64,000 bases of DNA, taken from IMG/VR virus record IMGVR_UViG_3300032313_000500, positions 54,471 through 118,470 of that record; one strand, written 5' to 3'. Shown piece after piece: positions 1-64,000 of this stretch (within the stretch, counting starts at the first letter, position 1; the number at the start of each line of letters is the position of its first letter). A model generated the notes under the pieces. It made no database searches, had not been told where the DNA came from, and saw nothing but the letters and a program-made list of their open reading frames with translations. The stretch comes from a virus. The position numbers were made by a program, and so were the translations under genes.

Positions 1-430
1 TAAAGAAGCAGAGTCAATAGCAGTAAGAAGTATTGCTTTTGCTCAAGGAAAATCAAAACGTGATGCCATAAGGTATTTAAGGAATAGGAAAGACAAAGAT
101 TATTTGGCTTTAATGGATTTAGCCATTGGAAAAATGATAGACGACGCAGTGGACTCACTGTTTCAAGACAGGGGTGGAGTTTACGATGATGTCGCTAAAA
201 AATATAGTGTTTATTCTCGTCATGGGATGCATGAGTTAATTGCTGAAATAGGAAAACTCATAACCTCAACCCCAGAAGAGAGGGGTTTGTCTGCAAGCGA
301 CACAAACTACGCCATTGATAGTGAAACCGTAGATTTCCTCATGGACATGTTTCCTTCAATATCAAGAGGATTATGGGTAAGTATAATAAAGACGTCTTAT
401 CCAGGGATTCAAATAAAGGTATTGAGGTAA
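1..430 (+). CDS. 3' part of a phage head-region protein of unknown function
   Basis: The reading frame is open from base 2 to the stop at 428-430, so the start lies outside the window; about 142 residues are visible. The protein is mixed charged and mainly helical in appearance, with no motif I recognise. It sits two genes upstream of the major capsid gene on the same strand, where phages usually keep portal, protease or scaffold genes, so a head-assembly role is possible but only inferred from position. It ends 3 bases before the start of the next gene. Confidence 0.6.
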   Translation, partial: KEAESIAVRSIAFAQGKSKRDAIRYLRNRKDKDYLALMDLAIGKMIDDAVDSLFQDRGGVYDDVAKKYSVYSRHGMHELIAEIGKLITSTPEERGLSASDTNYAIDSETVDFLMDMFPSISRGLWVSIIKTSYPGIQIKVLR

Positions 431-433
431 CAG

Positions 434-640
434 ATGACAACCTACGGACGTAACGCCAGATTTACGGGAATTAAATCAAAAATAGACGAGTTAGACATGT
501 TGATAAACTCGTTTGAGTTTTCCAAGGAGACCGACCTGTTGGCTCAACTTAAAAAGTTGCGTGAACAATTACTAGAAACACTTGACAATTTGGAAAAAAC
601 TTTAGGAGATAGCCAAAAATCTCCTGAAGGCGAGAAGTAG
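434..640 (+). CDS. small coiled-coil protein upstream of the capsid gene
   Basis: This 68-residue protein has a heptad-like region (about residues 15-58, rich in Leu, Glu and Lys) that should form a coiled coil. A GAGG Shine-Dalgarno lies in the tail of the preceding gene just upstream of the ATG. Its place immediately before the capsid gene fits a scaffolding-type or head accessory protein, but no family is recognisable. The 146 bases that follow hold no gene; a TTGACT hexamer at 655 is seen there without a clear -10 partner. Confidence 0.65.
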   Translation: MTTYGRNARFTGIKSKIDELDMLINSFEFSKETDLLAQLKKLREQLLETLDNLEKTLGDSQKSPEGEK

Positions 641-786
641 TTACCAAATAATTATTGACTCAAAACCCAATACCTTCACTACGGCCACTAAAATAGCGTT
701 ATTATTTTTCAATAGGGCTTGGTGCTTACCTGGGCCGTCCAATTAGTAAACAAAAACCAATTATCCCAAACCAGGAGAAAAATAAA

Positions 787-2145
787 ATGTCAGACCAAGC
801 AAGACTTACAGAATTGCAATCCGCCCTTCGCGCCAAGATGGCCGATAACAAGGCAATTGCAGACTCATTCCGCATTGAAGAAGGAACCGTTGTTGTCAAC
901 GCTCAGCAAAAGAGCGCATTTGATAAGAACATGACCGACATCAAGGAAATCAAGGGACTCATTGAGGGCCTTGAGGCAATGAACACCGTTGACCAATGGG
1001 GCTCACAGGCTCCAGCAGAATCAGTTGCTGCTGCTGCAGCCGCTGGCTACTCTCTCAAGAGCGTCTACGGCTCACAGAGCATCGGTGACCTCTTCCTCGC
1101 TTCACCAGAGTTCAAGACCCTTTTGGGTGGCAAGAATGGCGCAAACATGCCTTCCCCATTCCAACTCGGAGCATCACTCACCACTCATGGCGCATTCAGC
1201 GTTAAGGACGTTTACTCGGCACTTCCATCAGGCACATTGGGCCGTGGTGCAGATGCTCAGTTCGGTTCAATCCAGCGTGACCCAATGGTCATGTCACCAC
1301 AGCGTGTAAAGCGCGTTCGTGACTTGTTCCCAAGCCGCACCACAACTGCTGCAGTTATTGAATACTTCCGTATGCTCGGTTTCACCGCAACAGGCGGCGG
1401 AGTCAACAATGCAGGAACAGTTGCTGAGCGTAACGCCGGAAACACAAACTTTGCTGCCAAGCCACAGTCCTCAATGGTATTTGAAGGCCACCAGGCCCCA
1501 GTACGTACCATTGCTCACTGGGAAGCAGCACACCGTAACGTCCTCGCAGACGAGCCACAGTTGCGTTCAATCATTGACAACGAATTGATGTACGGTCTCC
1601 GTCTTCAAGAAGATGCTCAAATCCTCAACGGTGATGGCTCTGGCGAAAACCTTACTGGTGTTCTTCAGACTTCCGGTATCCAGAACTACTCATGGTCCAG
1701 CGGTTTGTACTCAGCAACTGCAGGAATGTCAGACACAAAGGCAGACGCAATCCGTCGCGCCGCTACTCTGTCGTTCTTGGCTTACTACGAGCCATCTGGT
1801 GTCGTTCTTCACCCGAACGATTGGGAAGACATTGAGTTGACCAAGGATGGCAATGGCCAGTACCTCGTTGCAGTTTCGGTTGCAATGGGTGGCGAGCCAA
1901 AGGTATGGCGTTTGCCGGTCGTTGAGACTCCTGCAATCCCAGAAGGCACCGCACTTGTCGGCGCATTCGGTACGGGCGCACAGTTGTATGACCGTGAGCA
2001 GGCTTCAATCCGCATCTCAGAGCAGCACTCGGACTTCTTCGTTCGCAACGCAATCGTTGTACTCGCAGAACAGCGCCTCGCCCTTGCGGTTAAGCGCCCA
2101 GAGTCATTCGTCAAAGTTACATTTGACAACGCTCCAGCAGCCTAA
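787..2145 (+). CDS. phage major capsid protein, HK97 fold
   Basis: This 452-residue protein builds the icosahedral head shell. Residues 1-60 are a helical, coiled-coil-like segment resembling the delta (scaffold) region of HK97-type capsid proteins; the body from about residue 95 onward has the usual order of an HK97 coat protein, with an E-loop-like region, a P-domain helix near the segment NELMYGLRLQEDAQILNGDG, and a C-terminal A-domain ending in ALAVKRPESFVKVTF. AGGAG lies about 8 bases before the ATG. A strong terminator follows directly. No separate protease gene is visible in the window, so it must lie upstream or be absent. Confidence 0.92.
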   Translation: MSDQARLTELQSALRAKMADNKAIADSFRIEEGTVVVNAQQKSAFDKNMTDIKEIKGLIEGLEAMNTVDQWGSQAPAESVAAAAAAGYSLKSVYGSQSIGDLFLASPEFKTLLGGKNGANMPSPFQLGASLTTHGAFSVKDVYSALPSGTLGRGADAQFGSIQRDPMVMSPQRVKRVRDLFPSRTTTAAVIEYFRMLGFTATGGGVNNAGTVAERNAGNTNFAAKPQSSMVFEGHQAPVRTIAHWEAAHRNVLADEPQLRSIIDNELMYGLRLQEDAQILNGDGSGENLTGVLQTSGIQNYSWSSGLYSATAGMSDTKADAIRRAATLSFLAYYEPSGVVLHPNDWEDIELTKDGNGQYLVAVSVAMGGEPKVWRLPVVETPAIPEGTALVGAFGTGAQLYDREQASIRISEQHSDFFVRNAIVVLAEQRLALAVKRPESFVKVTFDNAPAA

Positions 2146-2162
2146 TAACTACTAAGTAAAAA

Positions 2163-2197
2163 CCCCGCTCATGCCTTCGGGTGTGGGCGGGGTTTTT
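2163..2197 (+). terminator. rho-independent terminator after the capsid gene
   Basis: CCCCGC and GCGGGG arms with an inner CATGCC/GGTGTG stem close on a TTCG tetraloop and are followed by TTTTT. It ends the capsid transcript. Confidence 0.85.
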
Positions 2198-2243
2198 GCT
2201 ATTTATGGCATAATTAGAACATGCCACCTTAGGGCTAATCCAG

Positions 2244-2286
2244 GAAATCCCTCGTCCTTGTTTTGAAGGCGGGGGATTTCTTGTTT
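2244..2286 (+). terminator. second hairpin, probable terminator
   Basis: GAAATCCC pairs with GGGGATTTC across a short loop, followed by TTGTTT. It is placed 50 bases after the first terminator and insulates the capsid gene from the next operon. Confidence 0.55.
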
Positions 2287-2339
2287 AACGGGAGTATCTG
2301 AGCCTTTTGCGTTTATGGACTACAATTTGTTCATGACAT

Positions 2340-2522
2340 ATGAAGTTGATTGTTGTGCCTAGAAGAGACGAAGACGAGCCATTGGATAAATACATCCAAT
2401 ACGTTAGTAAACTAAGAGGCACACCCGACGATTTTGAGGATTGGGCGCTAGACAACAATGTTAAGTTGCCTGCTAAAAAGAAGACAAATAAACCAGAGGA
2501 CAATTATGACGATACCCAGTGA
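2340..2522 (+). CDS. small acidic protein of unknown function
   Basis: A 60-residue protein rich in Asp, Glu and Lys with no recognised family. It is the first gene of a run of tightly overlapping genes that reaches to 4607. TACAAT at 2321-2326 could be its -10 box, but the -35 is poor. Position after the capsid gene suggests a head-tail connector or head decoration gene, which the sequence itself does not show. Confidence 0.55.
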   Translation: MKLIVVPRRDEDEPLDKYIQYVSKLRGTPDDFEDWALDNNVKLPAKKKTNKPEDNYDDTQ

Positions 2523-2703
2523 AGACGCTTTTAAAGACAAGGGAACATGGGATAGATGGAAGAAGAGAAATTCTCCCGGTAGGTCACCCGAAGAAACAAT
2601 TAGGTCAATGGAAGCACCAGTTAATCCTTTCACAAACGACCCAAACAATCCCTTCACTATCCTAAAAAGAGAGCGGGAAATTAGAGAAGCGGGCGAACAG
2701 TGA
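2506..2703 (+). CDS. small unknown protein, head operon
   Basis: This 65-residue protein starts with MTIPSEDAF at an ATG that lies inside the end of the preceding gene and follows AGAGGA. It is highly charged, with a Trp-rich stretch near residue 15 and a Pro/Asn-rich middle. No family is recognised. The 17-base overlap with its neighbour implies translational coupling. Confidence 0.55.
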   Translation: MTIPSEDAFKDKGTWDRWKKRNSPGRSPEETIRSMEAPVNPFTNDPNNPFTILKREREIREAGEQ

Positions 2704-2966
2704 TAATCAAGCCCGGCACCGACCCTGAACAGGCTGCAAAAATAAGGGCTTCAATTAATAAACTCCATCAAGAGATTGAAGACTTCCTTACACTTTCTGA
2801 CACTATTGAGTCAGAAAACCCCACGGGGGACGCATGGAAGGCAGTGTGGGGACACGAAAATCCTGCTTTTGATGAGAACACAAAAGAAAGCCACGAACTA
2901 AAAGCAAGCATAGCAAAAATGCACGGCATGGACATTGGTGCCCAAAAACAAATTGAGGCAGAGTGA
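2700..2966 (+). CDS. small unknown protein, head operon
   Basis: An 88-residue protein beginning at a GTG that overlaps the preceding stop in a GTGA junction. It has an N-terminal helix (DPEQAAKIRASINKLHQEI) and a charged C-terminus. No known domain is seen. Coupled translation with the genes on either side is likely. Confidence 0.55.
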   Translation: MIIKPGTDPEQAAKIRASINKLHQEIEDFLTLSDTIESENPTGDAWKAVWGHENPAFDENTKESHELKASIAKMHGMDIGAQKQIEAE

Positions 2967-3754
2967 TGGATTCCATCTTTTCTTTTGATGAAAGCAAATG
3001 GTCTGTTTTTGATGTCGCGTACTCAATTGAACTGAAAGAACAGTACCCAGAAATTTGGGCTATGTCTGGCGGCTCAAAGTCCGACTACGTGCACAGCGTC
3101 CTGTTGGAAGTGTTTGAAAATGGTGGGGTGGCTACGACCCCGGAACAAGCAGAAGTTCTTGAACTAAGAGAATCCTGGATTAACAGACATGTTTACGATA
3201 GTCAGCCAGCAGGTTATATTGCTCAAGTTAAATGGCTAGCCGTATCTTCCAACGGTGAAGCATGGCAGAAGAGAAAAATCAACGAAGAAGTTTCAAAATT
3301 TCATGCAAGAAACGAATGGCTTCTTGAAAAAGGTGGTCCATGCTGGCAGGGTTACAAACAGGTCGGAATGAAAAAGGGAAAAAGCGGAAAAATGGTTCCC
3401 AACTGTGTTCCGGTTGAGACCAAAAGTGCGCAATTAAAAAACCCCAAAGGTGGGCTTACTGCCGCTGGTAGAAAATTCTTCAAGAGAACCGAAGGCTCAA
3501 ATCTAAAACCGGGCGTAAAAGGTGCTGCTGACACCCCGGAAAAGATGCGTAGAAAAGGTTCATTCCTGACTAGATTCTTCACCAACCCATCAGGACCGAT
3601 GAAAGACGACAAGGGACGCCCTACGCGTCTTGCTCTTTCTGCTGCAGCATGGGGAGAACCAGTGCCTCAGGACGCCTCAGACGCCGCTGCGCTGGCCGCT
3701 AAGGGCCGCAGAATGCTTGATAGGTACGAGAGAGCAAAGAAGGCCAAAAAATGA
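2963..3754 (+). CDS. DUF6321-type phage protein
   Basis: The 263-residue protein has a helical N-terminal half, then a short segment with the pattern GYKQVGMKKGKSGKMVPNCV (residues about 129-150), and then a conserved block from LTAAGRKFF to AWGEPVP (about 165-232) that I recognise as the DUF6321 signature found in many phage and virus proteins. Function is not established; the basic, Gly-rich blocks suggest nucleic acid or structural contact. Start is either the GTG at 2963 or the ATG at 2966. Confidence 0.7.
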   Translation: MMDSIFSFDESKWSVFDVAYSIELKEQYPEIWAMSGGSKSDYVHSVLLEVFENGGVATTPEQAEVLELRESWINRHVYDSQPAGYIAQVKWLAVSSNGEAWQKRKINEEVSKFHARNEWLLEKGGPCWQGYKQVGMKKGKSGKMVPNCVPVETKSAQLKNPKGGLTAAGRKFFKRTEGSNLKPGVKGAADTPEKMRRKGSFLTRFFTNPSGPMKDDKGRPTRLALSAAAWGEPVPQDASDAAALAAKGRRMLDRYERAKKAKK

Positions 3755-4203
3755 CTACATGGGGCGAATACAAGGGCGAGATAAAAGGTTTTAGGTTTGA
3801 AACAAAAGCAGACAAGAAATGCCCTCCAGCAACACAGGACATTTCGGTAAACATAAAGAACCGTCAAAAGGCAATCAAGTCTGCGGCATATGGTCCTTTA
3901 AACCCTAAAGAGACAAACGATAAATTTTGGCAAGAAAAAGCAGACAGATGGGACGTCTCTATCCCCTCAGCAAAAAAGCAGAAGTGTGGAAACTGTATTC
4001 TCTTCGTACGCTCGCCAAGAATCCTTGACTGCATTGAGACAGGACTCGGGAACGAGTCTGGCGCAGCGTGGGACGTAATTGAAGCAGGAAAGATTGGATA
4101 CTGCGAAGCGTTTGACTTCAAGTGCCATGCCGAACGAACATGCGATGCATGGGTCGTAGGTGGACCAACCGTAACGGACAACGACAGTCGGAAACCAGAC
4201 TAA
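3751..4203 (+). CDS. cysteine-rich phage protein (metal or Fe-S binding type)
   Basis: A 150-residue protein with a Cys set CGNC (about residue 78), C (about 92), GYCEAFDFKCHAERTCDAW (about 116-134). This C-x2-C ... GYC ... FxC ... RTCxAW pattern recurs in phage proteins placed next to head genes and looks like a small metal or high-potential Fe-S fold, though this is not proved. It overlaps the upstream stop by ATGA and the downstream start by TAATG, so it belongs to the same operon. Confidence 0.6.
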   Translation: MTTWGEYKGEIKGFRFETKADKKCPPATQDISVNIKNRQKAIKSAAYGPLNPKETNDKFWQEKADRWDVSIPSAKKQKCGNCILFVRSPRILDCIETGLGNESGAAWDVIEAGKIGYCEAFDFKCHAERTCDAWVVGGPTVTDNDSRKPD

Positions 4204-4607
4204 TGACGAACGAAAGATTCTGGTACGGAGCAACCCTGTTAAAAGTTATTGATGGTGACACAATTGAACTCATGATTGACCTTGGTTTCAATATCCATCA
4301 CAAGATTCGTGTTCGTCTTTATGGGGTAAATACGCCAGAATCACGCACAAAAGACCTTGCTGAAAAAGAAATGGGCCTAAAGGCTAAGAGTTTCACCCAA
4401 GACTGGCTTACTAATCACAAGTGGGTATTCGTTAATACCATCCCCGATAAGAACGACAAATACGGGCGTATTTTGGCTCGTATTTTTTCTTCGGACGATA
4501 TTGATGACCCAACTACTGCTTGTCTTAATAAAGACATAATCCAGTCTGGCTACGCCCGTGAATACTTCGGCGTTGGCGATAAGACTTGGACTGAGTTTAA
4601 GAAATAA
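4203..4607 (+). CDS. thermonuclease-like (SNase) protein
   Basis: This 134-residue protein is a staphylococcal-nuclease-like domain: KVIDGDTIELMIDLGF near residues 14-29, RVRLYGVNTPE near 37-47, and KYGRILARIF near 86-95, matching the Ca-binding Asp, Arg and Glu positions of the family. It has no signal peptide, so it probably acts inside the infected cell on DNA or RNA, or is virion-associated. The ATG at 4203 overlaps the preceding stop (TAATG) and is the better start than upstream ATG codons. Confidence 0.85.
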   Translation: MTNERFWYGATLLKVIDGDTIELMIDLGFNIHHKIRVRLYGVNTPESRTKDLAEKEMGLKAKSFTQDWLTNHKWVFVNTIPDKNDKYGRILARIFSSDDIDDPTTACLNKDIIQSGYAREYFGVGDKTWTEFKK

Positions 4608-4643
4608 AAAACCCCGCCCCAATTAAGGAGCGGGAGTTTTTTA
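4606..4643 (+). terminator. terminator between convergent genes
   Basis: CCCCGC/GCGGG hairpin flanked by A-run and T-run, so it can act on both strands. It separates the nuclease gene from the convergent structural gene. Confidence 0.7.
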
Positions 4644-4666
4644 ATAAGTTTTTAGACTGTTAGTTT

Positions 4667-5293
4667 TTAGACTGTGGTTCCATCCCAGTCAAGAGGAGCA
4701 CCTGCATCGGAACTTGCCTGAACTGTAATTACTACACCAAGGTTTGCACCAGCAACGGTTGAACCAACCTGAGTCACTGCTACGGTCACCAATTGACCTG
4801 CAGCAAATGCGGCGGGTGAAGCAGACGTCGCTGTTGCGCTTGCGCCTGCAGCAACTGCTGCTGACGATACGTTTGGCTTTGTTCTGACATATCCGAATGT
4901 TGTGGTTGAGGCAACTGCACTGATTACATATGTTCCATCAAATGGCGCACCTACGTTATCTACGGTCACTGTGTCGCCCACTGCGTAACCATGAACTGCT
5001 GAAGTTGTAAGGGTTGCAACGTTTGATGTGAGTGCCTTGTTTGTGATGGTGAATGCACCAGTGCTGAGGGTGAAGTCTCCGCTTGTTCCTGAGGCGGCGA
5101 TTGAGAGTCTTCCCAAAACTCCGTCATTGGCAACAAGGGTGGCGGTAAGAGCCGCACCCGTAGGGGCGGTACCTACGGCAGCAGTTGCTCCCGTAACGTA
5201 TCCCTTGAATGGCATACGAAACACGGCAGTGCTGGAAGTGGCGAGTGTACCTGTGATGTTGGCACTAAGAATTGCTGGTGTGCTAATTGACAT
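4667..5293 (-). CDS. beta-rich structural protein, fibre or head decoration type
   Basis: The 208-residue protein is rich in Ala, Thr, Ser, Val and Gly. It contains the pattern VHGYAVGDTVTVDNVGAPFD followed by GTYVISAV and TTTFGY (about residues 98-138), which recurs in tail-fibre and minor structural proteins of phages. It starts with SISTPAILSANITGT and has no Cys. It is a single gene with AAGGAG before its ATG, opposite in direction to the head genes. Head fibre, decoration protein or fibre component are all possible. Confidence 0.65.
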   Translation of the reverse strand: MSISTPAILSANITGTLATSSTAVFRMPFKGYVTGATAAVGTAPTGAALTATLVANDGVLGRLSIAASGTSGDFTLSTGAFTITNKALTSNVATLTTSAVHGYAVGDTVTVDNVGAPFDGTYVISAVASTTTFGYVRTKPNVSSAAVAAGASATATSASPAAFAAGQLVTVAVTQVGSTVAGANLGVVITVQASSDAGAPLDWDGTTV

Positions 5294-5371
5294 TTATGTC
5301 TCCTTGGAGTTGTTGGCGCTAATGCCCTTGTTCTAAATAATACATCAGACTGTGGCTTGGCGTAGCAATAA

Positions 5372-7414
5372 TTACTGGTTGTCTTTAATAAATTTTATTT
5401 CGCATGAATCCGTTGTGCAGTAAGACTCCCCGATTGCATCGGCAGCCATTCCTGCATATACGCCCGTGAAGTCAATAGGAAATAATGATTTACCTGCCTC
5501 TTCATAGACGCTCTGCTCTATCTGTGTGTACGGCATTTGCGGATAGGTGAAGTTTCCTTGGGGCAAGAACGACACAGTCTTTAATTGACCGTCATACATG
5601 TGGAGTACGGTGCCGATGTGTTCTTTTTCTTTCTCTGCGTCAAAGGAAATCGTAACTGACACCGAGTTGTCCGACCAGTAGCGTTGTGCAACTGCTGCTA
5701 GTGACATCTTTTCAAAGATTGTTACGTCCTTTTCGGAGCGACGTGCGTCTGACTTGATTGGGAAGAACACAACAGAGGTCGTCTCAGGCGATTCAGAGGC
5801 AGGCTCAACTCTGTAGTTGGCCATCTTGAACAGCGGAAGCATTGGGTCGTCGTTAGAGAACCGGATTGCTCTGTCAAAATACTCACCACCTGGAGTCCAA
5901 TGAACCCCAGGAGACTCGCCGGCGAGAATTGAAACAGTTCCCGAAGGCTTTACTGTTGTCATCTTGATTGATTCACGAATTCCAAGCCACTCAGAGTAAG
6001 AAACGTCATAATTCTTTACTGTGTTGTACCCAGTGTCCATCCATTCACGAAGAACTGGCATTCCTACACGGTCAGCGAAGTTAGCAACACCGGACATTGA
6101 AGTACCGATGCGACGATTGCGTTGCATGATTGCGTTTGTCTCTTCCCAGTGGGTAGGAAGAAGCGTTACGGTCTTTGCGTAGAGATATGCAAACTTCAAG
6201 GTTCGCTTGTAGTCATCTAATGAATCGTGACGATTGAGGTATGTCTCCACGAGAGTACAGCACTCATATGACTCAAGAGATTGTTCTGCACATGGGTTAT
6301 ATCCAGCAACACGCCAGTCTTTGTTGTTTGCAGGGTCTGCAAGACGGCCGTATTTACGAGACATATCAAGCCAGATGACTCCTGGCTCTCCATTGAGAGC
6401 GATTCCGTCAACAATCTTGGAAAGGTCTTTACCTACAGAAGTTTCTACAGAGTTGTTGGACATCCAACCCCAACCGAGAGATTCTGGGTCGTACGAGTTG
6501 CGCGCAGGAAACACTGACGAGTTCTTTAGGTTAAGGAACTCATCGTCATCCAAACTGCCAATTAGTAATTCTGCAGAACGACGTACGTTTCCAGAAACAA
6601 CACAAACACCAATCATGTTTCCGATGTCTGCGATATCAACTTTTGTAACTAATTGACCATTGCGGTTTTTAAACATTTTTCTAATGTAGTTGTGCAGTCG
6701 CTCTAACGAAGCGTGACCAGCAGCCGTACCACCAAAAGTTTTAATAGGTGTTCCTGCAGGGCGAATTAGTGAATAATCAAAGACGATTGGTGCCTGGTCC
6801 TGCTTTAAGTAAGAGTTAATCAACATACTCACAGATGTAACCCAACCTTCTCGGCTGTCTTCAATTACTTCAGTAACTACTGGTTTTGTTGGCTCATAGA
6901 TAGTGAAATCTTTTTCTGCACCCTTGTTGTCAAATCCAACACCGACACCAAGCATTGATGCTTCCATAAGAAACGCAAAAGGCTTTGCAGGGTTGTTCTT
7001 TGTCATTTCAGATGTTGATACAAATGCACAGTTCTGTAATGCAGCAGAGTTTTTCTGAACATTGACTAACGGAGTCCCCATAACCCACAAGCCACGACCA
7101 GGTGGAGTCCACTTCAGGTTAAACAAACGGTCAAACGCTTCTTTTGCAGATGCTTGTGCTTTGGAGTCATTCCAGGGTAGACGATTTGTTTTGCAGTGGT
7201 CTTTCTGCAGGGAGTACATACCGTTGATTACGCGTTCACAAACATCTGACCATGTTTCTTTTGTTCCGTCTTCTTTTAAGCGCGAATAAGTACGCAAAAA
7301 AGTTATTTCTCCTACAGAGTTACCACCGGCATCAACATAACCAAATGGTGCTTTTCTAGTTCTGTACGAACTAATAAAATCTTCTGATAAACGGAATGTG
7401 AAAAATGAAGACAC
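5372..7414 (-). CDS. nrdJ: adenosylcobalamin-dependent class II ribonucleotide reductase
   Basis: This 680-residue enzyme converts ribonucleotides to deoxyribonucleotides for phage DNA synthesis and does not need oxygen. Length and motifs match the monomeric B12-dependent triphosphate reductase. An active-site Cys lies in LQNCAFVST (about residue 128), the radical-site loop reads NPCAEQSLESYECC (about 373-386), and the C-terminal redox pair is CTTDSC (about 664-669). The start is a GTG preceded by AGAGGA. It needs host-made or salvaged B12, and a MoxR/VWA pair elsewhere in the window could conceivably relate to cobalt. Confidence 0.95.
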   Translation of the reverse strand: MSSFFTFRLSEDFISSYRTRKAPFGYVDAGGNSVGEITFLRTYSRLKEDGTKETWSDVCERVINGMYSLQKDHCKTNRLPWNDSKAQASAKEAFDRLFNLKWTPPGRGLWVMGTPLVNVQKNSAALQNCAFVSTSEMTKNNPAKPFAFLMEASMLGVGVGFDNKGAEKDFTIYEPTKPVVTEVIEDSREGWVTSVSMLINSYLKQDQAPIVFDYSLIRPAGTPIKTFGGTAAGHASLERLHNYIRKMFKNRNGQLVTKVDIADIGNMIGVCVVSGNVRRSAELLIGSLDDDEFLNLKNSSVFPARNSYDPESLGWGWMSNNSVETSVGKDLSKIVDGIALNGEPGVIWLDMSRKYGRLADPANNKDWRVAGYNPCAEQSLESYECCTLVETYLNRHDSLDDYKRTLKFAYLYAKTVTLLPTHWEETNAIMQRNRRIGTSMSGVANFADRVGMPVLREWMDTGYNTVKNYDVSYSEWLGIRESIKMTTVKPSGTVSILAGESPGVHWTPGGEYFDRAIRFSNDDPMLPLFKMANYRVEPASESPETTSVVFFPIKSDARRSEKDVTIFEKMSLAAVAQRYWSDNSVSVTISFDAEKEKEHIGTVLHMYDGQLKTVSFLPQGNFTYPQMPYTQIEQSVYEEAGKSLFPIDFTGVYAGMAADAIGESYCTTDSCEIKFIKDNQ

Positions 7415-7433
7415 TCGCTTGTTCCTCTTTCTA

Positions 7434-7462
7434 ATTGTATGTTTAGGAAATCAATCATACAA
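7434..7462 (-). promoter_or_regulatory. promoter of the ribonucleotide reductase gene
   Basis: On the minus strand, -35 TTGTAT, 17-base spacer, -10 TACAAT, followed 20 bases later by the GTG with its Shine-Dalgarno. It lacks the TTACTACC spacer motif of the 30-46 kb promoters. Confidence 0.65.
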
Positions 7463-7484
7463 CCAACACTCCGTTTACCCCTGT

Positions 7485-7787
7485 CTAAGCAATGCCCAAA
7501 TTTTTAGCCGCTTCAAGTGTCACGTATGAACCTTTGTGATGAATAATTACACGTGCTTTTGTGAATGGAGTTATTTGACGGTCTTCGTAGATGTCTTCTT
7601 CTACTAAAAACGTCTGCAGTTCTTTTAATGTTTCAATAACTCCGGTAAGTCCAACAATTTTTTGCGGTGGGCCACTTTCTCCGTCGCAATCACCTGTAGG
7701 GTGTCCGCAAACTGGACAAGGTTGACGAGTTGCTCTTAGAATGGATATTCCATTTCCAAGTTCCTCATTTGCTGAATCTCTAAACAT
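7485..7787 (-). CDS. small zinc-binding-type phage protein
   Basis: A 100-residue protein with PCPVCGHPTGDC near residues 23-34, which could bind one metal, followed by LVEEDIYEDRQITPFTKARVIIHHKGSYVT. The second block is common in actinophage proteins of unknown function. ATG at 7787 is preferred because TAAAAT lies 5 bases upstream, giving a leaderless start; a GTG at 7802 would extend it by 5 residues to the edge of the tRNA. Confidence 0.6.
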   Translation of the reverse strand: MFRDSANEELGNGISILRATRQPCPVCGHPTGDCDGESGPPQKIVGLTGVIETLKELQTFLVEEDIYEDRQITPFTKARVIIHHKGSYVTLEAAKNLGIA

Positions 7788-7802
7788 GCCCAATTTTATC
7801 AC

Positions 7803-7874
7803 GCCCCTGTCGTCTACTGGTTAGGACGCGACTCTTATAAGGTCGTTAAGGTGGTTCAATTCCACCCAGGGGTA
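7803..7874 (+). tRNA. tRNA-Ile (anticodon TAT)
   Basis: A complete cloverleaf can be folded: acceptor GCCCCTG/CAGGGGT, D-stem GTCT/GGAC, anticodon stem CGACT/GGTCG with loop CTTATAA, T-arm GGTGG-TTCAATT-CCACC, discriminator A. CCA is not encoded. Anticodon TAT reads the AUA codon, rare in many actinobacteria but frequent in this phage. Confidence 0.9.
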
Positions 7875-8510
7875 CTAGTAGAAAATCTGAAGATGAAAGC
7901 CTAAGTTATTGATTGCTTCTGCTGCTTCATCTTCGTCTTTTTCATTGACAATGTATTGCTCCATTACAGTCTTGTATAAAAGTGCTGGATAACTCTTGTC
8001 ACGCAGTGTTCTTACTGCCCCATCCGGGTAAACGGTAATTGGCTTGAAAATCATTCTGTTTTTTGCCAAGTATTCGTAAGCAATGGAAACGAGGGTTAGT
8101 TCCGCTCCGCCCATCTCGTCGTTTTCTGCATGGGTTACGGTTATACACTCGCTTACACCGGTAGTTTCATCAAGAAACGCTTTCTGAAGGTCAAGTCCTC
8201 TTGTTTTTTCCACGTCCGGAGAACAGTAACCCTCTGCCACCATTGAAATACTGTCAATATCCCAAAAACCTTTAAGAATCCCAAGCATCGCTGCGCATCT
8301 TTGGAGCCTGTCTATTGGCTTTTCTTTCATGTGCTTCTGGCTCAACTGGACAATGGCTAAAACTTTGCCTTCTTTCCATCCAATAAAATTGAACGCCAAA
8401 TCTTCCCCGACTCCTGCTTCACTAACAAAACCCTGTTTTGCTAATTGAGCAGACGTCAAGGCTAATGCTATTTTTGAAAATTCGTCTGGGTATAAATCAT
8501 CCACGCCCAC
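7875..8510 (-). CDS. unknown protein of 211 residues
   Basis: No family is recognised. The protein has mixed alpha/beta character, with segments such as EDLAFNFIGWKEGKVLAIVQL (residues about 37-57) and a long helical middle. It begins with GTG at 8510, and a second in-frame GTG lies 6 bases downstream. It is convergent with tRNA-Ile, ending one base after it, and divergent from the H1-like gene. Confidence 0.6.
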   Translation of the reverse strand: MGVDDLYPDEFSKIALALTSAQLAKQGFVSEAGVGEDLAFNFIGWKEGKVLAIVQLSQKHMKEKPIDRLQRCAAMLGILKGFWDIDSISMVAEGYCSPDVEKTRGLDLQKAFLDETTGVSECITVTHAENDEMGGAELTLVSIAYEYLAKNRMIFKPITVYPDGAVRTLRDKSYPALLYKTVMEQYIVNEKDEDEAAEAINNLGFHLQIFY

Positions 8511-8583
8511 ACGTTAGCCCACTCAGTGGTATAGTCGGGGATGTCCCATGAGGCCAAAAATCTTAACAAAGAAAGACAAGACA

Positions 8584-8873
8584 TGAGTAAGCAACCAGCA
8601 AAGAAAACAGCAGCCAAGAAGACGGCAGCAAAAAAAACTGCTCCTAAAAAGAAGGCTGCTCCTAAAAAGAAGGCTGCAGCAAAAAAGGCAGACCCAGTCA
8701 AGCGCGCGTATAACAAAGTTGAAAAAGTTGCAAAGGAAAATGGTATTGATTTTGATACCTACGAAGAGAAGGCAATTGAAGTCATTGAAGATGCTTCAGA
8801 AAAAGTAGTTGCTGAATTCGTTAAAAATCGCAAGGGAATCATAAGTAAACTTTTTGCTTGGATTAAGAAGTAA
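8584..8873 (+). CDS. histone H1-like lysine/alanine-rich protein
   Basis: The 96-residue protein opens with about 35 residues of KKTAAKK / KKKAAPKKK repeats, the hallmark of bacterial H1-like DNA-compacting proteins, and then has a helical domain (DPVKRAYNKVEKVAKENGID onward). It may coat phage or host DNA. The ATG at 8584 begins the repeat region directly; an in-frame ATG at 8541, five bases after a TATAGT box, would add 14 residues and a leaderless start, so the start is open. A strong terminator follows. Confidence 0.75.
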
Positions 8874-8890
8874 AAAAAACTACTCAAAAT

Positions 8891-8936
8891 AACCCCTAGG
8901 GCGAAAATTTGTTCGCCTCGGGGGTTGTTTTATTTA
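8891..8936 (+). terminator. rho-independent terminator
   Basis: AACCCC and GGGGGTT arms with an inner GGGCGAA/TTCGCCT stem, followed by GTTTTATTT. It ends the H1-like gene transcript. Confidence 0.8.
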
Positions 8937-8977
8937 TACGCCTAGGTACGCTTTCTTTTAATAAAGGAAGGTCTCAG

Positions 8978-9196
8978 ATGGCAAGAACACATGGCAACAA
9001 AGAGTTTGCCGCCGTAGTAAAAGAGATTGAACGCATCGGCTTCAGGGTTGAACAGACCAAGCGTGGCGTCTACAAGATTTACCCCCCACTAAGTATTGGT
9101 GGGCGTATGTACACAACCCACGGAACACCAAAGGCGATGAAAGCCATCAAAAGCGAGTTTCGCAAAATCTACGGCATTGACTTGGCCTCAATATGA
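8978..9196 (+). CDS. HicA-like small basic protein
   Basis: This 72-residue basic protein has the KEIERIGFRVEQTKRGVYKI and HGTPKAMKAIKSEFRKI pattern of the HicA/YcfA-like double-stranded RNA-binding fold. The HicA catalytic His is not clear: there is no HxxH near the N-terminus. A HicB partner is not adjacent, so a free-standing phage RNA-binding protein is more likely than a toxin. ATG at 8978 follows AAAGGAAGG. Confidence 0.55.
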   Translation: MARTHGNKEFAAVVKEIERIGFRVEQTKRGVYKIYPPLSIGGRMYTTHGTPKAMKAIKSEFRKIYGIDLASI

Positions 9197-9570
9197 TTTA
9201 CCCAGAAAAAGAAATGTATAGCATTCTGGAGCCGCAACCCCCTGAAGTTAGGCTCACAGCGGAGCCACTTCTTGCTCTTTTCAAGATTGAGGGCTCAGAT
9301 AACGGTATTTCCAACCTGGCAATGCGTTTAGGAACTGAACGCAACTCCCTGTACAGGTGGATAGAAAACGGGATTGACCTTAGGAACGCCGAACGCATGG
9401 CTGAAAAAATCAACACGCACCCTTCTTTGATTTGGGGTCCTGAATATCACATCGCAACCTACATGGAGCAAAATCGTCAAACAATAATGGCGCGTAGAAA
9501 ACGTGAAAAACTCGTTATCCGTCGTTCTATTGCCAGAAAGAAAAAGAGAGATGAAGCAGTCACACAATAG
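9193..9570 (+). CDS. helix-turn-helix DNA-binding protein
   Basis: A 125-residue protein with an N-terminal helix, then a helix-turn-helix-like segment GISNLAMRLGTERNSLYRWI (about residues 37-56) and a very basic C-terminus (IMARRKREKLVIRRSIARKKKR). It overlaps the upstream stop by ATGA. It may recruit to phage DNA or act as a regulator. Confidence 0.6.
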   Translation: MIYPEKEMYSILEPQPPEVRLTAEPLLALFKIEGSDNGISNLAMRLGTERNSLYRWIENGIDLRNAERMAEKINTHPSLIWGPEYHIATYMEQNRQTIMARRKREKLVIRRSIARKKKRDEAVTQ

Positions 9571-9820
9571 AAAAAAAATTTTCTACAGCCCTGAACAAAC
9601 AGCCTTAACCCTAAACTTTATTGTTGATTTTACTAAAGAACGTGGTTATCCGCCGTCCGTTAGGGAAGTAGGCGAGAAAATTGGCGTTAGTTCGTCGTCA
9701 ACCATCCACAAATTCATACGCCAATGCGTTGATGAAGGATACATAGACATTGACGCACGTATTCCTCGTTCAATAAGAGTATCTAAGATAGGCAAAAAGT
9801 ACTTATCTTCGGCTCAATAA
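9551..9820 (+). CDS. LexA-type N-terminal HTH protein
   Basis: The 89-residue protein matches the LexA DNA-binding domain: TALTLNFIVDFTKERGYPPSVREVGEKIGV, then SSSTIHKFIRQCVDEGYI and a wing. It has no C-terminal peptidase domain, so it cannot self-cleave. It may act as a small repressor of phage or host SOS genes. The ATG at 9551 lies inside the end of the preceding gene; longer upstream starts would run through the neighbour. Confidence 0.7.
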   Translation: MKQSHNRKKIFYSPEQTALTLNFIVDFTKERGYPPSVREVGEKIGVSSSSTIHKFIRQCVDEGYIDIDARIPRSIRVSKIGKKYLSSAQ

Positions 9821-9821
9821 G

Positions 9822-9894
9822 TGCCCTTGGTTGGATTTGAACCAACGACCTGCGGATTAGAAGTCCGTTGCGCTATCCACTGCGCCACAAGGGC
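9822..9894 (-). tRNA. tRNA-Arg (anticodon TCT)
   Basis: On the minus strand: acceptor GCCCTTG/CAAGGGC, D-arm GCGC/GCGC, anticodon stem ACGGA with loop CTTCTAA, T-arm GTTGG-TTCAAAT-CCAAC, discriminator A. It reads AGA, a codon used often in this phage. Confidence 0.92.
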
Positions 9895-9944
9895 TTGTGA
9901 TTAAAATCTAGTCCTTCTAGATAAGGAATGCAAGAAAGGTAAAA

Positions 9945-10442
9945 ATGGCATACAACTACATTGAGGCCTTCACCGAAGGTCATTCTTATAATAAAGTCGT
10001 TGCGAAGTATTTAATTGACAAAGGAATACCCTGCACTGTCCCCGAACTGCAAATAGCAAAAAATCGTGAAGAGCGCCGTCGCATGACTCTTACAGAAAAA
10101 GACATCACGCTTGATTTAGTTCCACATATTTTGGAAGTAAAAAACGTCAGCGTGGAGTTCGGCTGGGACCCTAAAGACTTCCCATTCCCTACAACGATTG
10201 TTGATACGGTTAATAGTTACGAAGACAAACAGCAGAAACCACTTGCATATATTTTGCGCAGTAAGAAAACTGGCGCAATGCTCGCTGTGGGACCGTCGTC
10301 AAAAGACAGATGGAAACATAAAAACCTGTACGACAAGAAACAAGAACTAACTGACAACTTCTACATAGTTGACAAACGCGACTTGCGAAGCATGGATGAA
10401 CTTGTAGAGCACATCCTCAAACTCCAAAAACGTGCTTCATAA
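9945..10442 (+). CDS. PD-(D/E)XK-like nuclease family protein
   Basis: A 165-residue protein. The core DITLDLVPHILEVKNVSVEF (about residues 51-70) has the Asp followed by the E-x-K of the PD-(D/E)XK fold, and the C-terminal half (DNFYIVDKRDLRSMDELVEHI) resembles small phage endonucleases of this type. It could process or repair DNA. A good AAAGG precedes the ATG. It is followed by about 120 bases without a gene. Confidence 0.6.
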   Translation: MAYNYIEAFTEGHSYNKVVAKYLIDKGIPCTVPELQIAKNREERRRMTLTEKDITLDLVPHILEVKNVSVEFGWDPKDFPFPTTIVDTVNSYEDKQQKPLAYILRSKKTGAMLAVGPSSKDRWKHKNLYDKKQELTDNFYIVDKRDLRSMDELVEHILKLQKRAS

Positions 10443-10561
10443 CTAGATAAAACATGGCAGTTCCATATATCCACATCTTTATCAGCGTTTCTATGTCGTT
10501 TATTAAACCCATTAGATAAATCTATCTGCAAACATCAACGGCGTATTTATATTTATAGACG

Positions 10562-11155
10562 TCACTGTTCCAGCCAGTTCTTTTTAATCCACTTAGCGAT
10601 GAATTCAGCACGCAACTGAGAACCCGTAGAGCCGTAATGGACTTTATCTGGATTCAACAAATGCTGCCTAGTTTGGATAAATCTATCCCAGCCAATGACG
10701 TGCATATTGATATTCCTACCAGCCTTCTTTTCAAGCATAGAGTTCCACAGTCTGGCTGACTTGTTGTTGTGGTTGCCCCAGCCCTTCCATATGGAAACCC
10801 AAGCAACCTTCCTACCTTTTAGTTCGTTCATGACTGCAGACACCCTGTTGCCAGTGTTTTCGTACTTGTATGAAGGCGAATCGTTCGTACCGAGCGCAAT
10901 TACCCAACAAGCGTCTTTATCAACGCGCTTTTTGTAGTACCTAACCGCTTCCAAACCCGTATGAGGGTCGTTTGGCATCTTCGTAAATACGGACCTGCTG
11001 CCAGCGGCTGAAATTATGGCGTCAGGGAAACCGATTTTTTTATATTCAGCGACCTGAAACTGTTTTGAGTGCACCGTTAAAGAATCTCCGATGTGGACCA
11101 CGTTTGAACATGTCCCAGGAACATTCATGAGTAGGGAGAACAAAAGACTATACAT
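10562..11155 (-). CDS. SGNH/GDSL hydrolase-like protein
   Basis: The 197-residue protein shows the SGNH blocks: VVHIGDSLTV (about residues 20-29, nucleophile Ser), AAGS (about 53), ALGTNDS (about 89-95) and the terminal D-x-x-H in NPDKVHYGSTG. Such enzymes remove acyl groups from polysaccharides or lipids, so an action on cell wall or envelope polymer is possible. The short hydrophobic N-terminus (MYSLLFSLLMNV) may be a signal or anchor. ATG at 11155 overlaps the end of the upstream phosphoesterase gene. Confidence 0.75.
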   Translation of the reverse strand: MYSLLFSLLMNVPGTCSNVVHIGDSLTVHSKQFQVAEYKKIGFPDAIISAAGSRSVFTKMPNDPHTGLEAVRYYKKRVDKDACWVIALGTNDSPSYKYENTGNRVSAVMNELKGRKVAWVSIWKGWGNHNNKSARLWNSMLEKKAGRNINMHVIGWDRFIQTRQHLLNPDKVHYGSTGSQLRAEFIAKWIKKNWLEQ

Positions 11156-11642
11156 ATCTATCAAGTACCTTTTCTAATAGGATTGGCTTGTAACCAGTCT
11201 GCTCAACGCTTACGCACTGATACCAGGGGTCTGGAAGGGATTCGGCGTGCAAATGTCCGTGAATATTGCCTCTATAGCGATATTTCTGGTGGTCAGAGAC
11301 TGGAATGTGAGTTAAAACAAACTTGTTGTACGAAAAAGTGCCCATGATGTCATAAAAGTAGGGGGTATAAACGCTTAAAGGAAGTCTATCGTGATTGCCC
11401 TTTATTAATAATTTCCTACCATGTAAGAACCGCATCGTTTTGACACCTTGCTTGTCTATGGCAACATCACCAAGGTGGATAACCTCATCCTTGGGGCCTA
11501 CCGTCTCGTTCCACAACTGAATCATCTCTTCGTCCATCTCTGAGGCACTATCCCACGGACGTAACTTGTCGCCGTGCTTGGCTGAGAACTCGCAAATGCG
11601 TTGATGTCCCCAATGAGTGTCGGCTGTAACGAATATTGACAT
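11148..11642 (-). CDS. calcineurin-like metallophosphoesterase
   Basis: A 164-residue enzyme with all main motifs of the family: TADTHWGH (about 6-13), HLGDVA (about 56-61), IKGNHDR (about 80-86), LTHIPVS (about 111) and NIHGHLH (about 127-133). These bind two metals. Small phage enzymes of this type hydrolyse phosphodiesters or nucleotides; the substrate is unknown. GGAG precedes the ATG. It forms a two-gene unit with the SGNH protein. Confidence 0.88.
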   Translation of the reverse strand: MSIFVTADTHWGHQRICEFSAKHGDKLRPWDSASEMDEEMIQLWNETVGPKDEVIHLGDVAIDKQGVKTMRFLHGRKLLIKGNHDRLPLSVYTPYFYDIMGTFSYNKFVLTHIPVSDHQKYRYRGNIHGHLHAESLPDPWYQCVSVEQTGYKPILLEKVLDRYV

Positions 11643-11805
11643 ATCTCCATCGTACCGGGAAGAAGTAGGAACTCAAACGTTTTGTATGGATTTATCCAAT
11701 AGTGGATTAGGCTTCAAAATTTATCGTGTGCCCCCCCACGCGCGCCCGACCCGTTCAGAAAAAAGCCCCGAGAATCGCCTTACGGGGTCCGAAAACGACC
11801 ACTTA

Positions 11806-11935
11806 TAGTAGTTATCCACACCCTGTGAATACCACCCTCTGTGGTTGTCCACACCCTGTGGATAAAGGTCAAAGCGAACACATGTACGACGAACACCTGT
11901 ACGCACGAACACATGTACGACGAACACATGTACCC
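11806..11935. other. candidate replication origin: DnaA boxes and iterons
   Basis: A perfect DnaA box TTATCCACA (11812-11820) and an inverted one TGTGGATAA (11857-11865) flank two imperfect CACCCTCTGTGG-type repeats. They are followed by four direct repeats of about 15 bp, consensus CGAACACATGTACGA, at 11875, 11890, 11906 and 11921, each centred on the palindrome ACATGT. The region from 11643 to 12119 has no gene. DnaA boxes plus iterons are the standard make-up of plasmid and some phage origins; the spot could also be an operator for the giant gene downstream. Confidence 0.6.
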
Positions 11936-11948
11936 ATCACATAAACAC

Positions 11949-11977
11949 TTGACAAAACATTACGAAAGTGCTAGTCA
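11949..11977 (+). promoter_or_regulatory. candidate promoter for the giant gene
   Basis: -35 TTGACA, 17-base spacer, weak -10 TAGTCA, 143 bases before the GTG at 12120. The CACATCACAT sequence repeats three times (about 11935, 11980, 12060) around it. Confidence 0.45.
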
Positions 11978-12119
11978 ATACACATCACATGACGTTATAC
12001 CTGATTGTAGATAATGCCTCATGACCCACACAAAAGTGCTCCTCACAAGCACACTTTTACACATCACATAAGTCGCATCAAACTATTAGTTACACACACT
12101 TCACACACCACACAGTGAG

Positions 12120-15100
12120 GTGTTCTACAATGAGTCAATGCCTTTCTCTTATGACATAGAACCAAATGACTCACCACGTCTAAGGCGTCACATGTCAAGA
12201 GTAAATAGTGATGACAGACTAGAAGTCAAAGCACTAGGTCCGAACCTAGGGCAACTCGCACGAAGCGCACAGGTCTTTGACCCTAACGCATACGACGGTG
12301 ACGGTGATGGTGTAGTACAAGACGGCACACCCTTTGAGAGACCAGCAGTGTTGTCTAACATTGCCTCAGTAGCACGAGGACTCGCAAGCACCACGGGTGG
12401 CTACGGGTCATACACACCAAGAGGTTCGTGGACAGTAGGTCTCACCAATGAACAGGTAGCAGAGAGGGCAGTGCCTAGCACGCCTGCTGCTTTCGTTGAG
12501 ATGATGGTCGCTCAACAAGGCTCCACGGGTAACCTATCTGACAGTGTGCAGAAGGCACTAGACATAGCAATCTTTGACGAGGAGAGGGTCGCTGAACTAC
12601 GTGACACATTGCGTAACGCACTAGACGAAAGACCTGAACTACGAGCAGCCTTTGATAGGTTCGGTTGCCCACCCATAGGTGTACACCCCAACAAAGACGA
12701 GGATGGAGAAGGTATTGGATATGGAGGTATCGCTTATGGTAAGCAAGCAATCTTCATAACAGAAAAGACACTAGACAAAGGCGCTATGTCAGAATGGTTT
12801 GGTAGAAGGAAGTTCTCTGCGAAAGTATTCTCCTTCACTACATTCGCACCAAGAGTAAAAGGTGTTGACCGTGCCTTCACAGGGGAATCAGCAGAAGACA
12901 TCATCACCCATGAGTGGGGTCACTACCTCAATCACCTAGTAGCAGACATAGCACCAGACCCAGAACTGCGTGAGTTAGCAGGAGCCCTAGGGCAAGGCTC
13001 TTGGTACATGTCAACTTACTTCACTCGCATTCCTCCAAAAGTGAAGAGGATGTTTGAGTACTTTGATGGAGCCATGAAGAGTGGTGAGAAGGTAGACCAA
13101 CCAGTTGGTGTTCCATTCGTCAAGAGCGTGTATGGCACCTCAATGCCATGTGAGTTCTTCGCAGAATCAGTAGCAGCATACTTCTCCCCTCGTCGTAAGA
13201 GTAGAGAACTACTCAACGATGAAGGAATAGAAATAGTTGAACAAATGCTTGGCATTAGAGGAGCATCTCGCAGTGGATTCGCATCACGAACAGGTTCTCT
13301 AAAAAGCAGTACGGGTAGTACCCTGCGTGGTAAGACACCACAAGAGATAGCAGACATTGTAGTACCCAAGACAAAAGCAGAAGCAATCGCATTGTCTGAC
13401 GCACACAACGCTTTACTTACAGACCCAGATGGTGTTCGTTACACGGCATCAGAACCAGACAAACTAAAAATAATTATCCCCAAGGGTATTGACGCTATGG
13501 ACTTCTCACCCGAAGCAGTGTCTCGTATGAAAGAGATGGTCGTAGAAGCACTCTCAAATAACCCTGAGTTCCATGAAGCAGTACAAAGATTTGGTATGCC
13601 ACCTGTTCTGATAACAAAGCCAGGCGAAAGACTGGATGGGGCGTACGCCATTGCTGGTGTAGAGGGTTTCCCTGCTATCACTATTGACTCAACAATGAGA
13701 GAACAAGCATTGGCCAAAGGGTGGTGGCCTAATGGTATTTACGAAGATGAACCATTCATCAAAGGGACAGAGGGCTTCTCTACAAGTCCCACGAGTGAAG
13801 GATTCTTTATTCATGAATGGGCTCACTACCTCAATCGCCTAGCATTAGACATACACCCAGACGAAGAGATGAGAGAATTAGCACGCTTTTGGTGGAACGA
13901 CACTTGGATACTAAATGCAGCCATTCCTAGGCTTACGAGATTTCTAAGGGGATTAGGTAAACCAAAAACACGAATAGATGCTAGATACAGGGGCGCTGAT
14001 AAATTCTATTGGGCAACACGTGACAACAAATCCGTTGACTTTACGGGTTACCCACACGTAAAGACACAGTATGGACAGTCACAACCAGCAGAAGCGTTTG
14101 CCGAAGCAGTAGCAGCAGTACTCTCCAAAGATGTTGACGACAAAGAGTTGGTCAGTCCTGAAATGCGTAGAGATGTTCTTGACATGCTTGGTTTCTCACC
14201 TTCGGTCAAAGAGATAGACAGAGCAGGCAGTTCAGAGGGTAGAGGTAGTGGGTTTGCCTCAAAGACTGTCACCAGAGGACCTGATGGCACGAGAATTATT
14301 AACACATCTGACCCTTTCACACCGTTGAGTGGTTCTGATTGGCTAAAAGACGCTACGGATGACGAGGTAGCAGATGCTGTAACGCCTACGAGTATTGATG
14401 ACGCAATAGCGCTTACGATAATGAATACGTCATACGGGGACGACCCAGCAAATTACCCAGCAGAAGAAGCAAAAGTACGTCAAATAATGACGGACCACAT
14501 CTTCAAGTTTTACGGTAGGGACAGCAATGGGCAAATAGCAACAGACGCAAACGGGAAGCCCATTAGTTTCTCTGTTCCTTACGATTTTTCTCCACAAGGC
14601 AGACAAACAGTCAAAGACATGGTCAAAAGAATGATGGCAGAGTCGCCAGAATTCTCATGGATGATTAGACGCTTCGGGTGTCCACCAATGATGGTTATAG
14701 ACGAAGCAAAACTCACCCAACTAAACAATCAGGTTGAACAAATGCGTCTTGCTGGTCAAGACATCTCTCTTCCGTTCCATCTCGCAAACGGAGCAGTCGG
14801 TGGTTTTTCGGTAGGTACTTACGGGATAACACTCAGGCCTGACCCCACAACAGACAACTTACCAATGGGATTTTACAGAGGGTTGGCAGCAAAAAGAAAG
14901 ACTGGAAGGATAATCACAAATCCTGACGGAAGCAGGGAAGAAGAAAAAGAACACTGGATGAACAACTTCGGACTATCCCTAGCCGATAAGGCTATTCACG
15001 AATGGGCTCACTGGTTCTACGCAACCGTAAAAGGAAACAAAGGACTACTAGGTAAGTCACGCAGGGGAGATAGAAAATCTCGTCTTTCCTACTTGTTCCC

Positions 15101-18100
15101 TGGTATTCCTATGGCAGATGCTGAGAAAATGACAAAAGAGTTCCTTGACGCTTTTGACGCAGACGGTTTCATACCTTTCAACGGCATGAGTGCGCAATAT
15201 CTTGAAAGAATAATGACGACAGCACGAAGAAGCATCAATAGAAACCTAGGCAACAAACCACTAACGGAACAGTTACTTGCCGACGCAAGATTCGTGGACC
15301 TAATCAACGACTATGTGAATAATGTAATCAACGCCCCTAATGATTGGTCTCCCTCGCAGGCACAGGAATTCGCCGACCAGATAGCGATTGAGTTTCCTTA
15401 TCTAGTAGATGACATGCCACCACTTATTGCTGGAACATACGCAACAGCAACTCGTCAAGAACTATGGGCAGAAGCAATACTTTTGTTCTCCTCACCAGAC
15501 AGAAAGTTAAAGGCTAAGTACCTAACGCCAGAGATAGAAGCATTTATTGCTTACGCGTTAGGGTTGAAGCCAGACAGAGACCCAAGTACTCCTTATCAAA
15601 AACCGTGGGCACATCGTAGTGGTTTGTCATCCTCTTCACGGGTGAGGAGATTACACGCAGCGCAAGACAGCATAGATGAAAGAGTCTCCGACAAGGACGA
15701 CGGGTTCGCTAGTAGAAATGCCGGCGATGCTAAATCAACAACAGTAAAGATGTCTCGTGAAACATCTAGTACGTCACGATTTACGGTTGGTGACTACGAG
15801 TTTGACATAACAGATGAAGATTTGTCTACTTATGATTGGGATACTGCTTACGACCAGTGGACAACTTGGTCGGGCAACTGGCGCATGCGTCATTTGTCGT
15901 CAGCAATGATGGGTATAGAACAGCAACCCACAAAGGGTGGCGAAGAGTCGCTATCAACAGTCCACGAAGTAATGCGCTCGGGTGAACTGCTAGACGCACC
16001 TAACCATGTAAAAGACTCCGTTCGTGAATCACTGATAAACACACATAAGACGATGGAAAAAATCTCTATGGGTGACACAGTTAGCGATAGACCGTTGTAC
16101 CGAGGACTTGGTTCAGTTCCTGATGATTCAGAGATACTGATGGCAGAACAGGGTGAGACAATAACGTTCCCACTTAGCGCGTTCACCCCAGACAGAGGAT
16201 TAGCCACAACATTCGCCGACATGAATGCCGAGAGCGACAAAAAAGTAATCCTCCAACTTCAAAATGGTGCCCATGTAGCGTCTAGTGACTACACAACACA
16301 GATAAGAGACCTAGAAAGCGACTGGGTAGAAGTACCAATTGAGTCCGTTACCCAAGGAGAGTTCACTGTCGTATCCAAGCGTGAGCAAGACGGGTACACG
16401 GTTGTAGAACTATCGCACTCTAAGACGTTTGACCCACTATCAGGAAAGATGGTTGACACGAACGTTCGTGAGGGGTTCGCTTCTTCCAGCATGAGACCAG
16501 AGCGACGGGTATCCGATAGCGCTATCCGTACGCTTACAGACAACATGGACTTCCTACGAGATAACCCACCAATGGGTAAGGGTGGCAAAGACCTAGACGA
16601 CCGTTGGGCAGAGCAGACGATAGGAAAACTTCGCAGTGGCGAGATAACTCAGGAGGATGCGTTTGACCTAATGAATGCTGTCATTGAGATACTCAGCGAC
16701 GGGTTCAGTAAAGACCCAAGCCAAAAAGAGAATCCAGAAGGAAAACTTCTCGCCTATCAAAAACTCGTAAAGCGCTTACGCAAACTTGCTGTTGGTGGCA
16801 TGAGCAAAGACGACATGGACGACCTCCGTAGAGAGCAGGGAATCATCCCTACTGTCACCAACAAGCCAAAGCCGACTCCTTATGCTGGTGGTCGTTTCGG
16901 CTTCTCTTCCACAACAAGAAGAGAAGAACTATCTACTCGTGCGCAAGAACGTATTGACGCCATTGACGCACAGGTAGAAGAACTTGAATCATTCAACCGA
17001 CGTCTAATGAGAGCAATCAGTGAACTTCAAGCCACGGGCAACTGGGAAGGCGAGAAGCACGACGTTTTCCTCAAAGAGGGCAACAGTCCCAAGACCTACA
17101 CTAAGGAGCAATTGGAAAGCAACGGATGGACACAGAGAGTAAGGGAAGAATCAGCAAGGGCTCATCTTGATAGAGAAATGTATGTAAATAGTCTAAAAAG
17201 AGAGAGAAACGACCTTGAAGATAGTCAAAAGCGTCTTGCTGGTGAATATCCAGAAACAACAATGCTTGTTGACGAGTTACTACTTGACGAAGACAATGTA
17301 GAGAGCATCTTGGCGAGGTCGTTAGAAGTTGATTCAATGAGCCAACAACAAAGAGCAGAAAGATTCACCGACCCCAATGACCCTAACGCAGTGTATGTGG
17401 TTCATTTTGGAGCGACCAAACTAGAAGGTGGTCAGTTGGACCCTTCTCGTTCACGAGGACAGGTTGGACAAGGTATCGCTGGGAATACTCGCCAGATAAA
17501 TGACGAGACAGCCAGATATATGGTCGGATTGCGTGATGATGCGAAGCGGGACCTATCCATCCTTGAAGAGATGAAGCGCCAGATTGAGACTGATGGCGTG
17601 ATTGACTTTGACGCAATCGCACGAACCGACACTAGAGACTCCTTCCGGGCAGGGAGGGCAAGACTACTGCTCGGTCTAAATCGCCGTGACCCAGAACGCT
17701 CAACACATATACCAGAAGGCTGGCAGGTTTCCAATATTGACGGCGCTATCGGAGATAAAAACAACGTCATATCTAGACTTGACAAGGTTGCCGACCAGTT
17801 GATTGCAGACGACTATCAATACACGAGTACATACAGGGCGTCAGCATTGCAAGACCTACTCGGCTCGTATGGAGGAAGATACGCAGAGGGCGACTCTACG
17901 GAATGGGGCGACAACGCAAGGCGCTCAACAACTACTGGTATCCATATCTTTAAAGTAAGAATAGGTGATGACGCAGTTGAGCAGAACAGCGTTGGAGAAA
18001 CTCACCTAGTTGGCAAACACACTCCAATCGCTTCACTCGTTGTAGACAGTAGCGCTAACGACGACAATCCTGCTCGTGAAATCTGGAAGGGTTGGCTTGA

Positions 18101-21100
18101 TTCGGTAATTGAACAAGACATTGGTAAAAACAATGCACGTCGCTCAGGATTTGCTTCCAGGGCTTCCGTAAGAGAGTCATCACGGGTTATCGGAGAAGAC
18201 GGAGATGCTAGCAAGCCTTCAATACTCGGAAGAGCAAAAGATAAACTAAAACTAAACGATAGACAAGTCGGTCATATTAATTCAATGACCAACAAGATGC
18301 ACTCAATCTTTACTAGTGGAAAAATTTACGATGAACCAATCCATCCAGCAATTGATGACAGAAGAAAAGAACTGCTTGATTCAATAAGGGTTGTAAGAGC
18401 AGAGGGTGGAATGACGATGATTGTCGCCGAACCAAACCCAGTATTTAATGCTTATTTGCCAGTAAAGAGAGACTGGGCGTCTATTGAACTACCGTCCCGC
18501 GAAGCAGTTGCCGAGGCAATAGAGAAATTGAAATCAAACAAAGGAGGCAGGCGCTCGGACACTTATGGCTCGGGTGCATTTACGGACCATCTTGAATCAT
18601 TGCTTCAAGAGATAGGGAAGTTGGGTGAAGGTCCAGGAGACCTTCCGTACGAGGGAGGAGAAGGAAACTACATATCCTATGTTCAGCAATACTACGACTC
18701 AATAAGAAACCCTGTTGGTGCTTCACGTCTGCTCCAAGGTAGCGATGGAATGCATGATGCGTTCGGACACTTTGGTACAGGCAGAGGCTACGACAGACAT
18801 GGGGAGTGGGCTAACTATCTAGCAATGAAAGACATGATAGACGCATCGCCACTTACTGACGAAGAGAAAGAAGATGCTCATAGATTCTGGTTTAGAGAGT
18901 ATGGGTGGCTTCAGTTCGCAAAACGTGGAGACCTAGAAGAAGTAGACGATAATTTACGTTTCATGGCAGACGACTATGACGGACCGTTCAGTGACATTTT
19001 GGAAATCATTGACTCTGGTCACAACGGTCTTGACGACGTACCAGAAGAAGAAACACCTTCAGGCAAGACCATCTCAGATACTTCAGCGTCAGAACTGAGA
19101 CAAGCAGCAAGAAACGACGCTGAGGCACAACTAGAAATGAGTCGTAGTGGGTTCTCTAGTACAACGAGAGACACGGGTAGAAACAGAGAAGTTTCTGCTG
19201 AATACACACAGGGCATATTCGGCAAACTAAAAGCCCTTAAAGAGCGACTTGGTTACGGAAAAGACTTTGAAGAAAAAGTAAGCAAAGAAAAACTTGACAC
19301 CAGAATAGAAGAAACAGCCGCTTATGCCAAGCGCATCATTGACTGGGATGCTGGAAAAGACGTCGTACTGCCTCAAAGTGCTATTGATTACATAAAAGAC
19401 GTAGTTGCAAGAAACGCTTTCTTTACTTCAGACAAACGTGCTGATGGTGGTGCGAGTTTGATACCCATACAGGCGGCACTTAGTAAGTCCTCTCCTGACG
19501 TATGGCCAATAGGAACCCCGTTGCCCCCAAGTTTGGCATTAGAGATATCAAGACAAATACATATCGCTAGAGGCGATACTGAAATGGTCGCAAAAATTGA
19601 TGAGTTTAAAAATTACTTAAAAACAGTCACTCCAGAACAATTGAGCGAAGACATAAGAGCAGCGTCTTTAGTATATGGCGAGTCAATTGACAAGCGTGTT
19701 TTGGTTAGAACGAGAAGCGTAAACCCTTTTATTAAAGGAAGTCGCACCATACTTACTCAGCACGACAGGGAAGAACGAGAAGCGGCTGGCGTTGAGTCTA
19801 TGAACATGATGGGTGACGGCATTACTACAAGCGCAAGAAGGAAAGTTGAAGCAAACCTTTTAGGTCTACCATTTGAAGAAGGGGTAGAAGACTCTCCAGA
19901 AGTAAGGGAACTAAGACCAACGTCTGGCTATGTAACCACTTCAAAAACAGCATTGGCACGAAAAGAAAAGTTTAAAGAAATTTACGGCGACGATGTTGAA
20001 CTAATGTATGACGGTCCTGCTGGAACAGCGCTAGAGCATTCTCAAAACAACACCGGGAAGTATGGTCCCTCGCAGTTTGTGCTGCGCCCAGCAGTTGCCG
20101 AGCGCACAAGGGTTTTTGATGCAGACACAGTAGATATGTCATTGAAAGACAACCCCCCTCTACAACTTAGTGCCCTTGAAGAAGACGGCATTTTTCTTGG
20201 TGGCACCACCAACCCCATCGGAATGCTTTACGACTACAAGACTGGTGACACTTATCCAACGCCTTCTGGAGCATTTGAGGGAAGTTCCGACACTCATTCA
20301 AGTCAAGGAACTGCAGCAAGTTACAAAGAAGCATTGGTTCTTGGAAGGTTCAAGCCCGAAGAAGTTGAAGCGATAATTGCCGCACCAGCAGACTTTAGAA
20401 AAGAAGACGGAGAATTATCCGAAAGACTTAATCCAAATAACGAAGCAAACTTCAGCCTATTGATTGATATGGCGCGTTCACGTGACGAACTAATGCAAGA
20501 ACACGGCATAGAGGTTGTTCCCAATATTAGAAGAGGTGTATTCAAAACCGATGACGTTGAGATGTTTAACCCAGCAATGACTGACGTGTGGTTTGATACG
20601 AACTTTGCAGATAAGGGCTTATCAAAAGAAGAAATAGTTCCAGACAAATCAACTACACCATACGAAGCGTACCTAAGAGTATTAATAGCAACAGGAGAAC
20701 TTCCTGAAATGTTTGAATACCGTGGTCCTAGTGGTAAGAGCGAAGAAGAGAAAGATGCTTGGAAGAGGGATGCGCTCAAGAAAGAACTCGCTAGAGTAGT
20801 AAGCCTCAAGAAAGACAAAGAAGTCAGCGGCACTCGTAGTCCCGGCTTCTCTTCTCGTTCGTCAAGAGCATCTGCAAAGAAAATAACCAAGAATTTCAAG
20901 GTAAACGGCAAGCCTCGCAAGGCTCCAGTTGACAGAGATGAACTCATACGACGTGCTGTCCCTCAGAACGCAGCCGACATGATGAGAATCATTGAAGAGT
21001 CTCCATACATGGAGGGCAAGAAGAGCAAACAAGAAATCTATGAACTCATCAACATGATGGACATAGATTGGGTAGCCCAACAGAAGATGCGTCTCAAACT

Positions 21101-21758
21101 TGAGAGAGTATTGATGGATTCACCTGCATTTGAAGAACTTCTCAATGAATACGACATACCCCTGATGATTATTACAAAATCAGGAGTTGCTAAATATGCC
21201 GGAGGCACAGGCACTTTGTATCCCAACTCGGACAGGTGGAGAAACATTGAGGGCGAGTACATGACGGAATACGGTTTTATCGCATTTCCCGCACGTGTAG
21301 TTGACCAAGAAACAGTGAACAATGCCGTAAGTGATGGACCGCTACCGACAGATGACATTATCCGTCACGAGTTGTCTCACACTATCCACGCTATGGCGAT
21401 GGCTCAGAGTAAAAAAGCCCGCAAGAAGTACGAGGCCGACATTGCTGAATTTATTGAGAGAATGGAAGACGCTATTGACTACGCGGAACGGTCAGGCGCT
21501 ACGGAATTTGACATGAGGTCAGTCACTATGGACCCAGTAGACGATGCTCTCGCAGGAGAAATAAGTAGATACGCGCAGTCCAAGAGGGCCGAATACATCG
21601 CTGAACTGCTCACCCACATGCTTCCGGGCAAAAGAACCAAATATGTCTCACTTAAAGACGAGCACTTTAAGATGCTCTCAGAGTTTCTTGATATTCCAAT
21701 ACCTAGACTACGTGAACTGTACAATAAATCAATGGACAATAGGGCAGGGTGGCTGTAA
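12120..21758 (+). CDS. giant modular protein with four HExxH modules and an ADP-ribosyltransferase-like module
   Basis: This 3,212-residue protein is a string of nine modules. A DGDGDGVVQDG Ca-binding-like loop lies at about residues 56-66. HExxH zinc-peptidase motifs are HEWGH (264), HEWAH (565), HEWAH (960) and HELSH (3083), each followed 80-150 residues later by a Glu-rich helix such as FFAESVAAYFS that could give the third zinc ligand. A module near 1320-1410 has the YRGL and FTPDRGLATTFA blocks of ADP-ribosyltransferases. Near 2200 lies a HDAFGHFGTGRGYDRHGE block. The joints carry a repeated SGF[AS]S motif at about 384, 709, 1194, 1451, 1592, 2008, 2342 and 2906. A polyvalent effector carried in the virion or a polyprotein is likely. 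Start is GTG 12120 or ATG 12138. Confidence 0.85.
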   Translation: MFYNESMPFSYDIEPNDSPRLRRHMSRVNSDDRLEVKALGPNLGQLARSAQVFDPNAYDGDGDGVVQDGTPFERPAVLSNIASVARGLASTTGGYGSYTPRGSWTVGLTNEQVAERAVPSTPAAFVEMMVAQQGSTGNLSDSVQKALDIAIFDEERVAELRDTLRNALDERPELRAAFDRFGCPPIGVHPNKDEDGEGIGYGGIAYGKQAIFITEKTLDKGAMSEWFGRRKFSAKVFSFTTFAPRVKGVDRAFTGESAEDIITHEWGHYLNHLVADIAPDPELRELAGALGQGSWYMSTYFTRIPPKVKRMFEYFDGAMKSGEKVDQPVGVPFVKSVYGTSMPCEFFAESVAAYFSPRRKSRELLNDEGIEIVEQMLGIRGASRSGFASRTGSLKSSTGSTLRGKTPQEIADIVVPKTKAEAIALSDAHNALLTDPDGVRYTASEPDKLKIIIPKGIDAMDFSPEAVSRMKEMVVEALSNNPEFHEAVQRFGMPPVLITKPGERLDGAYAIAGVEGFPAITIDSTMREQALAKGWWPNGIYEDEPFIKGTEGFSTSPTSEGFFIHEWAHYLNRLALDIHPDEEMRELARFWWNDTWILNAAIPRLTRFLRGLGKPKTRIDARYRGADKFYWATRDNKSVDFTGYPHVKTQYGQSQPAEAFAEAVAAVLSKDVDDKELVSPEMRRDVLDMLGFSPSVKEIDRAGSSEGRGSGFASKTVTRGPDGTRIINTSDPFTPLSGSDWLKDATDDEVADAVTPTSIDDAIALTIMNTSYGDDPANYPAEEAKVRQIMTDHIFKFYGRDSNGQIATDANGKPISFSVPYDFSPQGRQTVKDMVKRMMAESPEFSWMIRRFGCPPMMVIDEAKLTQLNNQVEQMRLAGQDISLPFHLANGAVGGFSVGTYGITLRPDPTTDNLPMGFYRGLAAKRKTGRIITNPDGSREEEKEHWMNNFGLSLADKAIHEWAHWFYATVKGNKGLLGKSRRGDRKSRLSYLFPGIPMADAEKMTKEFLDAFDADGFIPFNGMSAQYLERIMTTARRSINRNLGNKPLTEQLLADARFVDLINDYVNNVINAPNDWSPSQAQEFADQIAIEFPYLVDDMPPLIAGTYATATRQELWAEAILLFSSPDRKLKAKYLTPEIEAFIAYALGLKPDRDPSTPYQKPWAHRSGLSSSSRVRRLHAAQDSIDERVSDKDDGFASRNAGDAKSTTVKMSRETSSTSRFTVGDYEFDITDEDLSTYDWDTAYDQWTTWSGNWRMRHLSSAMMGIEQQPTKGGEESLSTVHEVMRSGELLDAPNHVKDSVRESLINTHKTMEKISMGDTVSDRPLYRGLGSVPDDSEILMAEQGETITFPLSAFTPDRGLATTFADMNAESDKKVILQLQNGAHVASSDYTTQIRDLESDWVEVPIESVTQGEFTVVSKREQDGYTVVELSHSKTFDPLSGKMVDTNVREGFASSSMRPERRVSDSAIRTLTDNMDFLRDNPPMGKGGKDLDDRWAEQTIGKLRSGEITQEDAFDLMNAVIEILSDGFSKDPSQKENPEGKLLAYQKLVKRLRKLAVGGMSKDDMDDLRREQGIIPTVTNKPKPTPYAGGRFGFSSTTRREELSTRAQERIDAIDAQVEELESFNRRLMRAISELQATGNWEGEKHDVFLKEGNSPKTYTKEQLESNGWTQRVREESARAHLDREMYVNSLKRERNDLEDSQKRLAGEYPETTMLVDELLLDEDNVESILARSLEVDSMSQQQRAERFTDPNDPNAVYVVHFGATKLEGGQLDPSRSRGQVGQGIAGNTRQINDETARYMVGLRDDAKRDLSILEEMKRQIETDGVIDFDAIARTDTRDSFRAGRARLLLGLNRRDPERSTHIPEGWQVSNIDGAIGDKNNVISRLDKVADQLIADDYQYTSTYRASALQDLLGSYGGRYAEGDSTEWGDNARRSTTTGIHIFKVRIGDDAVEQNSVGETHLVGKHTPIASLVVDSSANDDNPAREIWKGWLDSVIEQDIGKNNARRSGFASRASVRESSRVIGEDGDASKPSILGRAKDKLKLNDRQVGHINSMTNKMHSIFTSGKIYDEPIHPAIDDRRKELLDSIRVVRAEGGMTMIVAEPNPVFNAYLPVKRDWASIELPSREAVAEAIEKLKSNKGGRRSDTYGSGAFTDHLESLLQEIGKLGEGPGDLPYEGGEGNYISYVQQYYDSIRNPVGASRLLQGSDGMHDAFGHFGTGRGYDRHGEWANYLAMKDMIDASPLTDEEKEDAHRFWFREYGWLQFAKRGDLEEVDDNLRFMADDYDGPFSDILEIIDSGHNGLDDVPEEETPSGKTISDTSASELRQAARNDAEAQLEMSRSGFSSTTRDTGRNREVSAEYTQGIFGKLKALKERLGYGKDFEEKVSKEKLDTRIEETAAYAKRIIDWDAGKDVVLPQSAIDYIKDVVARNAFFTSDKRADGGASLIPIQAALSKSSPDVWPIGTPLPPSLALEISRQIHIARGDTEMVAKIDEFKNYLKTVTPEQLSEDIRAASLVYGESIDKRVLVRTRSVNPFIKGSRTILTQHDREEREAAGVESMNMMGDGITTSARRKVEANLLGLPFEEGVEDSPEVRELRPTSGYVTTSKTALARKEKFKEIYGDDVELMYDGPAGTALEHSQNNTGKYGPSQFVLRPAVAERTRVFDADTVDMSLKDNPPLQLSALEEDGIFLGGTTNPIGMLYDYKTGDTYPTPSGAFEGSSDTHSSQGTAASYKEALVLGRFKPEEVEAIIAAPADFRKEDGELSERLNPNNEANFSLLIDMARSRDELMQEHGIEVVPNIRRGVFKTDDVEMFNPAMTDVWFDTNFADKGLSKEEIVPDKSTTPYEAYLRVLIATGELPEMFEYRGPSGKSEEEKDAWKRDALKKELARVVSLKKDKEVSGTRSPGFSSRSSRASAKKITKNFKVNGKPRKAPVDRDELIRRAVPQNAADMMRIIEESPYMEGKKSKQEIYELINMMDIDWVAQQKMRLKLERVLMDSPAFEELLNEYDIPLMIITKSGVAKYAGGTGTLYPNSDRWRNIEGEYMTEYGFIAFPARVVDQETVNNAVSDGPLPTDDIIRHELSHTIHAMAMAQSKKARKKYEADIAEFIERMEDAIDYAERSGATEFDMRSVTMDPVDDALAGEISRYAQSKRAEYIAELLTHMLPGKRTKYVSLKDEHFKMLSEFLDIPIPRLRELYNKSMDNRAGWL

Positions 21759-22381
21759 AGATGATACCTAAATCAGAAGACGACATGAATGCCGTAGACA
21801 TTTATGACTTACAAACAATGCTTGCTTCCGTTGATGACTCTGAAACCCAACAGAGAATCATTTCACTGATAGACAAACTTTCGTCATCAGCCCCTTCTCG
21901 TGAAACAGTAAGAGGCAAGTCGGTTCAGTGGGTAGACCTAGCAACAAAGTCGTTCGTACTGGATGCCCCGTCATTTGACATCAAGTCCCTGAACTACACA
22001 ATGCCCGAAGTGCGTGAAAGAATCAAGAACCGTATTATGGCTGGCGACAAGGGTGGCAAAGCAGGTCAATGGTCTGCTCGCAAGGCGCAACTACTCGCTA
22101 TGGAGTATCGTAAAGCAGGTGGTGGCTACAAGGGTGGTCTACGCAAGACCCAGCGTTCGCTCAAGAAGTGGACACGAGAGAAATGGACAACATCAGATGG
22201 CAAACCAGCGATTCGTAAAAACGGCACTCGTCGCTACCTTCCTTCTTCTGCTTGGTCTCGTCTTACGCCAGCACAGAGGACAGCGACGAATCGTAAGAAA
22301 ATCATCGGAAGTCGGCAAGGCAATCAGTTTGTTGCAAATACACGAAGTGCAGAGAATGCTTCGCGCAGAGCAAGAGACTGA
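21749..22381 (+). CDS. DUF5872-domain protein
   Basis: A 210-residue protein whose C-terminal 120 residues are very basic and carry the DUF5872 pattern: KGGKAGQWSARKAQLL, GGGYKGG, SLKKWTREKWTT, RYLPSSAW, LTPAQRTATNRKK. The domain is widespread in large viruses and phages and probably binds nucleic acid, but its role is not established. The GTG start overlaps the end of the giant gene by 10 bases, implying coupled expression; ATG at 21761 is an alternative. Confidence 0.72.
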   Translation: MAVKMIPKSEDDMNAVDIYDLQTMLASVDDSETQQRIISLIDKLSSSAPSRETVRGKSVQWVDLATKSFVLDAPSFDIKSLNYTMPEVRERIKNRIMAGDKGGKAGQWSARKAQLLAMEYRKAGGGYKGGLRKTQRSLKKWTREKWTTSDGKPAIRKNGTRRYLPSSAWSRLTPAQRTATNRKKIIGSRQGNQFVANTRSAENASRRARD

Positions 22382-22387
22382 AGTTAT

Positions 22388-22412
22388 CCCCGGCCGGGAC
22401 GAGTCCCGATAG
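22388..22412. terminator. hairpin between convergent genes
   Basis: CGGGAC and GTCCCG arms around a two-base loop, with only a weak T-run. It lies between the convergent DUF5872 and DUF6171 genes. Confidence 0.35.
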
Positions 22413-22415
22413 TCT

Positions 22416-22595
22416 TTACCACTTACCGAGTGGACAAGCCTCACCTACAAAACGCACCTTCATAAGCAGTGGGCAACCACAAACCTTGCAGGTCTTCTTC
22501 CACTTCTTCATGTGTGGACATTCTTTACAGATTGCGTATCTACGAGCAGCGATTGACGCTGATACTTCTTCCATTAGCGCATTCTGCGCTGACAT
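22416..22595 (-). CDS. DUF6171-type six-cysteine protein
   Basis: This 59-residue protein has the pattern CKEC, CKVCGCPLLMK and ACPLGKW, the layout of the small zinc-binding DUF6171 family common in phages. Its ATG lies 22 bases inside the preceding ribbon-helix-helix gene, so it is the last gene of the 25990-22416 operon. Function is unknown. Confidence 0.75.
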   Translation of the reverse strand: MSAQNALMEEVSASIAARRYAICKECPHMKKWKKTCKVCGCPLLMKVRFVGEACPLGKW

Positions 22596-22894
22596 TTAAG
22601 GCAGAACTCCGACCACGGGTAGTACCTGCGCATGTTTATAGGGTGAGAACAGTCAATTATCTCCGTGACCTTGGCATTCACCGTGTCTCTAATCATCTGA
22701 GACATGGTAAGACCAATCTTCTCGGAGGCTTCCTTCCAGCGTTCCCTATCCTTATTCGTCAAGCGAACGAGAATGTTCTTGTCGGCAGGACCATCTTCTG
22801 GTGAAACCTCAGTAGACATAGACATGTCGCCATGTGCTTCACGGTCAATAGCCGAAACTAGATTACTAATCTCTTGGTCTTTTTCACTCATCAA
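22574..22894 (-). CDS. ribbon-helix-helix-type protein
   Basis: A 106-residue protein with an acidic N-terminus followed by KNILVRLTNKDRERWKEASEKIGLTMSQMIRDTVN (about residues 38-72), which has the strand-helix-helix spacing of a ribbon-helix-helix DNA-binding domain. A C-terminal HPI ... FCLKC segment may bind metal. It overlaps both neighbours and could be the operon's own regulator. Confidence 0.6.
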   Translation of the reverse strand: MMSEKDQEISNLVSAIDREAHGDMSMSTEVSPEDGPADKNILVRLTNKDRERWKEASEKIGLTMSQMIRDTVNAKVTEIIDCSHPINMRRYYPWSEFCLKCQRRMR

Positions 22895-23486
22895 CTATCT
22901 CTGCGTCCTGTATTGGTGCTTGCCCGAGGATACCAGCAACCATGTCTGGTGGAAGTACACCCGAAATACCCATGATTTCCAATAACTTACGAGCCTCTGT
23001 CTCTGGGTCAAAGGCGTCAATAGCAGCAGGGCGACCCCCTTCGCCAGCAAGAGTTGCTTTCACCGACTCCGAGCCCCGTACATCCATCTGAACATTGATG
23101 TTAGTGGCTTCCATGCCAAGAAGTTTAGTTCTTCTGTCCATGATTGAGAGAACTTGTTGTATCGCTTTGAGGTCTGGTTCTACTGCCACCTCGGTGCCGT
23201 CGTCCATTCTTACCTTTCGGTGCTGAGTAAGTGGCCAGATTGCTGCTTGTAGGTTGTCTAGGCGTTCCAGTTCCATGCGTAACACCTCTGGGTACGCCAT
23301 GAGTGCTTCTCTGTTCAGTTTCTCTAACTGACGCTGTACAGCCCTGTGTACGGAAGCAGACGTAAGGTCAAACCTTCTGGCAATTTCAGATACTGCTACG
23401 CCAGCCTGTCTCATCTTGAAAATACGTAAGTCTCGCTCTGCGATGAACTCTTTCGTCATCACTTTATTACTGCGCTCTTGACTCAT
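22884..23486 (-). CDS. HTH protein, possible small terminase subunit
   Basis: The 200-residue protein begins with a homeodomain-like helix-turn-helix (FKMRQAGVAVSEIARRFDLT, about residues 23-42, then SVHRAVQRQLEKL). The middle (RRTKLLGMEATNINVQMDV) resembles the tail of phage small-terminase and terminase-like recognition proteins. A small terminase would select phage DNA for packaging, but it lies in a replication operon, so a DNA-binding replication factor is an alternative. It overlaps both neighbours. Confidence 0.5.
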   Translation of the reverse strand: MSQERSNKVMTKEFIAERDLRIFKMRQAGVAVSEIARRFDLTSASVHRAVQRQLEKLNREALMAYPEVLRMELERLDNLQAAIWPLTQHRKVRMDDGTEVAVEPDLKAIQQVLSIMDRRTKLLGMEATNINVQMDVRGSESVKATLAGEGGRPAAIDAFDPETEARKLLEIMGISGVLPPDMVAGILGQAPIQDAEIVDE

Positions 23487-25216
23487 TTTGTTACCTTAGC
23501 GTACTCCACTACTTCAAACGGGAAAAGCCTACCCCTCTTTATCTTGGTAGGCCATGGCCTGTCGTCACGAGCACCTCGGAAATGCTTGACATCATAAGTG
23601 TACGCCATGCCAGACGAAATGTCAGGAGTGAGCGCAATACCAAACTCCGGCCAACGGGACCACACAGCAGAACCAAACGGGCGCAACTGACGATTTGTCA
23701 TGCTTTCTCCCAAAGGTGCGTGATGCTCCAACCAAAGAGCACACTGATACGAATCTCTGATGTAGTCAAGATACTTGGCAACCTCAACGGCTACTGCTTC
23801 TGCCGTGCGACCACCTGGGTCTACGAATGCCTTGTACAGAGGACCCATGATGAGCAACTCTGGCTTCGTATCCTCAATGGCACGCTCCAACACTTCTCTA
23901 TCTTCTGGCTTCATCAAATCAAAACCCGATGGCTTGACGAGAAGTTCTGCTGTTGGCGACTTCGTGTAGCCCCGAGCAAACGCAGCATTGTAGATTTCAC
24001 GAGAAGTACGCCTGATGATGCGCTCTGGGTTTTCCAAGTCCACAGTCAATGTACGTACTTGTCGCATGCGTTGATAAGTGAACGGGTGTACGCCACAACC
24101 TGAAAGTATTGCTACCTGTCTAGCAAGCATTGTCTTACCAACGCCTTCGGCAGCAACAACAATAACTCGTTCTGTGCGCTCAATCAAATCGTCAATGACC
24201 CAATCGTAAGTGTCATCACTGCTCTCGGAAACAAACTCACTCCACGATACTAGTCTGCCAAAATCTCTCGGCTTGTCTCTACCTGCTGACATCGCAATGC
24301 CTTGCGCTTTGATAAGCAATTGATGTGGCGACAAGTCGTTGCGAAGCATTAGTTGCTCAAGTTTGTTCCTCGCCTCAATAAATACGTCAGGGTTAGAGAC
24401 AACTTCAACCATCGGAGCGACTTCAATAGTCGGGGCAGTCGGTGCCGGCGTGTCTTCGTCAAGCAATAGGAGTTCATCTATGTCTCCACCGAGCGACAGA
24501 AAGTCAGTTATGTCTTTGTATTTCGGTGTGTGCCAAACTCGTGCTTCGCAACCAGCCTTTGACAACTCGCTACATACCGTCTTTGCGTGAGCCATCCCTG
24601 GTTCGTCATTGTCGGCAATAATCTCAACTTCTGCGCCAGCGAGAACTGCTGTGTGTATCGGCAACCACTTACCAGCACCTCCTGGCATTGTCGTTGCGAT
24701 AATCCCCATGTCCATGAGAGTGTCGGCATCTTTTTCACCCTCAACAACCCAAATAGGGAAACCCTCTTTTACGGCATTGATGAGTGCTGGAAGATTGTAA
24801 AGAACTTTTGGTGTGTCGCCGAGGGAGTATTCCCATCCACCTCTACCGTCGGGCTTGCGTTGTCGGAATGTTTTCTTCCCATCACCGTCAATGTAACGGA
24901 GTTTCTGGAATAGAAGTTCTCCGTCTTTATCAGTGTAGTTGTAAGTTTTAGTAAGTTCAAGTTTTTCTTTGTTACGTTTTTGTGGTGGGAACAAAGATGC
25001 TTGCGTCAAACCAATTGATTCGCAAATTTCCTTACTGCTGCACGGCGAGCCCCGATGACACGAAACCAGAATGTTTCCAGTGTTGCTATCTTCGGAGATT
25101 GACAGAGATGGATTATCGTCATCATTACGACACGGGCAACGTGCTTCCCATCCGTTAGAAGTTTCGCTTACGCCTTTTAGACGAGAAAGAAACTCGTCTG
25201 TATGCGAAGAGGACAT
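23483..25216 (-). CDS. fused primase-helicase (Toprim plus RecA-like ATPase)
   Basis: A 577-residue protein that should prime and unwind phage DNA. The N-terminus has a CHC2-like zinc region (CPCRNDDDNPS and SCHRGSPC, about 26-58). A Toprim domain follows with EGEKDADTL (about 158-166) and IADNDEPG (about 199-206), then a RecA-like ATPase with Walker A AAEGVGKTML (about 353-362). The order matches phage gp4-like proteins. Its ATG overlaps the stop of the WhiB gene (TAATG). Confidence 0.85.
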   Translation of the reverse strand: MSSSHTDEFLSRLKGVSETSNGWEARCPCRNDDDNPSLSISEDSNTGNILVSCHRGSPCSSKEICESIGLTQASLFPPQKRNKEKLELTKTYNYTDKDGELLFQKLRYIDGDGKKTFRQRKPDGRGGWEYSLGDTPKVLYNLPALINAVKEGFPIWVVEGEKDADTLMDMGIIATTMPGGAGKWLPIHTAVLAGAEVEIIADNDEPGMAHAKTVCSELSKAGCEARVWHTPKYKDITDFLSLGGDIDELLLLDEDTPAPTAPTIEVAPMVEVVSNPDVFIEARNKLEQLMLRNDLSPHQLLIKAQGIAMSAGRDKPRDFGRLVSWSEFVSESSDDTYDWVIDDLIERTERVIVVAAEGVGKTMLARQVAILSGCGVHPFTYQRMRQVRTLTVDLENPERIIRRTSREIYNAAFARGYTKSPTAELLVKPSGFDLMKPEDREVLERAIEDTKPELLIMGPLYKAFVDPGGRTAEAVAVEVAKYLDYIRDSYQCALWLEHHAPLGESMTNRQLRPFGSAVWSRWPEFGIALTPDISSGMAYTYDVKHFRGARDDRPWPTKIKRGRLFPFEVVEYAKVTK

Positions 25217-25575
25217 TATCGTGCTGCTTTTTCTAGGAATTGACCACCGTTTGCATCACGAAGTCCTACGCCTCTGAAAACTATGCGACCTTCACGACCG
25301 AGAGTAACATTCTTGGACCAACGCATTTCTGCTCGTTGTTGTTCTTCGTATCCACCCCAGATACCCCATGGCTCCCATTTGATTGAATACTCTAAACACT
25401 GCACGGCAATAGGACATGTAGAACAAATCTGTTTTGCCTTTGACGTGTTGACTTTTATTTCGTTTAGTTCTTCACGCTTCCCAGTTTTTTGTAGAGGGAA
25501 CCACCACTCTGTTGGATAACCCTTGCAGTTACCATTCTCTGGTGAAAAACTACCCTGTTCCAAATCAACTCCCAT
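25216..25575 (-). CDS. WhiB-family Fe-S transcription factor
   Basis: This 119-residue protein has the four WhiB cysteines (GNC, ICSTC and QC in ICSTCPIAVQCLEYSI) and the GIWGG turn that contacts the sigma factor. The family is restricted to actinobacteria and their phages, which fixes the host group. It lies within the replication operon between an unknown zinc-type protein and the primase-helicase and may retune host sigma-A transcription, as phage WhiB proteins do in mycobacteria. Confidence 0.93.
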   Translation of the reverse strand: MGVDLEQGSFSPENGNCKGYPTEWWFPLQKTGKREELNEIKVNTSKAKQICSTCPIAVQCLEYSIKWEPWGIWGGYEEQQRAEMRWSKNVTLGREGRIVFRGVGLRDANGGQFLEKAAR

Positions 25576-25990
25576 GCTGTTGCCCCGTTATTCTACGCAC
25601 ATCTCTTTCAGTAAGAAAAATCGTTGCGTAGCGCATCCGAAGGTTACCTGCGTCATCTGTCATTACAACGTCAACAGCATCAATTGGTATTCCAAAATGT
25701 GATGATAAAGATGCTTTCATCATTTGCGTTTCTGTTTCTATTGATGCGAGTTCATCATCATCAATAAAAGTAGCGCGAGGTTGTGCGATTGCTAACGAAG
25801 CCATCGTTGTCTCCACCTTCTCTGCACGCAAACACCACACGCACGCAAGTTTTGGTGCAGTCGCTGCTCTCGGTCGTTGTTCTATGTGACCACACGAAAG
25901 AACATGGTGATAAGTAACGGAGCCCCAGCCTCCAACTCGCCTTATCTCTACGACGTCTCTACGGGGCGCACGGCGATGTTCTGTCGTCAT
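25565..25990 (-). CDS. unknown protein with a C-H-C-C motif
   Basis: A 141-residue protein with a basic N-terminus and the set LSCGHIEQRP ... ACVWC (about residues 32-53), a likely zinc knuckle. The C-terminal half ends in a strand-rich segment (VDVVMTDDAGNLRMRYATIF). It is the first gene of the replication operon and overlaps WhiB by 11 bases. No family is recognised. Confidence 0.55.
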   Translation of the reverse strand: MTTEHRRAPRRDVVEIRRVGGWGSVTYHHVLSCGHIEQRPRAATAPKLACVWCLRAEKVETTMASLAIAQPRATFIDDDELASIETETQMMKASLSSHFGIPIDAVDVVMTDDAGNLRMRYATIFLTERDVRRITGQQHGS

Positions 25991-26004
25991 GAGTCATACA
26001 ATAA

Positions 26005-26034
26005 CAAAACCCCACCCGAATAAACGGATGGGGC
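26005..26034 (-). terminator. terminator after the SSB gene
   Basis: On the minus strand CCCCATCCG and CGGGTGGGG pair and are followed by TTTTG. It separates the SSB gene from the replication operon downstream. Confidence 0.75.
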
Positions 26035-26075
26035 GTTGTATCTACCGTTTCGCACTCACTGGTGCGACTTACGAT

Positions 26076-26507
26076 TTAGAAAGGTTCGTCTGATGGAACT
26101 GTTTCTTTGGTTCGCTTAGGTGTCGGCTTCGCTGACGAATCATTTGATGAAGCACGACGACGCTCAATTGATTCAAGTGAACCGGTACGGATTCCGATTT
26201 CCATTGCCTTGATTTCAATTGTTGAACGCTTCTGTCCAGAATCTTTGTCGTCCCATGAACGTTGGTCCAGAGTCCCGACGATGACCACGCCCACACCCTT
26301 TTCCAGCACATTCGCTGAGTTCTCTGCGAGGTATCCCCATGCGACGATGTTGAAGAACGATGTCTTCTCCACCTTCTCACCAGAAGCATCCACATAGTTG
26401 TCGTTCACAGCGACAGAAAACTTCAACTGAGCCTTCTGATTAGAAGTGAACTTCAGTTCTGGGTCTGATGTGAGGTTTCCCACAATTGTTGTTGGTGTAA
26501 TTGCCAT
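26076..26507 (-). CDS. ssb: single-stranded DNA-binding protein
   Basis: A 143-residue OB-fold protein: TIVGNLTSDPELKFT, LKFSVAV, FFNIVAWGYLAENSANVLEKG, VIVGTLDQRSW, followed by a Ser/Pro/Lys-rich linker and an acidic tip ending in DEPF, which recruits replication and repair partners. ATG at 26507 with GGAGAA upstream is the likely start; an ATG at 26540 would add an unsupported extension. Confidence 0.93.
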   Translation of the reverse strand: MAITPTTIVGNLTSDPELKFTSNQKAQLKFSVAVNDNYVDASGEKVEKTSFFNIVAWGYLAENSANVLEKGVGVVIVGTLDQRSWDDKDSGQKRSTIEIKAMEIGIRTGSLESIERRRASSNDSSAKPTPKRTKETVPSDEPF

Positions 26508-26544
26508 GTTGTTTTCTCCAATGTTCGGGGGGTTGTCCAACTGG

Positions 26545-26578
26545 TTGTAAGACTACCTTCTTATGTGTAGAATCGCAA
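26545..26578. promoter_or_regulatory. overlapping divergent promoters
   Basis: Plus strand: TTGTAA (26545-26550), 17-base spacer, TAGAAT (26568-26573), giving a leaderless start at ATG 26581. Minus strand: TTGCGA (26573-26578), 17-base spacer, TAGTCT (26550-26555), driving ssb. The two share the same DNA, so they should compete. Confidence 0.65.
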
Positions 26579-26580
26579 CT

Positions 26581-26856
26581 ATGAGTAAAAAAAACGAGTT
26601 TGAAGTTCGCCTTGAGGTAATCAAGCACATGTCAATCATGCTTCTAGAGATGTCGGAAGTTGATTTTGAGAACCTGAGCCCCGAAGACGAGACAATGATG
26701 TTGGAAGACTTTGAGGAAGTTGCTGGTCATCTACTTGACTCGGTCGGTTTTGAGCCCTCAAGTAGCGAAGATGGCGTCAGTTTTACGGCAAAAATGAGCA
26801 TTATGGACCCCGAAAAATACATTACAGATTTTTTAGACAAAAGTGGTGATTCCTAA
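26581..26856 (+). CDS. unknown acidic protein
   Basis: A 91-residue acidic protein (MSKKNEFEVRLEVIKHMSIM onward). It has no known domain. The ATG lies 7 bases after the -10 box TAGAAT and there is no Shine-Dalgarno, so translation should be leaderless. An upstream in-frame ATG at 26563 falls inside the promoter and is rejected. Confidence 0.6.
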   Translation: MSKKNEFEVRLEVIKHMSIMLLEMSEVDFENLSPEDETMMLEDFEEVAGHLLDSVGFEPSSSEDGVSFTAKMSIMDPEKYITDFLDKSGDS

Positions 26857-26914
26857 CCCTTACCCCACAAGGGTTTCCCGAGGCTGAAATCTTAATTCCT
26901 TGCTACGCAAGGGT
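26857..26914 (+). terminator. two tandem hairpins
   Basis: CCCTT-ACCCCAC-AAGGG and CCTTGC-TAC-GCAAGG, each followed by TTTC, in a pair of 10-base direct repeats (CAAGGGTTTC). Likely tandem terminators after the unknown acidic gene. Confidence 0.5.
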
Positions 26915-26924
26915 TTCGCAATGG

Positions 26925-26952
26925 TTGACGTAGCCATAAAAATTGGTAAAAT
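26925..26952 (+). promoter_or_regulatory. promoter and structured leader of the Rpf-like gene
   Basis: TTGACG, 16-base spacer, TAAAAT. About 85 bases of leader follow before the TTG start at 27041, and ATAGG-CAAGC can pair with GCTTG-CCTAT in it. The leader could regulate the gene, but it matches no riboswitch I know. Confidence 0.55.
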
Positions 26953-27040
26953 AGTTATGTTCAGTTAAAACACTGACGACGACATAGGCAAGCGCCTGTT
27001 ATTTGCTTGTTGACCTATCCGCCGAACATTGGAGAACACC

Positions 27041-27829
27041 TTGACCAGAAAACACTTCTTATTGGCTTTTGCCATCTTCTTTGTTGTATTAATACCAGCA
27101 GCGGTATTTGCTCAAAGTCCACCGCAAGACATTTCCACCGGGACTGTCACAGTGGTGGTGAAGGAGGTGATGTCAAAAAACAGTGTGTTAATAAGGTCAA
27201 CTCTCACAAAAAACGACAAAGCCACAGCAACGCTAGAGTTCTGGAACCAACTCGCAGTGTGTGAAACAAACAGCAACTGGCAAGATACGGGTCAATACGC
27301 AGGTGGCTTAGGTATCTACACAAAAGGCGAGTTCCCTGATTCAGACATGGGTACTTGGGAACGATGGGGTGGTGAAGAGTTCGCTCCTTCCCCTGACAAA
27401 GCAACCAAAGAACAACAAATCATTGTCGCTAACCGTATTTCGGTAGAAGGTTGGAAAACAACAGTCACTCGTGACGCAGACAAAGCCAGACGCATGGGTG
27501 TCCCGCAGGTGTATGTATGGGATAAAGAACCAGTCGGATTTGGTGGTTGGGGTTGCTACAAATCAAAGTCAACAGGCAAGTACAGAATGGCTAAACCTCG
27601 CCTCTATTATCACGACAAACCACACTTAGTTCCTCTTGCTCAGTTCTATTTCAATGAGCGAGGCATTATTGTCAAAGACTTGCAAACTTTCCTTCGCATC
27701 ACAGTAGACGGACACTACGGAGTCAAGACTAGAGAAGCCCATTCTAAATGGCTCAAAAGCAAGCGTCTCCCCACCGAGGGAGTGCCAGCAATACCTACAC
27801 AGCGAGTGGTAATTACTTCAACAAAGTGA
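27041..27829 (+). CDS. secreted Rpf-like transglycosylase with peptidoglycan-binding domain
   Basis: This 262-residue protein starts at a TTG after GGAGA and has a signal peptide (hydrophobic FLLAFAIFFVVLIPAAVFA, cut before QSPP). The middle is a resuscitation-promoting-factor-type lysozyme fold with the catalytic Glu in LAVCETNSNW, the YAGGLGIY block and the KEQQIIVANR helix. The C-terminal 50 residues (VKDLQTFLRITVDGHYGVKTREAH) are a peptidoglycan_binding_1 domain. It cuts peptidoglycan glycan strands and may aid lysis, entry or wake dormant hosts. A TTG 12 bases upstream is the other candidate start. Confidence 0.88.
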   Translation: MTRKHFLLAFAIFFVVLIPAAVFAQSPPQDISTGTVTVVVKEVMSKNSVLIRSTLTKNDKATATLEFWNQLAVCETNSNWQDTGQYAGGLGIYTKGEFPDSDMGTWERWGGEEFAPSPDKATKEQQIIVANRISVEGWKTTVTRDADKARRMGVPQVYVWDKEPVGFGGWGCYKSKSTGKYRMAKPRLYYHDKPHLVPLAQFYFNERGIIVKDLQTFLRITVDGHYGVKTREAHSKWLKSKRLPTEGVPAIPTQRVVITSTK

Positions 27830-27841
27830 TACATTCACAGC

Positions 27842-28183
27842 ATGTACTCATCACCACTTGAAGACCCAACGTTCAGAGTCCCGAACCTAACAGTTGGGGA
27901 AGTTGAACTCCTGCTTAGCGATAACGCAGAAACAATCAAACTCCTGCTTGGTGTGGTACGTGAATGGTTCGTTCCAATGATGTATCACTACTCTGAGGAG
28001 TATTGGTGCGCTGGCTGGCTTCAAGACCTTGAAGTGCAACTCCCTCAAATGATTCCTTCAGTGGCCATCGCCGCGGGACTTCTGGGAGAAATACCTTTCT
28101 GGGATGATTCGGTGGAGTTGAAAGACTTTGATGTAGACCCAATTCGTTGGAAAAAGTACGATGTCACGCAAATCGCTGATTGA
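27842..28183 (+). CDS. unknown protein of 113 residues
   Basis: A mostly helical, Trp-rich protein (YHYSEEYWCAGWLQDLE near residues 48-64) with no recognised domain. It starts 12 bases after the Rpf-like gene and probably shares its transcript. It overlaps the next small gene by 23 bases. Confidence 0.5.
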   Translation: MYSSPLEDPTFRVPNLTVGEVELLLSDNAETIKLLLGVVREWFVPMMYHYSEEYWCAGWLQDLEVQLPQMIPSVAIAAGLLGEIPFWDDSVELKDFDVDPIRWKKYDVTQIAD

Positions 28184-28337
28184 CCAATACGGTTCCGAAG
28201 TAATACTCCGTTGTAAATGTGGAGACATTCCCTCGCATATGATGGATATGAAAGTCCCGAGATGCCCAGTATGCCGTGAGGTTACGGAAGTTCTTTTTGG
28301 TGCTAACTGGGAATCAATAAAAGATAAATACAAATAA
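28161..28337 (+). CDS. tiny zinc-ribbon protein
   Basis: A 58-residue protein with CKCG and CPVC pairs (residues 18-21 and 35-38) that form a plausible zinc ribbon. Its ATG lies inside the end of the preceding gene in another frame. Function is unknown. Confidence 0.55.
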   Translation: MSRKSLIDQYGSEVILRCKCGDIPSHMMDMKVPRCPVCREVTEVLFGANWESIKDKYK

Positions 28338-28346
28338 AAGTTGTAT

Positions 28347-28688
28347 TTACGACCTCTTACCCATATTATGGAAGAAGAGATTATGAGTAGCACGGTTCTG
28401 GACAATCCAACCCTTTGGTCGCTTATCAAGCATCAAGTGCTCTGAAGGTCCGAGCCTGACGACCTTGCCACACGGATACTTGGTCGCTTCACTCGGTGCG
28501 TACATCAAACACACAGAGCATCTCTCAACTGTTTGAAACTCAGGCTTTGGACTCACGCCTCCCAATAGTGGGTCTTCCACTACCTCAAACTTGTGCGTCA
28601 AAAGGTTTTCCTGTGCTTCTTCTTCCGAGCCAGCAAACGGGACTGCGTCACCAGGCGCAAGTTGATACTTTCCTCCGAAAAGACTCAC
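28347..28688 (-). CDS. unknown protein of 113 residues
   Basis: No known domain. A CSVC motif (about residue 58) with YPCG about 15 residues later may bind metal. It overlaps the upstream gene's stop by ATGA, so it is the second gene of a two-gene unit. Confidence 0.5.
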   Translation of the reverse strand: MSLFGGKYQLAPGDAVPFAGSEEEAQENLLTHKFEVVEDPLLGGVSPKPEFQTVERCSVCLMYAPSEATKYPCGKVVRLGPSEHLMLDKRPKGWIVQNRATHNLFFHNMGKRS

Positions 28689-29080
28689 GCTTCTACCTCG
28701 GGTTCCATGATTTCGTCAACAATCAGTTTGGCGTACTTGCGACGCAAACGCCATAACTTTTCGTTTAGTTCTTTAAAGGACTGTGTGTGTCGTGCCTTTG
28801 ATGAAATGTGTGGGTCAAAAGTCCCGTACTTCTTGAAAGCGATGTTGTCAAGGTCGGGAGACTCAAGAATGATGTCTGAAATCCAATCGGCTTTCTTGTC
28901 CATTGAGAGCATTAGTTCGCACATCCCGTCGTAACCGAATTCGTTGTAAACCTTGTGTGCAACAATGTCGCAGTAGTGCTTACGATAAATTTGCTCTGAT
29001 GTACCTGCGCTCATGAATTGACTAAGAAACTCAGCCATCATCTCGGTTGGTTCACCTTCGGATTCAAATGATTCGTCCAT
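28685..29080 (-). CDS. unknown helical protein of 131 residues
   Basis: The protein is acidic and helical, with segments such as LSQFMSAGTSEQIYRKHYCD and KELNEKLWRLRRKYAKLIVD. No family is recognised. It lies 43 bases after the DUF932 gene on the same strand. Confidence 0.5.
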   Translation of the reverse strand: MDESFESEGEPTEMMAEFLSQFMSAGTSEQIYRKHYCDIVAHKVYNEFGYDGMCELMLSMDKKADWISDIILESPDLDNIAFKKYGTFDPHISSKARHTQSFKELNEKLWRLRRKYAKLIVDEIMEPEVEA

Positions 29081-29122
29081 AAGCCCCCATTGTAGTCATA
29101 CTAATTATGACACTCGGGTGTG

Positions 29123-30148
29123 TCAAGCAAGTGCAAGAATAATTGACTGGGTTTCTGCTTTTTTGCGTGTAACCCATGAGTTGTTATCCATTGAGGCAAT
29201 TGCTCGCTCTTCTGGTCTGGCGTCCCGATAATGGTCCAAGTACTCGCCGACAGCGTTGTATGCCGACCAACCATTGAAACCGTAACCACCAGCGTTCTTG
29301 TCGTTGATGTACAAACCACGAACAAGTAAATGGATGTCGTCAACATTTTTCTTTTGACGGTCTGTTTCGTTTTTCTTGTGAGGAAACACGCCGTTTACGA
29401 TTTTGTCAAGGGCTGAAGAACCGGCCGGGACTGGCACTCCCAAAAGTTGCTTAGCAGTTGCTTCAAACCCACTTGCCCACATGGTGGAGAGTTTCAACAC
29501 TTCGGTCGCATCTTCAATCGCTGCTTCTGCGTTACGGGTGTGTCGTGCTGTGAAGACTGCGCTGGCCGCACCGAGTCCCGCGACGACTGTGTTCTTGCAG
29601 ACGGCTCGGATTGATGTGTTTGCGTAAGTAATTGCTGTTTTGCCATCGTGTCCGTTGCGAACAAGCAAGTAACGCTGAATCTTGTCATTGATTCCATTTG
29701 GGTCAATAATAAGTGCGCCTAAGTCAAGACATGCGAAAAACTCACGACCATCGTTGAGGACACCACATGTATCCACGATTGCGTCGCCGGCCGAGGCCCC
29801 GACAATAGCCAGAGCACGGTCAAGGCAGTCCTTGTTTTGCTGAACAACGAAACGAGTTCCGACTGTGGACAAACCATCAATAGTTCCATTTGGGTTCACC
29901 CGAACTGTCGCACGGCTGTCTGAGATGAATACGGGGCTCCCGTCGGGATTGCGAAGGGGGTTCAGGTCGTCATCAACAGCAATCACCTTTGTAAGGGCGA
30001 CATCAAAGTCTGCCTGTGCTGCCGTGAGCATCGCCTCAGCCGTCTGGAGACCAGCCATAGGCTGACCCAGTCTGTGCCAAGGGATTTCCCTGTCGGCGTA
30101 AGCCATCTTGGCTCTACCCATTACGTCTCGTTCTAGTTCATGTGCCAT
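29123..30148 (-). CDS. DUF932 phage/plasmid-like protein
   Basis: The 341-residue protein has the DUF932 features: an N-terminal PWHRLGQPM block, the ADFDVAL segment, VNPNGTIDGLSTVG, the KTAITYANTSIRAVCKNT block and a helical C-terminus. The family is common in phages, plasmids and giant viruses and has no fixed function; a role in DNA recombination or modification has been suggested for relatives. It is close to early genes and is probably expressed early. Confidence 0.82.
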   Translation of the reverse strand: MAHELERDVMGRAKMAYADREIPWHRLGQPMAGLQTAEAMLTAAQADFDVALTKVIAVDDDLNPLRNPDGSPVFISDSRATVRVNPNGTIDGLSTVGTRFVVQQNKDCLDRALAIVGASAGDAIVDTCGVLNDGREFFACLDLGALIIDPNGINDKIQRYLLVRNGHDGKTAITYANTSIRAVCKNTVVAGLGAASAVFTARHTRNAEAAIEDATEVLKLSTMWASGFEATAKQLLGVPVPAGSSALDKIVNGVFPHKKNETDRQKKNVDDIHLLVRGLYINDKNAGGYGFNGWSAYNAVGEYLDHYRDARPEERAIASMDNNSWVTRKKAETQSIILALA

Positions 30149-30268
30149 CTCTAAGCCTTCCGTTAGATTTATGAGAAAGCATACTACGGAATAATGAAAT
30201 ACACAACTTCGTTGAGAAGTTTGTGAGCCCAGCGTTTTGGCTTGCTGATGTGAGTTGGTACAGCAAAA

Positions 30269-30300
30269 AGCCCACCTGCCGAGGGGTAGCAGGTGGGCTT
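30269..30300 (-). terminator. strong hairpin terminator
   Basis: GCCCACCTGC and GCAGGTGGGC form a perfect 10-bp stem, followed on the minus strand by TTTTTGC. It ends the two-gene unit 30570-30311. Confidence 0.8.
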
Positions 30301-30310
30301 CAGAGCCTTA

Positions 30311-30436
30311 TCAGAATGGGGATTTTGTTTTCTTTTTCATTACACTTTTTAGTTCCACTCGTGTAATTCGGAGAGTGATGAACCCTGCAACAATTGTTAC
30401 TGCCAGCAGGGGGTGAATGTTTACTGCTAAGTCCAT
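30311..30436 (-). CDS. tiny single-span membrane protein
   Basis: A 41-residue protein with one hydrophobic stretch (PLLAVTIVAGFITL, residues 9-22) and a basic C-terminus (KKKTKSPF). Its ATG lies within the stop region of the upstream gene (ATGGACTTAG). A small membrane effector is possible; no family is recognised. Confidence 0.5.
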   Translation of the reverse strand: MDLAVNIHPLLAVTIVAGFITLRITRVELKSVMKKKTKSPF

Positions 30437-30570
30437 TTCTTGACCTTCTTTCGCACCTTGATTTTGTATCCGTTGAAACGAAGTAGTTGCATGATGTGTT
30501 CGGGTATTCCGTCAGTAATCACTATCCCCTTTTGGTTCAGGGCTAGACGAATAATGTCTTTTTTCTTCAT
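30427..30570 (-). CDS. tiny basic protein
   Basis: A 47-residue protein starting MKKKDIIRLALNQKG, very basic at the C-terminus (KIKVRKKVKKW). It is the first copy of the repeated leaderless promoter arrangement: the ATG is 6 bases from the -10. The fold and function are unknown. Confidence 0.55.
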   Translation of the reverse strand: MKKKDIIRLALNQKGIVITDGIPEHIMQLLRFNGYKIKVRKKVKKWT

Positions 30571-30576
30571 ACCTTC

Positions 30577-30605
30577 ATACTAACGGTAGAAAGAACTAAA
30601 AACAA
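30577..30605 (-). promoter_or_regulatory. repeated promoter, copy 1
   Basis: -35 TTGTTT, 17-base spacer with TTCTACC, -10 TAGTAT, GAAGGT, then ATG of the tiny basic gene. Leaderless. Confidence 0.7.
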
Positions 30606-30632
30606 CCTGTCGCCTACTTTTTTTGGTGGAGA

Positions 30633-30821
30633 CTAAATGCCCCACACCTTGCGCCACATCTCTGCGACTACTTCCGCCTGCGCCTCGCTGAGGCAAGGAA
30701 TGGTGTAGTTGAAAGAGTCAGAGGAGTCTCCTGTTGGACTAGAAACCCAAACCTCTACTCGTGAGCCCTGTGCGTAACAAGCGGTTACGCTTCCCTTCAT
30801 ATGTACTGTTGTGTTGTTCAT
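30633..30821 (-). CDS. small unknown protein
   Basis: A 62-residue protein with a strand-rich start (VTACYAQGSRVEVWVSS) and a helical end (EAQAEVVAEMWRKVW). No domain is recognised. It has its own leaderless promoter and no close partner. Confidence 0.55.
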   Translation of the reverse strand: MNNTTVHMKGSVTACYAQGSRVEVWVSSPTGDSSDSFNYTIPCLSEAQAEVVAEMWRKVWGI

Positions 30822-30827
30822 ACCTTC

Positions 30828-30856
30828 AATGTATCGGTAGTAAGAGGTAAAAACAA
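30828..30856 (-). promoter_or_regulatory. repeated promoter, copy 2
   Basis: -35 TTGTTT, spacer TTACCTCTTACTACCGA, -10 TACATT, GAAGGT, ATG. Leaderless start for the 62-residue protein. Confidence 0.75.
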
Positions 30857-30860
30857 CCTC

Positions 30861-32774
30861 TCAAACACCTTTTCTGAATAATCCCATCAGCAGTTCACCC
30901 AACGAGTCGGCTTCAGCGGCGGGACCCCCGTCCACGGCTTGATTGACCACGCCACGCTTGCGCTCAATGAGTGAATAAATCTCCTCGTCAATGGTTCCAT
31001 CACACAACAAATAAGTTGCGGTGACGGAAGACTTCTGTCCCAACCTATGACAGCGACTGTAAGTTTGGTCAATGTCAGCGGGTGTCCACGGAAGTTCTAC
31101 GAATAAAACGTCTTGTGCGACTTGCAGGTTATGCCCCGTCTTCGCTGCTTGGATTGAGAGAACGATGACTGGTGCTTCTTCACATGGCAATGTCATAAAC
31201 TTGTGCTTCTGCGCTTCTATCTCGTTGATGTCCATTCCCCCTTGGATGCGCAAGTTACCGAACGCAAGTGCGAGTTCATCCACTACATCCCTGTGGTGGG
31301 CAGCGATGACGACTTTGCGTCCTTCGGCTACGCGGGACTCAACCCATTCTTTGATAACGGGCATTTTTGCTTTTGCTGACAAGCGACGCAGAACAGAAAG
31401 GCGAACTAAGTGCTGGTTTGACTCTGCTTTGATTTTGGCAACAACAGCAGCAGAGTTTGGATTCAGTCCAAGTTCCAGTGCTATCTCTTTTGCTCGTTGG
31501 ACAAGGTACTCAATGATGTCAGTTTCGGCTTTTCTGTATTCTTTCATTCCGGCCGCAGTCCCGTCAACAAGCACGGGGTCGTGAACAACAGGGGGTAGGT
31601 CGGATAAAACTTGTTCCTTTGTGCGCCGAATGTAACAAGTTGAGCGAAGTAAGTCATTTAGTTCATCAAGATTGCTATGTCCATCAAGATGCCATTGGCC
31701 CCACTTGTCTTTGAAGGCCCCGCAATAGCGTCTGTAGAAACCCCACTCTCCTCCGAACTTATCTAACTTTCCAAGAATGTTTAGTTGGCTTGCGTACTCG
31801 GCTGGTCGGTTGGTAACTGGAGTTCCCGTCAAACACAGAACAATTCCTTCTTTCGGGGCTGACCGTGCGATTTTCACGGCACTCTTAGTTCGCTGTGCTG
31901 TTGGCGTCTTGCAATAGTGACTTTCGTCAAAAACATACGACCTGTGGTTTGAGAGTTGTTTTTCCCACTTATTAAGGTTAGAATAACTAATAACGACTAC
32001 ATCATAATCAGAAGGAAACTCTTTACGGTCTTTTACGACTGCGACCTTCTTGTGTGGGAGCCACCTGTTGTATTCTGCTTTCCAGTTCAACACGAGTGTG
32101 GCGGGACAGACAACAACGGCTGGATAAGAGTCGTACACATACTCCAATGTCGCAATGGCTTGCAATGTTTTTCCCAAGCCCATCTCGTCTGCAATGAAAG
32201 TACGCCGTGCATTACTTGCGTAAGCAACCCCTGCTCGTTGATACGGCAGTAACGTTCCCGTCAGTCCCGTCACTTCAATCTCAGCATCAGTGAGTCGTGA
32301 TGCTTCTCTAAGTTCCGAGAGCGATGTGTCTACTGCTTTGAGCATTTCACGAACTTCGTCAGGAACCTGTTGTTTGAAAGTGTCACCCCACTTCACGACA
32401 TCGGCGATGCTGGTAACCGGGGCTCGCCATGCCATCGTCTTCTTGTCCCAAGTAACTCCTGCTACCTGTTTGACTGACTGAATCATCACTCTGTCGTAAC
32501 CAAAGGACATTGTCAGCCATTTGCCGTCGTAGTTGATGCCCCGTGCTTCGTTCTTATGAGAGGGCAATGTAAACAAGAGGACTTCGGGGTCAATGTCAAA
32601 GTCGTTGTCCTGTGCGAACTGCCTTGCTTCTTCCAGACTCGCCATCGGGGCTCGCCAGACACGGGAAACCTTGTCCCACTTCGCCCCTTTTATCTGTTTG
32701 ACTTTTGCTACCTCGCCTATGTCGTAAGGAAAGTCAAGAACTAGGTGGTCATCGTCAAGGCTGAGTTTTTTCAC
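30861..32774 (-). CDS. SNF2-family helicase-like ATPase with two HARP-like repeats
   Basis: A 637-residue DNA translocase. The N-terminal 125 residues hold two related repeats (VKQIKGAKWDKVSRVWRAP and VKQVAGVTWDKKTMAWRAP), like the HARP domains of SMARCAL1. The ATPase core has ADEMGLGKT (about 195-203), DESHYC (about 276) and LTGTPVTNR (about 310), and the helicase C-lobe has VIAAHHRDVVD and YSRCHRLGQKSS. The domain order is that of annealing helicases, so fork remodelling or recombination is likely. Start is a GTG 6 bases after TATGAT, so it may be leaderless. Confidence 0.9.
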   Translation of the reverse strand: MKKLSLDDDHLVLDFPYDIGEVAKVKQIKGAKWDKVSRVWRAPMASLEEARQFAQDNDFDIDPEVLLFTLPSHKNEARGINYDGKWLTMSFGYDRVMIQSVKQVAGVTWDKKTMAWRAPVTSIADVVKWGDTFKQQVPDEVREMLKAVDTSLSELREASRLTDAEIEVTGLTGTLLPYQRAGVAYASNARRTFIADEMGLGKTLQAIATLEYVYDSYPAVVVCPATLVLNWKAEYNRWLPHKKVAVVKDRKEFPSDYDVVVISYSNLNKWEKQLSNHRSYVFDESHYCKTPTAQRTKSAVKIARSAPKEGIVLCLTGTPVTNRPAEYASQLNILGKLDKFGGEWGFYRRYCGAFKDKWGQWHLDGHSNLDELNDLLRSTCYIRRTKEQVLSDLPPVVHDPVLVDGTAAGMKEYRKAETDIIEYLVQRAKEIALELGLNPNSAAVVAKIKAESNQHLVRLSVLRRLSAKAKMPVIKEWVESRVAEGRKVVIAAHHRDVVDELALAFGNLRIQGGMDINEIEAQKHKFMTLPCEEAPVIVLSIQAAKTGHNLQVAQDVLFVELPWTPADIDQTYSRCHRLGQKSSVTATYLLCDGTIDEEIYSLIERKRGVVNQAVDGGPAAEADSLGELLMGLFRKGV

Positions 32775-32826
32775 ACCCGCATCATAGCCCAGCGTTTGCG
32801 TTTGCGTGTTTGTGGGCAGACAGCAA

Positions 32827-32862
32827 AGAGCCCGCCAGCGGAGGGCACTGGCGGGCTCTGTG
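32827..32862 (-). terminator. strong hairpin terminator
   Basis: AGAGCCCGCCAG pairs perfectly with CTGGCGGGCTCT around a 9-base loop; on the minus strand TTTGCTG follows. It ends the mini-gene at 32874. Confidence 0.75.
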
Positions 32863-32873
32863 TGGACTGTGCG

Positions 32874-32963
32874 TCAGTCGCAGTGGTCGTGGTCTGGGTA
32901 GTCGTACCCGATTGGTTCGCCACAAGCGGAACATCTGTTCATTTTTTCCTCCTCCTCATTCAT
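32874..32963 (-). CDS. zinc-knuckle mini-protein with in-frame leader
   Basis: Two starts share one frame: the leaderless ATG at 32963 gives 29 residues beginning MNEEEEK, and the ATG at 32942, which follows GAGGAGG, gives the 22-residue MNRCSACGEPIGYDYPDHDH-type peptide. CSAC and the C-terminal His/Cys could bind zinc. The same leader design recurs at 36875 and 42052. Confidence 0.5.
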   Translation of the reverse strand: MNEEEEKMNRCSACGEPIGYDYPDHDHCD

Positions 32964-32969
32964 ACCTTC

Positions 32970-32998
32970 ACTCTATCGGTAATAAAAGGTAAAGACAA
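32970..32998 (-). promoter_or_regulatory. repeated promoter, copy 3, with degenerate DnaA box
   Basis: -35 TTGTCT, spacer with TTACC and TTATTACC, -10 TAGAGT, GAAGGT, ATG. TTATTTACA at 33016-33024 lies 18 bp beyond the -35 and is a degenerate DnaA box. Confidence 0.7.
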
Positions 32999-33066
32999 CC
33001 CGAAACAAAAGAAAGTTATTTACAGCCTTTTCTCCCGCGCCATGAGCCCAGCGTTTGCGCTTGACC

Positions 33067-33327
33067 TCACTTGCCTAACTGAATGGTGTCGCCCGTGTGG
33101 ATAGTAGTCGTGTCTAGAAGTTCGGCTATGTCCCAACTTGCTTGGAGCGTGTGACCCGAACAGTATCTCTCGGTAATTTCTGAAAGAGTGTCGCCTCGCT
33201 CTACCGTCACGCTCACAGCGGGGCAGGAGTAGTCGTACTTGCTGTCAATGATGTTGCTGATTAGCAGGGCTACTGGCACCAATACGATAATGCCAACGGC
33301 TATGCGCCTTCTGATGTATTTACTCAT
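33067..33327 (-). CDS. membrane-anchored LysM protein
   Basis: An 86-residue protein with a basic start, a transmembrane helix (IAVGIIVLVPVALLISNII, about residues 9-27) and a LysM domain (VERGDTLSEITERYC ... TIHTGDTIQL), which binds peptidoglycan. The topology would put LysM outside the membrane. It could anchor an envelope complex or block superinfection. It has its own leaderless promoter. Confidence 0.8.
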   Translation of the reverse strand: MSKYIRRRIAVGIIVLVPVALLISNIIDSKYDYSCPAVSVTVERGDTLSEITERYCSGHTLQASWDIAELLDTTTIHTGDTIQLGK

Positions 33328-33333
33328 AACTTC

Positions 33334-33362
33334 ACTCTATCGGTAATAGAGGGTAAACACAA
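33334..33362 (-). promoter_or_regulatory. repeated promoter, copy 4, with two DnaA-like boxes
   Basis: -35 TTGTGT, spacer TTACCCTCTATTACCGA, -10 TAGAGT, GAAGTT, ATG of the LysM gene. TTATACACA occurs twice upstream, at 33380-33388 and 33392-33400, the first 18 bp from the -35. Confidence 0.7.
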
Positions 33363-33444
33363 CCTCAAACAAAATAAAGTTATACACAGAGTTATACACA
33401 GCCCACGCTGCGCTAAAACAAAAAACATCATTCCTAATCTACTA

Positions 33445-33458
33445 ACGGTGGCGGAAAG
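33445..33458 (+). repeat. stoperator-like repeat, copy 1
   Basis: ACGGTGGCGGAAAG preceded by CTAATCTACTA. First of 11 copies, all in the same orientation; the others are at 35559, 37890, 40608, 42272, 45685, 48597, 53265, 54234, 55111 and 55518. Confidence 0.6.
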
Positions 33459-33527
33459 CAAATGGGAATAACTGTCTAGACGCAAGAAGACAACGACGGG
33501 GCTGCGGCGGGAACGTGCAAAAAACAA

Positions 33528-33558
33528 AAAAAAGAACCCCAACCCGAAGGCTGAGGCT
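33528..33558 (-). terminator. UUCG-loop terminator
   Basis: On the minus strand CCTCAGCC-TTCG-GGTTGGGG followed by TTCTTTTTTTTG. It closes the putative short transcript that starts near 33714. Confidence 0.75.
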
Positions 33559-33714
33559 CTAATTCCTTGTGACTCACCATTAGAACTCCCAAGGAAGAGT
33601 TTATGTTTGGTCGTGAGACAATCCAGCAGGTAGGGCTTCTCTGCATAATTGTGGTATTCCCAATCGCCGAGTTGCCTCAGTCTTTGGTTTCCACCTCGGT
33701 GTCCTTTACCGATA
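33533..33714 (-). ncRNA. candidate small RNA between promoter and terminator
   Basis: A copy of the repeated promoter (33720-33748) points into this interval, but the codon at the usual start position is ATC, not ATG, and no other convincing start with a Shine-Dalgarno follows. A UUCG terminator closes the unit after about 180 bases. It could be a regulatory RNA, or a decayed gene whose start codon was lost. No known RNA family is recognised. Confidence 0.4.
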
Positions 33715-33719
33715 CTTAC

Positions 33720-33748
33720 ACTCTATCGGTTGTAGGGTGTAGTTGCAA
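33720..33748 (-). promoter_or_regulatory. repeated promoter, copy 5 (no ATG follows)
   Basis: -35 TTGCAA, spacer with TACCC and ACAACC, -10 TAGAGT, then GTAAGTATC where the other copies have GAAGGTATG. Confidence 0.6.
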
Positions 33749-33785
33749 CCCCAGACCAGAAAAAGTCTGGCGAGTCCCGAGAACG

Positions 33786-34037
33786 TTAGTCCTTGTTGTT
33801 TTCCTCGTACCACAGCGTCTTCACCACTTCAGCCACTTTGATGTGGATGTAATCGTGATGAAAAGGGTCAAACATGGTTCCCCGAATGCGTTCGGCAACG
33901 GCGGGGCGCTCCTTGTCCAGTTTGTTGAAGAACACCTGACCTAGTCGCTTTTTGTTTGCTGGGTGTTCCCAAGAGGCATACACCCTATCCACAAACTCTT
34001 CGTAAGTTCCGTCTTCGTAGTGGTCGTCGCACGTCAT
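33786..34037 (-). CDS. unknown acidic/helical protein, third gene of a unit
   Basis: An 83-residue protein (MTCDDHYEDGTYEEFVDRVY onward) ending in YEENNKD. No domain is recognised. Its ATG overlaps the stop of the gene before it, which supports this start over a more distant ATG. Confidence 0.5.
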   Translation of the reverse strand: MTCDDHYEDGTYEEFVDRVYASWEHPANKKRLGQVFFNKLDKERPAVAERIRGTMFDPFHHDYIHIKVAEVVKTLWYEENNKD

Positions 34038-34141
34038 TCGTCGGCCCCGTCTTCGTTCTCTGTTTCGCACAGGTAAGCGTTAGCCCAAGACTCCATGAAG
34101 TCGTTGTACGCCTCCATGTCCTCCCATGTCCAGTCTTTCAT
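34034..34141 (-). CDS. tiny acidic protein, second gene of a unit
   Basis: A 35-residue protein (MKDWTWEDMEAYNDFMESWA onward) starting at an ATGA overlap with the preceding stop and ending in an overlap with the next start. Rich in Trp and acidic residues; no family recognised. Confidence 0.45.
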   Translation of the reverse strand: MKDWTWEDMEAYNDFMESWANAYLCETENEDGADE

Positions 34142-34305
34142 TTCAGTTTCGCCTTGCACCAATCGCACTTACGTCCACCATCTATTGCAGGGTCGTCTCC
34201 GTAAATTAGTTCAATGTCGTAACACTGCGACTGACCGTGTGTCATGCAGTAAAGGTATCTACCGTTACGCCATGCTTTTGGTTTGCGTGTCTCTTGTACT
34301 TCCAT
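34138..34305 (-). CDS. small Cys-containing protein, first gene of a unit
   Basis: A 55-residue protein with a CDWCKAKLK end and two more Cys/His positions (LYCMTHGQSQC), a likely zinc-binding mini-domain. It has the leaderless promoter at 34312. Three genes overlap in series here. Confidence 0.5.
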   Translation of the reverse strand: MEVQETRKPKAWRNGRYLYCMTHGQSQCYDIELIYGDDPAIDGGRKCDWCKAKLK

Positions 34306-34311
34306 AGTTAC

Positions 34312-34340
34312 ACTTTACAGGTAGTAACCACTAATACCAA
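34312..34340 (-). promoter_or_regulatory. repeated promoter, copy 6
   Basis: -35 TTGGTA, spacer TTAGTGGTTACTACCTG, -10 TAAAGT, GTAACT, ATG of the 55-residue Cys protein. Confidence 0.7.
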
Positions 34341-34355
34341 CATGGTGAGAAAGAT

Positions 34356-34646
34356 TTACAGTCCTCTGTTGCTGGCTCGCCACTGCGAGGGTGAGTGGTT
34401 CTCCTCAACGCCCCGCTTCTCGTCTTCGTCGTAGTAGAGGCGCAAGATGTGGATGCACGGGTCGCTTTCCTCAAACTCGGCATCTTCTTCTTCTGTGGTG
34501 GGCAATCCGTCATGCGTATAGCAAATCGGGGCTCCAACCCAGCCGTTTTCGTAACCAGTTTGTAGCCAAGACTCAAATGTCGGCTCTTCGTTTATTCTCT
34601 CCATCATTTCAGATGGGTCAAAGTTTTCTGCATCTTTTCCTACCAT
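34356..34646 (-). CDS. unknown acidic protein of 96 residues
   Basis: An acidic protein with a helical N-terminus and the middle segment ICYTHDGLPTTEEEDAEFEE that is typical of small actinophage proteins of unknown role. The ATG is 6 bases from a -10-like TAACCT, so the start is probably leaderless. Confidence 0.55.
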   Translation of the reverse strand: MVGKDAENFDPSEMMERINEEPTFESWLQTGYENGWVGAPICYTHDGLPTTEEEDAEFEESDPCIHILRLYYDEDEKRGVEENHSPSQWRASNRGL

Positions 34647-34652
34647 GCTTGC

Positions 34653-34681
34653 AGGTTACAGGTTAGAAGCAGGTACGACAA
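34653..34681 (-). promoter_or_regulatory. repeated promoter, copy 7 (diverged)
   Basis: -35 TTGTCG, spacer TACCTGCTTCTAACCTG, -10 TAACCT, GCAAGC, ATG. It lies inside the 3' end of the next gene upstream. Confidence 0.5.
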
Positions 34682-34788
34682 CCCGTGCGTCGTTTTCTTT
34701 GGAGAAAGCGAGGGCGCTGTTTGTTCGGCTCTTCCTTCGGTTCTTCCGGCTCTTTCGGAGCCCCGTCGTCTTCTGGTGGTTTTGTCAT
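34663..34788 (-). CDS. tiny Pro/Glu/Lys-rich protein
   Basis: A 41-residue protein (KPPEDDGAPKEPEEPKEEP then a basic tail RPRFLQRKRR). The ATG is 6 bases after TATTAT, consistent with leaderless start. The charge pattern suggests an unstructured peptide. Confidence 0.4.
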   Translation of the reverse strand: MTKPPEDDGAPKEPEEPKEEPNKQRPRFLQRKRRTGCRTCF

Positions 34789-34808
34789 GTACCCATAATA
34801 CGACAAAT

Positions 34809-34836
34809 GCCCCTCAACCATTTTCAGGTTGGGGGC
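34809..34836 (-). terminator. hairpin, probable terminator
   Basis: GCCCC-CAACC pairs with GGTTG-GGGGC around ATTTTCA; the following minus-strand T-run is short (ATTTG). Confidence 0.45.
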
Positions 34837-34881
34837 ACATGACGCCTCATTGAATGGGGGTGTGTGAGGTCTGTGTAAAAC

Positions 34882-35016
34882 TTAGTCTTCTCGGGGCTTC
34901 TCGTCGGGAACTTTTGGAGTAAAAAACGGAGAGTTCATCTTTGCTTTTTCCCAAGCCTTCATAAACTCTTGGCGCTCGGCTTCTATTTCCTCTTCGGTTT
35001 GGGCTGCTCGTCTCAT
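34882..35016 (-). CDS. tiny charged protein
   Basis: A 44-residue protein, helical first half (QTEEEIEAERQEFMKAWEKA) and Pro-rich end. TATGCT lies 6 bases before the ATG, again the leaderless spacing. No family recognised. Confidence 0.45.
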   Translation of the reverse strand: MRRAAQTEEEIEAERQEFMKAWEKAKMNSPFFTPKVPDEKPRED

Positions 35017-35036
35017 GGAGTGAGCATAGCAAATCT

Positions 35037-35327
35037 TCACCCTGTCTTCCACCAAATTCGGTCGCCTTCGTACTCGTCTTCGTACTCGTAGTCCATCCCA
35101 AACTCTCTATCAAGGCACTCATGACACCTGTTCTTGACGCTTACTTCTCGTCGTGCGTACTCAGCCATCTCTTTTGCGGTCTTAGTTGCCCCGCATTCGT
35201 TGCAACGGGCTGGTCTGTCGGCTACAAACTTGCGATAGTACGCCTGCCTGCGCCTCATGTTCCTGAGGTTCTTGCGTTCGGTCGCTTGTCGTTGCGCTCT
35301 ACGCTGCGCGGGGCTGACTCTCTCCAC
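35037..35327 (-). CDS. basic zinc-ribbon protein
   Basis: A 96-residue protein with a very basic first half (QRRAQRQATERKNLRNMRRR) and the pair RCNECGA ... NRCHECLD, a classical zinc ribbon, then an acidic tail. GTG start at 35327 overlaps the upstream stop (TAGTG) and follows AGGAGAGG. It may bind nucleic acid. Confidence 0.6.
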   Translation of the reverse strand: MERVSPAQRRAQRQATERKNLRNMRRRQAYYRKFVADRPARCNECGATKTAKEMAEYARREVSVKNRCHECLDREFGMDYEYEDEYEGDRIWWKTG

Positions 35328-35422
35328 TATTCCTCTCCTGCTAGGTCTAGACAGTACTTGCACTCACCGTTGCTACTGCAATGGCAATGGTCGGGCATCT
35401 CTGGGGTTGTGTATTTACTCAT
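35327..35422 (-). CDS. tiny Cys/His-rich protein
   Basis: A 31-residue protein with HCHCSSNGECKYC, dense enough to bind one zinc. It is the first gene after a leaderless promoter and is coupled to the zinc-ribbon gene that follows. Confidence 0.5.
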   Translation of the reverse strand: MSKYTTPEMPDHCHCSSNGECKYCLDLAGEE

Positions 35423-35428
35423 ACCTTC

Positions 35429-35457
35429 ACTCTATCGGTAGTAAAGGGTAGTTCCAA
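35429..35457 (-). promoter_or_regulatory. repeated promoter, copy 8, with two perfect DnaA boxes
   Basis: -35 TTGGAA, spacer CTACCCTTTACTACCGA, -10 TAGAGT, GAAGGT, ATG. TTATCCACA at 35475-35483 (18 bp from the -35) and again at 35487-35495. Confidence 0.75.
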
Positions 35458-35558
35458 CCTGCAACAAAAGAAAGTTATCCACAGGTTTATCCACATCTAC
35501 GAAAAAATCAAAAAAAATCTCAGACCCCCTGGGGTGTGTCATAGTTTCTAATCTTATA

Positions 35559-35572
35559 ACGGTGGCGGAAAG
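35559..35572 (+). repeat. stoperator-like repeat, copy 2
   Basis: ACGGTGGCGGAAAG after TTTCTAATCTTATA, just beyond the hairpin that follows the gene at 35606. Confidence 0.6.
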
Positions 35573-35575
35573 CAA

Positions 35576-35603
35576 ATCACGGGGCATCGCCAGATGCCGT
35601 GAT
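35576..35603 (-). terminator. hairpin after the 98-residue gene
   Basis: ATCAC and GGCATC pair with GATGCC and GTGAT; on the minus strand TTTGCTTTCC follows. Probable terminator. Confidence 0.5.
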
Positions 35604-35605
35604 GG

Positions 35606-35902
35606 CTAACCAACCCTCATGTTGTCAGGCTTATGCGTGTCGTTCGGGTTGCGAACCACAAATGTGTTTTCGGGCGCACGACCTTTGTACTCGTAGTCAA
35701 GTGCGTCGGCGTGGAACAGGGCGAGCCCCGTCTTGGCTAGATAATCGTCAAGGAAATCTTGCATTGCGCTCAAACGGGCAAACGAAATAGAGACCGTAAA
35801 GGGTTTCGTCGGCGAACCGACTTCCATCTCCCTCAGCAGTTCATCTGTCGTGATGCCAAGAGCCTCGGCAAGTTTCTTGATGTCTTTGGCTGTTTTCCTC
35901 AT
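35606..35902 (-). CDS. unknown protein with short helical N-terminus
   Basis: A 98-residue protein beginning MRKTAKDIKKLAEALGITTD, a HTH-like first helix pair, followed by a mixed region (YLAKTGLALFHADALDYEYK). The neighbour at 35940 begins with the same MRKT. A small DNA-binding protein is possible. Confidence 0.5.
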   Translation of the reverse strand: MRKTAKDIKKLAEALGITTDELLREMEVGSPTKPFTVSISFARLSAMQDFLDDYLAKTGLALFHADALDYEYKGRAPENTFVVRNPNDTHKPDNMRVG

Positions 35903-35908
35903 ACTTTC

Positions 35909-35937
35909 ACTCTAGCGATAGTAAGAGGTAAAGACAA
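35909..35937 (-). promoter_or_regulatory. repeated promoter, copy 9
   Basis: -35 TTGTCT, spacer TTACCTCTTACTATCGC, -10 TAGAGT, GAAAGT, ATG. Confidence 0.72.
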
Positions 35938-35939
35938 CC

Positions 35940-36152
35940 TCACTCCTCGTATTCTTCGTCTAGGGTCAGGCAACCGAGAGCGTTGCTTGCTCGTGCGATT
36001 TCCTCGTCGCTCCACGGCAAGTCCTCGGGCCAGTCCTGTGGCTTTCCGTACCACCATGATGTCATGTGGCCACTCGGGCCAGTCAAGGCTTTGAGAGCCT
36101 CTCTTAGTTCTTCGGCTAGTCTTGCTACTTCTGTTATTTGGGTTTTCCTCAT
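35940..36152 (-). CDS. small acidic protein
   Basis: A 70-residue protein (MRKTQITEVARLAEELREAL first, WWYGKPQDWPEDLPWSDEEI in the middle). The Trp/Pro-rich middle is common in phage-encoded small proteins. Leaderless promoter directly upstream. Confidence 0.52.
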   Translation of the reverse strand: MRKTQITEVARLAEELREALKALTGPSGHMTSWWYGKPQDWPEDLPWSDEEIARASNALGCLTLDEEYEE

Positions 36153-36158
36153 ACCTTC

Positions 36159-36187
36159 AATCTATGGATAGTAAAGGGTAGAAACAA
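36159..36187 (-). promoter_or_regulatory. repeated promoter, copy 10
   Basis: -35 TTGTTT, spacer CTACCCTTTACTATCCA, -10 TAGATT, GAAGGT, ATG. Confidence 0.72.
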
Positions 36188-36211
36188 CCTGAACCCAAAC
36201 TTTTTTCAGAA

Positions 36212-36227
36212 TGTTTCCCGTGAAACA
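36212..36227. promoter_or_regulatory. parS-like 16-mer
   Basis: TGTTTCCCGTGAAACA differs in one position (A to C) from the bacterial parS consensus TGTTNCACGTGAAACA bound by host ParB. It stands alone, in a gene-free gap, and no parA or parB gene is in the window. Confidence 0.5.
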
Positions 36228-36260
36228 ATTAGGCATGCCTAACAAGCATTACGCAACTGA

Positions 36261-36296
36261 GGGGTGTGTCAAGGTTTAGGGGTGTGTCAAGGTTTC
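36261..36296 (+). repeat. tandem 18-bp repeat GGGGTGTGTCAAGGTTT
   Basis: Two adjacent copies (36261-36278, 36279-36296). The core GGTGTGTCAAG recurs at 29114-29124 and in part at 35534. It resembles the L5 stoperator core GGTGGMTGTCAAG. The second copy covers the stop codon of the nuclease-like gene. Confidence 0.5.
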
Positions 36297-36687
36297 AGTC
36301 GTACTGCTTGTCGCACATCATTGAGCGAACTTGGTCTGCGCTCAGCAGGAAGCCCCGTGCTGGGTTGTCGCCATCAGAAGCGAGACCAATCTTGGTCATC
36401 GGCTGGTTCGCCCGAAGGTATCTCTTTAGCCGTGCAACGCTGACAATGAAGAAGGAATCCGGGGCCAACCGATAAACCCACCAGTCGGCTGTTGTTACAT
36501 TTATACCTGACAACTGCCAGTCTTTACCTGCTGGCTTTTGCTCTGTTTCCACTACCATCTTGCCGTTACGGTACCTGTCCGACTTGACCTCAACGGCCCC
36601 GCTGCCGAACAACTCTCTTGCGTTGTCCTCACCTGCTTCTCCGTATGTAAGGTCGGCTTGAAAGTCAAAGCGTGGTTCGTATCCCAT
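36295..36687 (-). CDS. PD-(D/E)XK-like nuclease family protein
   Basis: A 130-residue protein with EAGEDNARELFGSGAVEVKS (about residues 17-36), where VEVKSD is the E-x-K core, then a beta segment RNGKMVVETEQ and a TTADWWVYRL helix seen in a group of small phage nucleases. A Holliday-junction resolvase-like or repair role is possible. The ATG follows AAAGGA; no leaderless promoter copy is present. Confidence 0.6.
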   Translation of the reverse strand: MGYEPRFDFQADLTYGEAGEDNARELFGSGAVEVKSDRYRNGKMVVETEQKPAGKDWQLSGINVTTADWWVYRLAPDSFFIVSVARLKRYLRANQPMTKIGLASDGDNPARGFLLSADQVRSMMCDKQYD

Positions 36688-36748
36688 TCCTTTACGCTAT
36701 CACGGGGCTACGCACGGGCAACTAGCGAGATGAGTGGAGACAGCCAAA

Positions 36749-36786
36749 AGCCCCCTAGCCTGTCCTGTCGGAGGGCTTCGGGGGCT
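36749..36786 (-). terminator. hairpin terminator
   Basis: AGCCCCC and GGGGGCT arms with an inner GAAGCC/GGCTA region; TTTTGGC follows on the minus strand. It ends the mini-gene at 36801. Confidence 0.7.
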
Positions 36787-36800
36787 GTGGTGTGGCTGTG

Positions 36801-36878
36801 CTATTCGCAGTCGCACGAGTCAGGCTTGTCATACCCGAACTCGTAACCACACTCAGGACAAGTGCTGGTTTCGTTCAT
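36801..36878 (-). CDS. zinc-knuckle mini-protein with coupled leader peptide
   Basis: The 25-residue peptide starts METS-like with CPEC (residues 7-10) and ends SCDCE. It starts at the ATG at 36878, which overlaps the stop of a 7-codon leader (MNGEEVK, 36898-36875). The leader begins at the leaderless ATG and its codons supply GGGGAGGAGG as the Shine-Dalgarno. Confidence 0.5.
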   Translation of the reverse strand: MNETSTCPECGYEFGYDKPDSCDCE

Positions 36879-36904
36879 TTTACCTCCTCCCCATTCATAA
36901 CTTC

Positions 36905-36933
36905 ATCATATCGGTAATAAAAGGTAAAAACAA
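36905..36933 (-). promoter_or_regulatory. repeated promoter, copy 11
   Basis: -35 TTGTTT, spacer TTACCTTTTATTACCGA, -10 TATGAT, GAAGTT, ATG of the leader peptide MNGEEVK. Confidence 0.72.
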
Positions 36934-36970
36934 CCTCACGCCGAAAATAAGTTTGTGGTATTCTGCGCTC

Positions 36971-37237
36971 ATGCCAAGCACGTGGGGCAGCAGCCCCGAA
37001 GACAGTAATTCATTTGTTGGGAACGACATTCCTCAGTACACGAAGTTCTTTGACTTACACGAGATGGACTTTGAGATGCGACGGGTCTCGGGACTCTGGG
37101 ACGTTCTGGCGTGGACTCGTGACAACGAAGATGTTTGGGCTGTGTCCAAGAAGTGCGAGTCGCTCGGAGATGCGTTCAACTCCTGTTACACAGAAGTGAA
37201 AAAACAGATGCGTCTTCTCAGCCCCGAGGAAAACTAA
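36971..37237 (+). CDS. unknown protein on the opposite strand
   Basis: An 88-residue protein (MPSTWGSSPEDSNSFVGND onward) with no known domain. It is the only convincing plus-strand gene in the 30-46 kb field. TATTCT lies 6 bases before the ATG, so it may also be leaderless. Its terminator is shared with the convergent gene. Confidence 0.55.
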   Translation: MPSTWGSSPEDSNSFVGNDIPQYTKFFDLHEMDFEMRRVSGLWDVLAWTRDNEDVWAVSKKCESLGDAFNSCYTEVKKQMRLLSPEEN

Positions 37238-37269
37238 AAAACCACCCACCCGAAGGCAAGTGGCTTTTT
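37236..37269. terminator. two-way terminator
   Basis: AAAAACCAC pairs with GTGGCTTTTT, so it has a U-run on either strand. It lies between convergent genes. Confidence 0.6.
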
Positions 37270-37280
37270 GTGGAGACTGT

Positions 37281-37502
37281 TTAGATGTAAGAGTTTGAGT
37301 CCATGTAAGACTCAACCGACAACTCGTAGTCCGAAGTGAGTTCCCACTCTTCCTCGGTACCCTCGTTACCGTTCCCTAGCCAGTCCTCGTAGTTCTCGTT
37401 GTACCTGTCCGAGTCCTTGAAGTCTTCTTCTGCCCTGTCCCAAGCGTCTTGTGCTTCACAAGCGTCTTGGTAAGGCTGTTCTAGCCATTGGTCGTAACCC
37501 AT
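37281..37502 (-). CDS. small very acidic protein
   Basis: A 73-residue protein rich in Asp, Glu, Tyr and Trp (EAQDAWDRAEEDFKDSDRYN). It could mimic DNA, as many phage inhibitors do, though nothing proves this. Unlike its neighbours it has a 24-base leader with AAAGGA before the ATG. Confidence 0.52.
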   Translation of the reverse strand: MGYDQWLEQPYQDACEAQDAWDRAEEDFKDSDRYNENYEDWLGNGNEGTEEEWELTSDYELSVESYMDSNSYI

Positions 37503-37529
37503 AACGTTTCCTTTCTTGGTTGTAATAAC

Positions 37530-37558
37530 ATACTAAGGGTAGTAAAAGGTAAAAACAA
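37530..37558 (-). promoter_or_regulatory. repeated promoter, copy 12, with DnaA box
   Basis: -35 TTGTTT, spacer TTACCTTTTACTACCCT, -10 TAGTAT, then a 27-base leader. TTATCCACA at 37576-37584 is 18 bp from the -35. Confidence 0.75.
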
Positions 37559-37614
37559 CCTGCTAAAGAAATAAGTTATCCACAGGCTGTCCGTGCGGAA
37601 GGCGTTTTGCTGGG

Positions 37615-37782
37615 CTACCGAACACGTGCGTTGATGTCAATGAAACGGAAGCAGGCTTCGCTTCGTTCGCTCTCGTCTTCACACAGCAATACCGCTGTTG
37701 CCTGAGCCCCGGTCAAGTCGTAAAGGCGCACATACCTAGCGTGTTCGCAGACATACGGGTTTCCAGTCAGTTCGTCTTTCAT
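37615..37782 (-). CDS. small unknown protein
   Basis: A 55-residue protein (MKDELTGNPYVCEHARYVRL onward) with three Cys spread over it. No domain is recognised. Leaderless promoter upstream. Confidence 0.5.
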   Translation of the reverse strand: MKDELTGNPYVCEHARYVRLYDLTGAQATAVLLCEDESERSEACFRFIDINARVR

Positions 37783-37788
37783 AATTCC

Positions 37789-37817
37789 AGTCTATCGGTA
37801 GTAAGGGGTAAAAACAA
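37789..37817 (-). promoter_or_regulatory. repeated promoter, copy 13
   Basis: -35 TTGTTT, spacer TTACCCCTTACTACCGA, -10 TAGACT, GGAATT, ATG. Confidence 0.75.
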
Positions 37818-37889
37818 CATCGGATTATTCCGATGGTTTCATTGTTCTCTCTGCTTGCAACGCAACCAATAGTGTTACCTAATCTAGTT

Positions 37890-37903
37890 ACGGTGGCGGA
37901 AAG
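37890..37903 (+). repeat. stoperator-like repeat, copy 3
   Basis: ACGGTGGCGGAAAG after CTAATCTAGTT, three bases beyond the stop of the HTH gene at 37907. Confidence 0.6.
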
Positions 37904-37906
37904 GAT

Positions 37907-38218
37907 TTATTCGGCGATTGCCCAGACTCGTGAAGGACGCCCCGGCTTACCGAGTGTGTGGCAGTCGTCAATAACTTCCACTCTGCCTTCTTCTTCCAAG
38001 AACAGCAAACGCTTGGTTGCGTTAGCCTTATCCATGTCAAGCAGTTCGGCTACGGCAACTGTGCGAGCCTCACCCATTAGGGCAACGGCGAGATACACGG
38101 CTTCGGTTCGGGTTAGTTTGTCAAACAAAGCGTCACGGAGAGATGAGAAGTCGCTGATAGAAGCAACGACCTTTCCATCTACCATGAGGTTTGTTCCAGT
38201 CATAGTAATGTTGTTCAT
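37907..38218 (-). CDS. winged-helix/HTH DNA-binding protein
   Basis: A 103-residue protein. An N-terminal strand pair (MVDGKVVASISDF) precedes RTEAVYLAVALMGEARTVAVAELLDMDKANATKRLLFLEEEGRVEVI, a winged-helix layout, and a Gly/Pro-rich wing. It is a good candidate for a regulator of the repeated promoters or of the stoperator-like sites. Start ATG 38218 is set by the 6-base gap from the -10 TATTAT. Confidence 0.65.
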   Translation of the reverse strand: MNNITMTGTNLMVDGKVVASISDFSSLRDALFDKLTRTEAVYLAVALMGEARTVAVAELLDMDKANATKRLLFLEEEGRVEVIDDCHTLGKPGRPSRVWAIAE

Positions 38219-38224
38219 AAGTCC

Positions 38225-38253
38225 ATAATACCGATAAGAAGTCAAAACAACAA
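38225..38253 (-). promoter_or_regulatory. promoter without the TTACTACC motif
   Basis: -35 TTGTTG, 17-base spacer TTTTGACTTCTTATCGG, -10 TATTAT, GGACTT, ATG of the winged-helix gene. It keeps the leaderless spacing but not the shared spacer sequence, so it may be controlled differently. Confidence 0.65.
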
Positions 38254-38267
38254 CCTATCGTTTAGAT

Positions 38268-38462
38268 TTATTGGAACAGGGTTGGTTGGTCGTCGGCGAT
38301 GTTACGGGGCATGCAGACCTCATGTGCGTACGTGTGGTGGTTAGTAGCCACATACTTCACATTCTGTGTTACACCTTTAGCCCAACCTGTAATCAGGTGG
38401 TACACGCCCGATGAGCGTGGGTCTACTTCGTGGTCGCAAAAGTCGCATTTGTACTGAGCCAT
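38268..38462 (-). CDS. small zinc-finger-like protein
   Basis: A 64-residue protein with CDFCDHEVD (residues 6-14) and later HTYAHEVC, a likely C2-H-C zinc site. It follows the tiny membrane gene and probably shares its transcript. Confidence 0.55.
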   Translation of the reverse strand: MAQYKCDFCDHEVDPRSSGVYHLITGWAKGVTQNVKYVATNHHTYAHEVCMPRNIADDQPTLFQ

Positions 38463-38474
38463 GTAGTCCCGAGT

Positions 38475-38549
38475 CTAGAAGTTCTTTATCAGATAAGCAA
38501 CGACAATGAAGCCGATGAATGTCGTTCCGTAGAAAAATAAGTCGCTCAT
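38475..38549 (-). CDS. tiny single-span membrane peptide
   Basis: A 24-residue peptide whose central part (FFYGTTFIGFIVVAYLI) is a transmembrane helix, ending KNF. It lies between two Cys-rich genes. Coding is supported mainly by gene packing. Confidence 0.4.
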   Translation of the reverse strand: MSDLFFYGTTFIGFIVVAYLIKNF

Positions 38550-38569
38550 AATCTCTCTTGCCTTCTTTG

Positions 38570-38695
38570 TTAGAAAGGGTCTACCGTTTCTTCGTCTGCG
38601 CACTCATCGCACACATCGCCACACGCTAAACATTCTTCGCATTCTTTGAAGTACTTATCGTACTCTTCTTGGTCTCTAAAAGGTAGTAATCCCAT
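38570..38695 (-). CDS. tiny Cys-rich protein
   Basis: A 41-residue protein with CEECLACGDVCDEC (residues 19-32), six Cys in 14 residues, which should hold metal. First gene after a leaderless promoter. Confidence 0.5.
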   Translation of the reverse strand: MGLLPFRDQEEYDKYFKECEECLACGDVCDECADEETVDPF

Positions 38696-38701
38696 ACCTT
38701 C

Positions 38702-38730
38702 ATACTATGGGTAGTAAGAGGTAAAAACAA
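38702..38730 (-). promoter_or_regulatory. repeated promoter, copy 14
   Basis: -35 TTGTTT, spacer TTACCTCTTACTACCCA, -10 TAGTAT, GAAGGT, ATG. Confidence 0.75.
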
Positions 38731-38731
38731 C

Positions 38732-39151
38732 CTAAGTATGTATTTCTTTTTGAACAGCGTCTGCTTCACACCTGAGACAGTCACGCTTGCGCCATGCGCC
38801 GTTCGGGGCTCCGAAGTACGTGTCTGAGTTGCCACAGTAGTTTTCACACTTGTCGCCCCAAGTCCATGCGTACTCACAGCATGAAGGAACTTCTATGCCA
38901 CTGCCGTTCATGTTCGGGTGTCCACCACCGTTGGGAAACAGGTATTTAGCCAGCCCCGGAAGTGCTTCCAGCATCTTCAGACAGCAGTCGTGACATAAGT
39001 GTGCTTCTTCTTCGTCACAAGGGAAGTTGTCAGAAAAGCCACCGTAGTGACCTAAAGAGCAATTACCTAGCGACCAGCCGTAATCAATGAAGTTGCCTTG
39101 TTGCTGAGAAGTCGGGGCCGCCACGCCACAGTTGGTGCAGGCTAGCGTCAT
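38732..39151 (-). CDS. Cys-rich zinc-binding-type protein
   Basis: A 139-residue protein with about 15 Cys: CTNC (about 5-8), NCSLGHYGG, HLCHDCC, SCCEYAW, CENYC and DCLRC. Several zinc or Fe-S sites are likely. ATG at 39151 overlaps the stop of the gene before it (ATGA). Confidence 0.55.
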   Translation of the reverse strand: MTLACTNCGVAAPTSQQQGNFIDYGWSLGNCSLGHYGGFSDNFPCDEEEAHLCHDCCLKMLEALPGLAKYLFPNGGGHPNMNGSGIEVPSCCEYAWTWGDKCENYCGNSDTYFGAPNGAWRKRDCLRCEADAVQKEIHT

Positions 39152-39384
39152 CTTCCCCCCACCATTACGTTGAGTACGTTTTCGCTCGCCCATTTCACGG
39201 CGAGACGGTTCACGGTCATCAAGAACTCGGTTTCGGTTACGCCCTGCTCGGTAAGGAACTCCGTGAGGCGACCCTCGTTGAAGTCGTCAAGCATGTTCGC
39301 TAACGCCTGCGCGCCAGTTGCGCCGATTGAGTAGTACTCGCAGTCAAGTACGCCCTGAAAAGTGTCTGTGTATTTTTCTTTCAT
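39148..39384 (-). CDS. unknown protein of 78 residues
   Basis: A helical protein (GATGAQALANMLDDFNEGRL in the middle). No domain is recognised. ATG 39384 is fixed by its distance from the -10; an upstream in-frame ATG lies inside the promoter. Confidence 0.5.
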   Translation of the reverse strand: MKEKYTDTFQGVLDCEYYSIGATGAQALANMLDDFNEGRLTEFLTEQGVTETEFLMTVNRLAVKWASENVLNVMVGGR

Positions 39385-39390
39385 AATTCC

Positions 39391-39419
39391 ATGATAGGGG
39401 TAGTAAGAGGTAATCACAA
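39391..39419 (-). promoter_or_regulatory. repeated promoter, copy 15
   Basis: -35 TTGTGA, spacer TTACCTCTTACTACCCC, -10 TATCAT, GGAATT, ATG. Confidence 0.72.
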
Positions 39420-39482
39420 CTTTTATTGGGGATTATTTCAGAAGTTCTCGGATTAGGGACATCGCATCTGGGTGCCCCGGGT

Positions 39483-39659
39483 TCATTGCTCGTAATCACA
39501 TTCCATGTTGTCGCAACTTCCGTAGTTCTTGCAGAACGACTCGTAGTTCAGGCACTCTGGGTCGCCCTGAACGGCGTCATGCTGGGCTCTCGGAGGGCAT
39601 CTGCGTGTCACGACTCGCTTGCCAATCCTGTAAGCAATGTAGTTCGTAATCAGTCCCAT
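39483..39659 (-). CDS. small Cys-rich protein
   Basis: A 58-residue protein with a basic N-terminus (IAYRIGKRVVTRRCPPRAQ) and CLNYESFCKNYGSCDNMEC near the end. It starts at a TAATG overlap with the gene before and is the last gene of a three-gene unit. Confidence 0.5.
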   Translation of the reverse strand: MGLITNYIAYRIGKRVVTRRCPPRAQHDAVQGDPECLNYESFCKNYGSCDNMECDYEQ

Positions 39660-39889
39660 TAGTTCACCTTGTTGTGTTTTACAACTGCCTTCTCAATGTC
39701 GGCGAGTGCTTTCTCCGTGACTTTGAGCCCCGAGTTCACGAGTCCCATGAAGCCAAGTGGCGTCTGTTCGGCAAGGTCGTAGAACGCATCTACCGACTCG
39801 GCAAGTGCGCTCCAAGCGTTGAGGAACTTCTCCACCCATTCGGGGTCTCCGTTCGGAAGCACCACCGAGATTTCAGTTGCCGTAATCAT
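39659..39889 (-). CDS. unknown protein of 76 residues
   Basis: A helical protein (PEWVEKFLNAWSALAESVDA). It overlaps the KTSC gene by ATGA and the next gene by TAATG, so it is the middle gene of the unit. No family recognised. Confidence 0.5.
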   Translation of the reverse strand: MITATEISVVLPNGDPEWVEKFLNAWSALAESVDAFYDLAEQTPLGFMGLVNSGLKVTEKALADIEKAVVKHNKVN

Positions 39890-40185
39890 GAGGCTACCGA
39901 GAAGTTAGGCTTGATTTCACGAGCGATAAACGCACCGAGGCTATCTGCCGACATTAGTGCGAACATGGTAGGGAACGGAACGCCCTCGTAGGTGTAGAAG
40001 GTCTCAGCGTTCTTGTACCTGACAACCAGCGACTTCGTACCGACCTCATACTTCCAAAACCCAATGGCACTGCTGTTCTTGGGGCTTGACGCTATGTAGT
40101 TCTCACTAACCCATGCCCACTCGTTGTTGGCGTAGGTGAGGCAATCTCCGATAGTTGAGTTTTCGTAAATAAGTGTTTGTTTCAT
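39886..40185 (-). CDS. KTSC-domain protein (paralogue 1)
   Basis: A 99-residue protein with the KTSC pattern SSAIGFWKYEVGTKSLVVRY, TFYTYEGVPFPTMFALM and SADSLGAFIAREIKPNF (about residues 38-96). KTSC domains also occur near the C-terminus of lysyl-tRNA synthetase and in phage proteins; their role is not known. The gene at 44276 is a close paralogue, so the pair arose by duplication. Confidence 0.78.
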   Translation of the reverse strand: MKQTLIYENSTIGDCLTYANNEWAWVSENYIASSPKNSSAIGFWKYEVGTKSLVVRYKNAETFYTYEGVPFPTMFALMSADSLGAFIAREIKPNFSVAS

Positions 40186-40191
40186 AAGTTC

Positions 40192-40220
40192 ACTTTATGG
40201 GTAGTAGGGGGTAAACACAA
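40192..40220 (-). promoter_or_regulatory. repeated promoter, copy 16
   Basis: -35 TTGTGT, spacer TTACCCCCTACTACCCA, -10 TAAAGT, GAACTT, ATG of the KTSC gene. Confidence 0.74.
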
Positions 40221-40224
40221 CCTC

Positions 40225-40398
40225 TTACGAGGGAATGTTTGCCATTTCGTTCTGAACCAAGTTCAAGCCTTCCACAAGGGCTTTCCAGATGTCCTTCTTC
40301 ACTTGCGTGGGGACTGTGTCTGGCAACTTGTCATAGGCACGGATAGCCGTGCGAATGTCTTGGTGGGTCTGCATTATGTATGTTTCGTAATCACTCAT
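40225..40398 (-). CDS. small helical protein
   Basis: A 57-residue protein (MQTHQDIRTAIRAYDKLPD, then VKKDIWKALVEGLNLVQNE). Two amphipathic helices joined by a Pro-rich turn. No family recognised. Confidence 0.5.
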   Translation of the reverse strand: MSDYETYIMQTHQDIRTAIRAYDKLPDTVPTQVKKDIWKALVEGLNLVQNEMANIPS

Positions 40399-40404
40399 AC
40401 CCAC

Positions 40405-40433
40405 ACTCTATGGGTAATAAGGGGTAGAAACAA
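40405..40433 (-). promoter_or_regulatory. repeated promoter, copy 17, with paired DnaA boxes
   Basis: -35 TTGTTT, spacer CTACCCCTTATTACCCA, -10 TAGAGT, GTGGGT, ATG. TTATCCACA (40452-40460) and an inverted TGTGGATAA (40465-40473) lie upstream, the first 19 bp from the -35. Confidence 0.75.
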
Positions 40434-40596
40434 CCTCACGCACAAATAAACTTATCCACAACCCTGTGGATAAAGTGCGACAGTTTCGTCGTGGGCGCAG
40501 CCCCGACCTGAGGGGGGCGACTTGCTAGGCGATGCCGACTACGACATTCTTACTCGGGTATCATTGCGAGCCTAGTTACGAGGGTTTTATGTGTTT

Positions 40597-40845
40597 CTAA
40601 TCGTTAGACGGTGGCGGAAGAGTCTCAACTAATGCGAAGTCATCTTCTCTGTACACAAGTCCAAGCCGGGACCCGTTGTCCCAATCAACGTGAACAGTTC
40701 CAAACGAATCTACGGAAGTGACAACTCCTTCATCACCACGAACAAGTTTCGTGTATGGGTCAGTGCAGTTGATTAGCCGTACTCGCTTGCCAACGTATGT
40801 TTTGTAATACGCCAACAGTTCGGGTCTTATTTCTTTTATGTCCAT
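40597..40845 (-). CDS. DUF4314-type protein
   Basis: An 82-residue SH3-like beta protein with GKRVRLINCTDPYTKLVRGD, GVVTSVDSFGTVHVDWDNGS and DDFALVE, the pattern of DUF4314. Small domains of this sort occur alone in phages and in conjugative DNA proteins. The stoperator-like repeat lies inside its last codons. Confidence 0.72.
   Translation of the reverse strand: MDIKEIRPELLAYYKTYVGKRVRLINCTDPYTKLVRGDEGVVTSVDSFGTVHVDWDNGSRLGLVYREDDFALVETLPPPSND
40608..40621 (+). repeat. stoperator-like repeat, copy 4
   Basis: ACGGTGGCGGAAGA after GTTTCTAATCGTTAG, overlapping the 3' end of the DUF4314 gene. Confidence 0.55.
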
Positions 40846-40851
40846 AACTTC

Positions 40852-40880
40852 ACTTTACGGATAGTAAGGCACAACAACAA
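40852..40880 (-). promoter_or_regulatory. repeated promoter, copy 18
   Basis: -35 TTGTTG, spacer TTGTGCCTTACTATCCG, -10 TAAAGT, GAAGTT, ATG. Confidence 0.68.
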
Positions 40881-40896
40881 CCTACGGTCAAGACTT

Positions 40897-41481
40897 TTAC
40901 TGGTAGATGAAGTCCACTGTTTCTCTCAGCAGTCTCACCCCAGCGTGCCAGTCCGGGGCTGTGTTGATGTCTCGCTTCACCACAGCGTCTCTAAACAGGT
41001 AGTGACCCTGAGCAACAGGAACCTCAAACCAGTCTCCCTGCCAAATACCAACATGGTGAATGAGTTCTCCCACGGGTACGCACAGCCCGTGTCCAAAGAC
41101 AATGCCCTTGTCAGGTCTGTCAAACTGTCCTGCCGTGAGGTCTATGAACCATTCGTTCGTTTCCACGACAACGTGACCGTTCCATTTGTTCGGAACTTCC
41201 GTCACCGAGAGAGCCCCGACTGACCAACCAGTTGGTCCTTCGCCGTTCAGCATCTCCTTGTACGACTGTTCGTCCAGTCCAATGGCGTCCACCTGCGTCA
41301 CCCACGACTCAATGCCGACTTGTTTGAGATATTCCCAACCAAACCGTGAGCCAGCGACACAAGCCCCAGCGTTAGTAAGCCTCGGGGCTGCGCCCCTGAG
41401 CCACACGGAACTGAGTGTTTCCACCATTAGGCGTTCCTCAACCCGAGTTCGGGTCTGTGGTTTGCGCTTACGCTTCGTCAT
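40897..41481 (-). CDS. unknown protein with a possible Cys-His-Asp catalytic core
   Basis: A 194-residue protein. ACVAGSRFGWEYLKQVGI (Cys about 43), GHVVVETNEWFIDLTAGQFD (His about 103, Asp about 114) resemble the Cys-His-Asp order of transglutaminase/papain-like folds, with the Cys at a helix start and His-Asp on strands. This is a pattern match only. Its ATG overlaps the end of the tiny membrane gene. Confidence 0.5.
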   Translation of the reverse strand: MTKRKRKPQTRTRVEERLMVETLSSVWLRGAAPRLTNAGACVAGSRFGWEYLKQVGIESWVTQVDAIGLDEQSYKEMLNGEGPTGWSVGALSVTEVPNKWNGHVVVETNEWFIDLTAGQFDRPDKGIVFGHGLCVPVGELIHHVGIWQGDWFEVPVAQGHYLFRDAVVKRDINTAPDWHAGVRLLRETVDFIYQ

Positions 41482-41617
41482 CTGCCGTCTCTACTTCCTG
41501 CCTGTCCTCTCGCAGTATGTATCCAGCGAGAATTGCCACCACAATGCCTATGGGGTTCTCGTCTATGATTTTTTGTGCTTCGGCGTATGCCTCTGTTGAT
41601 GTCATGTAGTTACTCAT
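41468..41617 (-). CDS. tiny single-span membrane protein
   Basis: A 49-residue protein: amphipathic start (TSTEAYAEAQKIIDENP), one transmembrane stretch (IGIVVAILAGYIL) and an acidic tail. ATG lies 6 bases after the -10 box. It overlaps the start of the 194-residue gene by 14 bases. Confidence 0.52.
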   Translation of the reverse strand: MSNYMTSTEAYAEAQKIIDENPIGIVVAILAGYILREDRQEVETADDEA

Positions 41618-41623
41618 ACATTC

Positions 41624-41652
41624 ATCTTATGGGTAGTAAAGGGTAATCACAA
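41624..41652 (-). promoter_or_regulatory. repeated promoter, copy 19
   Basis: -35 TTGTGA, spacer TTACCCTTTACTACCCA, -10 TAAGAT, GAATGT, ATG. Confidence 0.75.
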
Positions 41653-41670
41653 CCCGTAACAAAAAAATGG

Positions 41671-41892
41671 GGTCGGACGGGAATGAATGAGGGGAAGAGG
41701 TCCCGCCCGACGCTCCCGTGAGAGTTCACGGCACTCTGAGTCCAAACGCAAGGCAGGCTGGTTGCGGGGCCCCCGTGTGGGGTACACCAACCCTGCGCCT
41801 CAGAGCCATGCTCCGTGAACGCCCACGGCAACGCCGTGAGGCTTGGGGGTTTTCTGTTGCCACGCTCCCCCTGAGCGCCGAGTCCGACTCGG
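41671..41892. ncRNA. GC-rich region of nested hairpins, candidate structured RNA
   Basis: This gene-free gap is more GC-rich than its surroundings and holds five stems: GTCGG-CGGGA with TCCCG-CCGAC (41671-41711), GTTCACGG and CTCTGAG with CTCAGAG and CCGTGAAC about 70 bases apart (41722-41821), an inner CCCC-GTGT-GGGG, CACGGC-AAC-GCCGTG (41827-41841), CGCTC-CCCCT-GAGCG and CCGAGT-CCG-ACTCGG (near 41862-41892). It does not fit tRNA or tmRNA. The coding strand is unknown; it lies downstream of a minus-strand gene. Confidence 0.45.
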
Positions 41893-41908
41893 TTGTGCTG
41901 TTGCGCTA

Positions 41909-42073
41909 CTAGGCGAGCAACTCGGCGACCATGCCTCGCACCATACGGTGGAGACGCTTTACGCCTTTGTTGCCAGCACCGTAACGGGCAGTAGCCTCAG
42001 ACAACTCTGCCAAAAGAGCCTGCGCCATTGCCACACGATGTGACTTGTTCATTTTCACCTCCTCCCCACTCAT
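41909..42073 (-). CDS. small basic protein with in-frame leader
   Basis: The ATG at 42052 gives a 47-residue protein (MNKSHRVAMAQALLAELSEA then GNKGVKRLHRMVRGMVAELL) and follows GGGGAGGAGG; the leaderless ATG at 42073 is in frame and adds MSGEEVK. The same two-start design is seen at 32874 and 36801. Function is unknown. Confidence 0.52.
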   Translation of the reverse strand: MSGEEVKMNKSHRVAMAQALLAELSEATARYGAGNKGVKRLHRMVRGMVAELLA

Positions 42074-42079
42074 GTCTCC

Positions 42080-42108
42080 ATTATGGGGGTAGTAGGGGGT
42101 AATAACAA
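42080..42108 (-). promoter_or_regulatory. repeated promoter, copy 20, with two DnaA boxes
   Basis: -35 TTGTTA, spacer TTACCCCCTACTACCCC, -10 CATAAT, GGAGAC, ATG. TTATCCACA at 42126-42134 (18 bp from the -35) and 42138-42146. Confidence 0.75.
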
Positions 42109-42271
42109 CCTTTTCGGCAAATAACTTATCCACAGACTTATCCACAAACATTCCTGCCTGCGATGTGCCTGCGCTCGCGCGCACAGCCCCGAGACCCGTG
42201 CCTGAGTAAATGCCCTTGTTCGTGAACGATGTAGTGCCGTTCGGGGGGATTATTGTGTTTCTAATCGTCTT

Positions 42272-42285
42272 ACGGTGGCGGAAAG
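42272..42285 (+). repeat. stoperator-like repeat, copy 5
   Basis: ACGGTGGCGGAAAG after GTTTCTAATCGTCTT, three bases beyond the stop of the gene at 42289. Confidence 0.6.
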
Positions 42286-42288
42286 GCT

Positions 42289-42429
42289 TCATCGGTCATC
42301 TCCACAGACATAGCAATGGTTGTTCTCCCATGCGTGAGTGCAATCCATCGGGGCGTCTGAGAACATTCCCGACCAGTCCGACTTGGCGATAAGCCAACCC
42401 AAAGCGAAACAGTAAATGTACCAACCCAT
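42289..42429 (-). CDS. small Cys-containing membrane-type protein
   Basis: A 46-residue protein with a hydrophobic start (MGWYIYCFALGWLIA) and CTHAWENNHCYVCGD at the end. ATG at 42429 overlaps the upstream stop (TAATG). A small membrane protein with a metal site is likely. Confidence 0.5.
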   Translation of the reverse strand: MGWYIYCFALGWLIAKSDWSGMFSDAPMDCTHAWENNHCYVCGDDR

Positions 42430-42797
42430 TAGATACTCGCTCTCATCTCTCGTTCGTCTGCGTTGTGCTTCCACAAGAACCACTGACGCTTCACGCCCTC
42501 AATGATGTTTTCTTCAATGTGGTGTTCGTGACCGTCATACTCGTTCTCTGTGCTGAATGAGCCAAAGAGAATGGCGTTGCCACAAATAACACGACCAAAG
42601 ATAATGCTCGCAATCGGGTTGAACGGAAGTCCGTCAATCAGACCCGTGTCGTTCACGTAGCCATGAAAGCGTTCACCACGAACGCAGTCAAACCAACCAC
42701 CAACAGTGGCGTTGATGAAGTCACCTTCGGGTGATGCGACCAATGTTGTTGTCGGCATACCCTCGGTAGGGATAATGAGTGCTCTAGTAAGTTTCAT
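42429..42797 (-). CDS. DUF3846-like protein
   Basis: A 122-residue protein with VGGWFDCVRG, YVNDTGLIDGLPFNPIAS and ICGNAILFGS, the blocks of the DUF3846 family found in phages and plasmids, role unknown. It heads a two-gene unit behind a leaderless promoter. Confidence 0.68.
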   Translation of the reverse strand: MKLTRALIIPTEGMPTTTLVASPEGDFINATVGGWFDCVRGERFHGYVNDTGLIDGLPFNPIASIIFGRVICGNAILFGSFSTENEYDGHEHHIEENIIEGVKRQWFLWKHNADEREMRASI

Positions 42798-42803
42798 AAG
42801 TTC

Positions 42804-42832
42804 ATTCTATGGGTAGTAAGAGACAGAGACAA
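42804..42832 (-). promoter_or_regulatory. repeated promoter, copy 21
   Basis: -35 TTGTCT, spacer CTGTCTCTTACTACCCA, -10 TAGAAT, GAACTT, ATG. Confidence 0.74.
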
Positions 42833-42839
42833 CCTGTCG

Positions 42840-43073
42840 TCAAGATTTCAGTTCCACTTTTTCTATGACTGCATCTGCAATCCACTCGGAGACGTCGTGC
42901 CCCGCGTCTTCCCATTCGTCAAACTCCTTACAGATTTCTGCCCACTTTTCTGTGGTGAGAACTTCATGTTCATCGTCACGGTAGTCAAACTGCTCTTTAT
43001 CCCAATACAGAACACAGAGTTCTTCTTCGGGGCTGTGGCGACTGAGCATCTCTAAGAGTGTCTTGACTTTCAT
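42840..43073 (-). CDS. unknown acidic protein
   Basis: A 77-residue protein rich in Asp/Glu (DKEQFDYRDDEHEVL) starting at an overlap with the stop before it. No family recognised. Confidence 0.5.
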   Translation of the reverse strand: MKVKTLLEMLSRHSPEEELCVLYWDKEQFDYRDDEHEVLTTEKWAEICKEFDEWEDAGHDVSEWIADAVIEKVELKS

Positions 43074-43498
43074 CAGTACAAGCCCATCTCTTCACGCTCT
43101 TCGTCTGACACGGCTGTCAAGGTGCTTGCGCTACCCATCGGCGAGTCGTGGTGACTGAGGTTGTACTCAATACGGTCTGCAAAGACTTCGTAGGTCATGT
43201 TCCAGTCGCTACGGACTGTCATGCCTGCAATGAGGTCTGCAACCGTCTTGGCGTAAATGTAGCCTGAGACTTCGCCGTTCCATAGGCGCAAGTTCTTGAC
43301 TTTCCACCAGTTTGTTTCGTTGGAGTCACGAAGTTCTTCCGTGACCATTGCAAAGTCCTCAACGGCGTATTCCCAACAGTCGCCGTAGCAAGTTGAGCCG
43401 TATTCCGTATCTACTGACTTTGTTTCTCCATCTTCCTCATAGGTGAGGCAGGTGCAGTTGTTTGTGATTTCGCCTTTTGCGATAACTGTGTTACTCAT
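43073..43498 (-). CDS. unknown protein of 141 residues
   Basis: A mixed protein with CTCLTYEEDGE, CYGDCWEYAVEDF and a WWKVKNLRLWNGEVSG strand region. Four Cys lie in the first 45 residues. It heads a two-gene unit. No family is recognised. Confidence 0.52.
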   Translation of the reverse strand: MSNTVIAKGEITNNCTCLTYEEDGETKSVDTEYGSTCYGDCWEYAVEDFAMVTEELRDSNETNWWKVKNLRLWNGEVSGYIYAKTVADLIAGMTVRSDWNMTYEVFADRIEYNLSHHDSPMGSASTLTAVSDEEREEMGLY

Positions 43499-43504
43499 GA
43501 CTTC

Positions 43505-43533
43505 ATCTTATGGATAGTAAGGGGCAACAACAA
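43505..43533 (-). promoter_or_regulatory. repeated promoter, copy 22
   Basis: -35 TTGTTG, spacer TTGCCCCTTACTATCCA, -10 TAAGAT, GAAGTC, ATG. Confidence 0.72.
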
Positions 43534-43534
43534 C

Positions 43535-43852
43535 CTAAATGTTTATGATACTTACAACTTCTTCTAGTTGTATCTGTATCGGCAGAGTGAGAGACGGGGT
43601 TGCGACATGAGCCCCGACTTCTACGGGTATCCATGAAACCATAAGCCACCCATCAGAGTGACCACGATAAAACTCTAAAACCTCATCAGGGTTGGAGTAA
43701 TAAAAGATTTTCTCATCTGAGACTCCGAAACTGTCCGTGCCGGGGCCTTCTAGGTATTCACCGAAAGAGATGTAACGAGGTGTCGTGCCATCGTCGTCTT
43801 TGACGATAGCCCAACCACCTTGCCACTTTGTCACGACAGTCTCAATAGGCAC
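43535..43852 (-). CDS. unknown protein of 105 residues
   Basis: A beta-rich protein (GWAIVKDDDGTTPRYISFGE near the start). GTG start lies 22 bases inside the gene before it. No family recognised. Confidence 0.5.
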   Translation of the reverse strand: MPIETVVTKWQGGWAIVKDDDGTTPRYISFGEYLEGPGTDSFGVSDEKIFYYSNPDEVLEFYRGHSDGWLMVSWIPVEVGAHVATPSLTLPIQIQLEEVVSIINI

Positions 43853-44238
43853 TCTTTGAGTGCGTCGGAGAGTTGTCCTGTGCCACTACTGTCCGTAATG
43901 ATTTCATCAGGGTCATCAGCGAACGAAAGGGCAGAACCCATACCTTCGGCTGTCATGACGGTCACAAGCGCAACACGCCTGCGTTCAGGGTGCTTACTTG
44001 GTGCGCCTTCTACTTCTCCGTCGGAGTTGAGTGGCGCAGCCCAGCCAGTCGTGTGTACGGCTATTCCGACAACGCCAGCACTAGGGTATTCCCCGTCAAG
44101 CAAGTCGTACACATCAGGCGCACGACCTAACTCAAAGTTAGACCCATCTTCCGTGACTCCGTACAAGACAGCGTTAGCCATCTCATGACCTGTGTTTTTG
44201 ATAATGTTCTCGGCAACCGAGATTGGTGTTATGTTCAT
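43831..44238 (-). CDS. unknown protein, paralogue of the gene at 45701
   Basis: A 135-residue protein ending with a helix-rich block (VALVTVMTAEGMGSALSFAD, DPDEIITDSSGTGQLSDALK). The 45701 protein has the same arrangement near its end, so the two look like diverged copies. Function unknown. Confidence 0.52.
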   Translation of the reverse strand: MNITPISVAENIIKNTGHEMANAVLYGVTEDGSNFELGRAPDVYDLLDGEYPSAGVVGIAVHTTGWAAPLNSDGEVEGAPSKHPERRRVALVTVMTAEGMGSALSFADDPDEIITDSSGTGQLSDALKECLLRLS

Positions 44239-44244
44239 ACCTTT

Positions 44245-44273
44245 ATCCTATCGGTAGTAAGGGGTAATGCCAA
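44245..44273 (-). promoter_or_regulatory. repeated promoter, copy 23
   Basis: -35 TTGGCA, spacer TTACCCCTTACTACCGA, -10 TAGGAT, AAAGGT, ATG. Confidence 0.74.
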
Positions 44274-44275
44274 CT

Positions 44276-44581
44276 TCACGCAACGGAGAAGTTGGGCTTG
44301 ATTTCTTTTGCGATGAAAGCACCGAGACTGTCGGCGTTCATTAGGGCAAAGACTGTCACGAACGGTACGCCCTCATACCAATAAAAGGTATCTGACGACT
44401 TGTACTGAACGCACAGTTCGTTGGTCTTGACATTGTAGTTCCAATACTCAATGGCTGAACTGTTTTTAGGGAGACTGCTAATACGGTCTTCTCGTACTAC
44501 TGCCGTTTCATCGTTGGCGTAGTCAATGTATGTATCGCCCTTGATGAATGTGGACTGTCTGATAGTTGATGTGTTACTCAT
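44276..44581 (-). CDS. KTSC-domain protein (paralogue 2)
   Basis: A 101-residue protein with SSAIEYWNYNVKTNELCVQY, TFYWYEGVPFVTVFALM and NADSLGAFIAKEIKPNF, closely matching the KTSC protein at 39886. The N-terminal 35 residues are also alike, so this is a recent duplication. Confidence 0.78.
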   Translation of the reverse strand: MSNTSTIRQSTFIKGDTYIDYANDETAVVREDRISSLPKNSSAIEYWNYNVKTNELCVQYKSSDTFYWYEGVPFVTVFALMNADSLGAFIAKEIKPNFSVA

Positions 44582-44587
44582 ACCTTC

Positions 44588-44616
44588 ACTCTATGGATAG
44601 TAAGGGGTAAAGACAA
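44588..44616 (-). promoter_or_regulatory. repeated promoter, copy 24
   Basis: -35 TTGTCT, spacer TTACCCCTTACTATCCA, -10 TAGAGT, GAAGGT, ATG. Confidence 0.75.
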
Positions 44617-44631
44617 CCCCATTGGAAAGAT

Positions 44632-44880
44632 TTATTTAGAAACTTGCGACTCTGCTAGCAGTTCTTCCACGGCGCAGAAGTAGTCCCGGGTTTCTTCCCA
44701 CGTTGCTTCCGACCAGTCAAGGTCACCCCACTCTGCGTCAATGAGTTTCTTTGCTCGGTCAATGTCGCACTCCATAACAACCACTACGGATAGCAGTTGG
44801 GAAGGCGAGTAACCCGAATGTCGGGGCGTCGTCGCCAGTAGTTCGTTGAATTTGGCTCGGCAAGTCTCGTCGTAGTTCAT
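44632..44880 (-). CDS. unknown helical protein of 82 residues
   Basis: A helical protein (CRAKFNELLATTPRHSGYSP, then RAKKLIDAEWGDLDWSEATW). ATG at 44880 overlaps the stop of the preceding gene (ATGA). No family recognised. Confidence 0.52.
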   Translation of the reverse strand: MNYDETCRAKFNELLATTPRHSGYSPSQLLSVVVVMECDIDRAKKLIDAEWGDLDWSEATWEETRDYFCAVEELLAESQVSK

Positions 44881-45179
44881 AATGCTCTCTGTTCGTATCT
44901 GTGTTCTGCGTTGGCGAGCGTCTTGTAGTAGTCGCCTTGGTCGTATGACCAACCTTCGGGTCGGGCAATGAGGTTCCAAACCACATAAGGGTCAAACTCC
45001 TCAGGGCCCCGTTCTGCTAGAACGACCCAAGTCGCATAAGTGTCGCCTTTGATGCGCTCTCGCATTTTCTTGAAACGCACAATGGTCGCTCCGTTGATGA
45101 CCAAACCCTCAGTCGGGATACGGTACTCAGGCTCTGTCGCCTCGTTGCTTGCGATTACTGCTTCTAGTTGTGTTGTCAT
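44877..45179 (-). CDS. unknown protein of 100 residues
   Basis: A protein with a beta-rich middle (TYATWVVLAERGPEEFDPYV) and an end like YKTLANAEHRYEQR, a pattern common in small actinophage genes. It heads a two-gene unit. Confidence 0.55.
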   Translation of the reverse strand: MTTQLEAVIASNEATEPEYRIPTEGLVINGATIVRFKKMRERIKGDTYATWVVLAERGPEEFDPYVVWNLIARPEGWSYDQGDYYKTLANAEHRYEQRAL

Positions 45180-45185
45180 AACTTC

Positions 45186-45214
45186 ACCTTATCGGTAGTA
45201 GGGGGTAAAGACAA
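45186..45214 (-). promoter_or_regulatory. repeated promoter, copy 25
   Basis: -35 TTGTCT, spacer TTACCCCCTACTACCGA, -10 TAAGGT, GAAGTT, ATG. Confidence 0.74.
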
Positions 45215-45229
45215 CCCATTGCGAAACAC

Positions 45230-45450
45230 ATAACTGAGGTTGCGAACCTCGCCACTCCTATCCCGTCGGCAGGCTTGCTTACTCAGGGAAGAGGACGGAC
45301 TATCGGAGCGAGGACGGATACACCAGAGGGAGTAGGGAGTCTAGAACAAACGACTATCGTGGGTAGAGCCTTATCAGCGACAGAGCCTTATCTGTCAAAG
45401 TAAGCGCACCGAAGTGGGTGCTATGTATTTCGCAAGAGGTTGTCTCTCAC
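45230..45450 (-). ncRNA. candidate untranslated transcript with a 9-codon leaderless ORF
   Basis: The promoter at 45457 is followed 6 bases later by GTG and a 9-codon frame (MRDNLLRNT, 45450-45421). No longer gene follows for 200 bases. The interval has GCACC-CACTTC-GGTGC, a duplicated AAGGCTCT block and GAGG-TTCGCAA-CCTC, which looks like a lone T-arm. It may be a regulatory RNA or the remains of a gene. Confidence 0.4.
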
Positions 45451-45456
45451 ACCTTC

Positions 45457-45485
45457 AATCTATGGGTAGTAGGGGATAACAACAA
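45457..45485 (-). promoter_or_regulatory. repeated promoter, copy 26
   Basis: -35 TTGTTG, spacer TTATCCCCTACTACCCA, -10 TAGATT, GAAGGT, GTG. Confidence 0.7.
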
Positions 45486-45503
45486 CCTGCCCACTACATT
45501 TTT

Positions 45504-45653
45504 TTACAAAACTTTCCAGTTTTTCCAAACAACTGACAAAGCCCAAATACTCACGCCAGCGCAGATGAGCGCGAGCCCCGGGTGCACGAAAAGCACGGGG
45601 TAAGCGAACACGAGCATGATGAGCAGATGTTTTAGAATTCGGGACTGCGCCAT
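45504..45653 (-). CDS. tiny two-span membrane protein
   Basis: A 49-residue protein with two hydrophobic stretches (LLIMLVFAYPVLFV and LALICAGVSIWALSVV) and basic ends (QSRILKHL, KNWKVL). This holin-like size and shape suggests a small membrane protein, but it is far from the lysis cassette. Confidence 0.5.
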   Translation of the reverse strand: MAQSRILKHLLIMLVFAYPVLFVHPGLALICAGVSIWALSVVWKNWKVL

Positions 45654-45684
45654 GATTTTCACTTTCTGTGTTTCTAATCGGCTA

Positions 45685-45698
45685 ACGGTGGTGGAAAG
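45685..45698 (+). repeat. stoperator-like repeat, copy 6
   Basis: ACGGTGGTGGAAAG after GTTTCTAATCGGCTA, between the stop at 45701 and the tiny membrane gene. Confidence 0.6.
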
Positions 45699-45700
45699 CC

Positions 45701-46126
45701 CTAGCCGAACAACTTGCGTAGTTCTTGCTGGATACTTCCACTCTCGGCTTCGCCGTTCTCATCACACATGACTTCATCTGTGTCCAAGAAGCGCATGAGT
45801 GAAGTTTGTAGTCCCTCACAAGTCAAGCCAAAGATGACACGAGCAACATGAGTTTCGTCTGTCTCGGCGTTTATCGCACCACCGTAGGCAACTACGAACA
45901 CATGACCAAAGCCGTTAGCAAAGATAGATACTTCCTGATTACCAAACATTTCTTTTGGTTCATCAAAGGTGCTTACGACCAATGGAGTTCCACTATCGCA
46001 CATGACGACAATGCCAGTAGTCCCAAAATCAACAGGCGTTGAGTAGTCCTCTGGGTTCTCTGGAATAGGCAAAAGAGCGTCTAGTTCTCTAACCATGCTT
46101 ATTAGTTCTATCTGTGAAATGTTCAT
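45701..46126 (-). CDS. unknown protein, paralogue of the gene at 43831
   Basis: A 141-residue acidic protein with VFVVAYGGAINAETDETHVA and a C-terminal block like that of the 43831 protein. Function unknown. It is the last minus-strand gene before the field turns to the plus strand. Confidence 0.52.
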   Translation of the reverse strand: MNISQIELISMVRELDALLPIPENPEDYSTPVDFGTTGIVVMCDSGTPLVVSTFDEPKEMFGNQEVSIFANGFGHVFVVAYGGAINAETDETHVARVIFGLTCEGLQTSLMRFLDTDEVMCDENGEAESGSIQQELRKLFG

Positions 46127-46132
46127 ACCTTT

Positions 46133-46161
46133 ACTCTATGGATAGTAAGCCCTAATACCAA
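46133..46161 (-). promoter_or_regulatory. repeated promoter, copy 27
   Basis: -35 TTGGTA, spacer TTAGGGCTTACTATCCA, -10 TAGAGT, AAAGGT, ATG. Confidence 0.74.
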
Positions 46162-46185
46162 CCTCTAAATAAATCTATCTAAGTG

Positions 46186-46214
46186 TTGGAAGTGTCCCTT
46201 ACTACCCATAGAGT
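46186..46214 (+). promoter_or_regulatory. repeated promoter, first plus-strand copy
   Basis: -35 TTGGAA, spacer GTGTCCCTTACTACCCA, -10 TAGAGT. It diverges from copy 27 with 24 bp between the -35 boxes. A 30-base leader with AAAGGAG follows. Confidence 0.75.
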
Positions 46215-46244
46215 GGAGTCACACCACAACAAAGGAGAAACGAA

Positions 46245-46664
46245 GTGGCACAAAAACCAATTAGCGTAAAGGTCAGCACCAAGAAGGTGATTGACGCATT
46301 AGAAAAGGCTCTCGCAGAACGCAAGAAGTCTATTGCCGACAACGAAAAGGCAAAAAAGGAATACGACAAAGCCGTAACGGAGTTCCGTGACAGTCTTGCC
46401 GAGATGTTTCGTTCAGGTAAAGGAAAAGTAACTTCCGTCAGCAAGGCTCACAACTTCCGTTACAACGAGGAAAACAACAAGTACGAAATCACCGTTGAGT
46501 TCCCTGCTTCCGTGAAGTCACCGAAAGAGCCTGAAAACCTGAACGATTGGTCAATGAAGTCCGACATTGAGGAGTTGGAAAACGCTATCGCAGTTCTGAA
46601 AATGACTGACGAGGAAACCATCAACACCAGCACCTACAAGGGTGTGGCTCGCTTCATCAAATAA
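46245..46664 (+). CDS. unknown coiled-coil protein
   Basis: A 139-residue protein with a long charged helix (VIDALEKALAERKKSIADNE onward) and a beta-type middle (NNKYEITVEFPASV). GTG start follows AAAGGAG. It is the first gene of the plus-strand arm and has its own terminator, suggesting strong expression. Confidence 0.55.
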   Translation: MAQKPISVKVSTKKVIDALEKALAERKKSIADNEKAKKEYDKAVTEFRDSLAEMFRSGKGKVTSVSKAHNFRYNEENNKYEITVEFPASVKSPKEPENLNDWSMKSDIEELENAIAVLKMTDEETINTSTYKGVARFIK

Positions 46665-46677
46665 TCCCCCCACATAG

Positions 46678-46721
46678 GGGAGTGAGATACGCACCGACAG
46701 GTAGCGACCTCACTCCCTTTT
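46678..46721 (+). terminator. terminator
   Basis: GGGAGTGAG pairs with CTCACTCCC, followed by TTTT. Confidence 0.7.
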
Positions 46722-46763
46722 GTGGTGTGCGTCGGGGCTCCCCGAATAAGTTTTTATGTCGGG

Positions 46764-46792
46764 TTGTCATTGACGCCTACTACCCATAGTAT
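46764..46792 (+). promoter_or_regulatory. repeated promoter, plus copy 2
   Basis: -35 TTGTCA, spacer TTGACGCCTACTACCCA, -10 TAGTAT; 30-base leader with AAAAGGAGA before the ATG at 46823. Confidence 0.75.
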
Positions 46793-46822
46793 GAAAGTAC
46801 ACCAAACAAAAGGAGAACTGAA

Positions 46823-47305
46823 ATGGGATTAGACCAATACCTATCAGCAAAAAAGTATCTGTCACCAGCCGAATGGCGTGGAGAGCAGAGCAAAGAGCAA
46901 TTTGACGGAGTGCTAAAAACTGTCGGAGCAGAGACCTATGTACGCAAAGAGTTTCCTAGTGCCGAAGTTTCTATCAGCGTTGGATACTGGCGCAAGGCTA
47001 ACGCTATCCACCAATGGTTTGTAGACAACTGCCAAGACGGCGTAGACGATTGTCGTCAAGTGTCCGTAGACCGTGAAAAGTTAGAGGAACTGAAAAAGGT
47101 CTGTGAAGTAGTCATCATGGACAAAGGTCTGTTGGAAACAGACGAGTCAGCGAAGAAAATGCTTCCTACTCAGAGTGGTTTCTTTTTTGGAAACACAGAT
47201 TATGACGAGTACTACTACTCGGACTTGCGTGACACGATTGAGATAATCACGGCGTGTCTAGAAATGCCAGCCGAATGGGATTTCTCTTACCAAAGTTCTT
47301 GGTAA
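46823..47305 (+). CDS. unknown phage protein with YWRKANAIHQWF motif
   Basis: A 160-residue protein that starts MGLDQYLSAKKYL and carries VGYWRKANAIHQWFVDNCQD (about residues 54-73). This pattern is common in phage proteins of no known function. It has its own promoter and terminator. Confidence 0.65.
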   Translation: MGLDQYLSAKKYLSPAEWRGEQSKEQFDGVLKTVGAETYVRKEFPSAEVSISVGYWRKANAIHQWFVDNCQDGVDDCRQVSVDREKLEELKKVCEVVIMDKGLLETDESAKKMLPTQSGFFFGNTDYDEYYYSDLRDTIEIITACLEMPAEWDFSYQSSW

Positions 47306-47332
47306 CCAAGACTGAGGGCGAAGCCCCGTGAG

Positions 47333-47372
47333 CCCCCCGTGACATCTGGCAACAGGTTGTCATGGGGGTTTT
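47333..47372 (+). terminator. terminator
   Basis: CCCCCGTGACA pairs with TGTCATGGGGG, then TTTTC. The TTGTCA in its 3' arm, 17 bases from TACCCT, might also serve as a -35 for the next gene. Confidence 0.7.
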
Positions 47373-47413
47373 CTATCAGTACCCTACAAACCCTAAACAC
47401 AAAAGGAAACAAA

Positions 47414-47671
47414 ATGAACATTGTGGACACACCATCAACAAACGATACGGCAGTAGCCCGTACATCAGACGGAAAGTTAGACCTAAACGCCTACCTGAAC
47501 TGTCACGGAACCATTGAGCAAGAGGGACTCACAGTCAATGTGATGGTTCTCGGGGCTCGCCGACGATACGGTCACTTGGACTTAGAAGTAACTCCAGTGC
47601 TCGGGACTGGGCGTCGCTGGGTTGAGCGCAAAAACATTGTCCTCAATAATGACCCTGCAGGTTGTGACTAA
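47414..47671 (+). CDS. unknown beta-rich protein
   Basis: An 85-residue protein (EGLTVNVMVLGARRRYGHLD, then VTPVLGTGRRWVERKNIVL). ATG at 47414 follows AAAAGGA; longer starts upstream run into the terminator. No family recognised. Confidence 0.55.
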   Translation: MNIVDTPSTNDTAVARTSDGKLDLNAYLNCHGTIEQEGLTVNVMVLGARRRYGHLDLEVTPVLGTGRRWVERKNIVLNNDPAGCD

Positions 47672-47690
47672 CCCTTACTACCCCTAGGAT
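47662..47690 (+). promoter_or_regulatory. repeated promoter, plus copy 3 (leaderless)
   Basis: -35 TTGTGA, spacer CTAACCCTTACTACCCC, -10 TAGGAT, GGAGCC, ATG at 47697. It overlaps the end of the gene before. Confidence 0.74.
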
Positions 47691-47696
47691 GGAGCC

Positions 47697-47879
47697 ATGA
47701 AGAGATACATTGTTCAAGTAACCGAAAGCATCAACCACTCATACGAGTTTGAAGCAGAGAACGAAGAAGAGGCATTGCTTGCTTACGAGCGTCTCACTGA
47801 CATGCAACTCAAGTCACGAGACTTAGACGGAGACAGCAGTTGGGACCGTCCATGGGATGTCTACGAGGTAACAGAATGA
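47697..47879 (+). CDS. small unknown protein
   Basis: A 60-residue protein (MKRYIVQVTESINHSYEFEA onward). The strand-then-helix layout with ENEEEALLAYERL resembles small Lsr2/AbrB-type or DpnD-like phage proteins, but no family can be named. It heads a three-gene run of overlaps. Confidence 0.55.
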   Translation: MKRYIVQVTESINHSYEFEAENEEEALLAYERLTDMQLKSRDLDGDSSWDRPWDVYEVTE

Positions 47880-48154
47880 CAACTTCTCACCACATACGAA
47901 TCCTTACGGAGGTCTCGTACCCCGAAGGTCCGACCTATGCAAAATGGGATTACTTCTCTATCCCTGATGAGAAGTTGCCTGTGGAGTTCCGAGAGTTACC
48001 CGACCCAGAAAAGTTATACAACTTTCTCAACGACAACGGCTTCTGGCATAAGGGCTGGCAGGAAATCACCCCAGAGATTGACGCTTGGATTGACTTCCAC
48101 CCCGACCTATGTGGGTTGCAAGACGAAATCGCAATAGAGGTGGCGTTCATCTAA
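47876..48154 (+). CDS. unknown protein of 92 residues
   Basis: It begins at an ATGA overlap (ATG at 47876) and ends in a TAATG overlap. Trp- and Pro-rich middle (GFWHKGWQEITPEIDAWIDF). No family recognised. Confidence 0.52.
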   Translation: MTTSHHIRILTEVSYPEGPTYAKWDYFSIPDEKLPVEFRELPDPEKLYNFLNDNGFWHKGWQEITPEIDAWIDFHPDLCGLQDEIAIEVAFI

Positions 48155-48588
48155 TGGCACTTATTGTTGACATTCAAACAGGAACCGTCTTGGACTCACG
48201 AAACTGTTACGTCGTTATTGGAGAAAACCTAAACGAGACTGATGAACATCTTCTTGAAAACGGTTCAGACCATGAAATCGCTAACGTCGCAATACTCAAC
48301 GGTCTCCCCCTGGAGCCCCGAGCCATGGAGCGAGTGCTTTACGGGTTACATTCAGTGGGGTACGAACCCTCTGCACTGAGGGCACAGGCATCTGTGATGC
48401 TGGACGACTATGCAGACTACGAGTTGAAGATATCGCGGGACCACCTGCAATGGGTTGCAACTCAGGCGTCTGATGCAGAACTGGGAATACTAGGCAGCAT
48501 GTGCGCAGAAGACGACGAGTCGTGGGTCAACTACGAAAAAGTGTTTATACACGCACTGACTGACCTAAAAACCACAGCACCCTTTTAG
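48154..48588 (+). CDS. unknown protein of 144 residues
   Basis: A mainly helical acidic protein (MALIVDIQTGTVLDSRNCYV first). Segment LNGLPLEPRAMERVLYGLHS may be a helix pair. It ends the three-gene run; a stoperator-like repeat follows 9 bases after its stop. Confidence 0.52.
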   Translation: MALIVDIQTGTVLDSRNCYVVIGENLNETDEHLLENGSDHEIANVAILNGLPLEPRAMERVLYGLHSVGYEPSALRAQASVMLDDYADYELKISRDHLQWVATQASDAELGILGSMCAEDDESWVNYEKVFIHALTDLKTTAPF

Positions 48589-48596
48589 TAGCACTG

Positions 48597-48610
48597 ACGG
48601 TGGTGGAAGA
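48597..48610 (+). repeat. stoperator-like repeat, copy 7
   Basis: ACGGTGGTGGAAGA following TAGCACTG, just after the stop of the gene before. Confidence 0.5.
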
Positions 48611-48672
48611 GTCACGCTGCGCGTTTATTCAGAAATCCAACTTTTTGGTAACTGACTTACCCCTAGCCTTTT

Positions 48673-48909
48673 TTACTTTTCTTCTTTTTTCTTACTTTTT
48701 GCAGCGGCCTCTGGGGCCAGAGTAACTTCGGCGACTTCAACTACCTCGGCGACTTCAACTGCTTTAGCGACTGGCATCACGAACGAATCGGAACCGATGC
48801 CCTTTGGTTCAGCATCTTGCTTCTTTGGTGCTGACTCAACGACAGCCCCGGACGTCTTCTCAAACGCTACTACTTTTGCCAATGCTTCTTCTGGAGTAAG
48901 TTTTCTCAT
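48673..48909 (-). CDS. small Val/Ala/Glu-rich protein
   Basis: A 78-residue protein starting MRKLTPEEALAKVVAFEK. The middle repeats VEVAEVVEVAEV and the end is KSKKKEEK. It follows AGAAGGA and has a long leader. Low-complexity content suggests an extended or amphipathic peptide. No family. Confidence 0.5.
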   Translation of the reverse strand: MRKLTPEEALAKVVAFEKTSGAVVESAPKKQDAEPKGIGSDSFVMPVAKAVEVAEVVEVAEVTLAPEAAAKSKKKEEK

Positions 48910-49003
48910 GATGTTTTCCTTCTGAATAAATCTCGTGAAATAATAACACAACACCGGGGCACCCAGTCGGGACGCAAGTTTCTTATAAATCTTTCTAAGA
49001 ATG

Positions 49004-49032
49004 TTGGAAGTACCCCTTACTATCCATAACAT
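49004..49032 (+). promoter_or_regulatory. repeated promoter, plus copy 4
   Basis: -35 TTGGAA, spacer GTACCCCTTACTATCCA, -10 TAACAT; 30-base leader with AAAGGAG. Confidence 0.74.
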
Positions 49033-49062
49033 GGAATTATCACCAACCACAAAGGAGCAACC

Positions 49063-49242
49063 GTGGATACCTATAAAGACCTAGACACGCTTGAAATAAC
49101 GGAAGACAACATTGACGACATGCCTGAATTGGAATGTGAATGTGGATACTTCGGAGAAGGCACATGGACATTCCTCAAGCCATACGACTTTGAGAGTGGA
49201 CAGTGGGTCTGCGCAAACTGCAAAGAGGAGATAATCAGATGA
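49063..49242 (+). CDS. small zinc-ribbon-type protein
   Basis: A 59-residue protein with CECGYFGEGTW and VCANCKEE, a typical four-Cys zinc ribbon. GTG start follows AAAGGAG. It overlaps the next gene by ATGA. Confidence 0.6.
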   Translation: MDTYKDLDTLEITEDNIDDMPELECECGYFGEGTWTFLKPYDFESGQWVCANCKEEIIR

Positions 49243-49724
49243 TTACGACAGAACACATCAACGAGGTACATCGCTCCCTATGGGAAGATGCCATAGAAAG
49301 ATACGGCGACAAGTTCAAGGTTCCTTCTGACGAGATAAACAGAATGTCAACCTACACTCGTGCGCTCTATATTCTTCAAGGCTGGAACGGCTCAGGCAAC
49401 CTTGCTCGCCACCTATCCACCTACTCCATACCAGCAGAAGTGATTACAGACATTGTTTCTGAATACTGCGACGAGGTAGTTGATACCGAAGAACTTCTGA
49501 CGCCACGGCCCCGACGAGCCGATAAGTACGACGCCCTGCTGGCTTGGTCAAAAGACCACCTCTTTGAACAGTTCAACACTGAGCAACTAGTTGAGGTATC
49601 GGGCTTCTCTTACCCCACCACATTGAAGTTCCTGCAGGAGTCTCCGACTTTCCGTAAGGTCAAGAAGGGTCTATGGGAAGTGCGTGATGCAGAGGCTGAT
49701 AAGAAAGCCGAAAAGAATCTGTAA
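49239..49724 (+). CDS. unknown protein with HTH-like end
   Basis: A 161-residue protein. The last third (FNTEQLVEVSGFSYPTTLKF, LQESPTFRKVKKGLWEVRD) has a winged-helix look, and the first part is helical. It may bind DNA. Start at the ATGA overlap at 49239. Confidence 0.52.
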   Translation: MITTEHINEVHRSLWEDAIERYGDKFKVPSDEINRMSTYTRALYILQGWNGSGNLARHLSTYSIPAEVITDIVSEYCDEVVDTEELLTPRPRRADKYDALLAWSKDHLFEQFNTEQLVEVSGFSYPTTLKFLQESPTFRKVKKGLWEVRDAEADKKAEKNL

Positions 49725-49731
49725 ATAGATG

Positions 49732-49760
49732 TTGTGATTAGGGCTTACTACCCATAACAT
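49732..49760 (+). promoter_or_regulatory. repeated promoter, plus copy 5
   Basis: -35 TTGTGA, spacer TTAGGGCTTACTACCCA, -10 TAACAT; 30-base leader with AAAGGAG, driving the MoxR/VWA pair. Confidence 0.76.
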
Positions 49761-49792
49761 GAAGTCATAACCAATTGCAAAGGAGCAATAAA

Positions 49793-50512
49793 ATGGAAAA
49801 AGAAATAACACTACCCGAGTGCTGGCAAACACTCAAAGACTGCATGGATTCAGGGATTGACCGAGTCATCCTCTTTGGACCTGCAGGAACTGGAAAGACC
49901 TTTGCTGGTCTCACCTTTGGAAACGTAGGCGCTGGCGCACACCGTTTGGTATGCACAGAAGATATGACTTCAATGGATGTGACTGGAGCGTTCATGCCTG
50001 ACGGAAACGGCAGATTCTCATGGGTCGCTGGTGCTGGTCTCAAGGCTTGGGAAGGTAACGGACTCAACGGTGGTCGCCTCATCGTGGATGAGATTGACAA
50101 GGCGTCGGGAGATGTGTTCGCACTTCTGCTTGCGATGCTTGACTCACCTGAATCTGCGACTTGGGAACATCCCGAGACTGGTCGTATTCATCGTCCGAAA
50201 GACGGATTCTCTGCTGTCATGACCACGAACATTGAGAACATGGAAGAGTTGCCAATGGCTCTCGCTGACCGATTCCCTGTTCGCATCCGAATCAACGCTC
50301 CTCACCCGAGTGCGCTTGAGAAGTTGTCGTACGACTTGCGTGAATACGCAGTCCGTATGTGTGATGCAGGCAAGCGCCGAATCTCACTGCGTACTTTCTA
50401 CGCATTTGACAAACTGCGTAAGCAACTAGGTGATGAGAAGTCTGCAAAGATTATCTTTGGTGAACGAGCAACTTCTGTACTTGACGCCATTGCGATTGAC
50501 AAGGTTCACTAA
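49793..50512 (+). CDS. MoxR/CobS-type AAA ATPase
   Basis: A 239-residue AAA+ ATPase: Walker A FGPAGTGKTFAG (about residues 28-39), Walker B RLIVDEIDK (about 97-105), sensor AVMTTNIENME (about 142-152) and the PMALADRFPVRI helix (about 155-166). It lacks a long N-terminal domain. Its stop overlaps the start of the VWA gene (TAATG), so they are co-made. The pair resembles MoxR-VWA or CobS-CobT machines that insert metals or remodel proteins. Confidence 0.82.
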   Translation: MEKEITLPECWQTLKDCMDSGIDRVILFGPAGTGKTFAGLTFGNVGAGAHRLVCTEDMTSMDVTGAFMPDGNGRFSWVAGAGLKAWEGNGLNGGRLIVDEIDKASGDVFALLLAMLDSPESATWEHPETGRIHRPKDGFSAVMTTNIENMEELPMALADRFPVRIRINAPHPSALEKLSYDLREYAVRMCDAGKRRISLRTFYAFDKLRKQLGDEKSAKIIFGERATSVLDAIAIDKVH

Positions 50513-51969
50513 TGAAGCACATTGCCGAACCTGAATGGCTTGGTCGTAAGGATGCCGAACACGGTGCTTGGCAAGTTGAAGACTGCGAACCACGCCGTGG
50601 CATCCCTGCTACTTCTATCGTGGAACGCAAGATGCTTGCGCCTGCACACGACACTGAACAAGCGAGAGTAATCCGTGCGCACGAGATGATGCATGCAAAA
50701 GTTTCTCCTGCTGGAGAATGGGAGCAATGGCAAAACAGAAAAATTGCCAGCATCCAAGGAATGATTGCGTGTGAAGAATTGCGTGTGAACCTGCTCTGCG
50801 ATAGGGCTGGATTTGATGTGAAGTCTCACCTCTCTGACGGTGGAGAAACTGCAGACGGAGAAAGACTTGCCTGCACCAACGACTGGAAGAGTGCTGTGTA
50901 CATGGCTGTAGCCACTGCTGGTACTGCGAGTAACAAGTTGTACCTGAACGGTATCCGTCGTCATAATCGCATTTGGGGTTCTGCACTTGCAGATATCTCA
51001 AAGCGAGCAGTCAAAGAAATGAGCAAGGCTGGTCGGGGATTATCAAGTACCGAAGTACACACTCGCACTGGTCTCGCACCATTTGGATTCATCTACACCG
51101 AGAAACTTGCTGAATGGGTTGACCGTCTCGCAGGCTTGCCTGCTCCTGATGAAGAAGAAGAAAGTGAATCTCAAGATTCCTCTATGGAAGTTGAGAACGA
51201 AGACAACAAGAACGGCAAGCGTGAACACTCAAACATCGGAAAAGAAAAAGTCAAAGAAACTGAGTTTCGTGAAAAACTGAAAACAATTACTCCCGACAAA
51301 ATGGACGGTAACGTCCCTTATTGGGGTGAACTTATGATTGACAAGTTGCCACTGCCGATTGTCGCCAAGGGAAACTTAGGCAAGAAGAAGACAGCCTCTA
51401 ATGTTGGTCGGTCACCACGCCGTATCCACCGATACATGACAGACCCACAAAAACGAATCTTTGATAATAAGAGGCGTGGAATGGGTGGAGTCGTATGCGT
51501 TGATGCATCGGGTTCAATGTCTCTGACACAAGATGATGTTCGCAGGATTCTTGAAGCAAGTCCGGGGGCTACCGTTATCGCTTACTCTGATATCCGTGAT
51601 GGTCATCCGAACGCTTGGATTCTCGCTGACAAGGGTCGTATGGTTGATGAAATGCCCGAGATGGGTCAAGGCAACGGTGTTGACTTCCCTGCTCTTGAGT
51701 GGGCAGTGAAGCGTCGCCAGCACTCAACTGCTCCTGTCATTTGGATGACAGACGGTGGAGTCTGTGGACCGAACCAAGGATTCTCTGAAACTCTTGCGAA
51801 CCAATGCACTGCGTTCTGTTTGGAAAAGAAAGTTCACCTGACCGAAGACGCCGAAGCAACTATCGCTCTTCTTCATGCGCTCTCAAAAGGAATCGCAATA
51901 CCGAAGTCACGGTTCCCTTACATGTTGAAGCATGCTTGGGAATCACGAGGTGGGAAACTTCCCGACTGA
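50512..51969 (+). CDS. VWA-domain protein with N-terminal HExxH, partner of the ATPase
   Basis: A 485-residue protein. The N-terminal domain has RAHEMMHAKVSP (about residues 58-69), an HExxH metal motif. An acidic linker follows (DEEEESESQDSSMEVENEDN, about 213-232). The C-terminal VWA domain has the MIDAS motif CVDASGSMS (about 330-338), NGVDFPALEW and IWMTDGG. This is the domain order of CobT-like and DUF2201-like partners of MoxR ATPases. A metal-chelatase or protein-remodelling role is likely; the target is unknown. Confidence 0.8.
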   Translation: MKHIAEPEWLGRKDAEHGAWQVEDCEPRRGIPATSIVERKMLAPAHDTEQARVIRAHEMMHAKVSPAGEWEQWQNRKIASIQGMIACEELRVNLLCDRAGFDVKSHLSDGGETADGERLACTNDWKSAVYMAVATAGTASNKLYLNGIRRHNRIWGSALADISKRAVKEMSKAGRGLSSTEVHTRTGLAPFGFIYTEKLAEWVDRLAGLPAPDEEEESESQDSSMEVENEDNKNGKREHSNIGKEKVKETEFREKLKTITPDKMDGNVPYWGELMIDKLPLPIVAKGNLGKKKTASNVGRSPRRIHRYMTDPQKRIFDNKRRGMGGVVCVDASGSMSLTQDDVRRILEASPGATVIAYSDIRDGHPNAWILADKGRMVDEMPEMGQGNGVDFPALEWAVKRRQHSTAPVIWMTDGGVCGPNQGFSETLANQCTAFCLEKKVHLTEDAEATIALLHALSKGIAIPKSRFPYMLKHAWESRGGKLPD

Positions 51970-51977
51970 CCGTCACG

Positions 51978-52012
51978 CCCCACAACCACTTGCTCCTTTG
52001 TTGGTTGTGGGG
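51978..52012 (+). terminator. terminator after the VWA gene
   Basis: CCCCACAACCA pairs with TGGTTGTGGGG, followed by TTGTGG, which is also the -35 of the next promoter. Confidence 0.65.
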
Positions 52013-52041
52013 TTGTGGCTTACCTCTACTACACATAAGAT
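52013..52041 (+). promoter_or_regulatory. repeated promoter, plus copy 6
   Basis: -35 TTGTGG, spacer CTTACCTCTACTACACA, -10 TAAGAT; leader with AAGGAG before ATG 52064. Confidence 0.72.
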
Positions 52042-52063
52042 GAAGTTCTACTAAGGAGTTATT

Positions 52064-52678
52064 ATGCCTAACTGGGTATCAACCACACTGACCGTAAGAG
52101 GTTCAGAAGAAGAAATAAAAAGATTCAAGGACGGAATCAAAGATTCAAAGATTCTTGAGTCGTATGTTCCGTGTCCTACGGAACTGCATGAGACGGTTGC
52201 TGGCTATGTCGGAGACGACAAGGCAGAAGAGCATCGCAAACAACAAGAGTCAAACATCGCCAAGTACGGTCACAAGGATTGGTACGACTGGGCGTACGAC
52301 AACTGGGGCACCAAGTGGGGCGATTGCGATACAGACATTAGCGAACCAATGGCGTTCAGTGACGGCTCATGGGAAGTGCAGGCTCGCTACATGACGGCAT
52401 GGGGACCAGCAGATGCTGGGTTCCTCAAGGTCTCAGCAATGTTCCCTACACTGCTCTTCACTTTTGACTACGACGAAGAGGCTGGCTTCTTTGCAGGCAC
52501 TCAAGCAATGCATGACGGAGCAAGCGTATTTGAGTCCATGTACGAGCCTTGCTCTTACGAGGGCGAAGTGGATTACGATGATTACGAGTCCATTGACAAG
52601 TACGAAGCATGGAAAGAAGCGCAAAGCGACGCTATCTTTGCCGAGTACGCCGAGTTCAGAAAGGGATTACCAGTATGA
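52064..52678 (+). CDS. DUF1281/YubB ferredoxin-like protein
   Basis: A 204-residue protein starting MPNWVSTTLTVRGSEEEI, with YVPCPTELHE (about 34-43) and YDNWGTKWGDCD (about 78-89), the hallmarks of the YubB/Api92 family of phage and plasmid proteins. Function is not known. It heads a four-gene run of overlaps. Confidence 0.75.
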   Translation: MPNWVSTTLTVRGSEEEIKRFKDGIKDSKILESYVPCPTELHETVAGYVGDDKAEEHRKQQESNIAKYGHKDWYDWAYDNWGTKWGDCDTDISEPMAFSDGSWEVQARYMTAWGPADAGFLKVSAMFPTLLFTFDYDEEAGFFAGTQAMHDGASVFESMYEPCSYEGEVDYDDYESIDKYEAWKEAQSDAIFAEYAEFRKGLPV

Positions 52679-52872
52679 CTTACCGAGTAACTGTGCAGGT
52701 CACCACCGATGTGGAGACAAACGACGAAAAAGAGGCTTTTTCTATGGCTATTCAGAAAGTACGTGAGGCTGTCGGCGACAACCAAGACGGCGCCGACGAG
52801 ATGTGGGTAACTGGTGTTGCTCAAGATGCCAACGGATACATGGTCTACCTACAGGGAGAAGACAGTGACTGA
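52675..52872 (+). CDS. small unknown protein
   Basis: A 65-residue protein (MTYRVTVQVTTDVETNDEKE first), strand then helix. Start at an ATGA overlap. No family recognised. Confidence 0.52.
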   Translation: MTYRVTVQVTTDVETNDEKEAFSMAIQKVREAVGDNQDGADEMWVTGVAQDANGYMVYLQGEDSD

Positions 52873-53119
52873 CTTATGTGTGCACTGTGGACGCTCAACT
52901 GCGTTCAACTCAGGAGAAGGTCTGTTCGTGAATCGCATCCCAACCGATGATGGGTGGGCATGTGCCGAGTGTGCAGGCTTTGAGTGTGACGAGTGCGAGC
53001 AACCTATCTACCTTGACACTGAAGTCCGTGTTGATTACGAGAAAGACGGAGTCAACCACTACGGCAACTACCACGAAGACTGCTACTCGTTCCTCAAGCA
53101 TGGAGAAAGAGAATGGTAG
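52865..53119 (+). CDS. double zinc-ribbon prot. (LIM-like)
   Basis: An 84-residue protein with CVHCGRS, WACAECAGFECDECEQPIYL and HEDC (about residues 5-76). Cys pairs in this order form two linked zinc sites. GTG start at 52865 overlaps the stop before it and follows GGAGAAG. Confidence 0.62.
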   Translation: MTDLCVHCGRSTAFNSGEGLFVNRIPTDDGWACAECAGFECDECEQPIYLDTEVRVDYEKDGVNHYGNYHEDCYSFLKHGEREW

Positions 53120-53259
53120 AGATGTGGGGCATGCGACGGGGCTACTGCTATTACTGTAGCGAGTTCGTTGACGACGAGCCCATTTGGCAAGTAGAAGAAA
53201 ATCGCCGAATCGCATGCTGTGCGCAATGCGCTCTTGACCGAGGCATTATCAATCTTTAG
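53113..53259 (+). CDS. tiny zinc-ribbon protein
   Basis: A 48-residue protein with YCYYCSEFV and ACCAQCALD (residues 11-19 and 34-42), two Cys pairs of a zinc ribbon. It overlaps the previous gene by 7 bases. Confidence 0.55.
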   Translation: MVEMWGMRRGYCYYCSEFVDDEPIWQVEENRRIACCAQCALDRGIINL

Positions 53260-53264
53260 CACTT

Positions 53265-53278
53265 ACGGTGGTGGAAAG
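53265..53278 (+). repeat. stoperator-like repeat, copy 8
   Basis: ACGGTGGTGGAAAG six bases after the stop of the tiny zinc gene. Confidence 0.6.
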
Positions 53279-53337
53279 CCTCTGCTAAATCTGTACAATA
53301 CGACGTGCCCGCTGCGGCCGCAAGAAAAGAGAAAAAA

Positions 53338-53544
53338 ATGAACATTCCGAAAATCTGTCCACGTTGCAACGACAACTTTATTCCTAATAACCTTCAGCCT
53401 GCTGCTTACCCTGGGGCCATTTCTAGAGCAGATGATAAAACAGAAATTTGTTCTGACTGTGGTACTGAAGAGGCTTTGACCCAGTACGGCACGGGAGCGT
53501 GCGAACCAGTCAGTGACTGGCCCGTGCGCAATCGCGTTATTTGA
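53338..53544 (+). CDS. small zinc-ribbon protein
   Basis: A 68-residue protein with CPRCNDNFIPN (about 7-17), AISRADDKTEICSDCGTEEA (about 27-46). The SR-D-TEICSDCGT-EA pattern is common in actinophage zinc proteins. TACAAT at 53295 may be its -10. Confidence 0.62.
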   Translation: MNIPKICPRCNDNFIPNNLQPAAYPGAISRADDKTEICSDCGTEEALTQYGTGACEPVSDWPVRNRVI

Positions 53545-53788
53545 AAAAAGTTGAATTCCAAACGCGGAGCACTACATAAAAAAATGAAAGTATTCCGCAA
53601 TTCACCCAAGAAATGCTTGAACTGATAACGTTTGAATCAGCAAGTATGTTTGTTACAACCCACAGGAAGACAGTCGTCGCTAGGACACTAAAAATCATGA
53701 AACGAATTCCTTGCTTCACAATATCAAGTGCGTACTGCCGCTCTTCTTCGGGGCTCACAAAATCTGGGTCTGGCCACGAGTTAGACAT
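53537..53788 (-). CDS. two-span membrane protein
   Basis: An 83-residue protein with an acidic N-terminus and two transmembrane stretches (FMIFSVLATTVFLWVVTNIL, ISWVNCGILSFFYVVL). It overlaps the HTH gene upstream by 8 bases. Function is unknown. Confidence 0.58.
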   Translation of the reverse strand: MSNSWPDPDFVSPEEERQYALDIVKQGIRFMIFSVLATTVFLWVVTNILADSNVISSSISWVNCGILSFFYVVLRVWNSTFFK

Positions 53789-54152
53789 TTGTCTTCTTTA
53801 CAATTTGATGCACGCGCTGGCGGCTGAGGTCGTAAGAATCTGCGATTTGGCGAAGCGTCATCCCTTGGCCGCGCATCTGAAGAATTTCCGAATTTCTATT
53901 ATAATTCGTCGCCGGCCCTGGCTTCAGAGGGCCCCACGTCCAACCGGCAAGATTTTCAAGAATTTGAACTTTCTCCGCCGCCATCTGGTTCTTCTTGTAG
54001 CGCTGCCGGATGTATCCCACCCAAGCCCCGAGGTTCACTTCCGCCCCATCAACAATCTCAATATAAACTGCCGGGACCCGCGAGTGACCGGTACGTTCAG
54101 AGAACTGACGGAGGGCTCTTACATAAAGTTGAAATCTGGTGTTGTTATCCAT
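53781..54152 (-). CDS. helicase-associated domain fused to sigma-region-4-like HTH
   Basis: A 123-residue protein: FQLYVRALRQFSERTGHSRV and NLGAWVGYIRQRYKKNQM match the HA (helicase-associated) domain, and the end TLRQIADSYDLSRQRVHQIV is a sigma-70 region 4-type helix-turn-helix. The pair could recognise DNA without a helicase or contact RNA polymerase. ATG is 7 bases from TATATT, so it may be leaderless. Confidence 0.68.
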   Translation of the reverse strand: MDNNTRFQLYVRALRQFSERTGHSRVPAVYIEIVDGAEVNLGAWVGYIRQRYKKNQMAAEKVQILENLAGWTWGPLKPGPATNYNRNSEILQMRGQGMTLRQIADSYDLSRQRVHQIVKKTNV

Positions 54153-54207
54153 GTACAGAAATATAGAACATTTGCTAGCCGCGTGCGCGAATGGTTAGGA
54201 TAAATTA

Positions 54208-54261
54208 ATGAAGACAACTCTTTACAAACCATTACGGTGGCGGAAAGGTCCGGTTACGTGA
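54208..54261 (+). CDS. 17-residue leader peptide across a stoperator-like repeat
   Basis: ATG lies 6 bases after TAGGAT (with TTGCTA 18 bases upstream). The frame reads MKTTLYKPLRWRKGPVT and its stop overlaps the GTG of the next gene (GTGA). The repeat ACGGTGGCGGAAAG lies inside it. Leader-coupled translation is possible. Confidence 0.4.
   Translation: MKTTLYKPLRWRKGPVT
54234..54247 (+). repeat. stoperator-like repeat, copy 9
   Basis: ACGGTGGCGGAAAG, inside the leader peptide frame and 10 bases before the GTG at 54258. Confidence 0.6.
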
Positions 54262-54650
54262 GCAAGAAAAACGAAAAATGGAAAAATTTCATAAGAGATG
54301 TCCGGTCGGCGACGGCTAAACATCCAGAACTTGAAAAGTACATCCAGGAGTCAGAGAAAGAAAATCACGAAAACTTTCTATTTGTCGCTGCCGGCGAAGG
54401 GATGATTGTCCGAGGAATGCATTATCCAGATGGCGCGTTTGAAAATGAAGAATACCCGATAGTATTTCAAACGTTTGATGATGGAGTTGTTATCGCTGCA
54501 TGGCCGCGCTCAATTGTAAAAATTTTAATGGAAACACTTGTAGACAACTTTGATAAATCAAAACACGAAACGGGCTGGGAACTTATTCTCAACGGGCTCC
54601 TAGAACAAGCGCTCGTCAAAATTAAAAATGGAGAAATTAATGGAATCTGA
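54258..54650 (+). CDS. unknown protein of 130 residues
   Basis: A helical protein (VSKKNEKWKNFIRDVRSATA first) with a strand pair (FVAAGEGMIVRGMH, YPIVFQTFDDGVVIAAW). GTG 54258 is the start that overlaps the leader peptide; GTG 54237 would lie in the repeat. No family recognised. Confidence 0.52.
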   Translation: MSKKNEKWKNFIRDVRSATAKHPELEKYIQESEKENHENFLFVAAGEGMIVRGMHYPDGAFENEEYPIVFQTFDDGVVIAAWPRSIVKILMETLVDNFDKSKHETGWELILNGLLEQALVKIKNGEINGI

Positions 54651-55137
54651 TACCTGGAACGCTGCGGCCGCACGAGTCGTAAAAATCATTTTTCAGATAC
54701 TTAACGCGGAGTACGTAGGCATCTCATTAGGTCTTCATGATGTCCGCCGCATGTATGACGAGGTCTGGTCTACCATGAGCACCAATCCAGAACTGGTTGC
54801 TGAAGCAGCGTTTTATAATATCGGGGCCGCGGCACTAAATGCAGCCGGCGCAGCGGGTGTTGAAATAAACGAAGAAAATTTAGTTGATACTCTGGTACGT
54901 AAACAAAGTGATTACGGTCCAGACAATATCGCACGCTTCGGACGTGATGGCATCTTGGTCAGGCTGCACGACAAAATCGCACGACTGGAAAACCTCGCGG
55001 CGAAGGACGAGCCACCGATGAACGAATCAGTTTCTGATAATTACCTAGACGTCATCGGGTACTGCAGCGTTGGGGTCATGTGGGAGACCCAAGAGTTCTT
55101 GCTTCCATTGACGGTGGTGGAAAGCAATCAAGAATAA
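54640..55137 (+). CDS. DUF1599 (Nmad1-like) nucleotide-modification-type protein
   Basis: A 165-residue protein whose second half has TLVRKQSDYGPDNIARFGRD, GILVRLHDKIARLENLA and NESVSDNYLDVIGYC, the pattern of DUF1599. The family is associated with base modification or nucleotide metabolism in phages; the reaction is not proved. GGAG lies before ATG 54640. The last codons contain repeat copy 10. Confidence 0.75.
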   Translation: MESDTWNAAAARVVKIIFQILNAEYVGISLGLHDVRRMYDEVWSTMSTNPELVAEAAFYNIGAAALNAAGAAGVEINEENLVDTLVRKQSDYGPDNIARFGRDGILVRLHDKIARLENLAAKDEPPMNESVSDNYLDVIGYCSVGVMWETQEFLLPLTVVESNQE

Positions 55138-55281
55138 GTCCTCCCCCAATCCCCCGAGACCGAGCGACACAGTTATGAACACGACTGCGCCGACTACAAA
55201 GCCCCGGGGGAACCAAAGGAGCGAAAGGAGGAAACTCTCCTCTGGTGATTTAACTTTATCATATTCGCCGGCCCCGCGCAT
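55045..55281 (-). CDS. possible membrane protein antisense to the DUF1599 end
   Basis: A 78-residue frame with two hydrophobic stretches (SFLLSLLWFPRGFVVGAVVF and ITVSLGLGGLGEDLFLIAF). It overlaps the convergent DUF1599 gene by 93 bases and has no clear promoter. It may be a small membrane gene or chance. Confidence 0.25.
   Translation of the reverse strand: MRGAGEYDKVKSPEESFLLSLLWFPRGFVVGAVVFITVSLGLGGLGEDLFLIAFHHRQWKQELLGLPHDPNAAVPDDV
55111..55124 (+). repeat. stoperator-like repeat, copy 10
   Basis: ACGGTGGTGGAAAG preceded by TTG, within the last codons of the DUF1599 gene. Confidence 0.55.
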
Positions 55282-55499
55282 TTTGAAAAATGTTTCATAC
55301 CTGCGTTGCGGTTTTCCTTTCTTACTGCTATGGTGTACTTCACAACAGATGGCGCGCCCTCCTCATCGTAAAAAAGCATTCCTGAAAAACGGAAACCTTT
55401 TTGTGATGCAGAAAAATAAAAATTAATTTCGTAAAGGTTCCCCCGAACCCCCTCCAAAATAGGGTTGGTCTGTAGATATGTCAAATTCATTTCAAACAT
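55194..55499 (-). CDS. possible gene of 101 residues
   Basis: A frame with a plausible strand pair (NLYEINFYFSASQKGFRFSG, APSVVKYTIAVRK). It starts near the divergent gene at 55547 and overlaps the other minus frame here. Either may be real; both may not. The 55138-55546 stretch otherwise has no plus-strand gene. Confidence 0.3.
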   Translation of the reverse strand: MFEMNLTYLQTNPILEGVRGNLYEINFYFSASQKGFRFSGMLFYDEEGAPSVVKYTIAVRKENRNAGMKHFSKCAGPANMIKLNHQRRVSSFRSFGSPGAL

Positions 55500-55510
55500 T
55501 GTTTAACGAC

Positions 55511-55540
55511 TTGACTATCGGTGGTGGAAAGGATTATGTT
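55511..55540 (+). promoter_or_regulatory. promoter with the stoperator-like repeat in its spacer
   Basis: -35 TTGACT (55511-55516), 18-base spacer containing TCGGTGGTGGAAAG (repeat copy 11, 55518-55531), -10 TATGTT (55535-55540), AATACC, ATG 55547. A protein on the repeat would block RNA polymerase. Confidence 0.65.
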
Positions 55541-55546
55541 AATACC

Positions 55547-55921
55547 ATGTCAGAGTCTTCTAAACGAGGTAGACCAGTGTCAGCGCAGAAACTCTCTCGT
55601 TCTAAAAAGGCCACGTCAGCCAGTGACGTAGAGATACAGCAAGTATGGGATTACTGGGTATCCAAGATGCGCGCTACTTCAAAGCGCAAGCCAGTCCTTG
55701 ACTCCACCCGACGTCAGTTCATAGGCGCGGCAATATTTGATTATGAACTCCAGGGATGTCTAGACGCTATAGACGGATGCGCGATGTCTGAGTTTCATAT
55801 GGGGAGGAATAAGATGAACAAGCGGTATGATTCCATTGAGTTGATTTTCAGAGACGCAGAACATATTGAGAAGTTCCACGACATTCTGGATAAATCCACA
55901 GAAGAGAAGGAAGACTGGTGA
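55547..55921 (+). CDS. phage replication-type protein, basic N-terminus
   Basis: A 124-residue protein with a basic tail (SKRGRPVSAQKLSRSKKATS) followed by QQVWDYWVSKMRATSKRKPV and RRQFIGAAIFDYELQGCLDA, a pattern seen in phage proteins placed next to replication initiators. It is leaderless and coupled to the helicase-loader-like gene by an overlap (GTGAC). Confidence 0.6.
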   Translation: MSESSKRGRPVSAQKLSRSKKATSASDVEIQQVWDYWVSKMRATSKRKPVLDSTRRQFIGAAIFDYELQGCLDAIDGCAMSEFHMGRNKMNKRYDSIELIFRDAEHIEKFHDILDKSTEEKEDW

Positions 55922-56397
55922 CTAAGCAAGAACTAGAAGAACTGGTTACCCAGGTATTTGCACTGTACAACCAAACTCTTTTAGATATAGACCGTAAGAC
56001 AATCTTGCGCGCTTGGTACGAGATGCTGGAAGACCTCCCATTCGCCGGCTGTAAAGTCTCGCTCCTTGACTACGCTGCAGTCAGTCCGTTCATGCCTAAG
56101 CCTGGAGACTTACGAAGGGCGTACATTAATTCCCAAATCAAAGTAGGGGATGCGCCTACACCCCTAGTTGCTTGGGCCACTTTGATTGGGCAAATAAAAT
56201 TGGCCAATTCTGGTTTGCCAATTAATCAGGGGCTTCACCCGTGCATATCCAAAGTGGTTGACATGCTCGGGGAGACCGCCCATCAGTTGCATAGCACTAC
56301 TGACCAGATTCAATTCCTCAAGACCTACGAACAAGTCGTAGCCGATTATCAACAACAAAAATTCAAAATTTCCGAAAAGGGGACGCATTCGTTGTGA
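55918..56397 (+). CDS. helicase-loader-like replication protein
   Basis: A 159-residue protein with YNQTLLDIDRKTILRAWYEM, LLDYAAVSPFMPKPGDLRRA and a C-terminal helix. This layout matches phage loader proteins and loader-inhibitors that put the replicative helicase on DNA. GTG start overlaps the previous stop. The helicase gene itself is on the minus strand at 23483-25216. Confidence 0.62.
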   Translation: MTKQELEELVTQVFALYNQTLLDIDRKTILRAWYEMLEDLPFAGCKVSLLDYAAVSPFMPKPGDLRRAYINSQIKVGDAPTPLVAWATLIGQIKLANSGLPINQGLHPCISKVVDMLGETAHQLHSTTDQIQFLKTYEQVVADYQQQKFKISEKGTHSL

Positions 56398-56624
56398 ATT
56401 CAGACAATTTCCTTAGTCAAACAACTTCAAGCCCTGGATACGAAGCCATAACCGTATCCATCACATCAGACTTCCCCTCCAAGGGCTGTTCCACCTGTAG
56501 GTACTTTTCCGACATTCAGCATACGAACTACGGTACCTGTCACAGATTCCCTAAGTCCGAGACAGTCGCTACTGAATACTGGTGTGGTGAATGGACCTCT
56601 CTCCACGGGATGTTCACGAAGTGA
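56394..56624 (+). CDS. small Cys-rich protein (WCGEW type)
   Basis: A 76-residue protein with GCSTCRYFSDI, YGTCHRFPKSE and YWCGEWTSLHG (about residues 30-72), the C-x2-C, C, WCGEW pattern common in phages and thought to bind an Fe-S cluster or zinc. GTG start overlaps the stop before it. Confidence 0.65.
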   Translation: MNSDNFLSQTTSSPGYEAITVSITSDFPSKGCSTCRYFSDIQHTNYGTCHRFPKSETVATEYWCGEWTSLHGMFTK

Positions 56625-56788
56625 AGCGCAACCCAGGCCGTCCCCCAAAAGACCCTGAAACTCCTTTCGTTACCCTGACTCTACGAATTCCAGCCGAACT
56701 GAAACTTCTGCTAATGTCTAAGGCACGGGCGTTTGATATGACGCTTACCGAGTACCTAACGATGTTGGTGGAACGAGATGGGTCGTAA
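56621..56788 (+). CDS. ribbon-helix-helix protein 1
   Basis: A 55-residue protein with FVTLTLRIPAELKLLLMSKA and FDMTLTEYLTMLVER, a strand-helix-helix DNA-binding fold. GTG at 56621 overlaps the previous stop (GTGA). It may control its own operon. Confidence 0.68.
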   Translation: MKRNPGRPPKDPETPFVTLTLRIPAELKLLLMSKARAFDMTLTEYLTMLVERDGS

Positions 56789-57119
56789 ACCTAAGAAGTC
56801 AAGACACCCCAGAAGCGAACATGTTGTGACTGTAAAGGTTACTGGGGCTCAAAAGAACCTTCTAATAAAAGCAGCCGAAGAAAACGGTATGTCCCTATCA
56901 GGATTCATGAACTACGCCATCTGGGATTTCTGCCAGTCGGAAAAGAGCATCCCCCCTGCGCCTGCTCCCAATCCAAAGCCAACCCCTGCGGACTACTTAC
57001 GTTCCTATCTAGACGGCGAGAAAATCCTTATGCCTTGCGGTAAGGAATCGTGCGACATGCAGATAGTCACTTTTGATAAAGCCGAGTACTGCAACACCTG
57101 TTCTTACCGAGTTGGTTAG
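56778..57119 (+). CDS. ribbon-helix-helix protein 2 with Cys end
   Basis: A 113-residue protein: HVVTVKVTGAQKNLLIKAAE and GMSLSGFMNYAIWDFC give the ribbon-helix-helix; a Pro-rich linker (PPAPAPNPKPTPADYLRSYL) and a Cys set (CGKESC, CNTC) follow. It may be a duplicate of its neighbour with an added zinc end. Confidence 0.65.
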   Translation: MGRKPKKSRHPRSEHVVTVKVTGAQKNLLIKAAEENGMSLSGFMNYAIWDFCQSEKSIPPAPAPNPKPTPADYLRSYLDGEKILMPCGKESCDMQIVTFDKAEYCNTCSYRVG

Positions 57120-57448
57120 TTTCCCCACATCTGGCTAAGGGTCGGTCTAATAGGTTTGACCCCTCTTCTTCTTTGCTCAGCGGCTAGTTGTCTACTAGTA
57201 AGTCCTGCCCATACTCCATGCATATCTGCTGCCGGAAACTCTAATGCGTACTCTAAGCACTGGTTTTGAACAGGACACGATTTACAGATGGCTCTTGCTT
57301 CTGCAATATAGGTAATATCCTTATGTTCTTTGGGGAACATCAAATGAGTTTTACCTTTGCAACCTGCATACTCAAACAGGTCTAAATCTTGTATATCTAC
57401 AGATTTATCTGATTGGGGAATTATATTATGGCTATCTTTATTGACCAT
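57116..57448 (-). CDS. WhiB-family Fe-S transcription factor, second copy
   Basis: A 110-residue protein with AGCKGKT, ICKSCPVQNQCLEYALEF and HGVWAGL. All four WhiB cysteines are there, but the turn reads GVWAG, not G[VI]WGG. The two WhiB copies in one phage may act at different times. ATG 57448 follows GGGGGAG; an ATG at 57517 is less likely. Confidence 0.9.
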   Translation of the reverse strand: MVNKDSHNIIPQSDKSVDIQDLDLFEYAGCKGKTHLMFPKEHKDITYIAEARAICKSCPVQNQCLEYALEFPAADMHGVWAGLTSRQLAAEQRRRGVKPIRPTLSQMWGN

Positions 57449-57535
57449 AAAATCTTCTTCTCCCCCTATAGGAATTGTTCTCTCTCTCCTTAGGGATATC
57501 CCTGAATTCAGAAACATGGTAGGTATTAATGGGCG

Positions 57536-58150
57536 TCACTTGTTCTTCTCCGATTCTTGTACGTAAGTGTTAAATGGGCTACCCGTATAAGGGTCAAACT
57601 TGGCAGAAACCTGCAGTGCTTTAAGTAATGCGGCTTTTGCTTGGGCCGGCGATAACTTCTTTCCGGCGACCAATACCTGTAGAGCCCCTAGTGCGTAAGG
57701 TGCTCCAGTACCAGTCGCATATAGACCAGACGCTTCTGGTGTCCATGAGTAATCGCTCTCAACGATATAAATCGTAGAATTGATGACAACCATTATTGAC
57801 GAATCCTGTTCAGCAATAGTGTTGTTGTTATTATTCCCAGCCGAATACCCGTGGGTTTCAAAACAAGACCTTAGTCCTGGGATGAACTTGGTCGTCATAA
57901 AGGAGTCTAGTCTCTTCCCCTTTAGCCCTATAGTAGGAGCAGGAGGCTGGAAGGCATGGTGAAGAAGATTTATGGCCCTCATGTCGCCCGCAGCGCCTAG
58001 GAGGTATTTGCCGTTTATGGCAATCTTGGCTGAACCAGACCCAAGTGTAGATATCTGGTACGCATTTCCAGAGTCGTCAAGGGAGGATATTCTTGTATCA
58101 GCAGCGACGACGACATATCCGTCGCCCTGTATCCCTGCAATTGTCGTCAT
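57536..58150 (-). CDS. proteasome-beta/HslV-like Ntn peptidase
   Basis: A 204-residue protein starting MTTIAGIQGDGYVVVAADTR. Removal of Met would leave Thr1, the catalytic residue of the proteasome beta and HslV family; the Asp of AADTR and the Lys of GSAKIAING fit the catalytic set, and ATGTGAPYALGALQVLV fits the C-terminal helix. It may degrade host or phage proteins. ATG 58150 is chosen because it puts Thr next to Met. No ATPase partner is adjacent. Confidence 0.78.
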   Translation of the reverse strand: MTTIAGIQGDGYVVVAADTRISSLDDSGNAYQISTLGSGSAKIAINGKYLLGAAGDMRAINLLHHAFQPPAPTIGLKGKRLDSFMTTKFIPGLRSCFETHGYSAGNNNNNTIAEQDSSIMVVINSTIYIVESDYSWTPEASGLYATGTGAPYALGALQVLVAGKKLSPAQAKAALLKALQVSAKFDPYTGSPFNTYVQESEKNK

Positions 58151-58207
58151 TTTGTACACTCTCCACAGATAGTTGTGTACTAAATGTGTCTTATTTACGA
58201 CTAACTG

Positions 58208-58438
58208 TCAAGCACGCTTCATCCACTTGAACATATTTCGCCAGTGGACCCATTGCCACAGCACCCACATAGCGATAAATCCAGGTTTATTGAAGATGAT
58301 TGCGTACAGAAACCAGGGAAAAGAATGCAGGGCAATAATTAGATGCCCGTACCATTTCTTGTTACCTACCAGATAACTGCCAGATACTCCTATAAGTTCC
58401 ATAGCGAACAGGAGCCAAGTCCAAGTTAATTCGCTCAT
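58208..58438 (-). CDS. small multi-span membrane protein
   Basis: A 76-residue protein with three hydrophobic stretches (LTWTWLLFAMELIGVSGSYL, YGHLIIALHSFPWFLYAIIF, FIAMWVLWQWVHW) and a basic end. It starts 9 bases after the phosphoesterase gene. Function unknown. Confidence 0.6.
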   Translation of the reverse strand: MSELTWTWLLFAMELIGVSGSYLVGNKKWYGHLIIALHSFPWFLYAIIFNKPGFIAMWVLWQWVHWRNMFKWMKRA

Positions 58439-58446
58439 AGATTTAT

Positions 58447-59628
58447 CTAATCTGCTTTGTACTCTTTGCCTCGGTACATGCCCCAGCCATCGTAGATAGC
58501 CATGCATTCATAAGAGAACTTGTGGTCGCCGTCGTCTTCGTACATTACGACACCGATGCCCTGTTGCCAGTTTTCGTGTCTAACTAACGGACGTCCGTCT
58601 AGGTCTACTCCGCCTCGGGTAGAAGGAATAGCACCATCAATACGAGCAAGACACCCAGGAGATGCAGCCATAATGGTGCGAGGACCATCGTAGTCTTCAC
58701 GCGTTTTGTAAGCCGTTTCAATCCTGTGAATGTGTCCATAGATAATTGATACCTTTTCGTTATTGAGATATACGTGGGCAGTTGAGCCAGAAGACTTAAC
58801 TCGGTCACCGTGAATAATCTTCAGTTTCTTGTTAATCCAGAAGTCGGCGGCTGGATATCCAGGCTTGTACTCCACACCGTATTCTTCCATACGGCAAAGA
58901 TACGGAACTGAAAGAACTGGCCAAGAAGTCGGAGTCATTCCCTTGCGCAGACCATAAGCAGCGCCAGCATTTGTAAGCAAGTACTTAGGCATGCGCTCTT
59001 CGTGGTTTCCAGCAAGCCAAATAATCTTAGAATGTGGGCATGCTGCTCGCATTTGAGCACACAACATGGTGGCTCTATCAATCGCCGCCTGAGTTGTTTG
59101 AGCGTACGATGGGTATGTGAGGTACTTTCCCATCTCCGGAAGGTCAAGATTGTCTCCAACCATCACGATTAGTTCAGGTTGTAACTCCTTAATTAGCCCA
59201 AGGAAGATAGAAATAGCCTTTTCGTCGTGGGTTGGCTCCAGTACTCCCTCTTGGTTTCGGAAGTAACCAATCTGTATATCAGGGGGTACAACACAAGTTT
59301 TGAAGGTCGCAGGAGGCTTCGGTTTTGTGGTTGACTTTTGTAGTTGTACAGGCTTGCCTTGTTGGATAACTGGCCATTCTGGGCCGGTTTCCCATTTAGG
59401 ACTAAATTGAATAGCCGCAAGGTCGTGAATTTGTGCTTCACCTTGGTCGTCTTTAAGCATTGACTGGTATAGGGAGACCCTTTTGATGTCCCCAATCTCG
59501 TTAATGTCAATATTCTTGCGCTCCAGCATGTCTGCCAGAGTGCCAAGAAGTTTCTTCTTCATTTCTGAAGATTCAACCCTGTCAGCGACATTGTCAAGTT
59601 TTGAGGCGATTGTTTTCTTTTCAGTCAT
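58447..59628 (-). CDS. large metallophosphoesterase
   Basis: A 393-residue protein. Residues 1-105 are helical and charged. The core has VVPPDIQIGYF, VMVGDNLDLPE (metal-site GDN), WLAGNHEERM (GNHE), IHGDRV and YGHIHR (GHIHR). The first motif lacks the usual D-x-H, so this is a diverged phosphoesterase. ATG at 59628 overlaps the stop of the gene before. Confidence 0.8.
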   Translation of the reverse strand: MTEKKTIASKLDNVADRVESSEMKKKLLGTLADMLERKNIDINEIGDIKRVSLYQSMLKDDQGEAQIHDLAAIQFSPKWETGPEWPVIQQGKPVQLQKSTTKPKPPATFKTCVVPPDIQIGYFRNQEGVLEPTHDEKAISIFLGLIKELQPELIVMVGDNLDLPEMGKYLTYPSYAQTTQAAIDRATMLCAQMRAACPHSKIIWLAGNHEERMPKYLLTNAGAAYGLRKGMTPTSWPVLSVPYLCRMEEYGVEYKPGYPAADFWINKKLKIIHGDRVKSSGSTAHVYLNNEKVSIIYGHIHRIETAYKTREDYDGPRTIMAASPGCLARIDGAIPSTRGGVDLDGRPLVRHENWQQGIGVVMYEDDGDHKFSYECMAIYDGWGMYRGKEYKAD

Positions 59629-59893
59629 TTCTGGCTTCCTTAATGCATGGGCATTCTTTGTTTGATTTGAAACAGAGCCTACGCTTGTCTCGTAGGTGGG
59701 TGATTTTGAAAGAGTCAATTCCTTCTTCATTCAGTACCTGAAGTATCTGAAAAGCAGAAGCATTGCTCATCATTGCGTTAGTAAACGCATCTAGGGTTTC
59801 TTTGTCCATGCGAGCCATTTCTCTACCGAGCAAACAGTCGTTTTGTGATTGCCCTTGTAATAGCGCAATGTCATTGAGTTTATTCTTCAACAT
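59621..59893 (-). CDS. small helical protein with Cys end
   Basis: A 90-residue helical protein (KETLDAFTNAMMSNASAFQI, then HLRDKRRLCFKSNKECPCI) of unknown role. The Cys-rich basic end may bind nucleic acid or metal. It overlaps the phosphoesterase start by 8 bases. Confidence 0.52.
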   Translation of the reverse strand: MLKNKLNDIALLQGQSQNDCLLGREMARMDKETLDAFTNAMMSNASAFQILQVLNEEGIDSFKITHLRDKRRLCFKSNKECPCIKEARND

Positions 59894-59980
59894 AGGGTTA
59901 CCTCCTAAGGAACAGGGTAGAACAAACAGAGAACGCGCGCAAGCATGCTAACCTCCATTATGACACCGAAGGGTTGCCAA

Positions 59981-60412
59981 ATGGAGAACAATCAGAACGA
60001 AAAATTTATAGCGGATTTGCGCTCAATTCTTTCTAATGACGAAGAATTGATAAGGAAGGTAATCTCCTCTCTTGATTCGCACAGGATAGTTAGTTATTCA
60101 CTGCCTAACGAACTGAGCCTTTTCTCTACATCAGGGAGGGTTCTTTTCTCTATCATCATGGAACCAACAATGACACAGAGGGCTTTGGCTGTGTATTTAG
60201 GGATAAGTGAAACAATGGTAGAAAAGACGGTTAAAACCCTTACGGAGCAAGGGTTAATTACAAAGACAAAACTCAATCGCAAAAATGTCTATAGTTTTAA
60301 TACTAATGTGATGGGAAAAAACCCTGATATACAGAGGCTTCCACTTCTTTTTAAGAGCATTTTAGATACATGCCGTGCGTCACAAGAGGTTGATGAAGAG
60401 GTACCCTTCTAG
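59981..60412 (+). CDS. MarR-like winged-helix protein
   Basis: A 143-residue protein with FSIIMEPTMTQRALAVYLGI, SETMVEKTVKTLTEQGLITK and KLNRKNVYSFNT, the HTH and wing of a MarR-type regulator. ATG 59981 follows AAGGG; ATG 59960 would add 7 residues. Confidence 0.68.
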   Translation: MENNQNEKFIADLRSILSNDEELIRKVISSLDSHRIVSYSLPNELSLFSTSGRVLFSIIMEPTMTQRALAVYLGISETMVEKTVKTLTEQGLITKTKLNRKNVYSFNTNVMGKNPDIQRLPLLFKSILDTCRASQEVDEEVPF

Positions 60413-60429
60413 GTATATTCATATGCATC

Positions 60430-60759
60430 ATGCCCCATAGTTACAAAACAGGTGATTCTGTACGCCAACAGACTGGGAAACCAGTGTTTCCCGCTCCAAC
60501 ATTCAAGGACGCTTCAAGTACTCACACGACGCTCGGTTTTGCAAAATCAGTAAAACGTCCGTTTTCTGTCCAAGATGTTAGGAACTTTACGGCTAGATAT
60601 ACAAACGACCGTGACGTAGTTAGGTCGCTGGAGGTTTTGGAAAAGAACGGGTCAGTCGTTAAATGTAACGAAACAACTTGGCAAATAACCCCAAAGGGCG
60701 TTCAGCAGATTTACGACTTCGTCATGCGACGAAAGCCAAACAACAATCTCAAGCCTTAG
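60430..60759 (+). CDS. winged-helix-type protein
   Basis: A 109-residue protein with FSVQDVRNFTARYTNDRDVV, RSLEVLEKNGSVVKCNETTW and ITPKGVQQIYDF, a winged-helix layout. It follows the MarR-like gene by 17 bases and may share its transcript. Confidence 0.55.
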   Translation: MPHSYKTGDSVRQQTGKPVFPAPTFKDASSTHTTLGFAKSVKRPFSVQDVRNFTARYTNDRDVVRSLEVLEKNGSVVKCNETTWQITPKGVQQIYDFVMRRKPNNNLKP

Positions 60760-61066
60760 TTAGAACCCAGGCCTGGAATGTTTCGTCAGTTACTGGCATA
60801 AACCACAACTGACAAGAATCTATGTCTTTAGTGTTTCCTGCGATTGTCCAACAGATTTGTATGGATTCAGCCGCAGGACACGAACCAGCATTGCAGTCAA
60901 AGCCGTAGCGGTCAATAAACATTGATACGACGCATTCGCCGTCTTCAATGAGGCATGCACCGGTTTCTTGATTAGGGCAATCAACGTTGACAATTTCTAC
61001 CTCCGAGCGATTTAAACGCAAGTGAATGTTGTGGCCATCATTGTGCCAAACCATTTCAGTAGTCAT
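60749..61066 (-). CDS. unknown Cys-containing protein
   Basis: A 105-residue protein with six Cys, including DCPNQETGACLIEDGECVV and FDCNAGSCPAAE. No family recognised. It overlaps the end of the winged-helix gene by 11 bases on the other strand and lies just before the lysis genes. Confidence 0.55.
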   Translation of the reverse strand: MTTEMVWHNDGHNIHLRLNRSEVEIVNVDCPNQETGACLIEDGECVVSMFIDRYGFDCNAGSCPAAESIQICWTIAGNTKDIDSCQLWFMPVTDETFQAWVLTKA

Positions 61067-61138
61067 TTTTTCCTTTAGTTAAATCCGAAAAATATGGCTC
61101 GGCTTCAAACGTTTTGCGCCACAACCAAATACTACTAC

Positions 61139-61372
61139 TTAGTCTTTATTCTTTTTGTCAACCTTATTGAAAACATCGTTAATCTCGTCAAGGGTTAATT
61201 TTCCGTCGTCCAAGAAGGCTCTTGAGAGTCCTTCAATGACTGTTGCTACTCCAGCAATGCCAGCCATGAAACATGCTTTCCACAAAGGAACACCAGCGAT
61301 AGCACCGGCACCGATGACGCCAAGTCCGTTAGCAGCAAAAACTGCAAGAATTCTTAACAATATAGTTTTCAT
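61139..61372 (-). CDS. holin-like membrane protein
   Basis: A 77-residue protein with one or two spans (ILAVFAANGLGVIGAGAIAG, WKACFMAGIAGVATVI) and a charged end (LTLDEINDVFNKVDKKN). The pattern AANGLGVIGAGAIAGV ... MAGIAGVA ... EGLSRAFLDDGKLT is seen in phage holins near endolysins. It would open the inner membrane at lysis. Confidence 0.72.
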   Translation of the reverse strand: MKTILLRILAVFAANGLGVIGAGAIAGVPLWKACFMAGIAGVATVIEGLSRAFLDDGKLTLDEINDVFNKVDKKNKD

Positions 61373-61392
61373 TCACACACCCCCGTGTATTT

Positions 61393-61602
61393 TTAAGAAG
61401 ACTTAGCGCATGTTTCTGAACAGAAAAGCGCATCTCCTTTTTGTCGCACCATGCCTCTAACGGTATGCTTACCGCACTTAGGGCACTTGTTTGGCGCATT
61501 CTTTGAACCGATGTACATCATTGATGAACCATAGACAGCAGGGTCTTTTACTGCCTGCTTAACCTGGCCGGCGATTGGCTTTGCTGGTTTCTTTGGTGCC
61601 AT
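61393..61602 (-). CDS. small zinc-ribbon protein
   Basis: A 69-residue protein with a basic Pro/Lys start and CPKCGKHTVRGM ... FCSETC (about 40-66). It lies within the lysis cassette and overlaps the next start by one base (TAATG). Confidence 0.58.
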   Translation of the reverse strand: MAPKKPAKPIAGQVKQAVKDPAVYGSSMMYIGSKNAPNKCPKCGKHTVRGMVRQKGDALFCSETCAKSS

Positions 61603-61829
61603 TAGACATCTCCCTTTACGTGGTCACGAATATGTTGGTCCAACTTTGTTTCATTACGAATAACGGTCTCTTCAACACGGTCAATAGACCTGCCAAGACT
61701 TTTGCCAATGATGTCCAATTTTTCGGAAACAACTCCGTGGTCTGCTTTGTTTTCGCGGCGTCCTTTTTCAACAAGGGCAACTAGTACGGCACCGACTACC
61801 GTGATGACAGCAACTGTAATTGCTTCCAT
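61602..61829 (-). CDS. DUF2746/holin-like protein
   Basis: A 75-residue protein with an N-terminal span (ITVAVITVVGAVLVALV) and a charged helix (RRENKADHGVVSEKLDIIGK, then NETKLDQHIRDH). This layout matches actinophage DUF2746-type lysis membrane proteins. Confidence 0.68.
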   Translation of the reverse strand: MEAITVAVITVVGAVLVALVEKGRRENKADHGVVSEKLDIIGKSLGRSIDRVEETVIRNETKLDQHIRDHVKGDV

Positions 61830-61835
61830 TCAGAA

Positions 61836-62354
61836 TCATGCACCAGGCTTAGGAAGGGCACGCCATGCTGCTTCAAACTTTGCAGCGTCCTTTGCCATCT
61901 CTGGAGAAAGTTCTATGTGTAACCACTTTCCGCCTTGTGAGCCAGCATTATCGTTTGAATCATAAATCTTGACCGATTTAGGGTCTGAGCCTTCGCCACG
62001 GGAGCATCTGTATCCACGACCCCAACCAAGAACCTTGTCTTTCACGTTTGAGTCAAACGCATAGTCGTGAAGTTCCTCAATACCAAGCGCTGCGGTGTTG
62101 GCCATAAACCAATCCCATGCCTCTACGGCTTTCTTGCGGTCTGTATAACCCATATCAATTGCGCGTCCTGTTGCATGAACGGATAGCCACTTTGGGTCGC
62201 CAGGAATAGCCTTAGGATTTTTCATGGACCTATTGGCCCAAATCCCCAGATTCGTAAATCCCCATCTCTTCTTACAGAGTTCTAGGAGTTTTTGTGTTCC
62301 TGGGAGAGCCTTACCTGAATTTCCATCAGTATTTCCAGTGTATTTTCTTGGCAT
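61836..62354 (-). CDS. endolysin, peptidase M15 type
   Basis: A 172-residue protein. WLSVHATGRAIDMGY (about residues 56-70) gives the His and Asp of the M15 zinc site and KWLHIEL (about 143-149) the final His. It cuts the peptide cross-bridges of the wall at lysis. It has no signal peptide, so it relies on the nearby holin-like proteins. Confidence 0.85.
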   Translation of the reverse strand: MPRKYTGNTDGNSGKALPGTQKLLELCKKRWGFTNLGIWANRSMKNPKAIPGDPKWLSVHATGRAIDMGYTDRKKAVEAWDWFMANTAALGIEELHDYAFDSNVKDKVLGWGRGYRCSRGEGSDPKSVKIYDSNDNAGSQGGKWLHIELSPEMAKDAAKFEAAWRALPKPGA

Positions 62355-62410
62355 TTAGAACTCCATTTGTCTCGTGAACTAATTTTTTGCGAACTCACCA
62401 ATTTTACACT

Positions 62411-62578
62411 TTAATCTTCTTTTTTTAATGCAAGACCTATGCCATAAACGAGTAAAGATATTCCCGATATCCATAGTCCCCATTTTTTAGTGTCTCCACT
62501 TAAAGTAATTAGTACAAGCCCTGTACCGCCTATTGTCCAAGCAAGGTCACTTACGCCGTCTTTAAAGTTCTTAAACAT
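62411..62578 (-). CDS. tiny two-span membrane protein
   Basis: A 55-residue protein with two hydrophobic stretches (LAWTIGGTGLVLITLS and WGLWISGISLLVYGIGLAL) and a basic/acidic end. ATG overlaps the stop of the gene before it (TAATG). A holin or spanin-like part of the lysis cassette is likely. Confidence 0.6.
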   Translation of the reverse strand: MFKNFKDGVSDLAWTIGGTGLVLITLSGDTKKWGLWISGISLLVYGIGLALKKED

Positions 62579-64000
62579 TATTTTCTCCTGATTGTTGGTG
62601 GTGCGGAAAACAAAACAGCAGTCCCTATACCAATTATGACACGACGGCCACTAACCGGAATTGAAGAACCAAGAGGCACATATGTGTCAATCGGTCCTGA
62701 GAAGACGTTAATTTCAGATTCCATTGATTCTCTAACTTCGGTTGGGGCATCCTGAACTGCCTCAACAAGTTGTTCTGCTTCTTCTGGGGTGACGTTAGTT
62801 ATCTCAACTGCGTCAAAGATTTCTGTGGCTTGGTCGCCGTCAATACTCTCCAAGACTTTTGCGCTAGTAGCAAGGTCTGTTGCTTGGTCTTCGGTAACTC
62901 CGTTTTCAATAACTGAGTCAACTGCAGCCGCGACCTGTTCTTCTGTAACTGTTTCTGATTCCAAAACACCAACCAGTTCTTCAAACTGCTCGTCGGAAAT
63001 TGGCTCGTCTAAAACCGCATCAATGATTGCGTCAAACTTCTCATCAGTGATTGGTTCGTCAAACACCGCGCTAAGGGCTTCAGTGAATTGCTCTACGGTA
63101 AGTGGCTCATCAAATACTGCCTGCACAGCGGCGTCAAACTGTTCGTCGCTAAGAGTCTTGGTGTCTTCAAAGACCGCAGCAACTGCGTCTTCAAACTGAG
63201 CATCAGACAATGGACCGTCAAACACTGCCACAACTGCGTCTTCAAACTGTGCTTCCGAGAGTTGAGTTGGGTCTTCAAAAACAGCATCTACTGCAGCGGC
63301 AAAGTTCTCGTTTGATAAAGGACCATCAAAAACCGATTCAATTACGGTGGCAAACTGAGTGTCTGATAGTTCTTGGTCAAGAAGCGAGTTAACAACAGCG
63401 GTTAGTTGTGTTGGTGTTTCTGCGTCTGCAACTAGGTCATCAACAGCATTTGCAATTCCTGCATCAGACATAGGGCCGTCAAAGATATCTGCAACTGCAG
63501 CGTCGGCTGCTTCTTGAGTGTCTACAGGAACAACTATCGGCGGTTCGTCCGTTTGTGTTGTTGTCTCTTGTTCTGGGGCATATTGTGGTAGCGAGGTGGC
63601 GGGTCCATCACCTTCGGTGTTACCTTCGCTCGTGGGTGTCTCAACTGGGGTTACCTCCACTGGGTCAAATATTGTTTGAATAAGAGTTGTTGTGGTTGGG
63701 GAAATTACTGTTTCTGTTTCTGGAATTGAAACAGTGGTGTTATCTGTTGGAATCGTCTCAATAGGAGGGGGGACAACTTCTGGTTCAGTAGTTGTTGTAT
63801 TATTAACAGGTGAAACTATTGTTGTGCTTGTGGTCGTTGTGGGCACTATTGATGTACTTGTTGTACTAGTAGTTGTCGTGGTCGTAACAGGAGTTGCACT
63901 AACGGTATAAGTTTCAACCATTGACGAATAGACACCAAGTGTGTCGTTGTCTGCACGAACCCTAAATTGGTACTCGGTTCCGTTTGTCAGGTTGTAAACA
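62578..64000 (-). CDS. repeat-rich structural protein with Fn3 domain (partial, runs off the edge)
   Basis: The frame is open to the right edge, so the N-terminus is missing; 474 residues are seen. The first 38 visible residues are the end of a fibronectin type III domain (LTNGTEYQFRVRADN). A Thr/Ser/Pro-rich linker follows (about 100 residues), then at least eight copies of an 18- to 20-residue helical repeat of the type DGPLSDAQFEDAVAAVF. A final hydrophobic segment (VIIGIGTAVLFSAPP) lies near the end. It is likely a long tail fibre or surface protein. Confidence 0.75.
   Translation of the reverse strand, partial: VYNLTNGTEYQFRVRADNDTLGVYSSMVETYTVSATPVTTTTTTSTTSTSIVPTTTTSTTIVSPVNNTTTTEPEVVPPPIETIPTDNTTVSIPETETVISPTTTTLIQTIFDPVEVTPVETPTSEGNTEGDGPATSLPQYAPEQETTTQTDEPPIVVPVDTQEAADAAVADIFDGPMSDAGIANAVDDLVADAETPTQLTAVVNSLLDQELSDTQFATVIESVFDGPLSNENFAAAVDAVFEDPTQLSEAQFEDAVVAVFDGPLSDAQFEDAVAAVFEDTKTLSDEQFDAAVQAVFDEPLTVEQFTEALSAVFDEPITDEKFDAIIDAVLDEPISDEQFEELVGVLESETVTEEQVAAAVDSVIENGVTEDQATDLATSAKVLESIDGDQATEIFDAVEITNVTPEEAEQLVEAVQDAPTEVRESMESEINVFSGPIDTYVPLGSSIPVSGRRVIIGIGTAVLFSAPPTIRRK

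Follow-up and report, generated by a model that had tools for sequence, protein, structure and literature searches.

Recurrent peptide joints and a shared tag in a giant phage open reading frame, a candidate polyprotein of virion-loaded effectors

Introduction

In a bacterial virus for which environmental DNA is the sole source, one open reading frame (ORF) runs for 3,212 codons without a stop, and along its product modules that differ from each other are separated by short peptides that are very much alike. This raises the question of what reads these peptides, hereafter called joints, and what the chain that carries them is for. A sequence-only reading of this DNA had suggested that the joints were either cut or recognised by one protease or copied by recombination, and that the product was a polyprotein or a virion-carried polyvalent effector. 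The stretch of DNA analysed here (the window, 64,000 nucleotides) corresponds to bases 54471-118470 of an IMG/VR virus record of 118,470 bases. The evidence is of the sequence type throughout, and the records compared are metagenomic and possibly incomplete.

Results and discussion

Genome context of the giant ORF

The giant ORF was found to be open over its whole length, as first described, and it is placed within the structural gene block, close to the capsid gene (Table 1). There is doubt about the GTG listed as its start; an ATG in the same frame at 12138, which by eye is preceded by GAGGTG, looks better and is probably the real start, giving a protein of 3,206 aa. A Pfam search with the whole ORF matched no family, and no match to it was obtained by tblastn against cultured phages. 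The interval from the capsid gene to the giant ORF contains a gene for a B12-dependent ribonucleotide reductase (5372-7414, minus strand) and the genes of tRNA-Ile(TAT) and tRNA-Arg(TCT) (7803-7875 and 9821-9894, respectively). A small ORF (21749-22381) with a weak match to DUF5872 overlaps the stop of the giant ORF and is kept adjoining it in the relatives L005-L009; it is possible that this ORF encodes a partner or chaperone of the giant protein.

Table 1. Features in the window; positions are those of the window and residue numbers are those of the joint glycines.
Feature	Position	Strand	Remarks
Major capsid protein, HK97-type family	787..2145	+	no joint; context
Giant polyprotein ORF (candidate)	12120..21758	+	3,212 codons; likely start ATG 12138
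KALGPNLG leader motif (LG..[LI]G)	12228..12251	+	just 5' of tag
Tag FDPNAYDGDGDGVVQDGTPFERPA, DxDxDG calcium-loop-like	12276..12347	+	one per protein
Joint 1, GLAS (G87)	12378..12389	+	
M1, zincin-like metallopeptidase (HEWGH)	12390..13274	+	
Joint 2, RSGFASRTG (G386)	13275..13286	+	
M2, zincin-like metallopeptidase (HEWAH)	13287..14249	+	
Joint 3, GFAS (G711)	14250..14261	+	
M3, diverged zincin-like module (HEWAH)	14262..15620	+	
Joint 4, GLSS (G1168)	15621..15632	+	
Joint 5, GFAS (G1195)	15702..15713	+	
M4, ADP-ribosyltransferase fold	15714..16472	+	Foldseek to Vis, E 3.3e-4, probability 1.00
Joint 6, GFAS (G1452)	16473..16484	+	
M5, small helical module, no identity assigned	16485..16898	+	also in protease polyproteins of other phages
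Joint 7, GFSS (G1594)	16899..16910	+	
M6, no identity assigned	16911..18146	+	conserved in relatives
Joint 8, RSGFASR (G2010)	18147..18158	+	switch point in L007, L009
M7, conserved H[DE]xxGH...GRG[FY]DRHGE[WY]AN	18159..19148	+	
Joint 9, RSGFSSTT (G2344)	19149..19160	+	left border of module missing in L006
M8, no identity assigned	19161..20843	+	missing from L006
Joint 10, SPGFSSR (G2909)	20844..20855	+	
M9, zincin-like metallopeptidase (HELSH)	20856..21755	+	

Joints, tag and leader

Ten joints of the form G-[FL]-[AS]-S were observed in the giant ORF where 0.32 were expected, and the maximum reached in 5,000 shuffles was three, which rules out a chance motif as their origin. For comparison, G[FL][AS]S occurs twice in the 24,614 aa of those listed ORFs of the record that are below 900 aa. 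All eight joints originally reported are present, and two more had been overlooked, namely G87 (GLASTTG) and G1168 (GLSSSS). The claim that they fall between distinct modules was supported by homology boundaries and by predicted disorder, since all seven joints covered by two AlphaFold models of moderate to low confidence (mean pLDDT 64 and 54) lie in segments with pLDDT below 50 between folded parts.

Upstream of the first joint the protein carries a tag with the consensus FDxxAxDGDxDGxxQ[ED]GTxxxRP, which resembles the DxDxDG calcium loop in sequence and is common to four giant ORFs of the record, this one included. Scanning IMG/VR with the tag gave 377 related stretches in viral contigs, of which 80 were retrieved for comparison; at least one match was present in each of the 16 related records checked, and several in most. 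In 91 tagged proteins the tag occurs exactly once, with no joint upstream and 339 downstream, the first at a median of 60 residues past the tag, so the tag is the border between an N-terminal domain and the joint-separated string. This plan (N-terminal domain, one DGDGDG tag, modules parted by joints) is shared by the related viral contigs. In 77 of the 91 proteins an LG..[LI]G motif precedes the tag by no more than 45 residues; it is possibly part of a targeting leader. Two tag queries had no match in cultured phages by tblastn, a search in which low-complexity filtering may mask the tag, and a weak match suggests that PHROG 7924 is a distant relative of it.

Sister polyproteins and the S78 protease

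The same joint was found in four other giant ORFs of the record, of 2,290, 1,938, 1,098 and 1,087 aa. The first of these (record positions 31018-37890) is a polyprotein with a Peptidase_S78 prohead protease as its first domain (Pfam E 3.3e-11; PHROG head maturation protease E 1.4e-27), together with the tag and the joints. An S78 domain stands at the head of every protease polyprotein examined, and the candidate catalytic His and Ser are invariant among these domains.

The joint also appears in the tape measure protein of the record, as GGGFASRTGAGGGGFASRTGAGGG. In tape measure proteins (L010, record positions 10811-15487, minus strand, and L146-L153) the joints are matched to the lineage. Their place is a Gly-rich linker, for the most part around residues 570-620, which suggests that the reader of the joints may also act on a tail protein. 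A short recurrent motif, as would suit prohead-protease substrates, is shared by the giant ORFs and the tape measure protein, a statement that concerns the presence of the motif only.

Conservation of the joint as a peptide and its concerted change

At the invariant Gly and Ser of 24 joints of this genome, codon identity was 0.89, 0.89 and 0.28 for the first, second and third codon positions, and the Ser codons are mixed, both TCN and AGY being used. The DNA of the joints has therefore been scrambled while the peptide was kept, which excludes recent copying of DNA; of the suggestion that the joints were copied by recombination, what stands is that whole modules recombine at them, as described below.

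The consensus of 325 joints consists of basic residues followed by G-[LMF]-[RAS]-S-[RS]-[ST]. Lineages differ in the variant that they use (GFAS, GLAS, GMAS, GLRS, GMRS, GLSS, RLSS) and the tetrapeptide is uniform inside each phage: GFAS/GFSS in the window, GLAS in L032, GMAS in L037, GLRS in L066, GMRS in L071 and L092, GLSSG in L062 and RLSSG in L021. In L143, an orthologue of the giant ORF with 42% identity across the N-terminal 1,227 residues, nearly all joints are GLAS. Among 16 non-redundant protease polyproteins, the similarity of joints was 0.77 within and 0.32 between polyproteins, with a permutation maximum of 0.40. When the protease polyprotein was compared with the other tagged proteins of the same phage, similarity was 0.66 vs 0.36 (p=6e-4, 7 phages), and comparison with the tape measure linker gave 0.76 vs 0.37 at the hydrophobic position (p=0.002) and a non-significant result at the following position (p=0.07), in 8 phages whose linker sites were hand-picked, automatic classes having given 3 phages; the phages in all these tests share kinship, which makes the p values inexact. 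Even so, matched change at sites that are not homologous argues for one shared reader, and these comparisons point to a trans-acting reader that co-evolves with all the joints of a phage. The proposal that the joints are cut or recognised by one protease is thus favoured, because they are conserved as peptide rather than as DNA and change in concert in each lineage.

Modules and their exchange at the joints

An alignment of full-length copies of the zincin modules shows invariant H, E and H and invariant downstream Y/E/E columns. The zincin profile matched a gluzincin of solved structure in its helix region (E 5e-7), in agreement with what the relevant passages of Iyer et al. 2017 (PMC5512222) report on polyvalent zincins. 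M1, M2, M9 and the diverged M3 are zincin-like modules and have the HExxH motif and the downstream Glu helix of such zincins; Foldseek support is weak, as a moderately confident AlphaFold model of two of them gave no match below E 0.2. With the zincins, the ADP-ribosyltransferase fold and others, several unrelated effector domains are brought together in one chain. M7 looks, by its unusually conserved motif, like an undescribed enzyme, and no relatives of known structure were found for it; it is duplicated in L144, where a joint separates both copies. No relative of M8 was found with jackhmmer over the fetched loci.

Across the clade, 251 modules were grouped in 51 families. Among their Pfam and PHROG matches are ArdC-N accompanied by MPTase-PolyVal, zeta toxin, regions of sigma-70 and UvrD helicase, and also pentapeptide repeats, DUF3626 and a ParB-like nuclease. 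Going by these matches, such a repertoire would be the expected content of a cargo for early host takeover. The earlier suggestion of a polyvalent virion effector is well supported by the location in the structural block, the shared tag and the zincin and ADP-ribosyltransferase modules, and in the relatives by ArdC, zeta-toxin-like, sigma-factor, helicase and DUF3626 modules.

Modules are lost, replaced or relocated exactly at the joints. The relative L006 is without exactly the module between G2344 and G2909, the two joints being merged into one, while L007 and L009 have a different C-terminal end past the joint G2010, with DUF3626 in that place in L007. Moreover, in L066 and L037 the protease polyprotein contains M5, flanked by joints of the resident type. 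In total, 440 ends of homology lie within 10 residues of a joint compared with a random expectation of 182, a 2.4-fold excess in which the ends are non-independent.

What reads the joints

We favour the explanation that the giant ORF encodes a cargo polyprotein of polyvalent effectors, loaded in the virion, whose joints are cut by the phage's own S78 prohead protease, and we give it a probability of roughly 0.55. It builds on the architecture, the conservation of the joint as a peptide, its concerted change by lineage and the exchange of modules at joints, all read from the sequences compared, and on the predicted disorder of the linkers and the fact that the sister chain carries the S78 domain in cis. 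The cargo is probably made as one chain and then cut, because the joints resemble cutting sites and change together in each lineage. The N-terminal leader and the tag (LGPxLG and the DGDGDG loop) would recruit the chain into the assembling head, the remainder of the chain being independent effector domains on putatively disordered linkers with the joint R-x-G-[FLM]-[ASR]-S. As the head matures, the S78 protease, first domain of a sister polyprotein that bears this tag and these joints too, would cut the joints, and the freed modules might be ejected with the DNA to subdue the host defences and take over the cell. We infer the role of S78 as the cutting protease, and packaging, cleavage and ejection by analogy with T4 (PMC9026906), SPN3US (PMC10052503) and P1 (PMC12810830).

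Two observations weigh on the choice of the S78 protease. A site matching the joint was sought in 15 aligned major capsid proteins of several lineages and none was found, and such a capsid site is rejected; the major capsid protein is the usual substrate of a prohead protease, so its lack of the joint counts against this enzyme as the reader. That lineage-matched joints are carried by the tape measure protein, which is not an internal head protein, fits poorly with a protease restricted to the prohead. Our search of the open-access literature turned up neither a G-[FLM]-x-S specificity published for any S78 protease nor a paper on these joints.

The embedded zincin modules might themselves cut the joints of their own chain. 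Four HExxH modules are present in the giant ORF and more in the 1,087- and 1,938-aa ORFs, and processing by zincins was proposed for polyvalent proteins in the passages of Iyer et al. 2017 (PMC5512222) that deal with it. However, several joint-bearing phages of the GMRS/GLRS type, some of whose records are fragments, gave no detectable zincin part of the 1,938-aa ORF, whereas the S78 domain heads all protease polyproteins examined, and this makes processing by the zincins less likely. The zincins are, moreover, themselves cargo between the joints, lost and exchanged like other modules. We consider self-cutting unlikely.

It is likewise improbable, in our opinion, that the joints stay uncut and serve as docking motifs tying each module to a co-evolving capsid, scaffold or portal partner. 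A binding motif that is not cleaved would produce the identical signal of co-evolution, since concerted change by lineage suits any trans-acting reader, and both the joints of the tape measure protein and their lack in the capsid protein agree with docking. Nevertheless, the joints part one module from the next and never precede the tag, as separators would, docking motifs would have no need to occupy every module boundary, and no docking partner came to light.

The loss, swapping and movement of modules at joints would also be expected if these were linkers retained as recombination points for module shuffling, the peptide having no reader, but joint DNA is not conserved (28% identity at third positions, Ser codons of both families) and the peptide type is lineage-specific and common to the tape measure protein, so that we regard this as very improbable. 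Least probable of all is a host protease cutting the joints, during assembly or after ejection, with lineage differences following the hosts: it would account for one reader per lineage, and the hosts are perhaps Actinobacteria, on the basis only of the tag being present on two metagenome-assembled Actinobacteria/Acidimicrobiia contigs, but there is no candidate enzyme and the phage has its own maturation protease in cis with the joint string.

Comparison with known systems

These proteins have their nearest counterparts in several described systems. In the passages of Iyer et al. 2017 (PMC5512222) on the polyvalent proteins of phages and conjugative elements, zincin-like metallopeptidases are the commonest domain and ADP-ribosyltransferases and ArdC are also listed; the proteins were proposed to be delivered together with the DNA and released by proteolysis, the processing being credited to the zincins. 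Our proteins are similar in having many unrelated effector domains per chain, with zincins, ADP-ribosyltransferase and ArdC, and differ from the proteins as described in those passages by the joint motif, the shared tag and a prohead protease fused to the string. Phage T4 packages an ADP-ribosyltransferase (Alt) and other ejected proteins, and its prohead protease gp21 removes an N-terminal capsid targeting sequence (CTS) at L/I-X-E (PMC9026906). An ADP-ribosyltransferase cargo, an N-terminal targeting sequence and a short protease motif have their likely counterparts here; however, the T4 cargo is encoded by separate genes, and the T4 motif is acidic and occurs in the T4 capsid protein as well, unlike the joint, which is missing from the capsid protein of the present phage. 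In the giant phages SPN3US and phiKZ (gp245/gp175) a prohead protease with an AXE motif trims abundant ejected proteins whose propeptides are multi-site (PMC10052503), but there the sites are used for trimming propeptides rather than for parting effector modules, and the motif differs. The antirestriction protein DarA of P1 is loaded in the head, trimmed by the prohead protease Pro and co-ejected with the DNA; in contrast to the present case, the P1 proteins (DarA/DdrB) are separate, and repeated joints are not reported in the passages on them (PMC12810830; PMC5512222). The S78 capsid maturation proteases of three cultured actinophages, Gordonia phage GMA6, Brevibacterium phage Cantare and Streptomyces phage Gilgamesh, have a homologous N-terminal domain (about 37-45% identity), but these proteins have 417-641 aa and are without tag or joint string.

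RNA viruses make polyproteins; to our knowledge, this is not usually reported of tailed phages. We tentatively suggest, at a little under even odds, that an uncultured and widespread clade makes its injected arsenal as true polyproteins, with a prohead protease as the first domain of one of them, a joint that is a cleavage signal evolving in concert across the polyproteins and the tape measure protein of each lineage, and modules that can pass from chain to chain by taking on the joint in use there. Provided that the joints are indeed cleavage sites, the clade would use a polyprotein strategy for virion cargo and would hold a record of protease-substrate co-evolution over many lineages, with a specificity legible from sequence alone. 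Moreover, unannotated phage effector sequence amounting to thousands of residues could then be divided into separate domains by splitting at the joint of each lineage, and tag and joint might provide a modular system for loading proteins into phage heads.

Other features of the sister ORFs

The 1,938-aa ORF and a 673-aa ORF (record positions 39261-45077 and 46046-48067; L012) have in common, by eye, a Cys-containing element CPxG...RFT...C. The 2,290-aa ORF contains at residues about 1581-1784 (L011:15758-16369) a module of 200 aa that is kinase-like by eye only; its relatives are found in the cultured phages DSL-LC01, Sixama and ST4, some of them annotated as ADP-ribosyltransferase.

Follow-up and report, generated by a model that had tools for sequence, protein, structure and literature searches.

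A MoxR-type ATPase and its zincin-like/VWA partner in a freshwater tailed phage and in Acidimicrobiia: a candidate protein-processing pair with a possible link to DNA replication and repair

Pairs of genes encoding a MoxR-type ATPase and a VWA protein are widely annotated in phages and plasmids as CobS/CobT and are read as boosting the supply of B12. The CobST pair requires CobN as its catalytic subunit. Related viral pairs, including a cyanophage cobS with a ‘peptidase’, have been reported as CobST (PMC8651126). A different role, in virion assembly, has been proposed for a pair composed of MoxR and a metallopeptidase-vWA protein in group 2.2 jumbo phages (PMC7824862).

The pair described here comes from an uncultured tailed-phage record of freshwater origin. 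The window, that is the whole stretch of 64,000 nucleotides analysed, covers positions 54471-118470 of this 118,470-base virus record, and its features are collected in Table 1. The initial annotation recognised a MoxR-type ATPase followed by a VWA protein with an HExxH at 49793-51969; the coordinates are exact and the motifs are present. The overlap of stop and start that it noted can be read in the sequence, where the TAA of the ATPase gene (50510-50512) shares one base with the ATG of the partner, whose own stop codon occupies 51967-51969. Its repeated promoter was also borne out, as a related pattern, TACTACNCATAANATGAA with up to 3 mismatches, gave 21 matches against 0.42 expected. The pair is probably co-transcribed, and the promoter may be strong. 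About 25 copies of this phage promoter (by-eye consensus GGTTGTTTTTACCCCTTACTACCCATAGAATGAAGGTATG) are scattered on both strands between 30500 and 52050 of the window; many of those on the minus strand have an ATG 6-8 nt past the -10 box, and leaderless mRNAs are predicted for these copies because of this spacing. The inverted repeat behind the operon is terminator-like, without a clear T run. Elsewhere the window encodes, besides the major capsid gene, a primase/helicase-like gene and an SNF2 helicase. The B12-dependent ribonucleotide reductase (RNR) named in the initial annotation was confirmed by its Pfam matches, but it lies 42 kb from the pair.

Table 1. Coordinates of the features discussed in the text (positions of the window unless a bacterial locus is given)
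Feature	Position	Strand	Basis or remark
Major capsid gene	787-2145		
Class II (B12-dependent) RNR	5372-7414	-	PF17975 and PF21995
Predicted sigma-70-type promoter, TTGTGA, 17-nt spacer, TAACAT	49732..49760	+	One copy of the phage-wide repeated motif
Ribosome-binding site AAAGGAG	49779..49785	+	7 nt 5' of the ATG; sequence reading
MoxR-clade AAA+ ATPase, 239 aa	49793..50512	+	Start ATG 49793; PF07728 6.6e-12; invariant motor residues
Zincin-like and VWA protein, 485 aa	50512..51969	+	phrog_33218 (unknown function) 9e-48; invariant residues
Perfect 11-bp inverted repeat CCCCACAACCA...TGGTTGTGGGG, 3' of the operon	51978..52012	+	Sequence reading
Replication-initiation O-like protein	55478..55921	+	phrog_16167 1.9e-9
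Helicase-loader-like protein	55918..56397	+	phrog_2289 2.5e-8
HslV/proteasome-subunit-like protein	57536-58159	-	phrog_1040, PF00227
Clamp-fold protein with a C-terminal TY-Chap-like part (bacterial)	L098:11408-12640		Homologues in L097, L099, L101-L104, L106

The ATPase possesses Walker A (GPAGTGKT) and Walker B (IVDEID) motifs and reaches 46 bits against PF07728 (AAA_5-type), for which the cut-off is 22. Its conserved residues are G29, G34, K35, T36, D99, E100, N146 (sensor-1-like) and R160 (arginine-finger-like), and the Walker A/B motifs, N146 and R160 are invariant in 50 distinct ATPase relatives. The partner contains HEMMH (57-61), EELR (88-91), DASGSM (331-336) and TDGG (413-416). Among 55 distinct viral partners H57, E58, H61, E88, E89, R91, D331, S333, S335 and D414 do not vary, and for this reason the pair cannot be regarded as a product of chance. 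The first IMG/VR scans brought 6 loci with the VWA protein as query and 80 with the ATPase; both reading frames were found in all 87 first-round viral loci, with coordinates that show their adjacency.

In the AlphaFold model of the partner (pLDDT 81) three short strands are followed by two consecutive helices, of which the first (49-64) bears the HExxH and the second (81-98) the EELR. The model thus has the zincin features, an HExxH and a third ligand in the following helix (H57, E58, H61, E88/E89), and the helix arrangement would fit a minimal gluzincin; judging from these motifs, the partner may bind zinc and act as a peptidase. A fold search with the whole model against the PDB gave no match at E 1e-3 or better and no solved zincin. 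The VWA part showed a weak PDB match to BatB (probability 0.97, E 0.016) and better matches to viral VWA models. Its MIDAS has the DxSxS and Asp invariant, but the canonical Thr is Val390, and Pfam VWA_2 was matched in just 1 of 43 members (E 0.045). Membership in the DUF2201 metallopeptidase-VWA family was rejected, as the N-terminal domain of that family (PF13203) gave no match to the partner up to E 10.

The family is not confined to viruses. A scan of GTDB genomes returned 70 loci, nearly all with both genes together, and among them are about 60 chromosomal homologous pairs, mostly from Acidimicrobiia, which are new here; at least 90% conservation of the zincin residues was noted among the bacterial homologues. 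One homologue lies past position 1.06 Mb of its contig and is chromosomal on that ground. Five loci of the scan (L092, L093, L094 and L100, with 48-50% identity, and L105) were binned with archaeal, gammaproteobacterial, planctomycete and other genomes; since the pair has phage neighbour genes in them, these contigs probably derive from phages and entered the reference genomes through misbinning. Two bacterial lineages can be distinguished. In loci of the Acidimicrobiaceae type the genes for LysM, NrdR, PIG-L and DinB follow downstream on the same strand in all 43 loci with at least 3.5 kb of downstream sequence, an SOS box with the pattern CGAACN4GTTCG stands in the interval between VWA and LysM in 48 of 53, and at 10 loci the adjacent upstream gene is lexA, which is encoded on the opposite strand, while a LexA box precedes MoxR. 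The second lineage, from bins of freshwater actinobacteria (8 loci; at a guess, Ilumatobacteraceae), has a conserved gene of about 410 codons immediately downstream. Predicted secondary structure of its product suggested a clamp, and Foldseek gave 468 matches at E 1e-3 or better (best 3e-11), the best 50 of which are all sliding clamps; the protein is modelled with moderate confidence (pLDDT 70) as a beta sliding clamp, without a Pfam clamp match. Locus L095, where the downstream gene is different, was left out of the clamp alignment, and no homologue of this clamp-like family was found among the open reading frames of the window or of the viruses. In the trees the viral clade stands next to the second bacterial lineage and the Acidimicrobiaceae-type clade is separate.

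The initial annotation pointed to a resemblance to CobS/CobT and MoxR/VWA systems, which stands, and left room for cobalt or B12 handling, which is largely refuted. In its strongest form this reading makes the two proteins CobST-like accessory subunits that work with host CobN and raise B12 for the phage class II RNR. It draws on the resemblance itself, on the proposal that viral cobST hijacks host CobN (PMC8651126) and on the class II RNR present in 20 of 21 large viral records, these records being related phages; nevertheless we consider it very improbable. The CobT families PF06213 and PF11775, with which the partner was to be compared, gave no match to it up to E 10, whereas Sinorhizobium CobT, the positive control, matched them with 324 and 373 bits. 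CobN was found in none of the 21 viral records, and no match to it reached the family cut-off in any of the 38 bacterial genomes carrying the pair (two had sub-threshold fragments); these genomes are mostly metagenome bins, so that a single absence means little and the uniform absence more. Among 247 genomes sampled from the class, the pair was present in 14 and CobN in 19, and among the matches listed no genome had both; about one shared genome was expected by chance, so zero is consistent with the other counts and weak alone. Moreover, the family retains HExxH, and four phages whose ATPases are related encode a class I RNR; two of the four are cyanophages in which the ATPase has an HExxH/VWA neighbour. 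Membership among the cobaltochelatases was rejected on account of the unmatched CobT families and the missing co-occurrence with CobN.

In the tree of ATPases the window ATPase is grouped with the chromosomal Acidimicrobiia homologues (support 100/99), apart from CobS, but the split from CobS has support of 89/72 with long deep branches, and the link to CobS and the cyanophage ATPases rests on long branches. When aligned by eye, HDARVHATMSP...EQARVEAIG of Sinorhizobium CobT faces HEMMHAKVSP...CEELRVN of the phage, and the zincin module seems to have a degenerate relative in cellular CobT, a relationship for which the profile comparison falls short of proof: the partner profile gave no convincing match in the N-domain to Sinorhizobium CobT, to CobT-like proteins of phage-plasmids or to Phendrix gp101. 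Plasmid CobT records were found with an approximate CobT C-terminal bait, and conclusions use the retrieved sequences alone. In an Acinetobacter plasmid ‘CobT’ (L253:1690-3612) QEVAK replaces HExxH in the matching region, which indicates loss of the motif in some CobT-like proteins of plasmids. The broader role in protein activation, the other option of the initial annotation, fits better than cobalt, and the genome context directs it to DNA replication and repair.

In the phages this context is formed by the O-like gene and the helicase-loader-like gene, found about 5 kb downstream in 27 and 26, respectively, of the 27 viral loci whose downstream flank reaches 5.5 kb or more. The pair lies far from the capsid gene. 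More distant MoxR/HExxH-VWA pairs are located between gp46 and gp45/gp44 in cyanophages and before dnaE in two phage-plasmids, though the partner shows weak homology to theirs, with a best E of 3.5e-4 for an alignment that covers the HExxH region. Other actinophages give a different picture: around the relative in Gordonia phage Phendrix, genes for MazG, a methyltransferase and WhiB were noted, and around that in Microbacterium phage Zooman rIIA/rIIB and nucleotide enzymes. Phendrix gp101 (L089:6552-8822), annotated ‘AAA-ATPase’, has HETGH...EELR and DVSG near the MoxR gp103 and is likely a misannotated zincin/VWA partner. In Pseudoalteromonas phage vB_Psh_XG4 (L245:2974-5216) the VWA and the zincin are separate reading frames, VWA first, beside a MoxR-like one. 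The HslV-like gene is situated about 5.6 kb after the pair in the window, and 7 of the 27 viral loci with long flanks contain a homologue. A search of 13 viral records recognised no DnaN clamp, and the idea of a phage DnaN clamp as the partner was dropped on this basis.

Two other roles have to be weighed against these neighbourhoods. As a chaperone and protease of virion assembly, the pair would remodel and cleave structural proteins during particle maturation. In its favour are the same architecture described for group 2.2 jumbo phages and a precedent, the MoxR-vWA pair of the Acidianus two-tailed virus (PMC7824862). We hold it to be unlikely, because the pair sits with replication-initiation genes, far from the capsid gene, and because bacterial chromosomes carry the family as well, there with no virion genes nearby. 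Host takeover or counter-defence, where a host repressor, repair or defence protein would be unfolded and cleaved early, agrees with the accessory or early-type region with its repeated promoters and with the service of MoxR-vWA pairs in conflict systems (PMC7159879); it appears distinctly improbable, as the very stable presence and adjacency in phages and chromosomes are unlike a variable counter-defence gene, and the third component of conflict systems (VMAP, iSTAND) was not seen adjoining the pair.

Our own reading, held tentatively and with slightly less than even confidence, is that of an AAA+-powered zincin/VWA machine which remodels or processes proteins in the service of DNA replication or repair. 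A MoxR-clade AAA+ motor, presumably assembled into a ring, would bind a dedicated partner in which a minimal zincin-like domain is joined to VWA. Other MoxR/VWA pairs provide the analogy for its action: the metal-site face of the VWA domain would recognise the target, the ring would spend ATP on pulling or remodelling it, and the segment thereby exposed would be left for the attached zincin to process or grip. Because of the genome context, the target may be a replication or repair component, such as the replisome, a sliding clamp or a damage-response protein, and the phage copy would serve phage DNA replication. In favour of this are the invariant zincin residues, unlike the HDARVH of Sinorhizobium CobT, the joint occurrence of the two genes in viral and nearly all chromosomal loci, and the set of neighbourhoods: phage initiator and loader, bacterial SOS locus, clamp-like gene, gp46-gp45/gp44 and dnaE. 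Against it, these neighbourhoods represent a small number of independent events, perhaps a single insertion per clade, and genes can be adjacent without a shared function; those in Phendrix and Zooman are off theme, DnaN went unrecognised in the 13 phage records, and the cyanophage and plasmid homology is weak. A narrower version, a replisome-linked AAA+ metalloprotease or clamp remodeller of freshwater tailed phages and of Acidimicrobiia, there with the LexA/SOS locus or the clamp-like gene, in which some ‘CobS/CobT’ pairs of phages and plasmids may share a functional class other than B12 synthesis, is a doubtful though possible extension.

The jumbo-phage pair, compared by description, has likewise two genes and a vWA partner with an N-terminal metallopeptidase domain; it differs in the role proposed for it, virion assembly, from the family analysed here, with its replication context and its chromosomal lineages at an SOS locus or a clamp-like gene. 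The viral CobS/CobT of cyanophages P-HM2 and S-SSM7 also combine a MoxR-type ATPase with an adjacent HExxH and VWA protein, but their gene order is reversed, the partner has 740-750 aa instead of 485, the ATPase is 28% identical to that of the phage here, the similarity of partner profiles is weak, and their RNR is of class I. Cellular CobS/CobT shares the AAA+ and VWA composition and, by eye, an N-terminal region resembling the zincin helices; it differs by HDARVH in place of HExxH, by its PF06213/PF11775 matches and by working with CobN, not detected above cut-off in the 38 pair-bearing bacterial genomes. Comparison with RavA-ViaA, also suggested at the outset, brought no match to RavA LARA/accessory or ViaA domains in Pfam or NCBIfam, and the ATPase here has just 239 aa. 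The nearest solved ATPase sequences are Midasin, NorQ and CbbQ, all motors of the MoxR/midasin clade; NorQ/CbbQ-type genes also pair with VWA genes, with different targets, and to our knowledge no zincin domain has been reported in the partners of these three. For the family of phages and Acidimicrobiia, with its retained peptidase active-site motif, genomes in which CobN was not detected and bacterial SOS locus, the data favour the peptidase reading. If it is true, a number of genes now regarded as auxiliary metabolic genes may instead encode protein-processing machines linked to DNA replication, and through the bacterial copies a MoxR system acting in DNA repair would become accessible to experiment.
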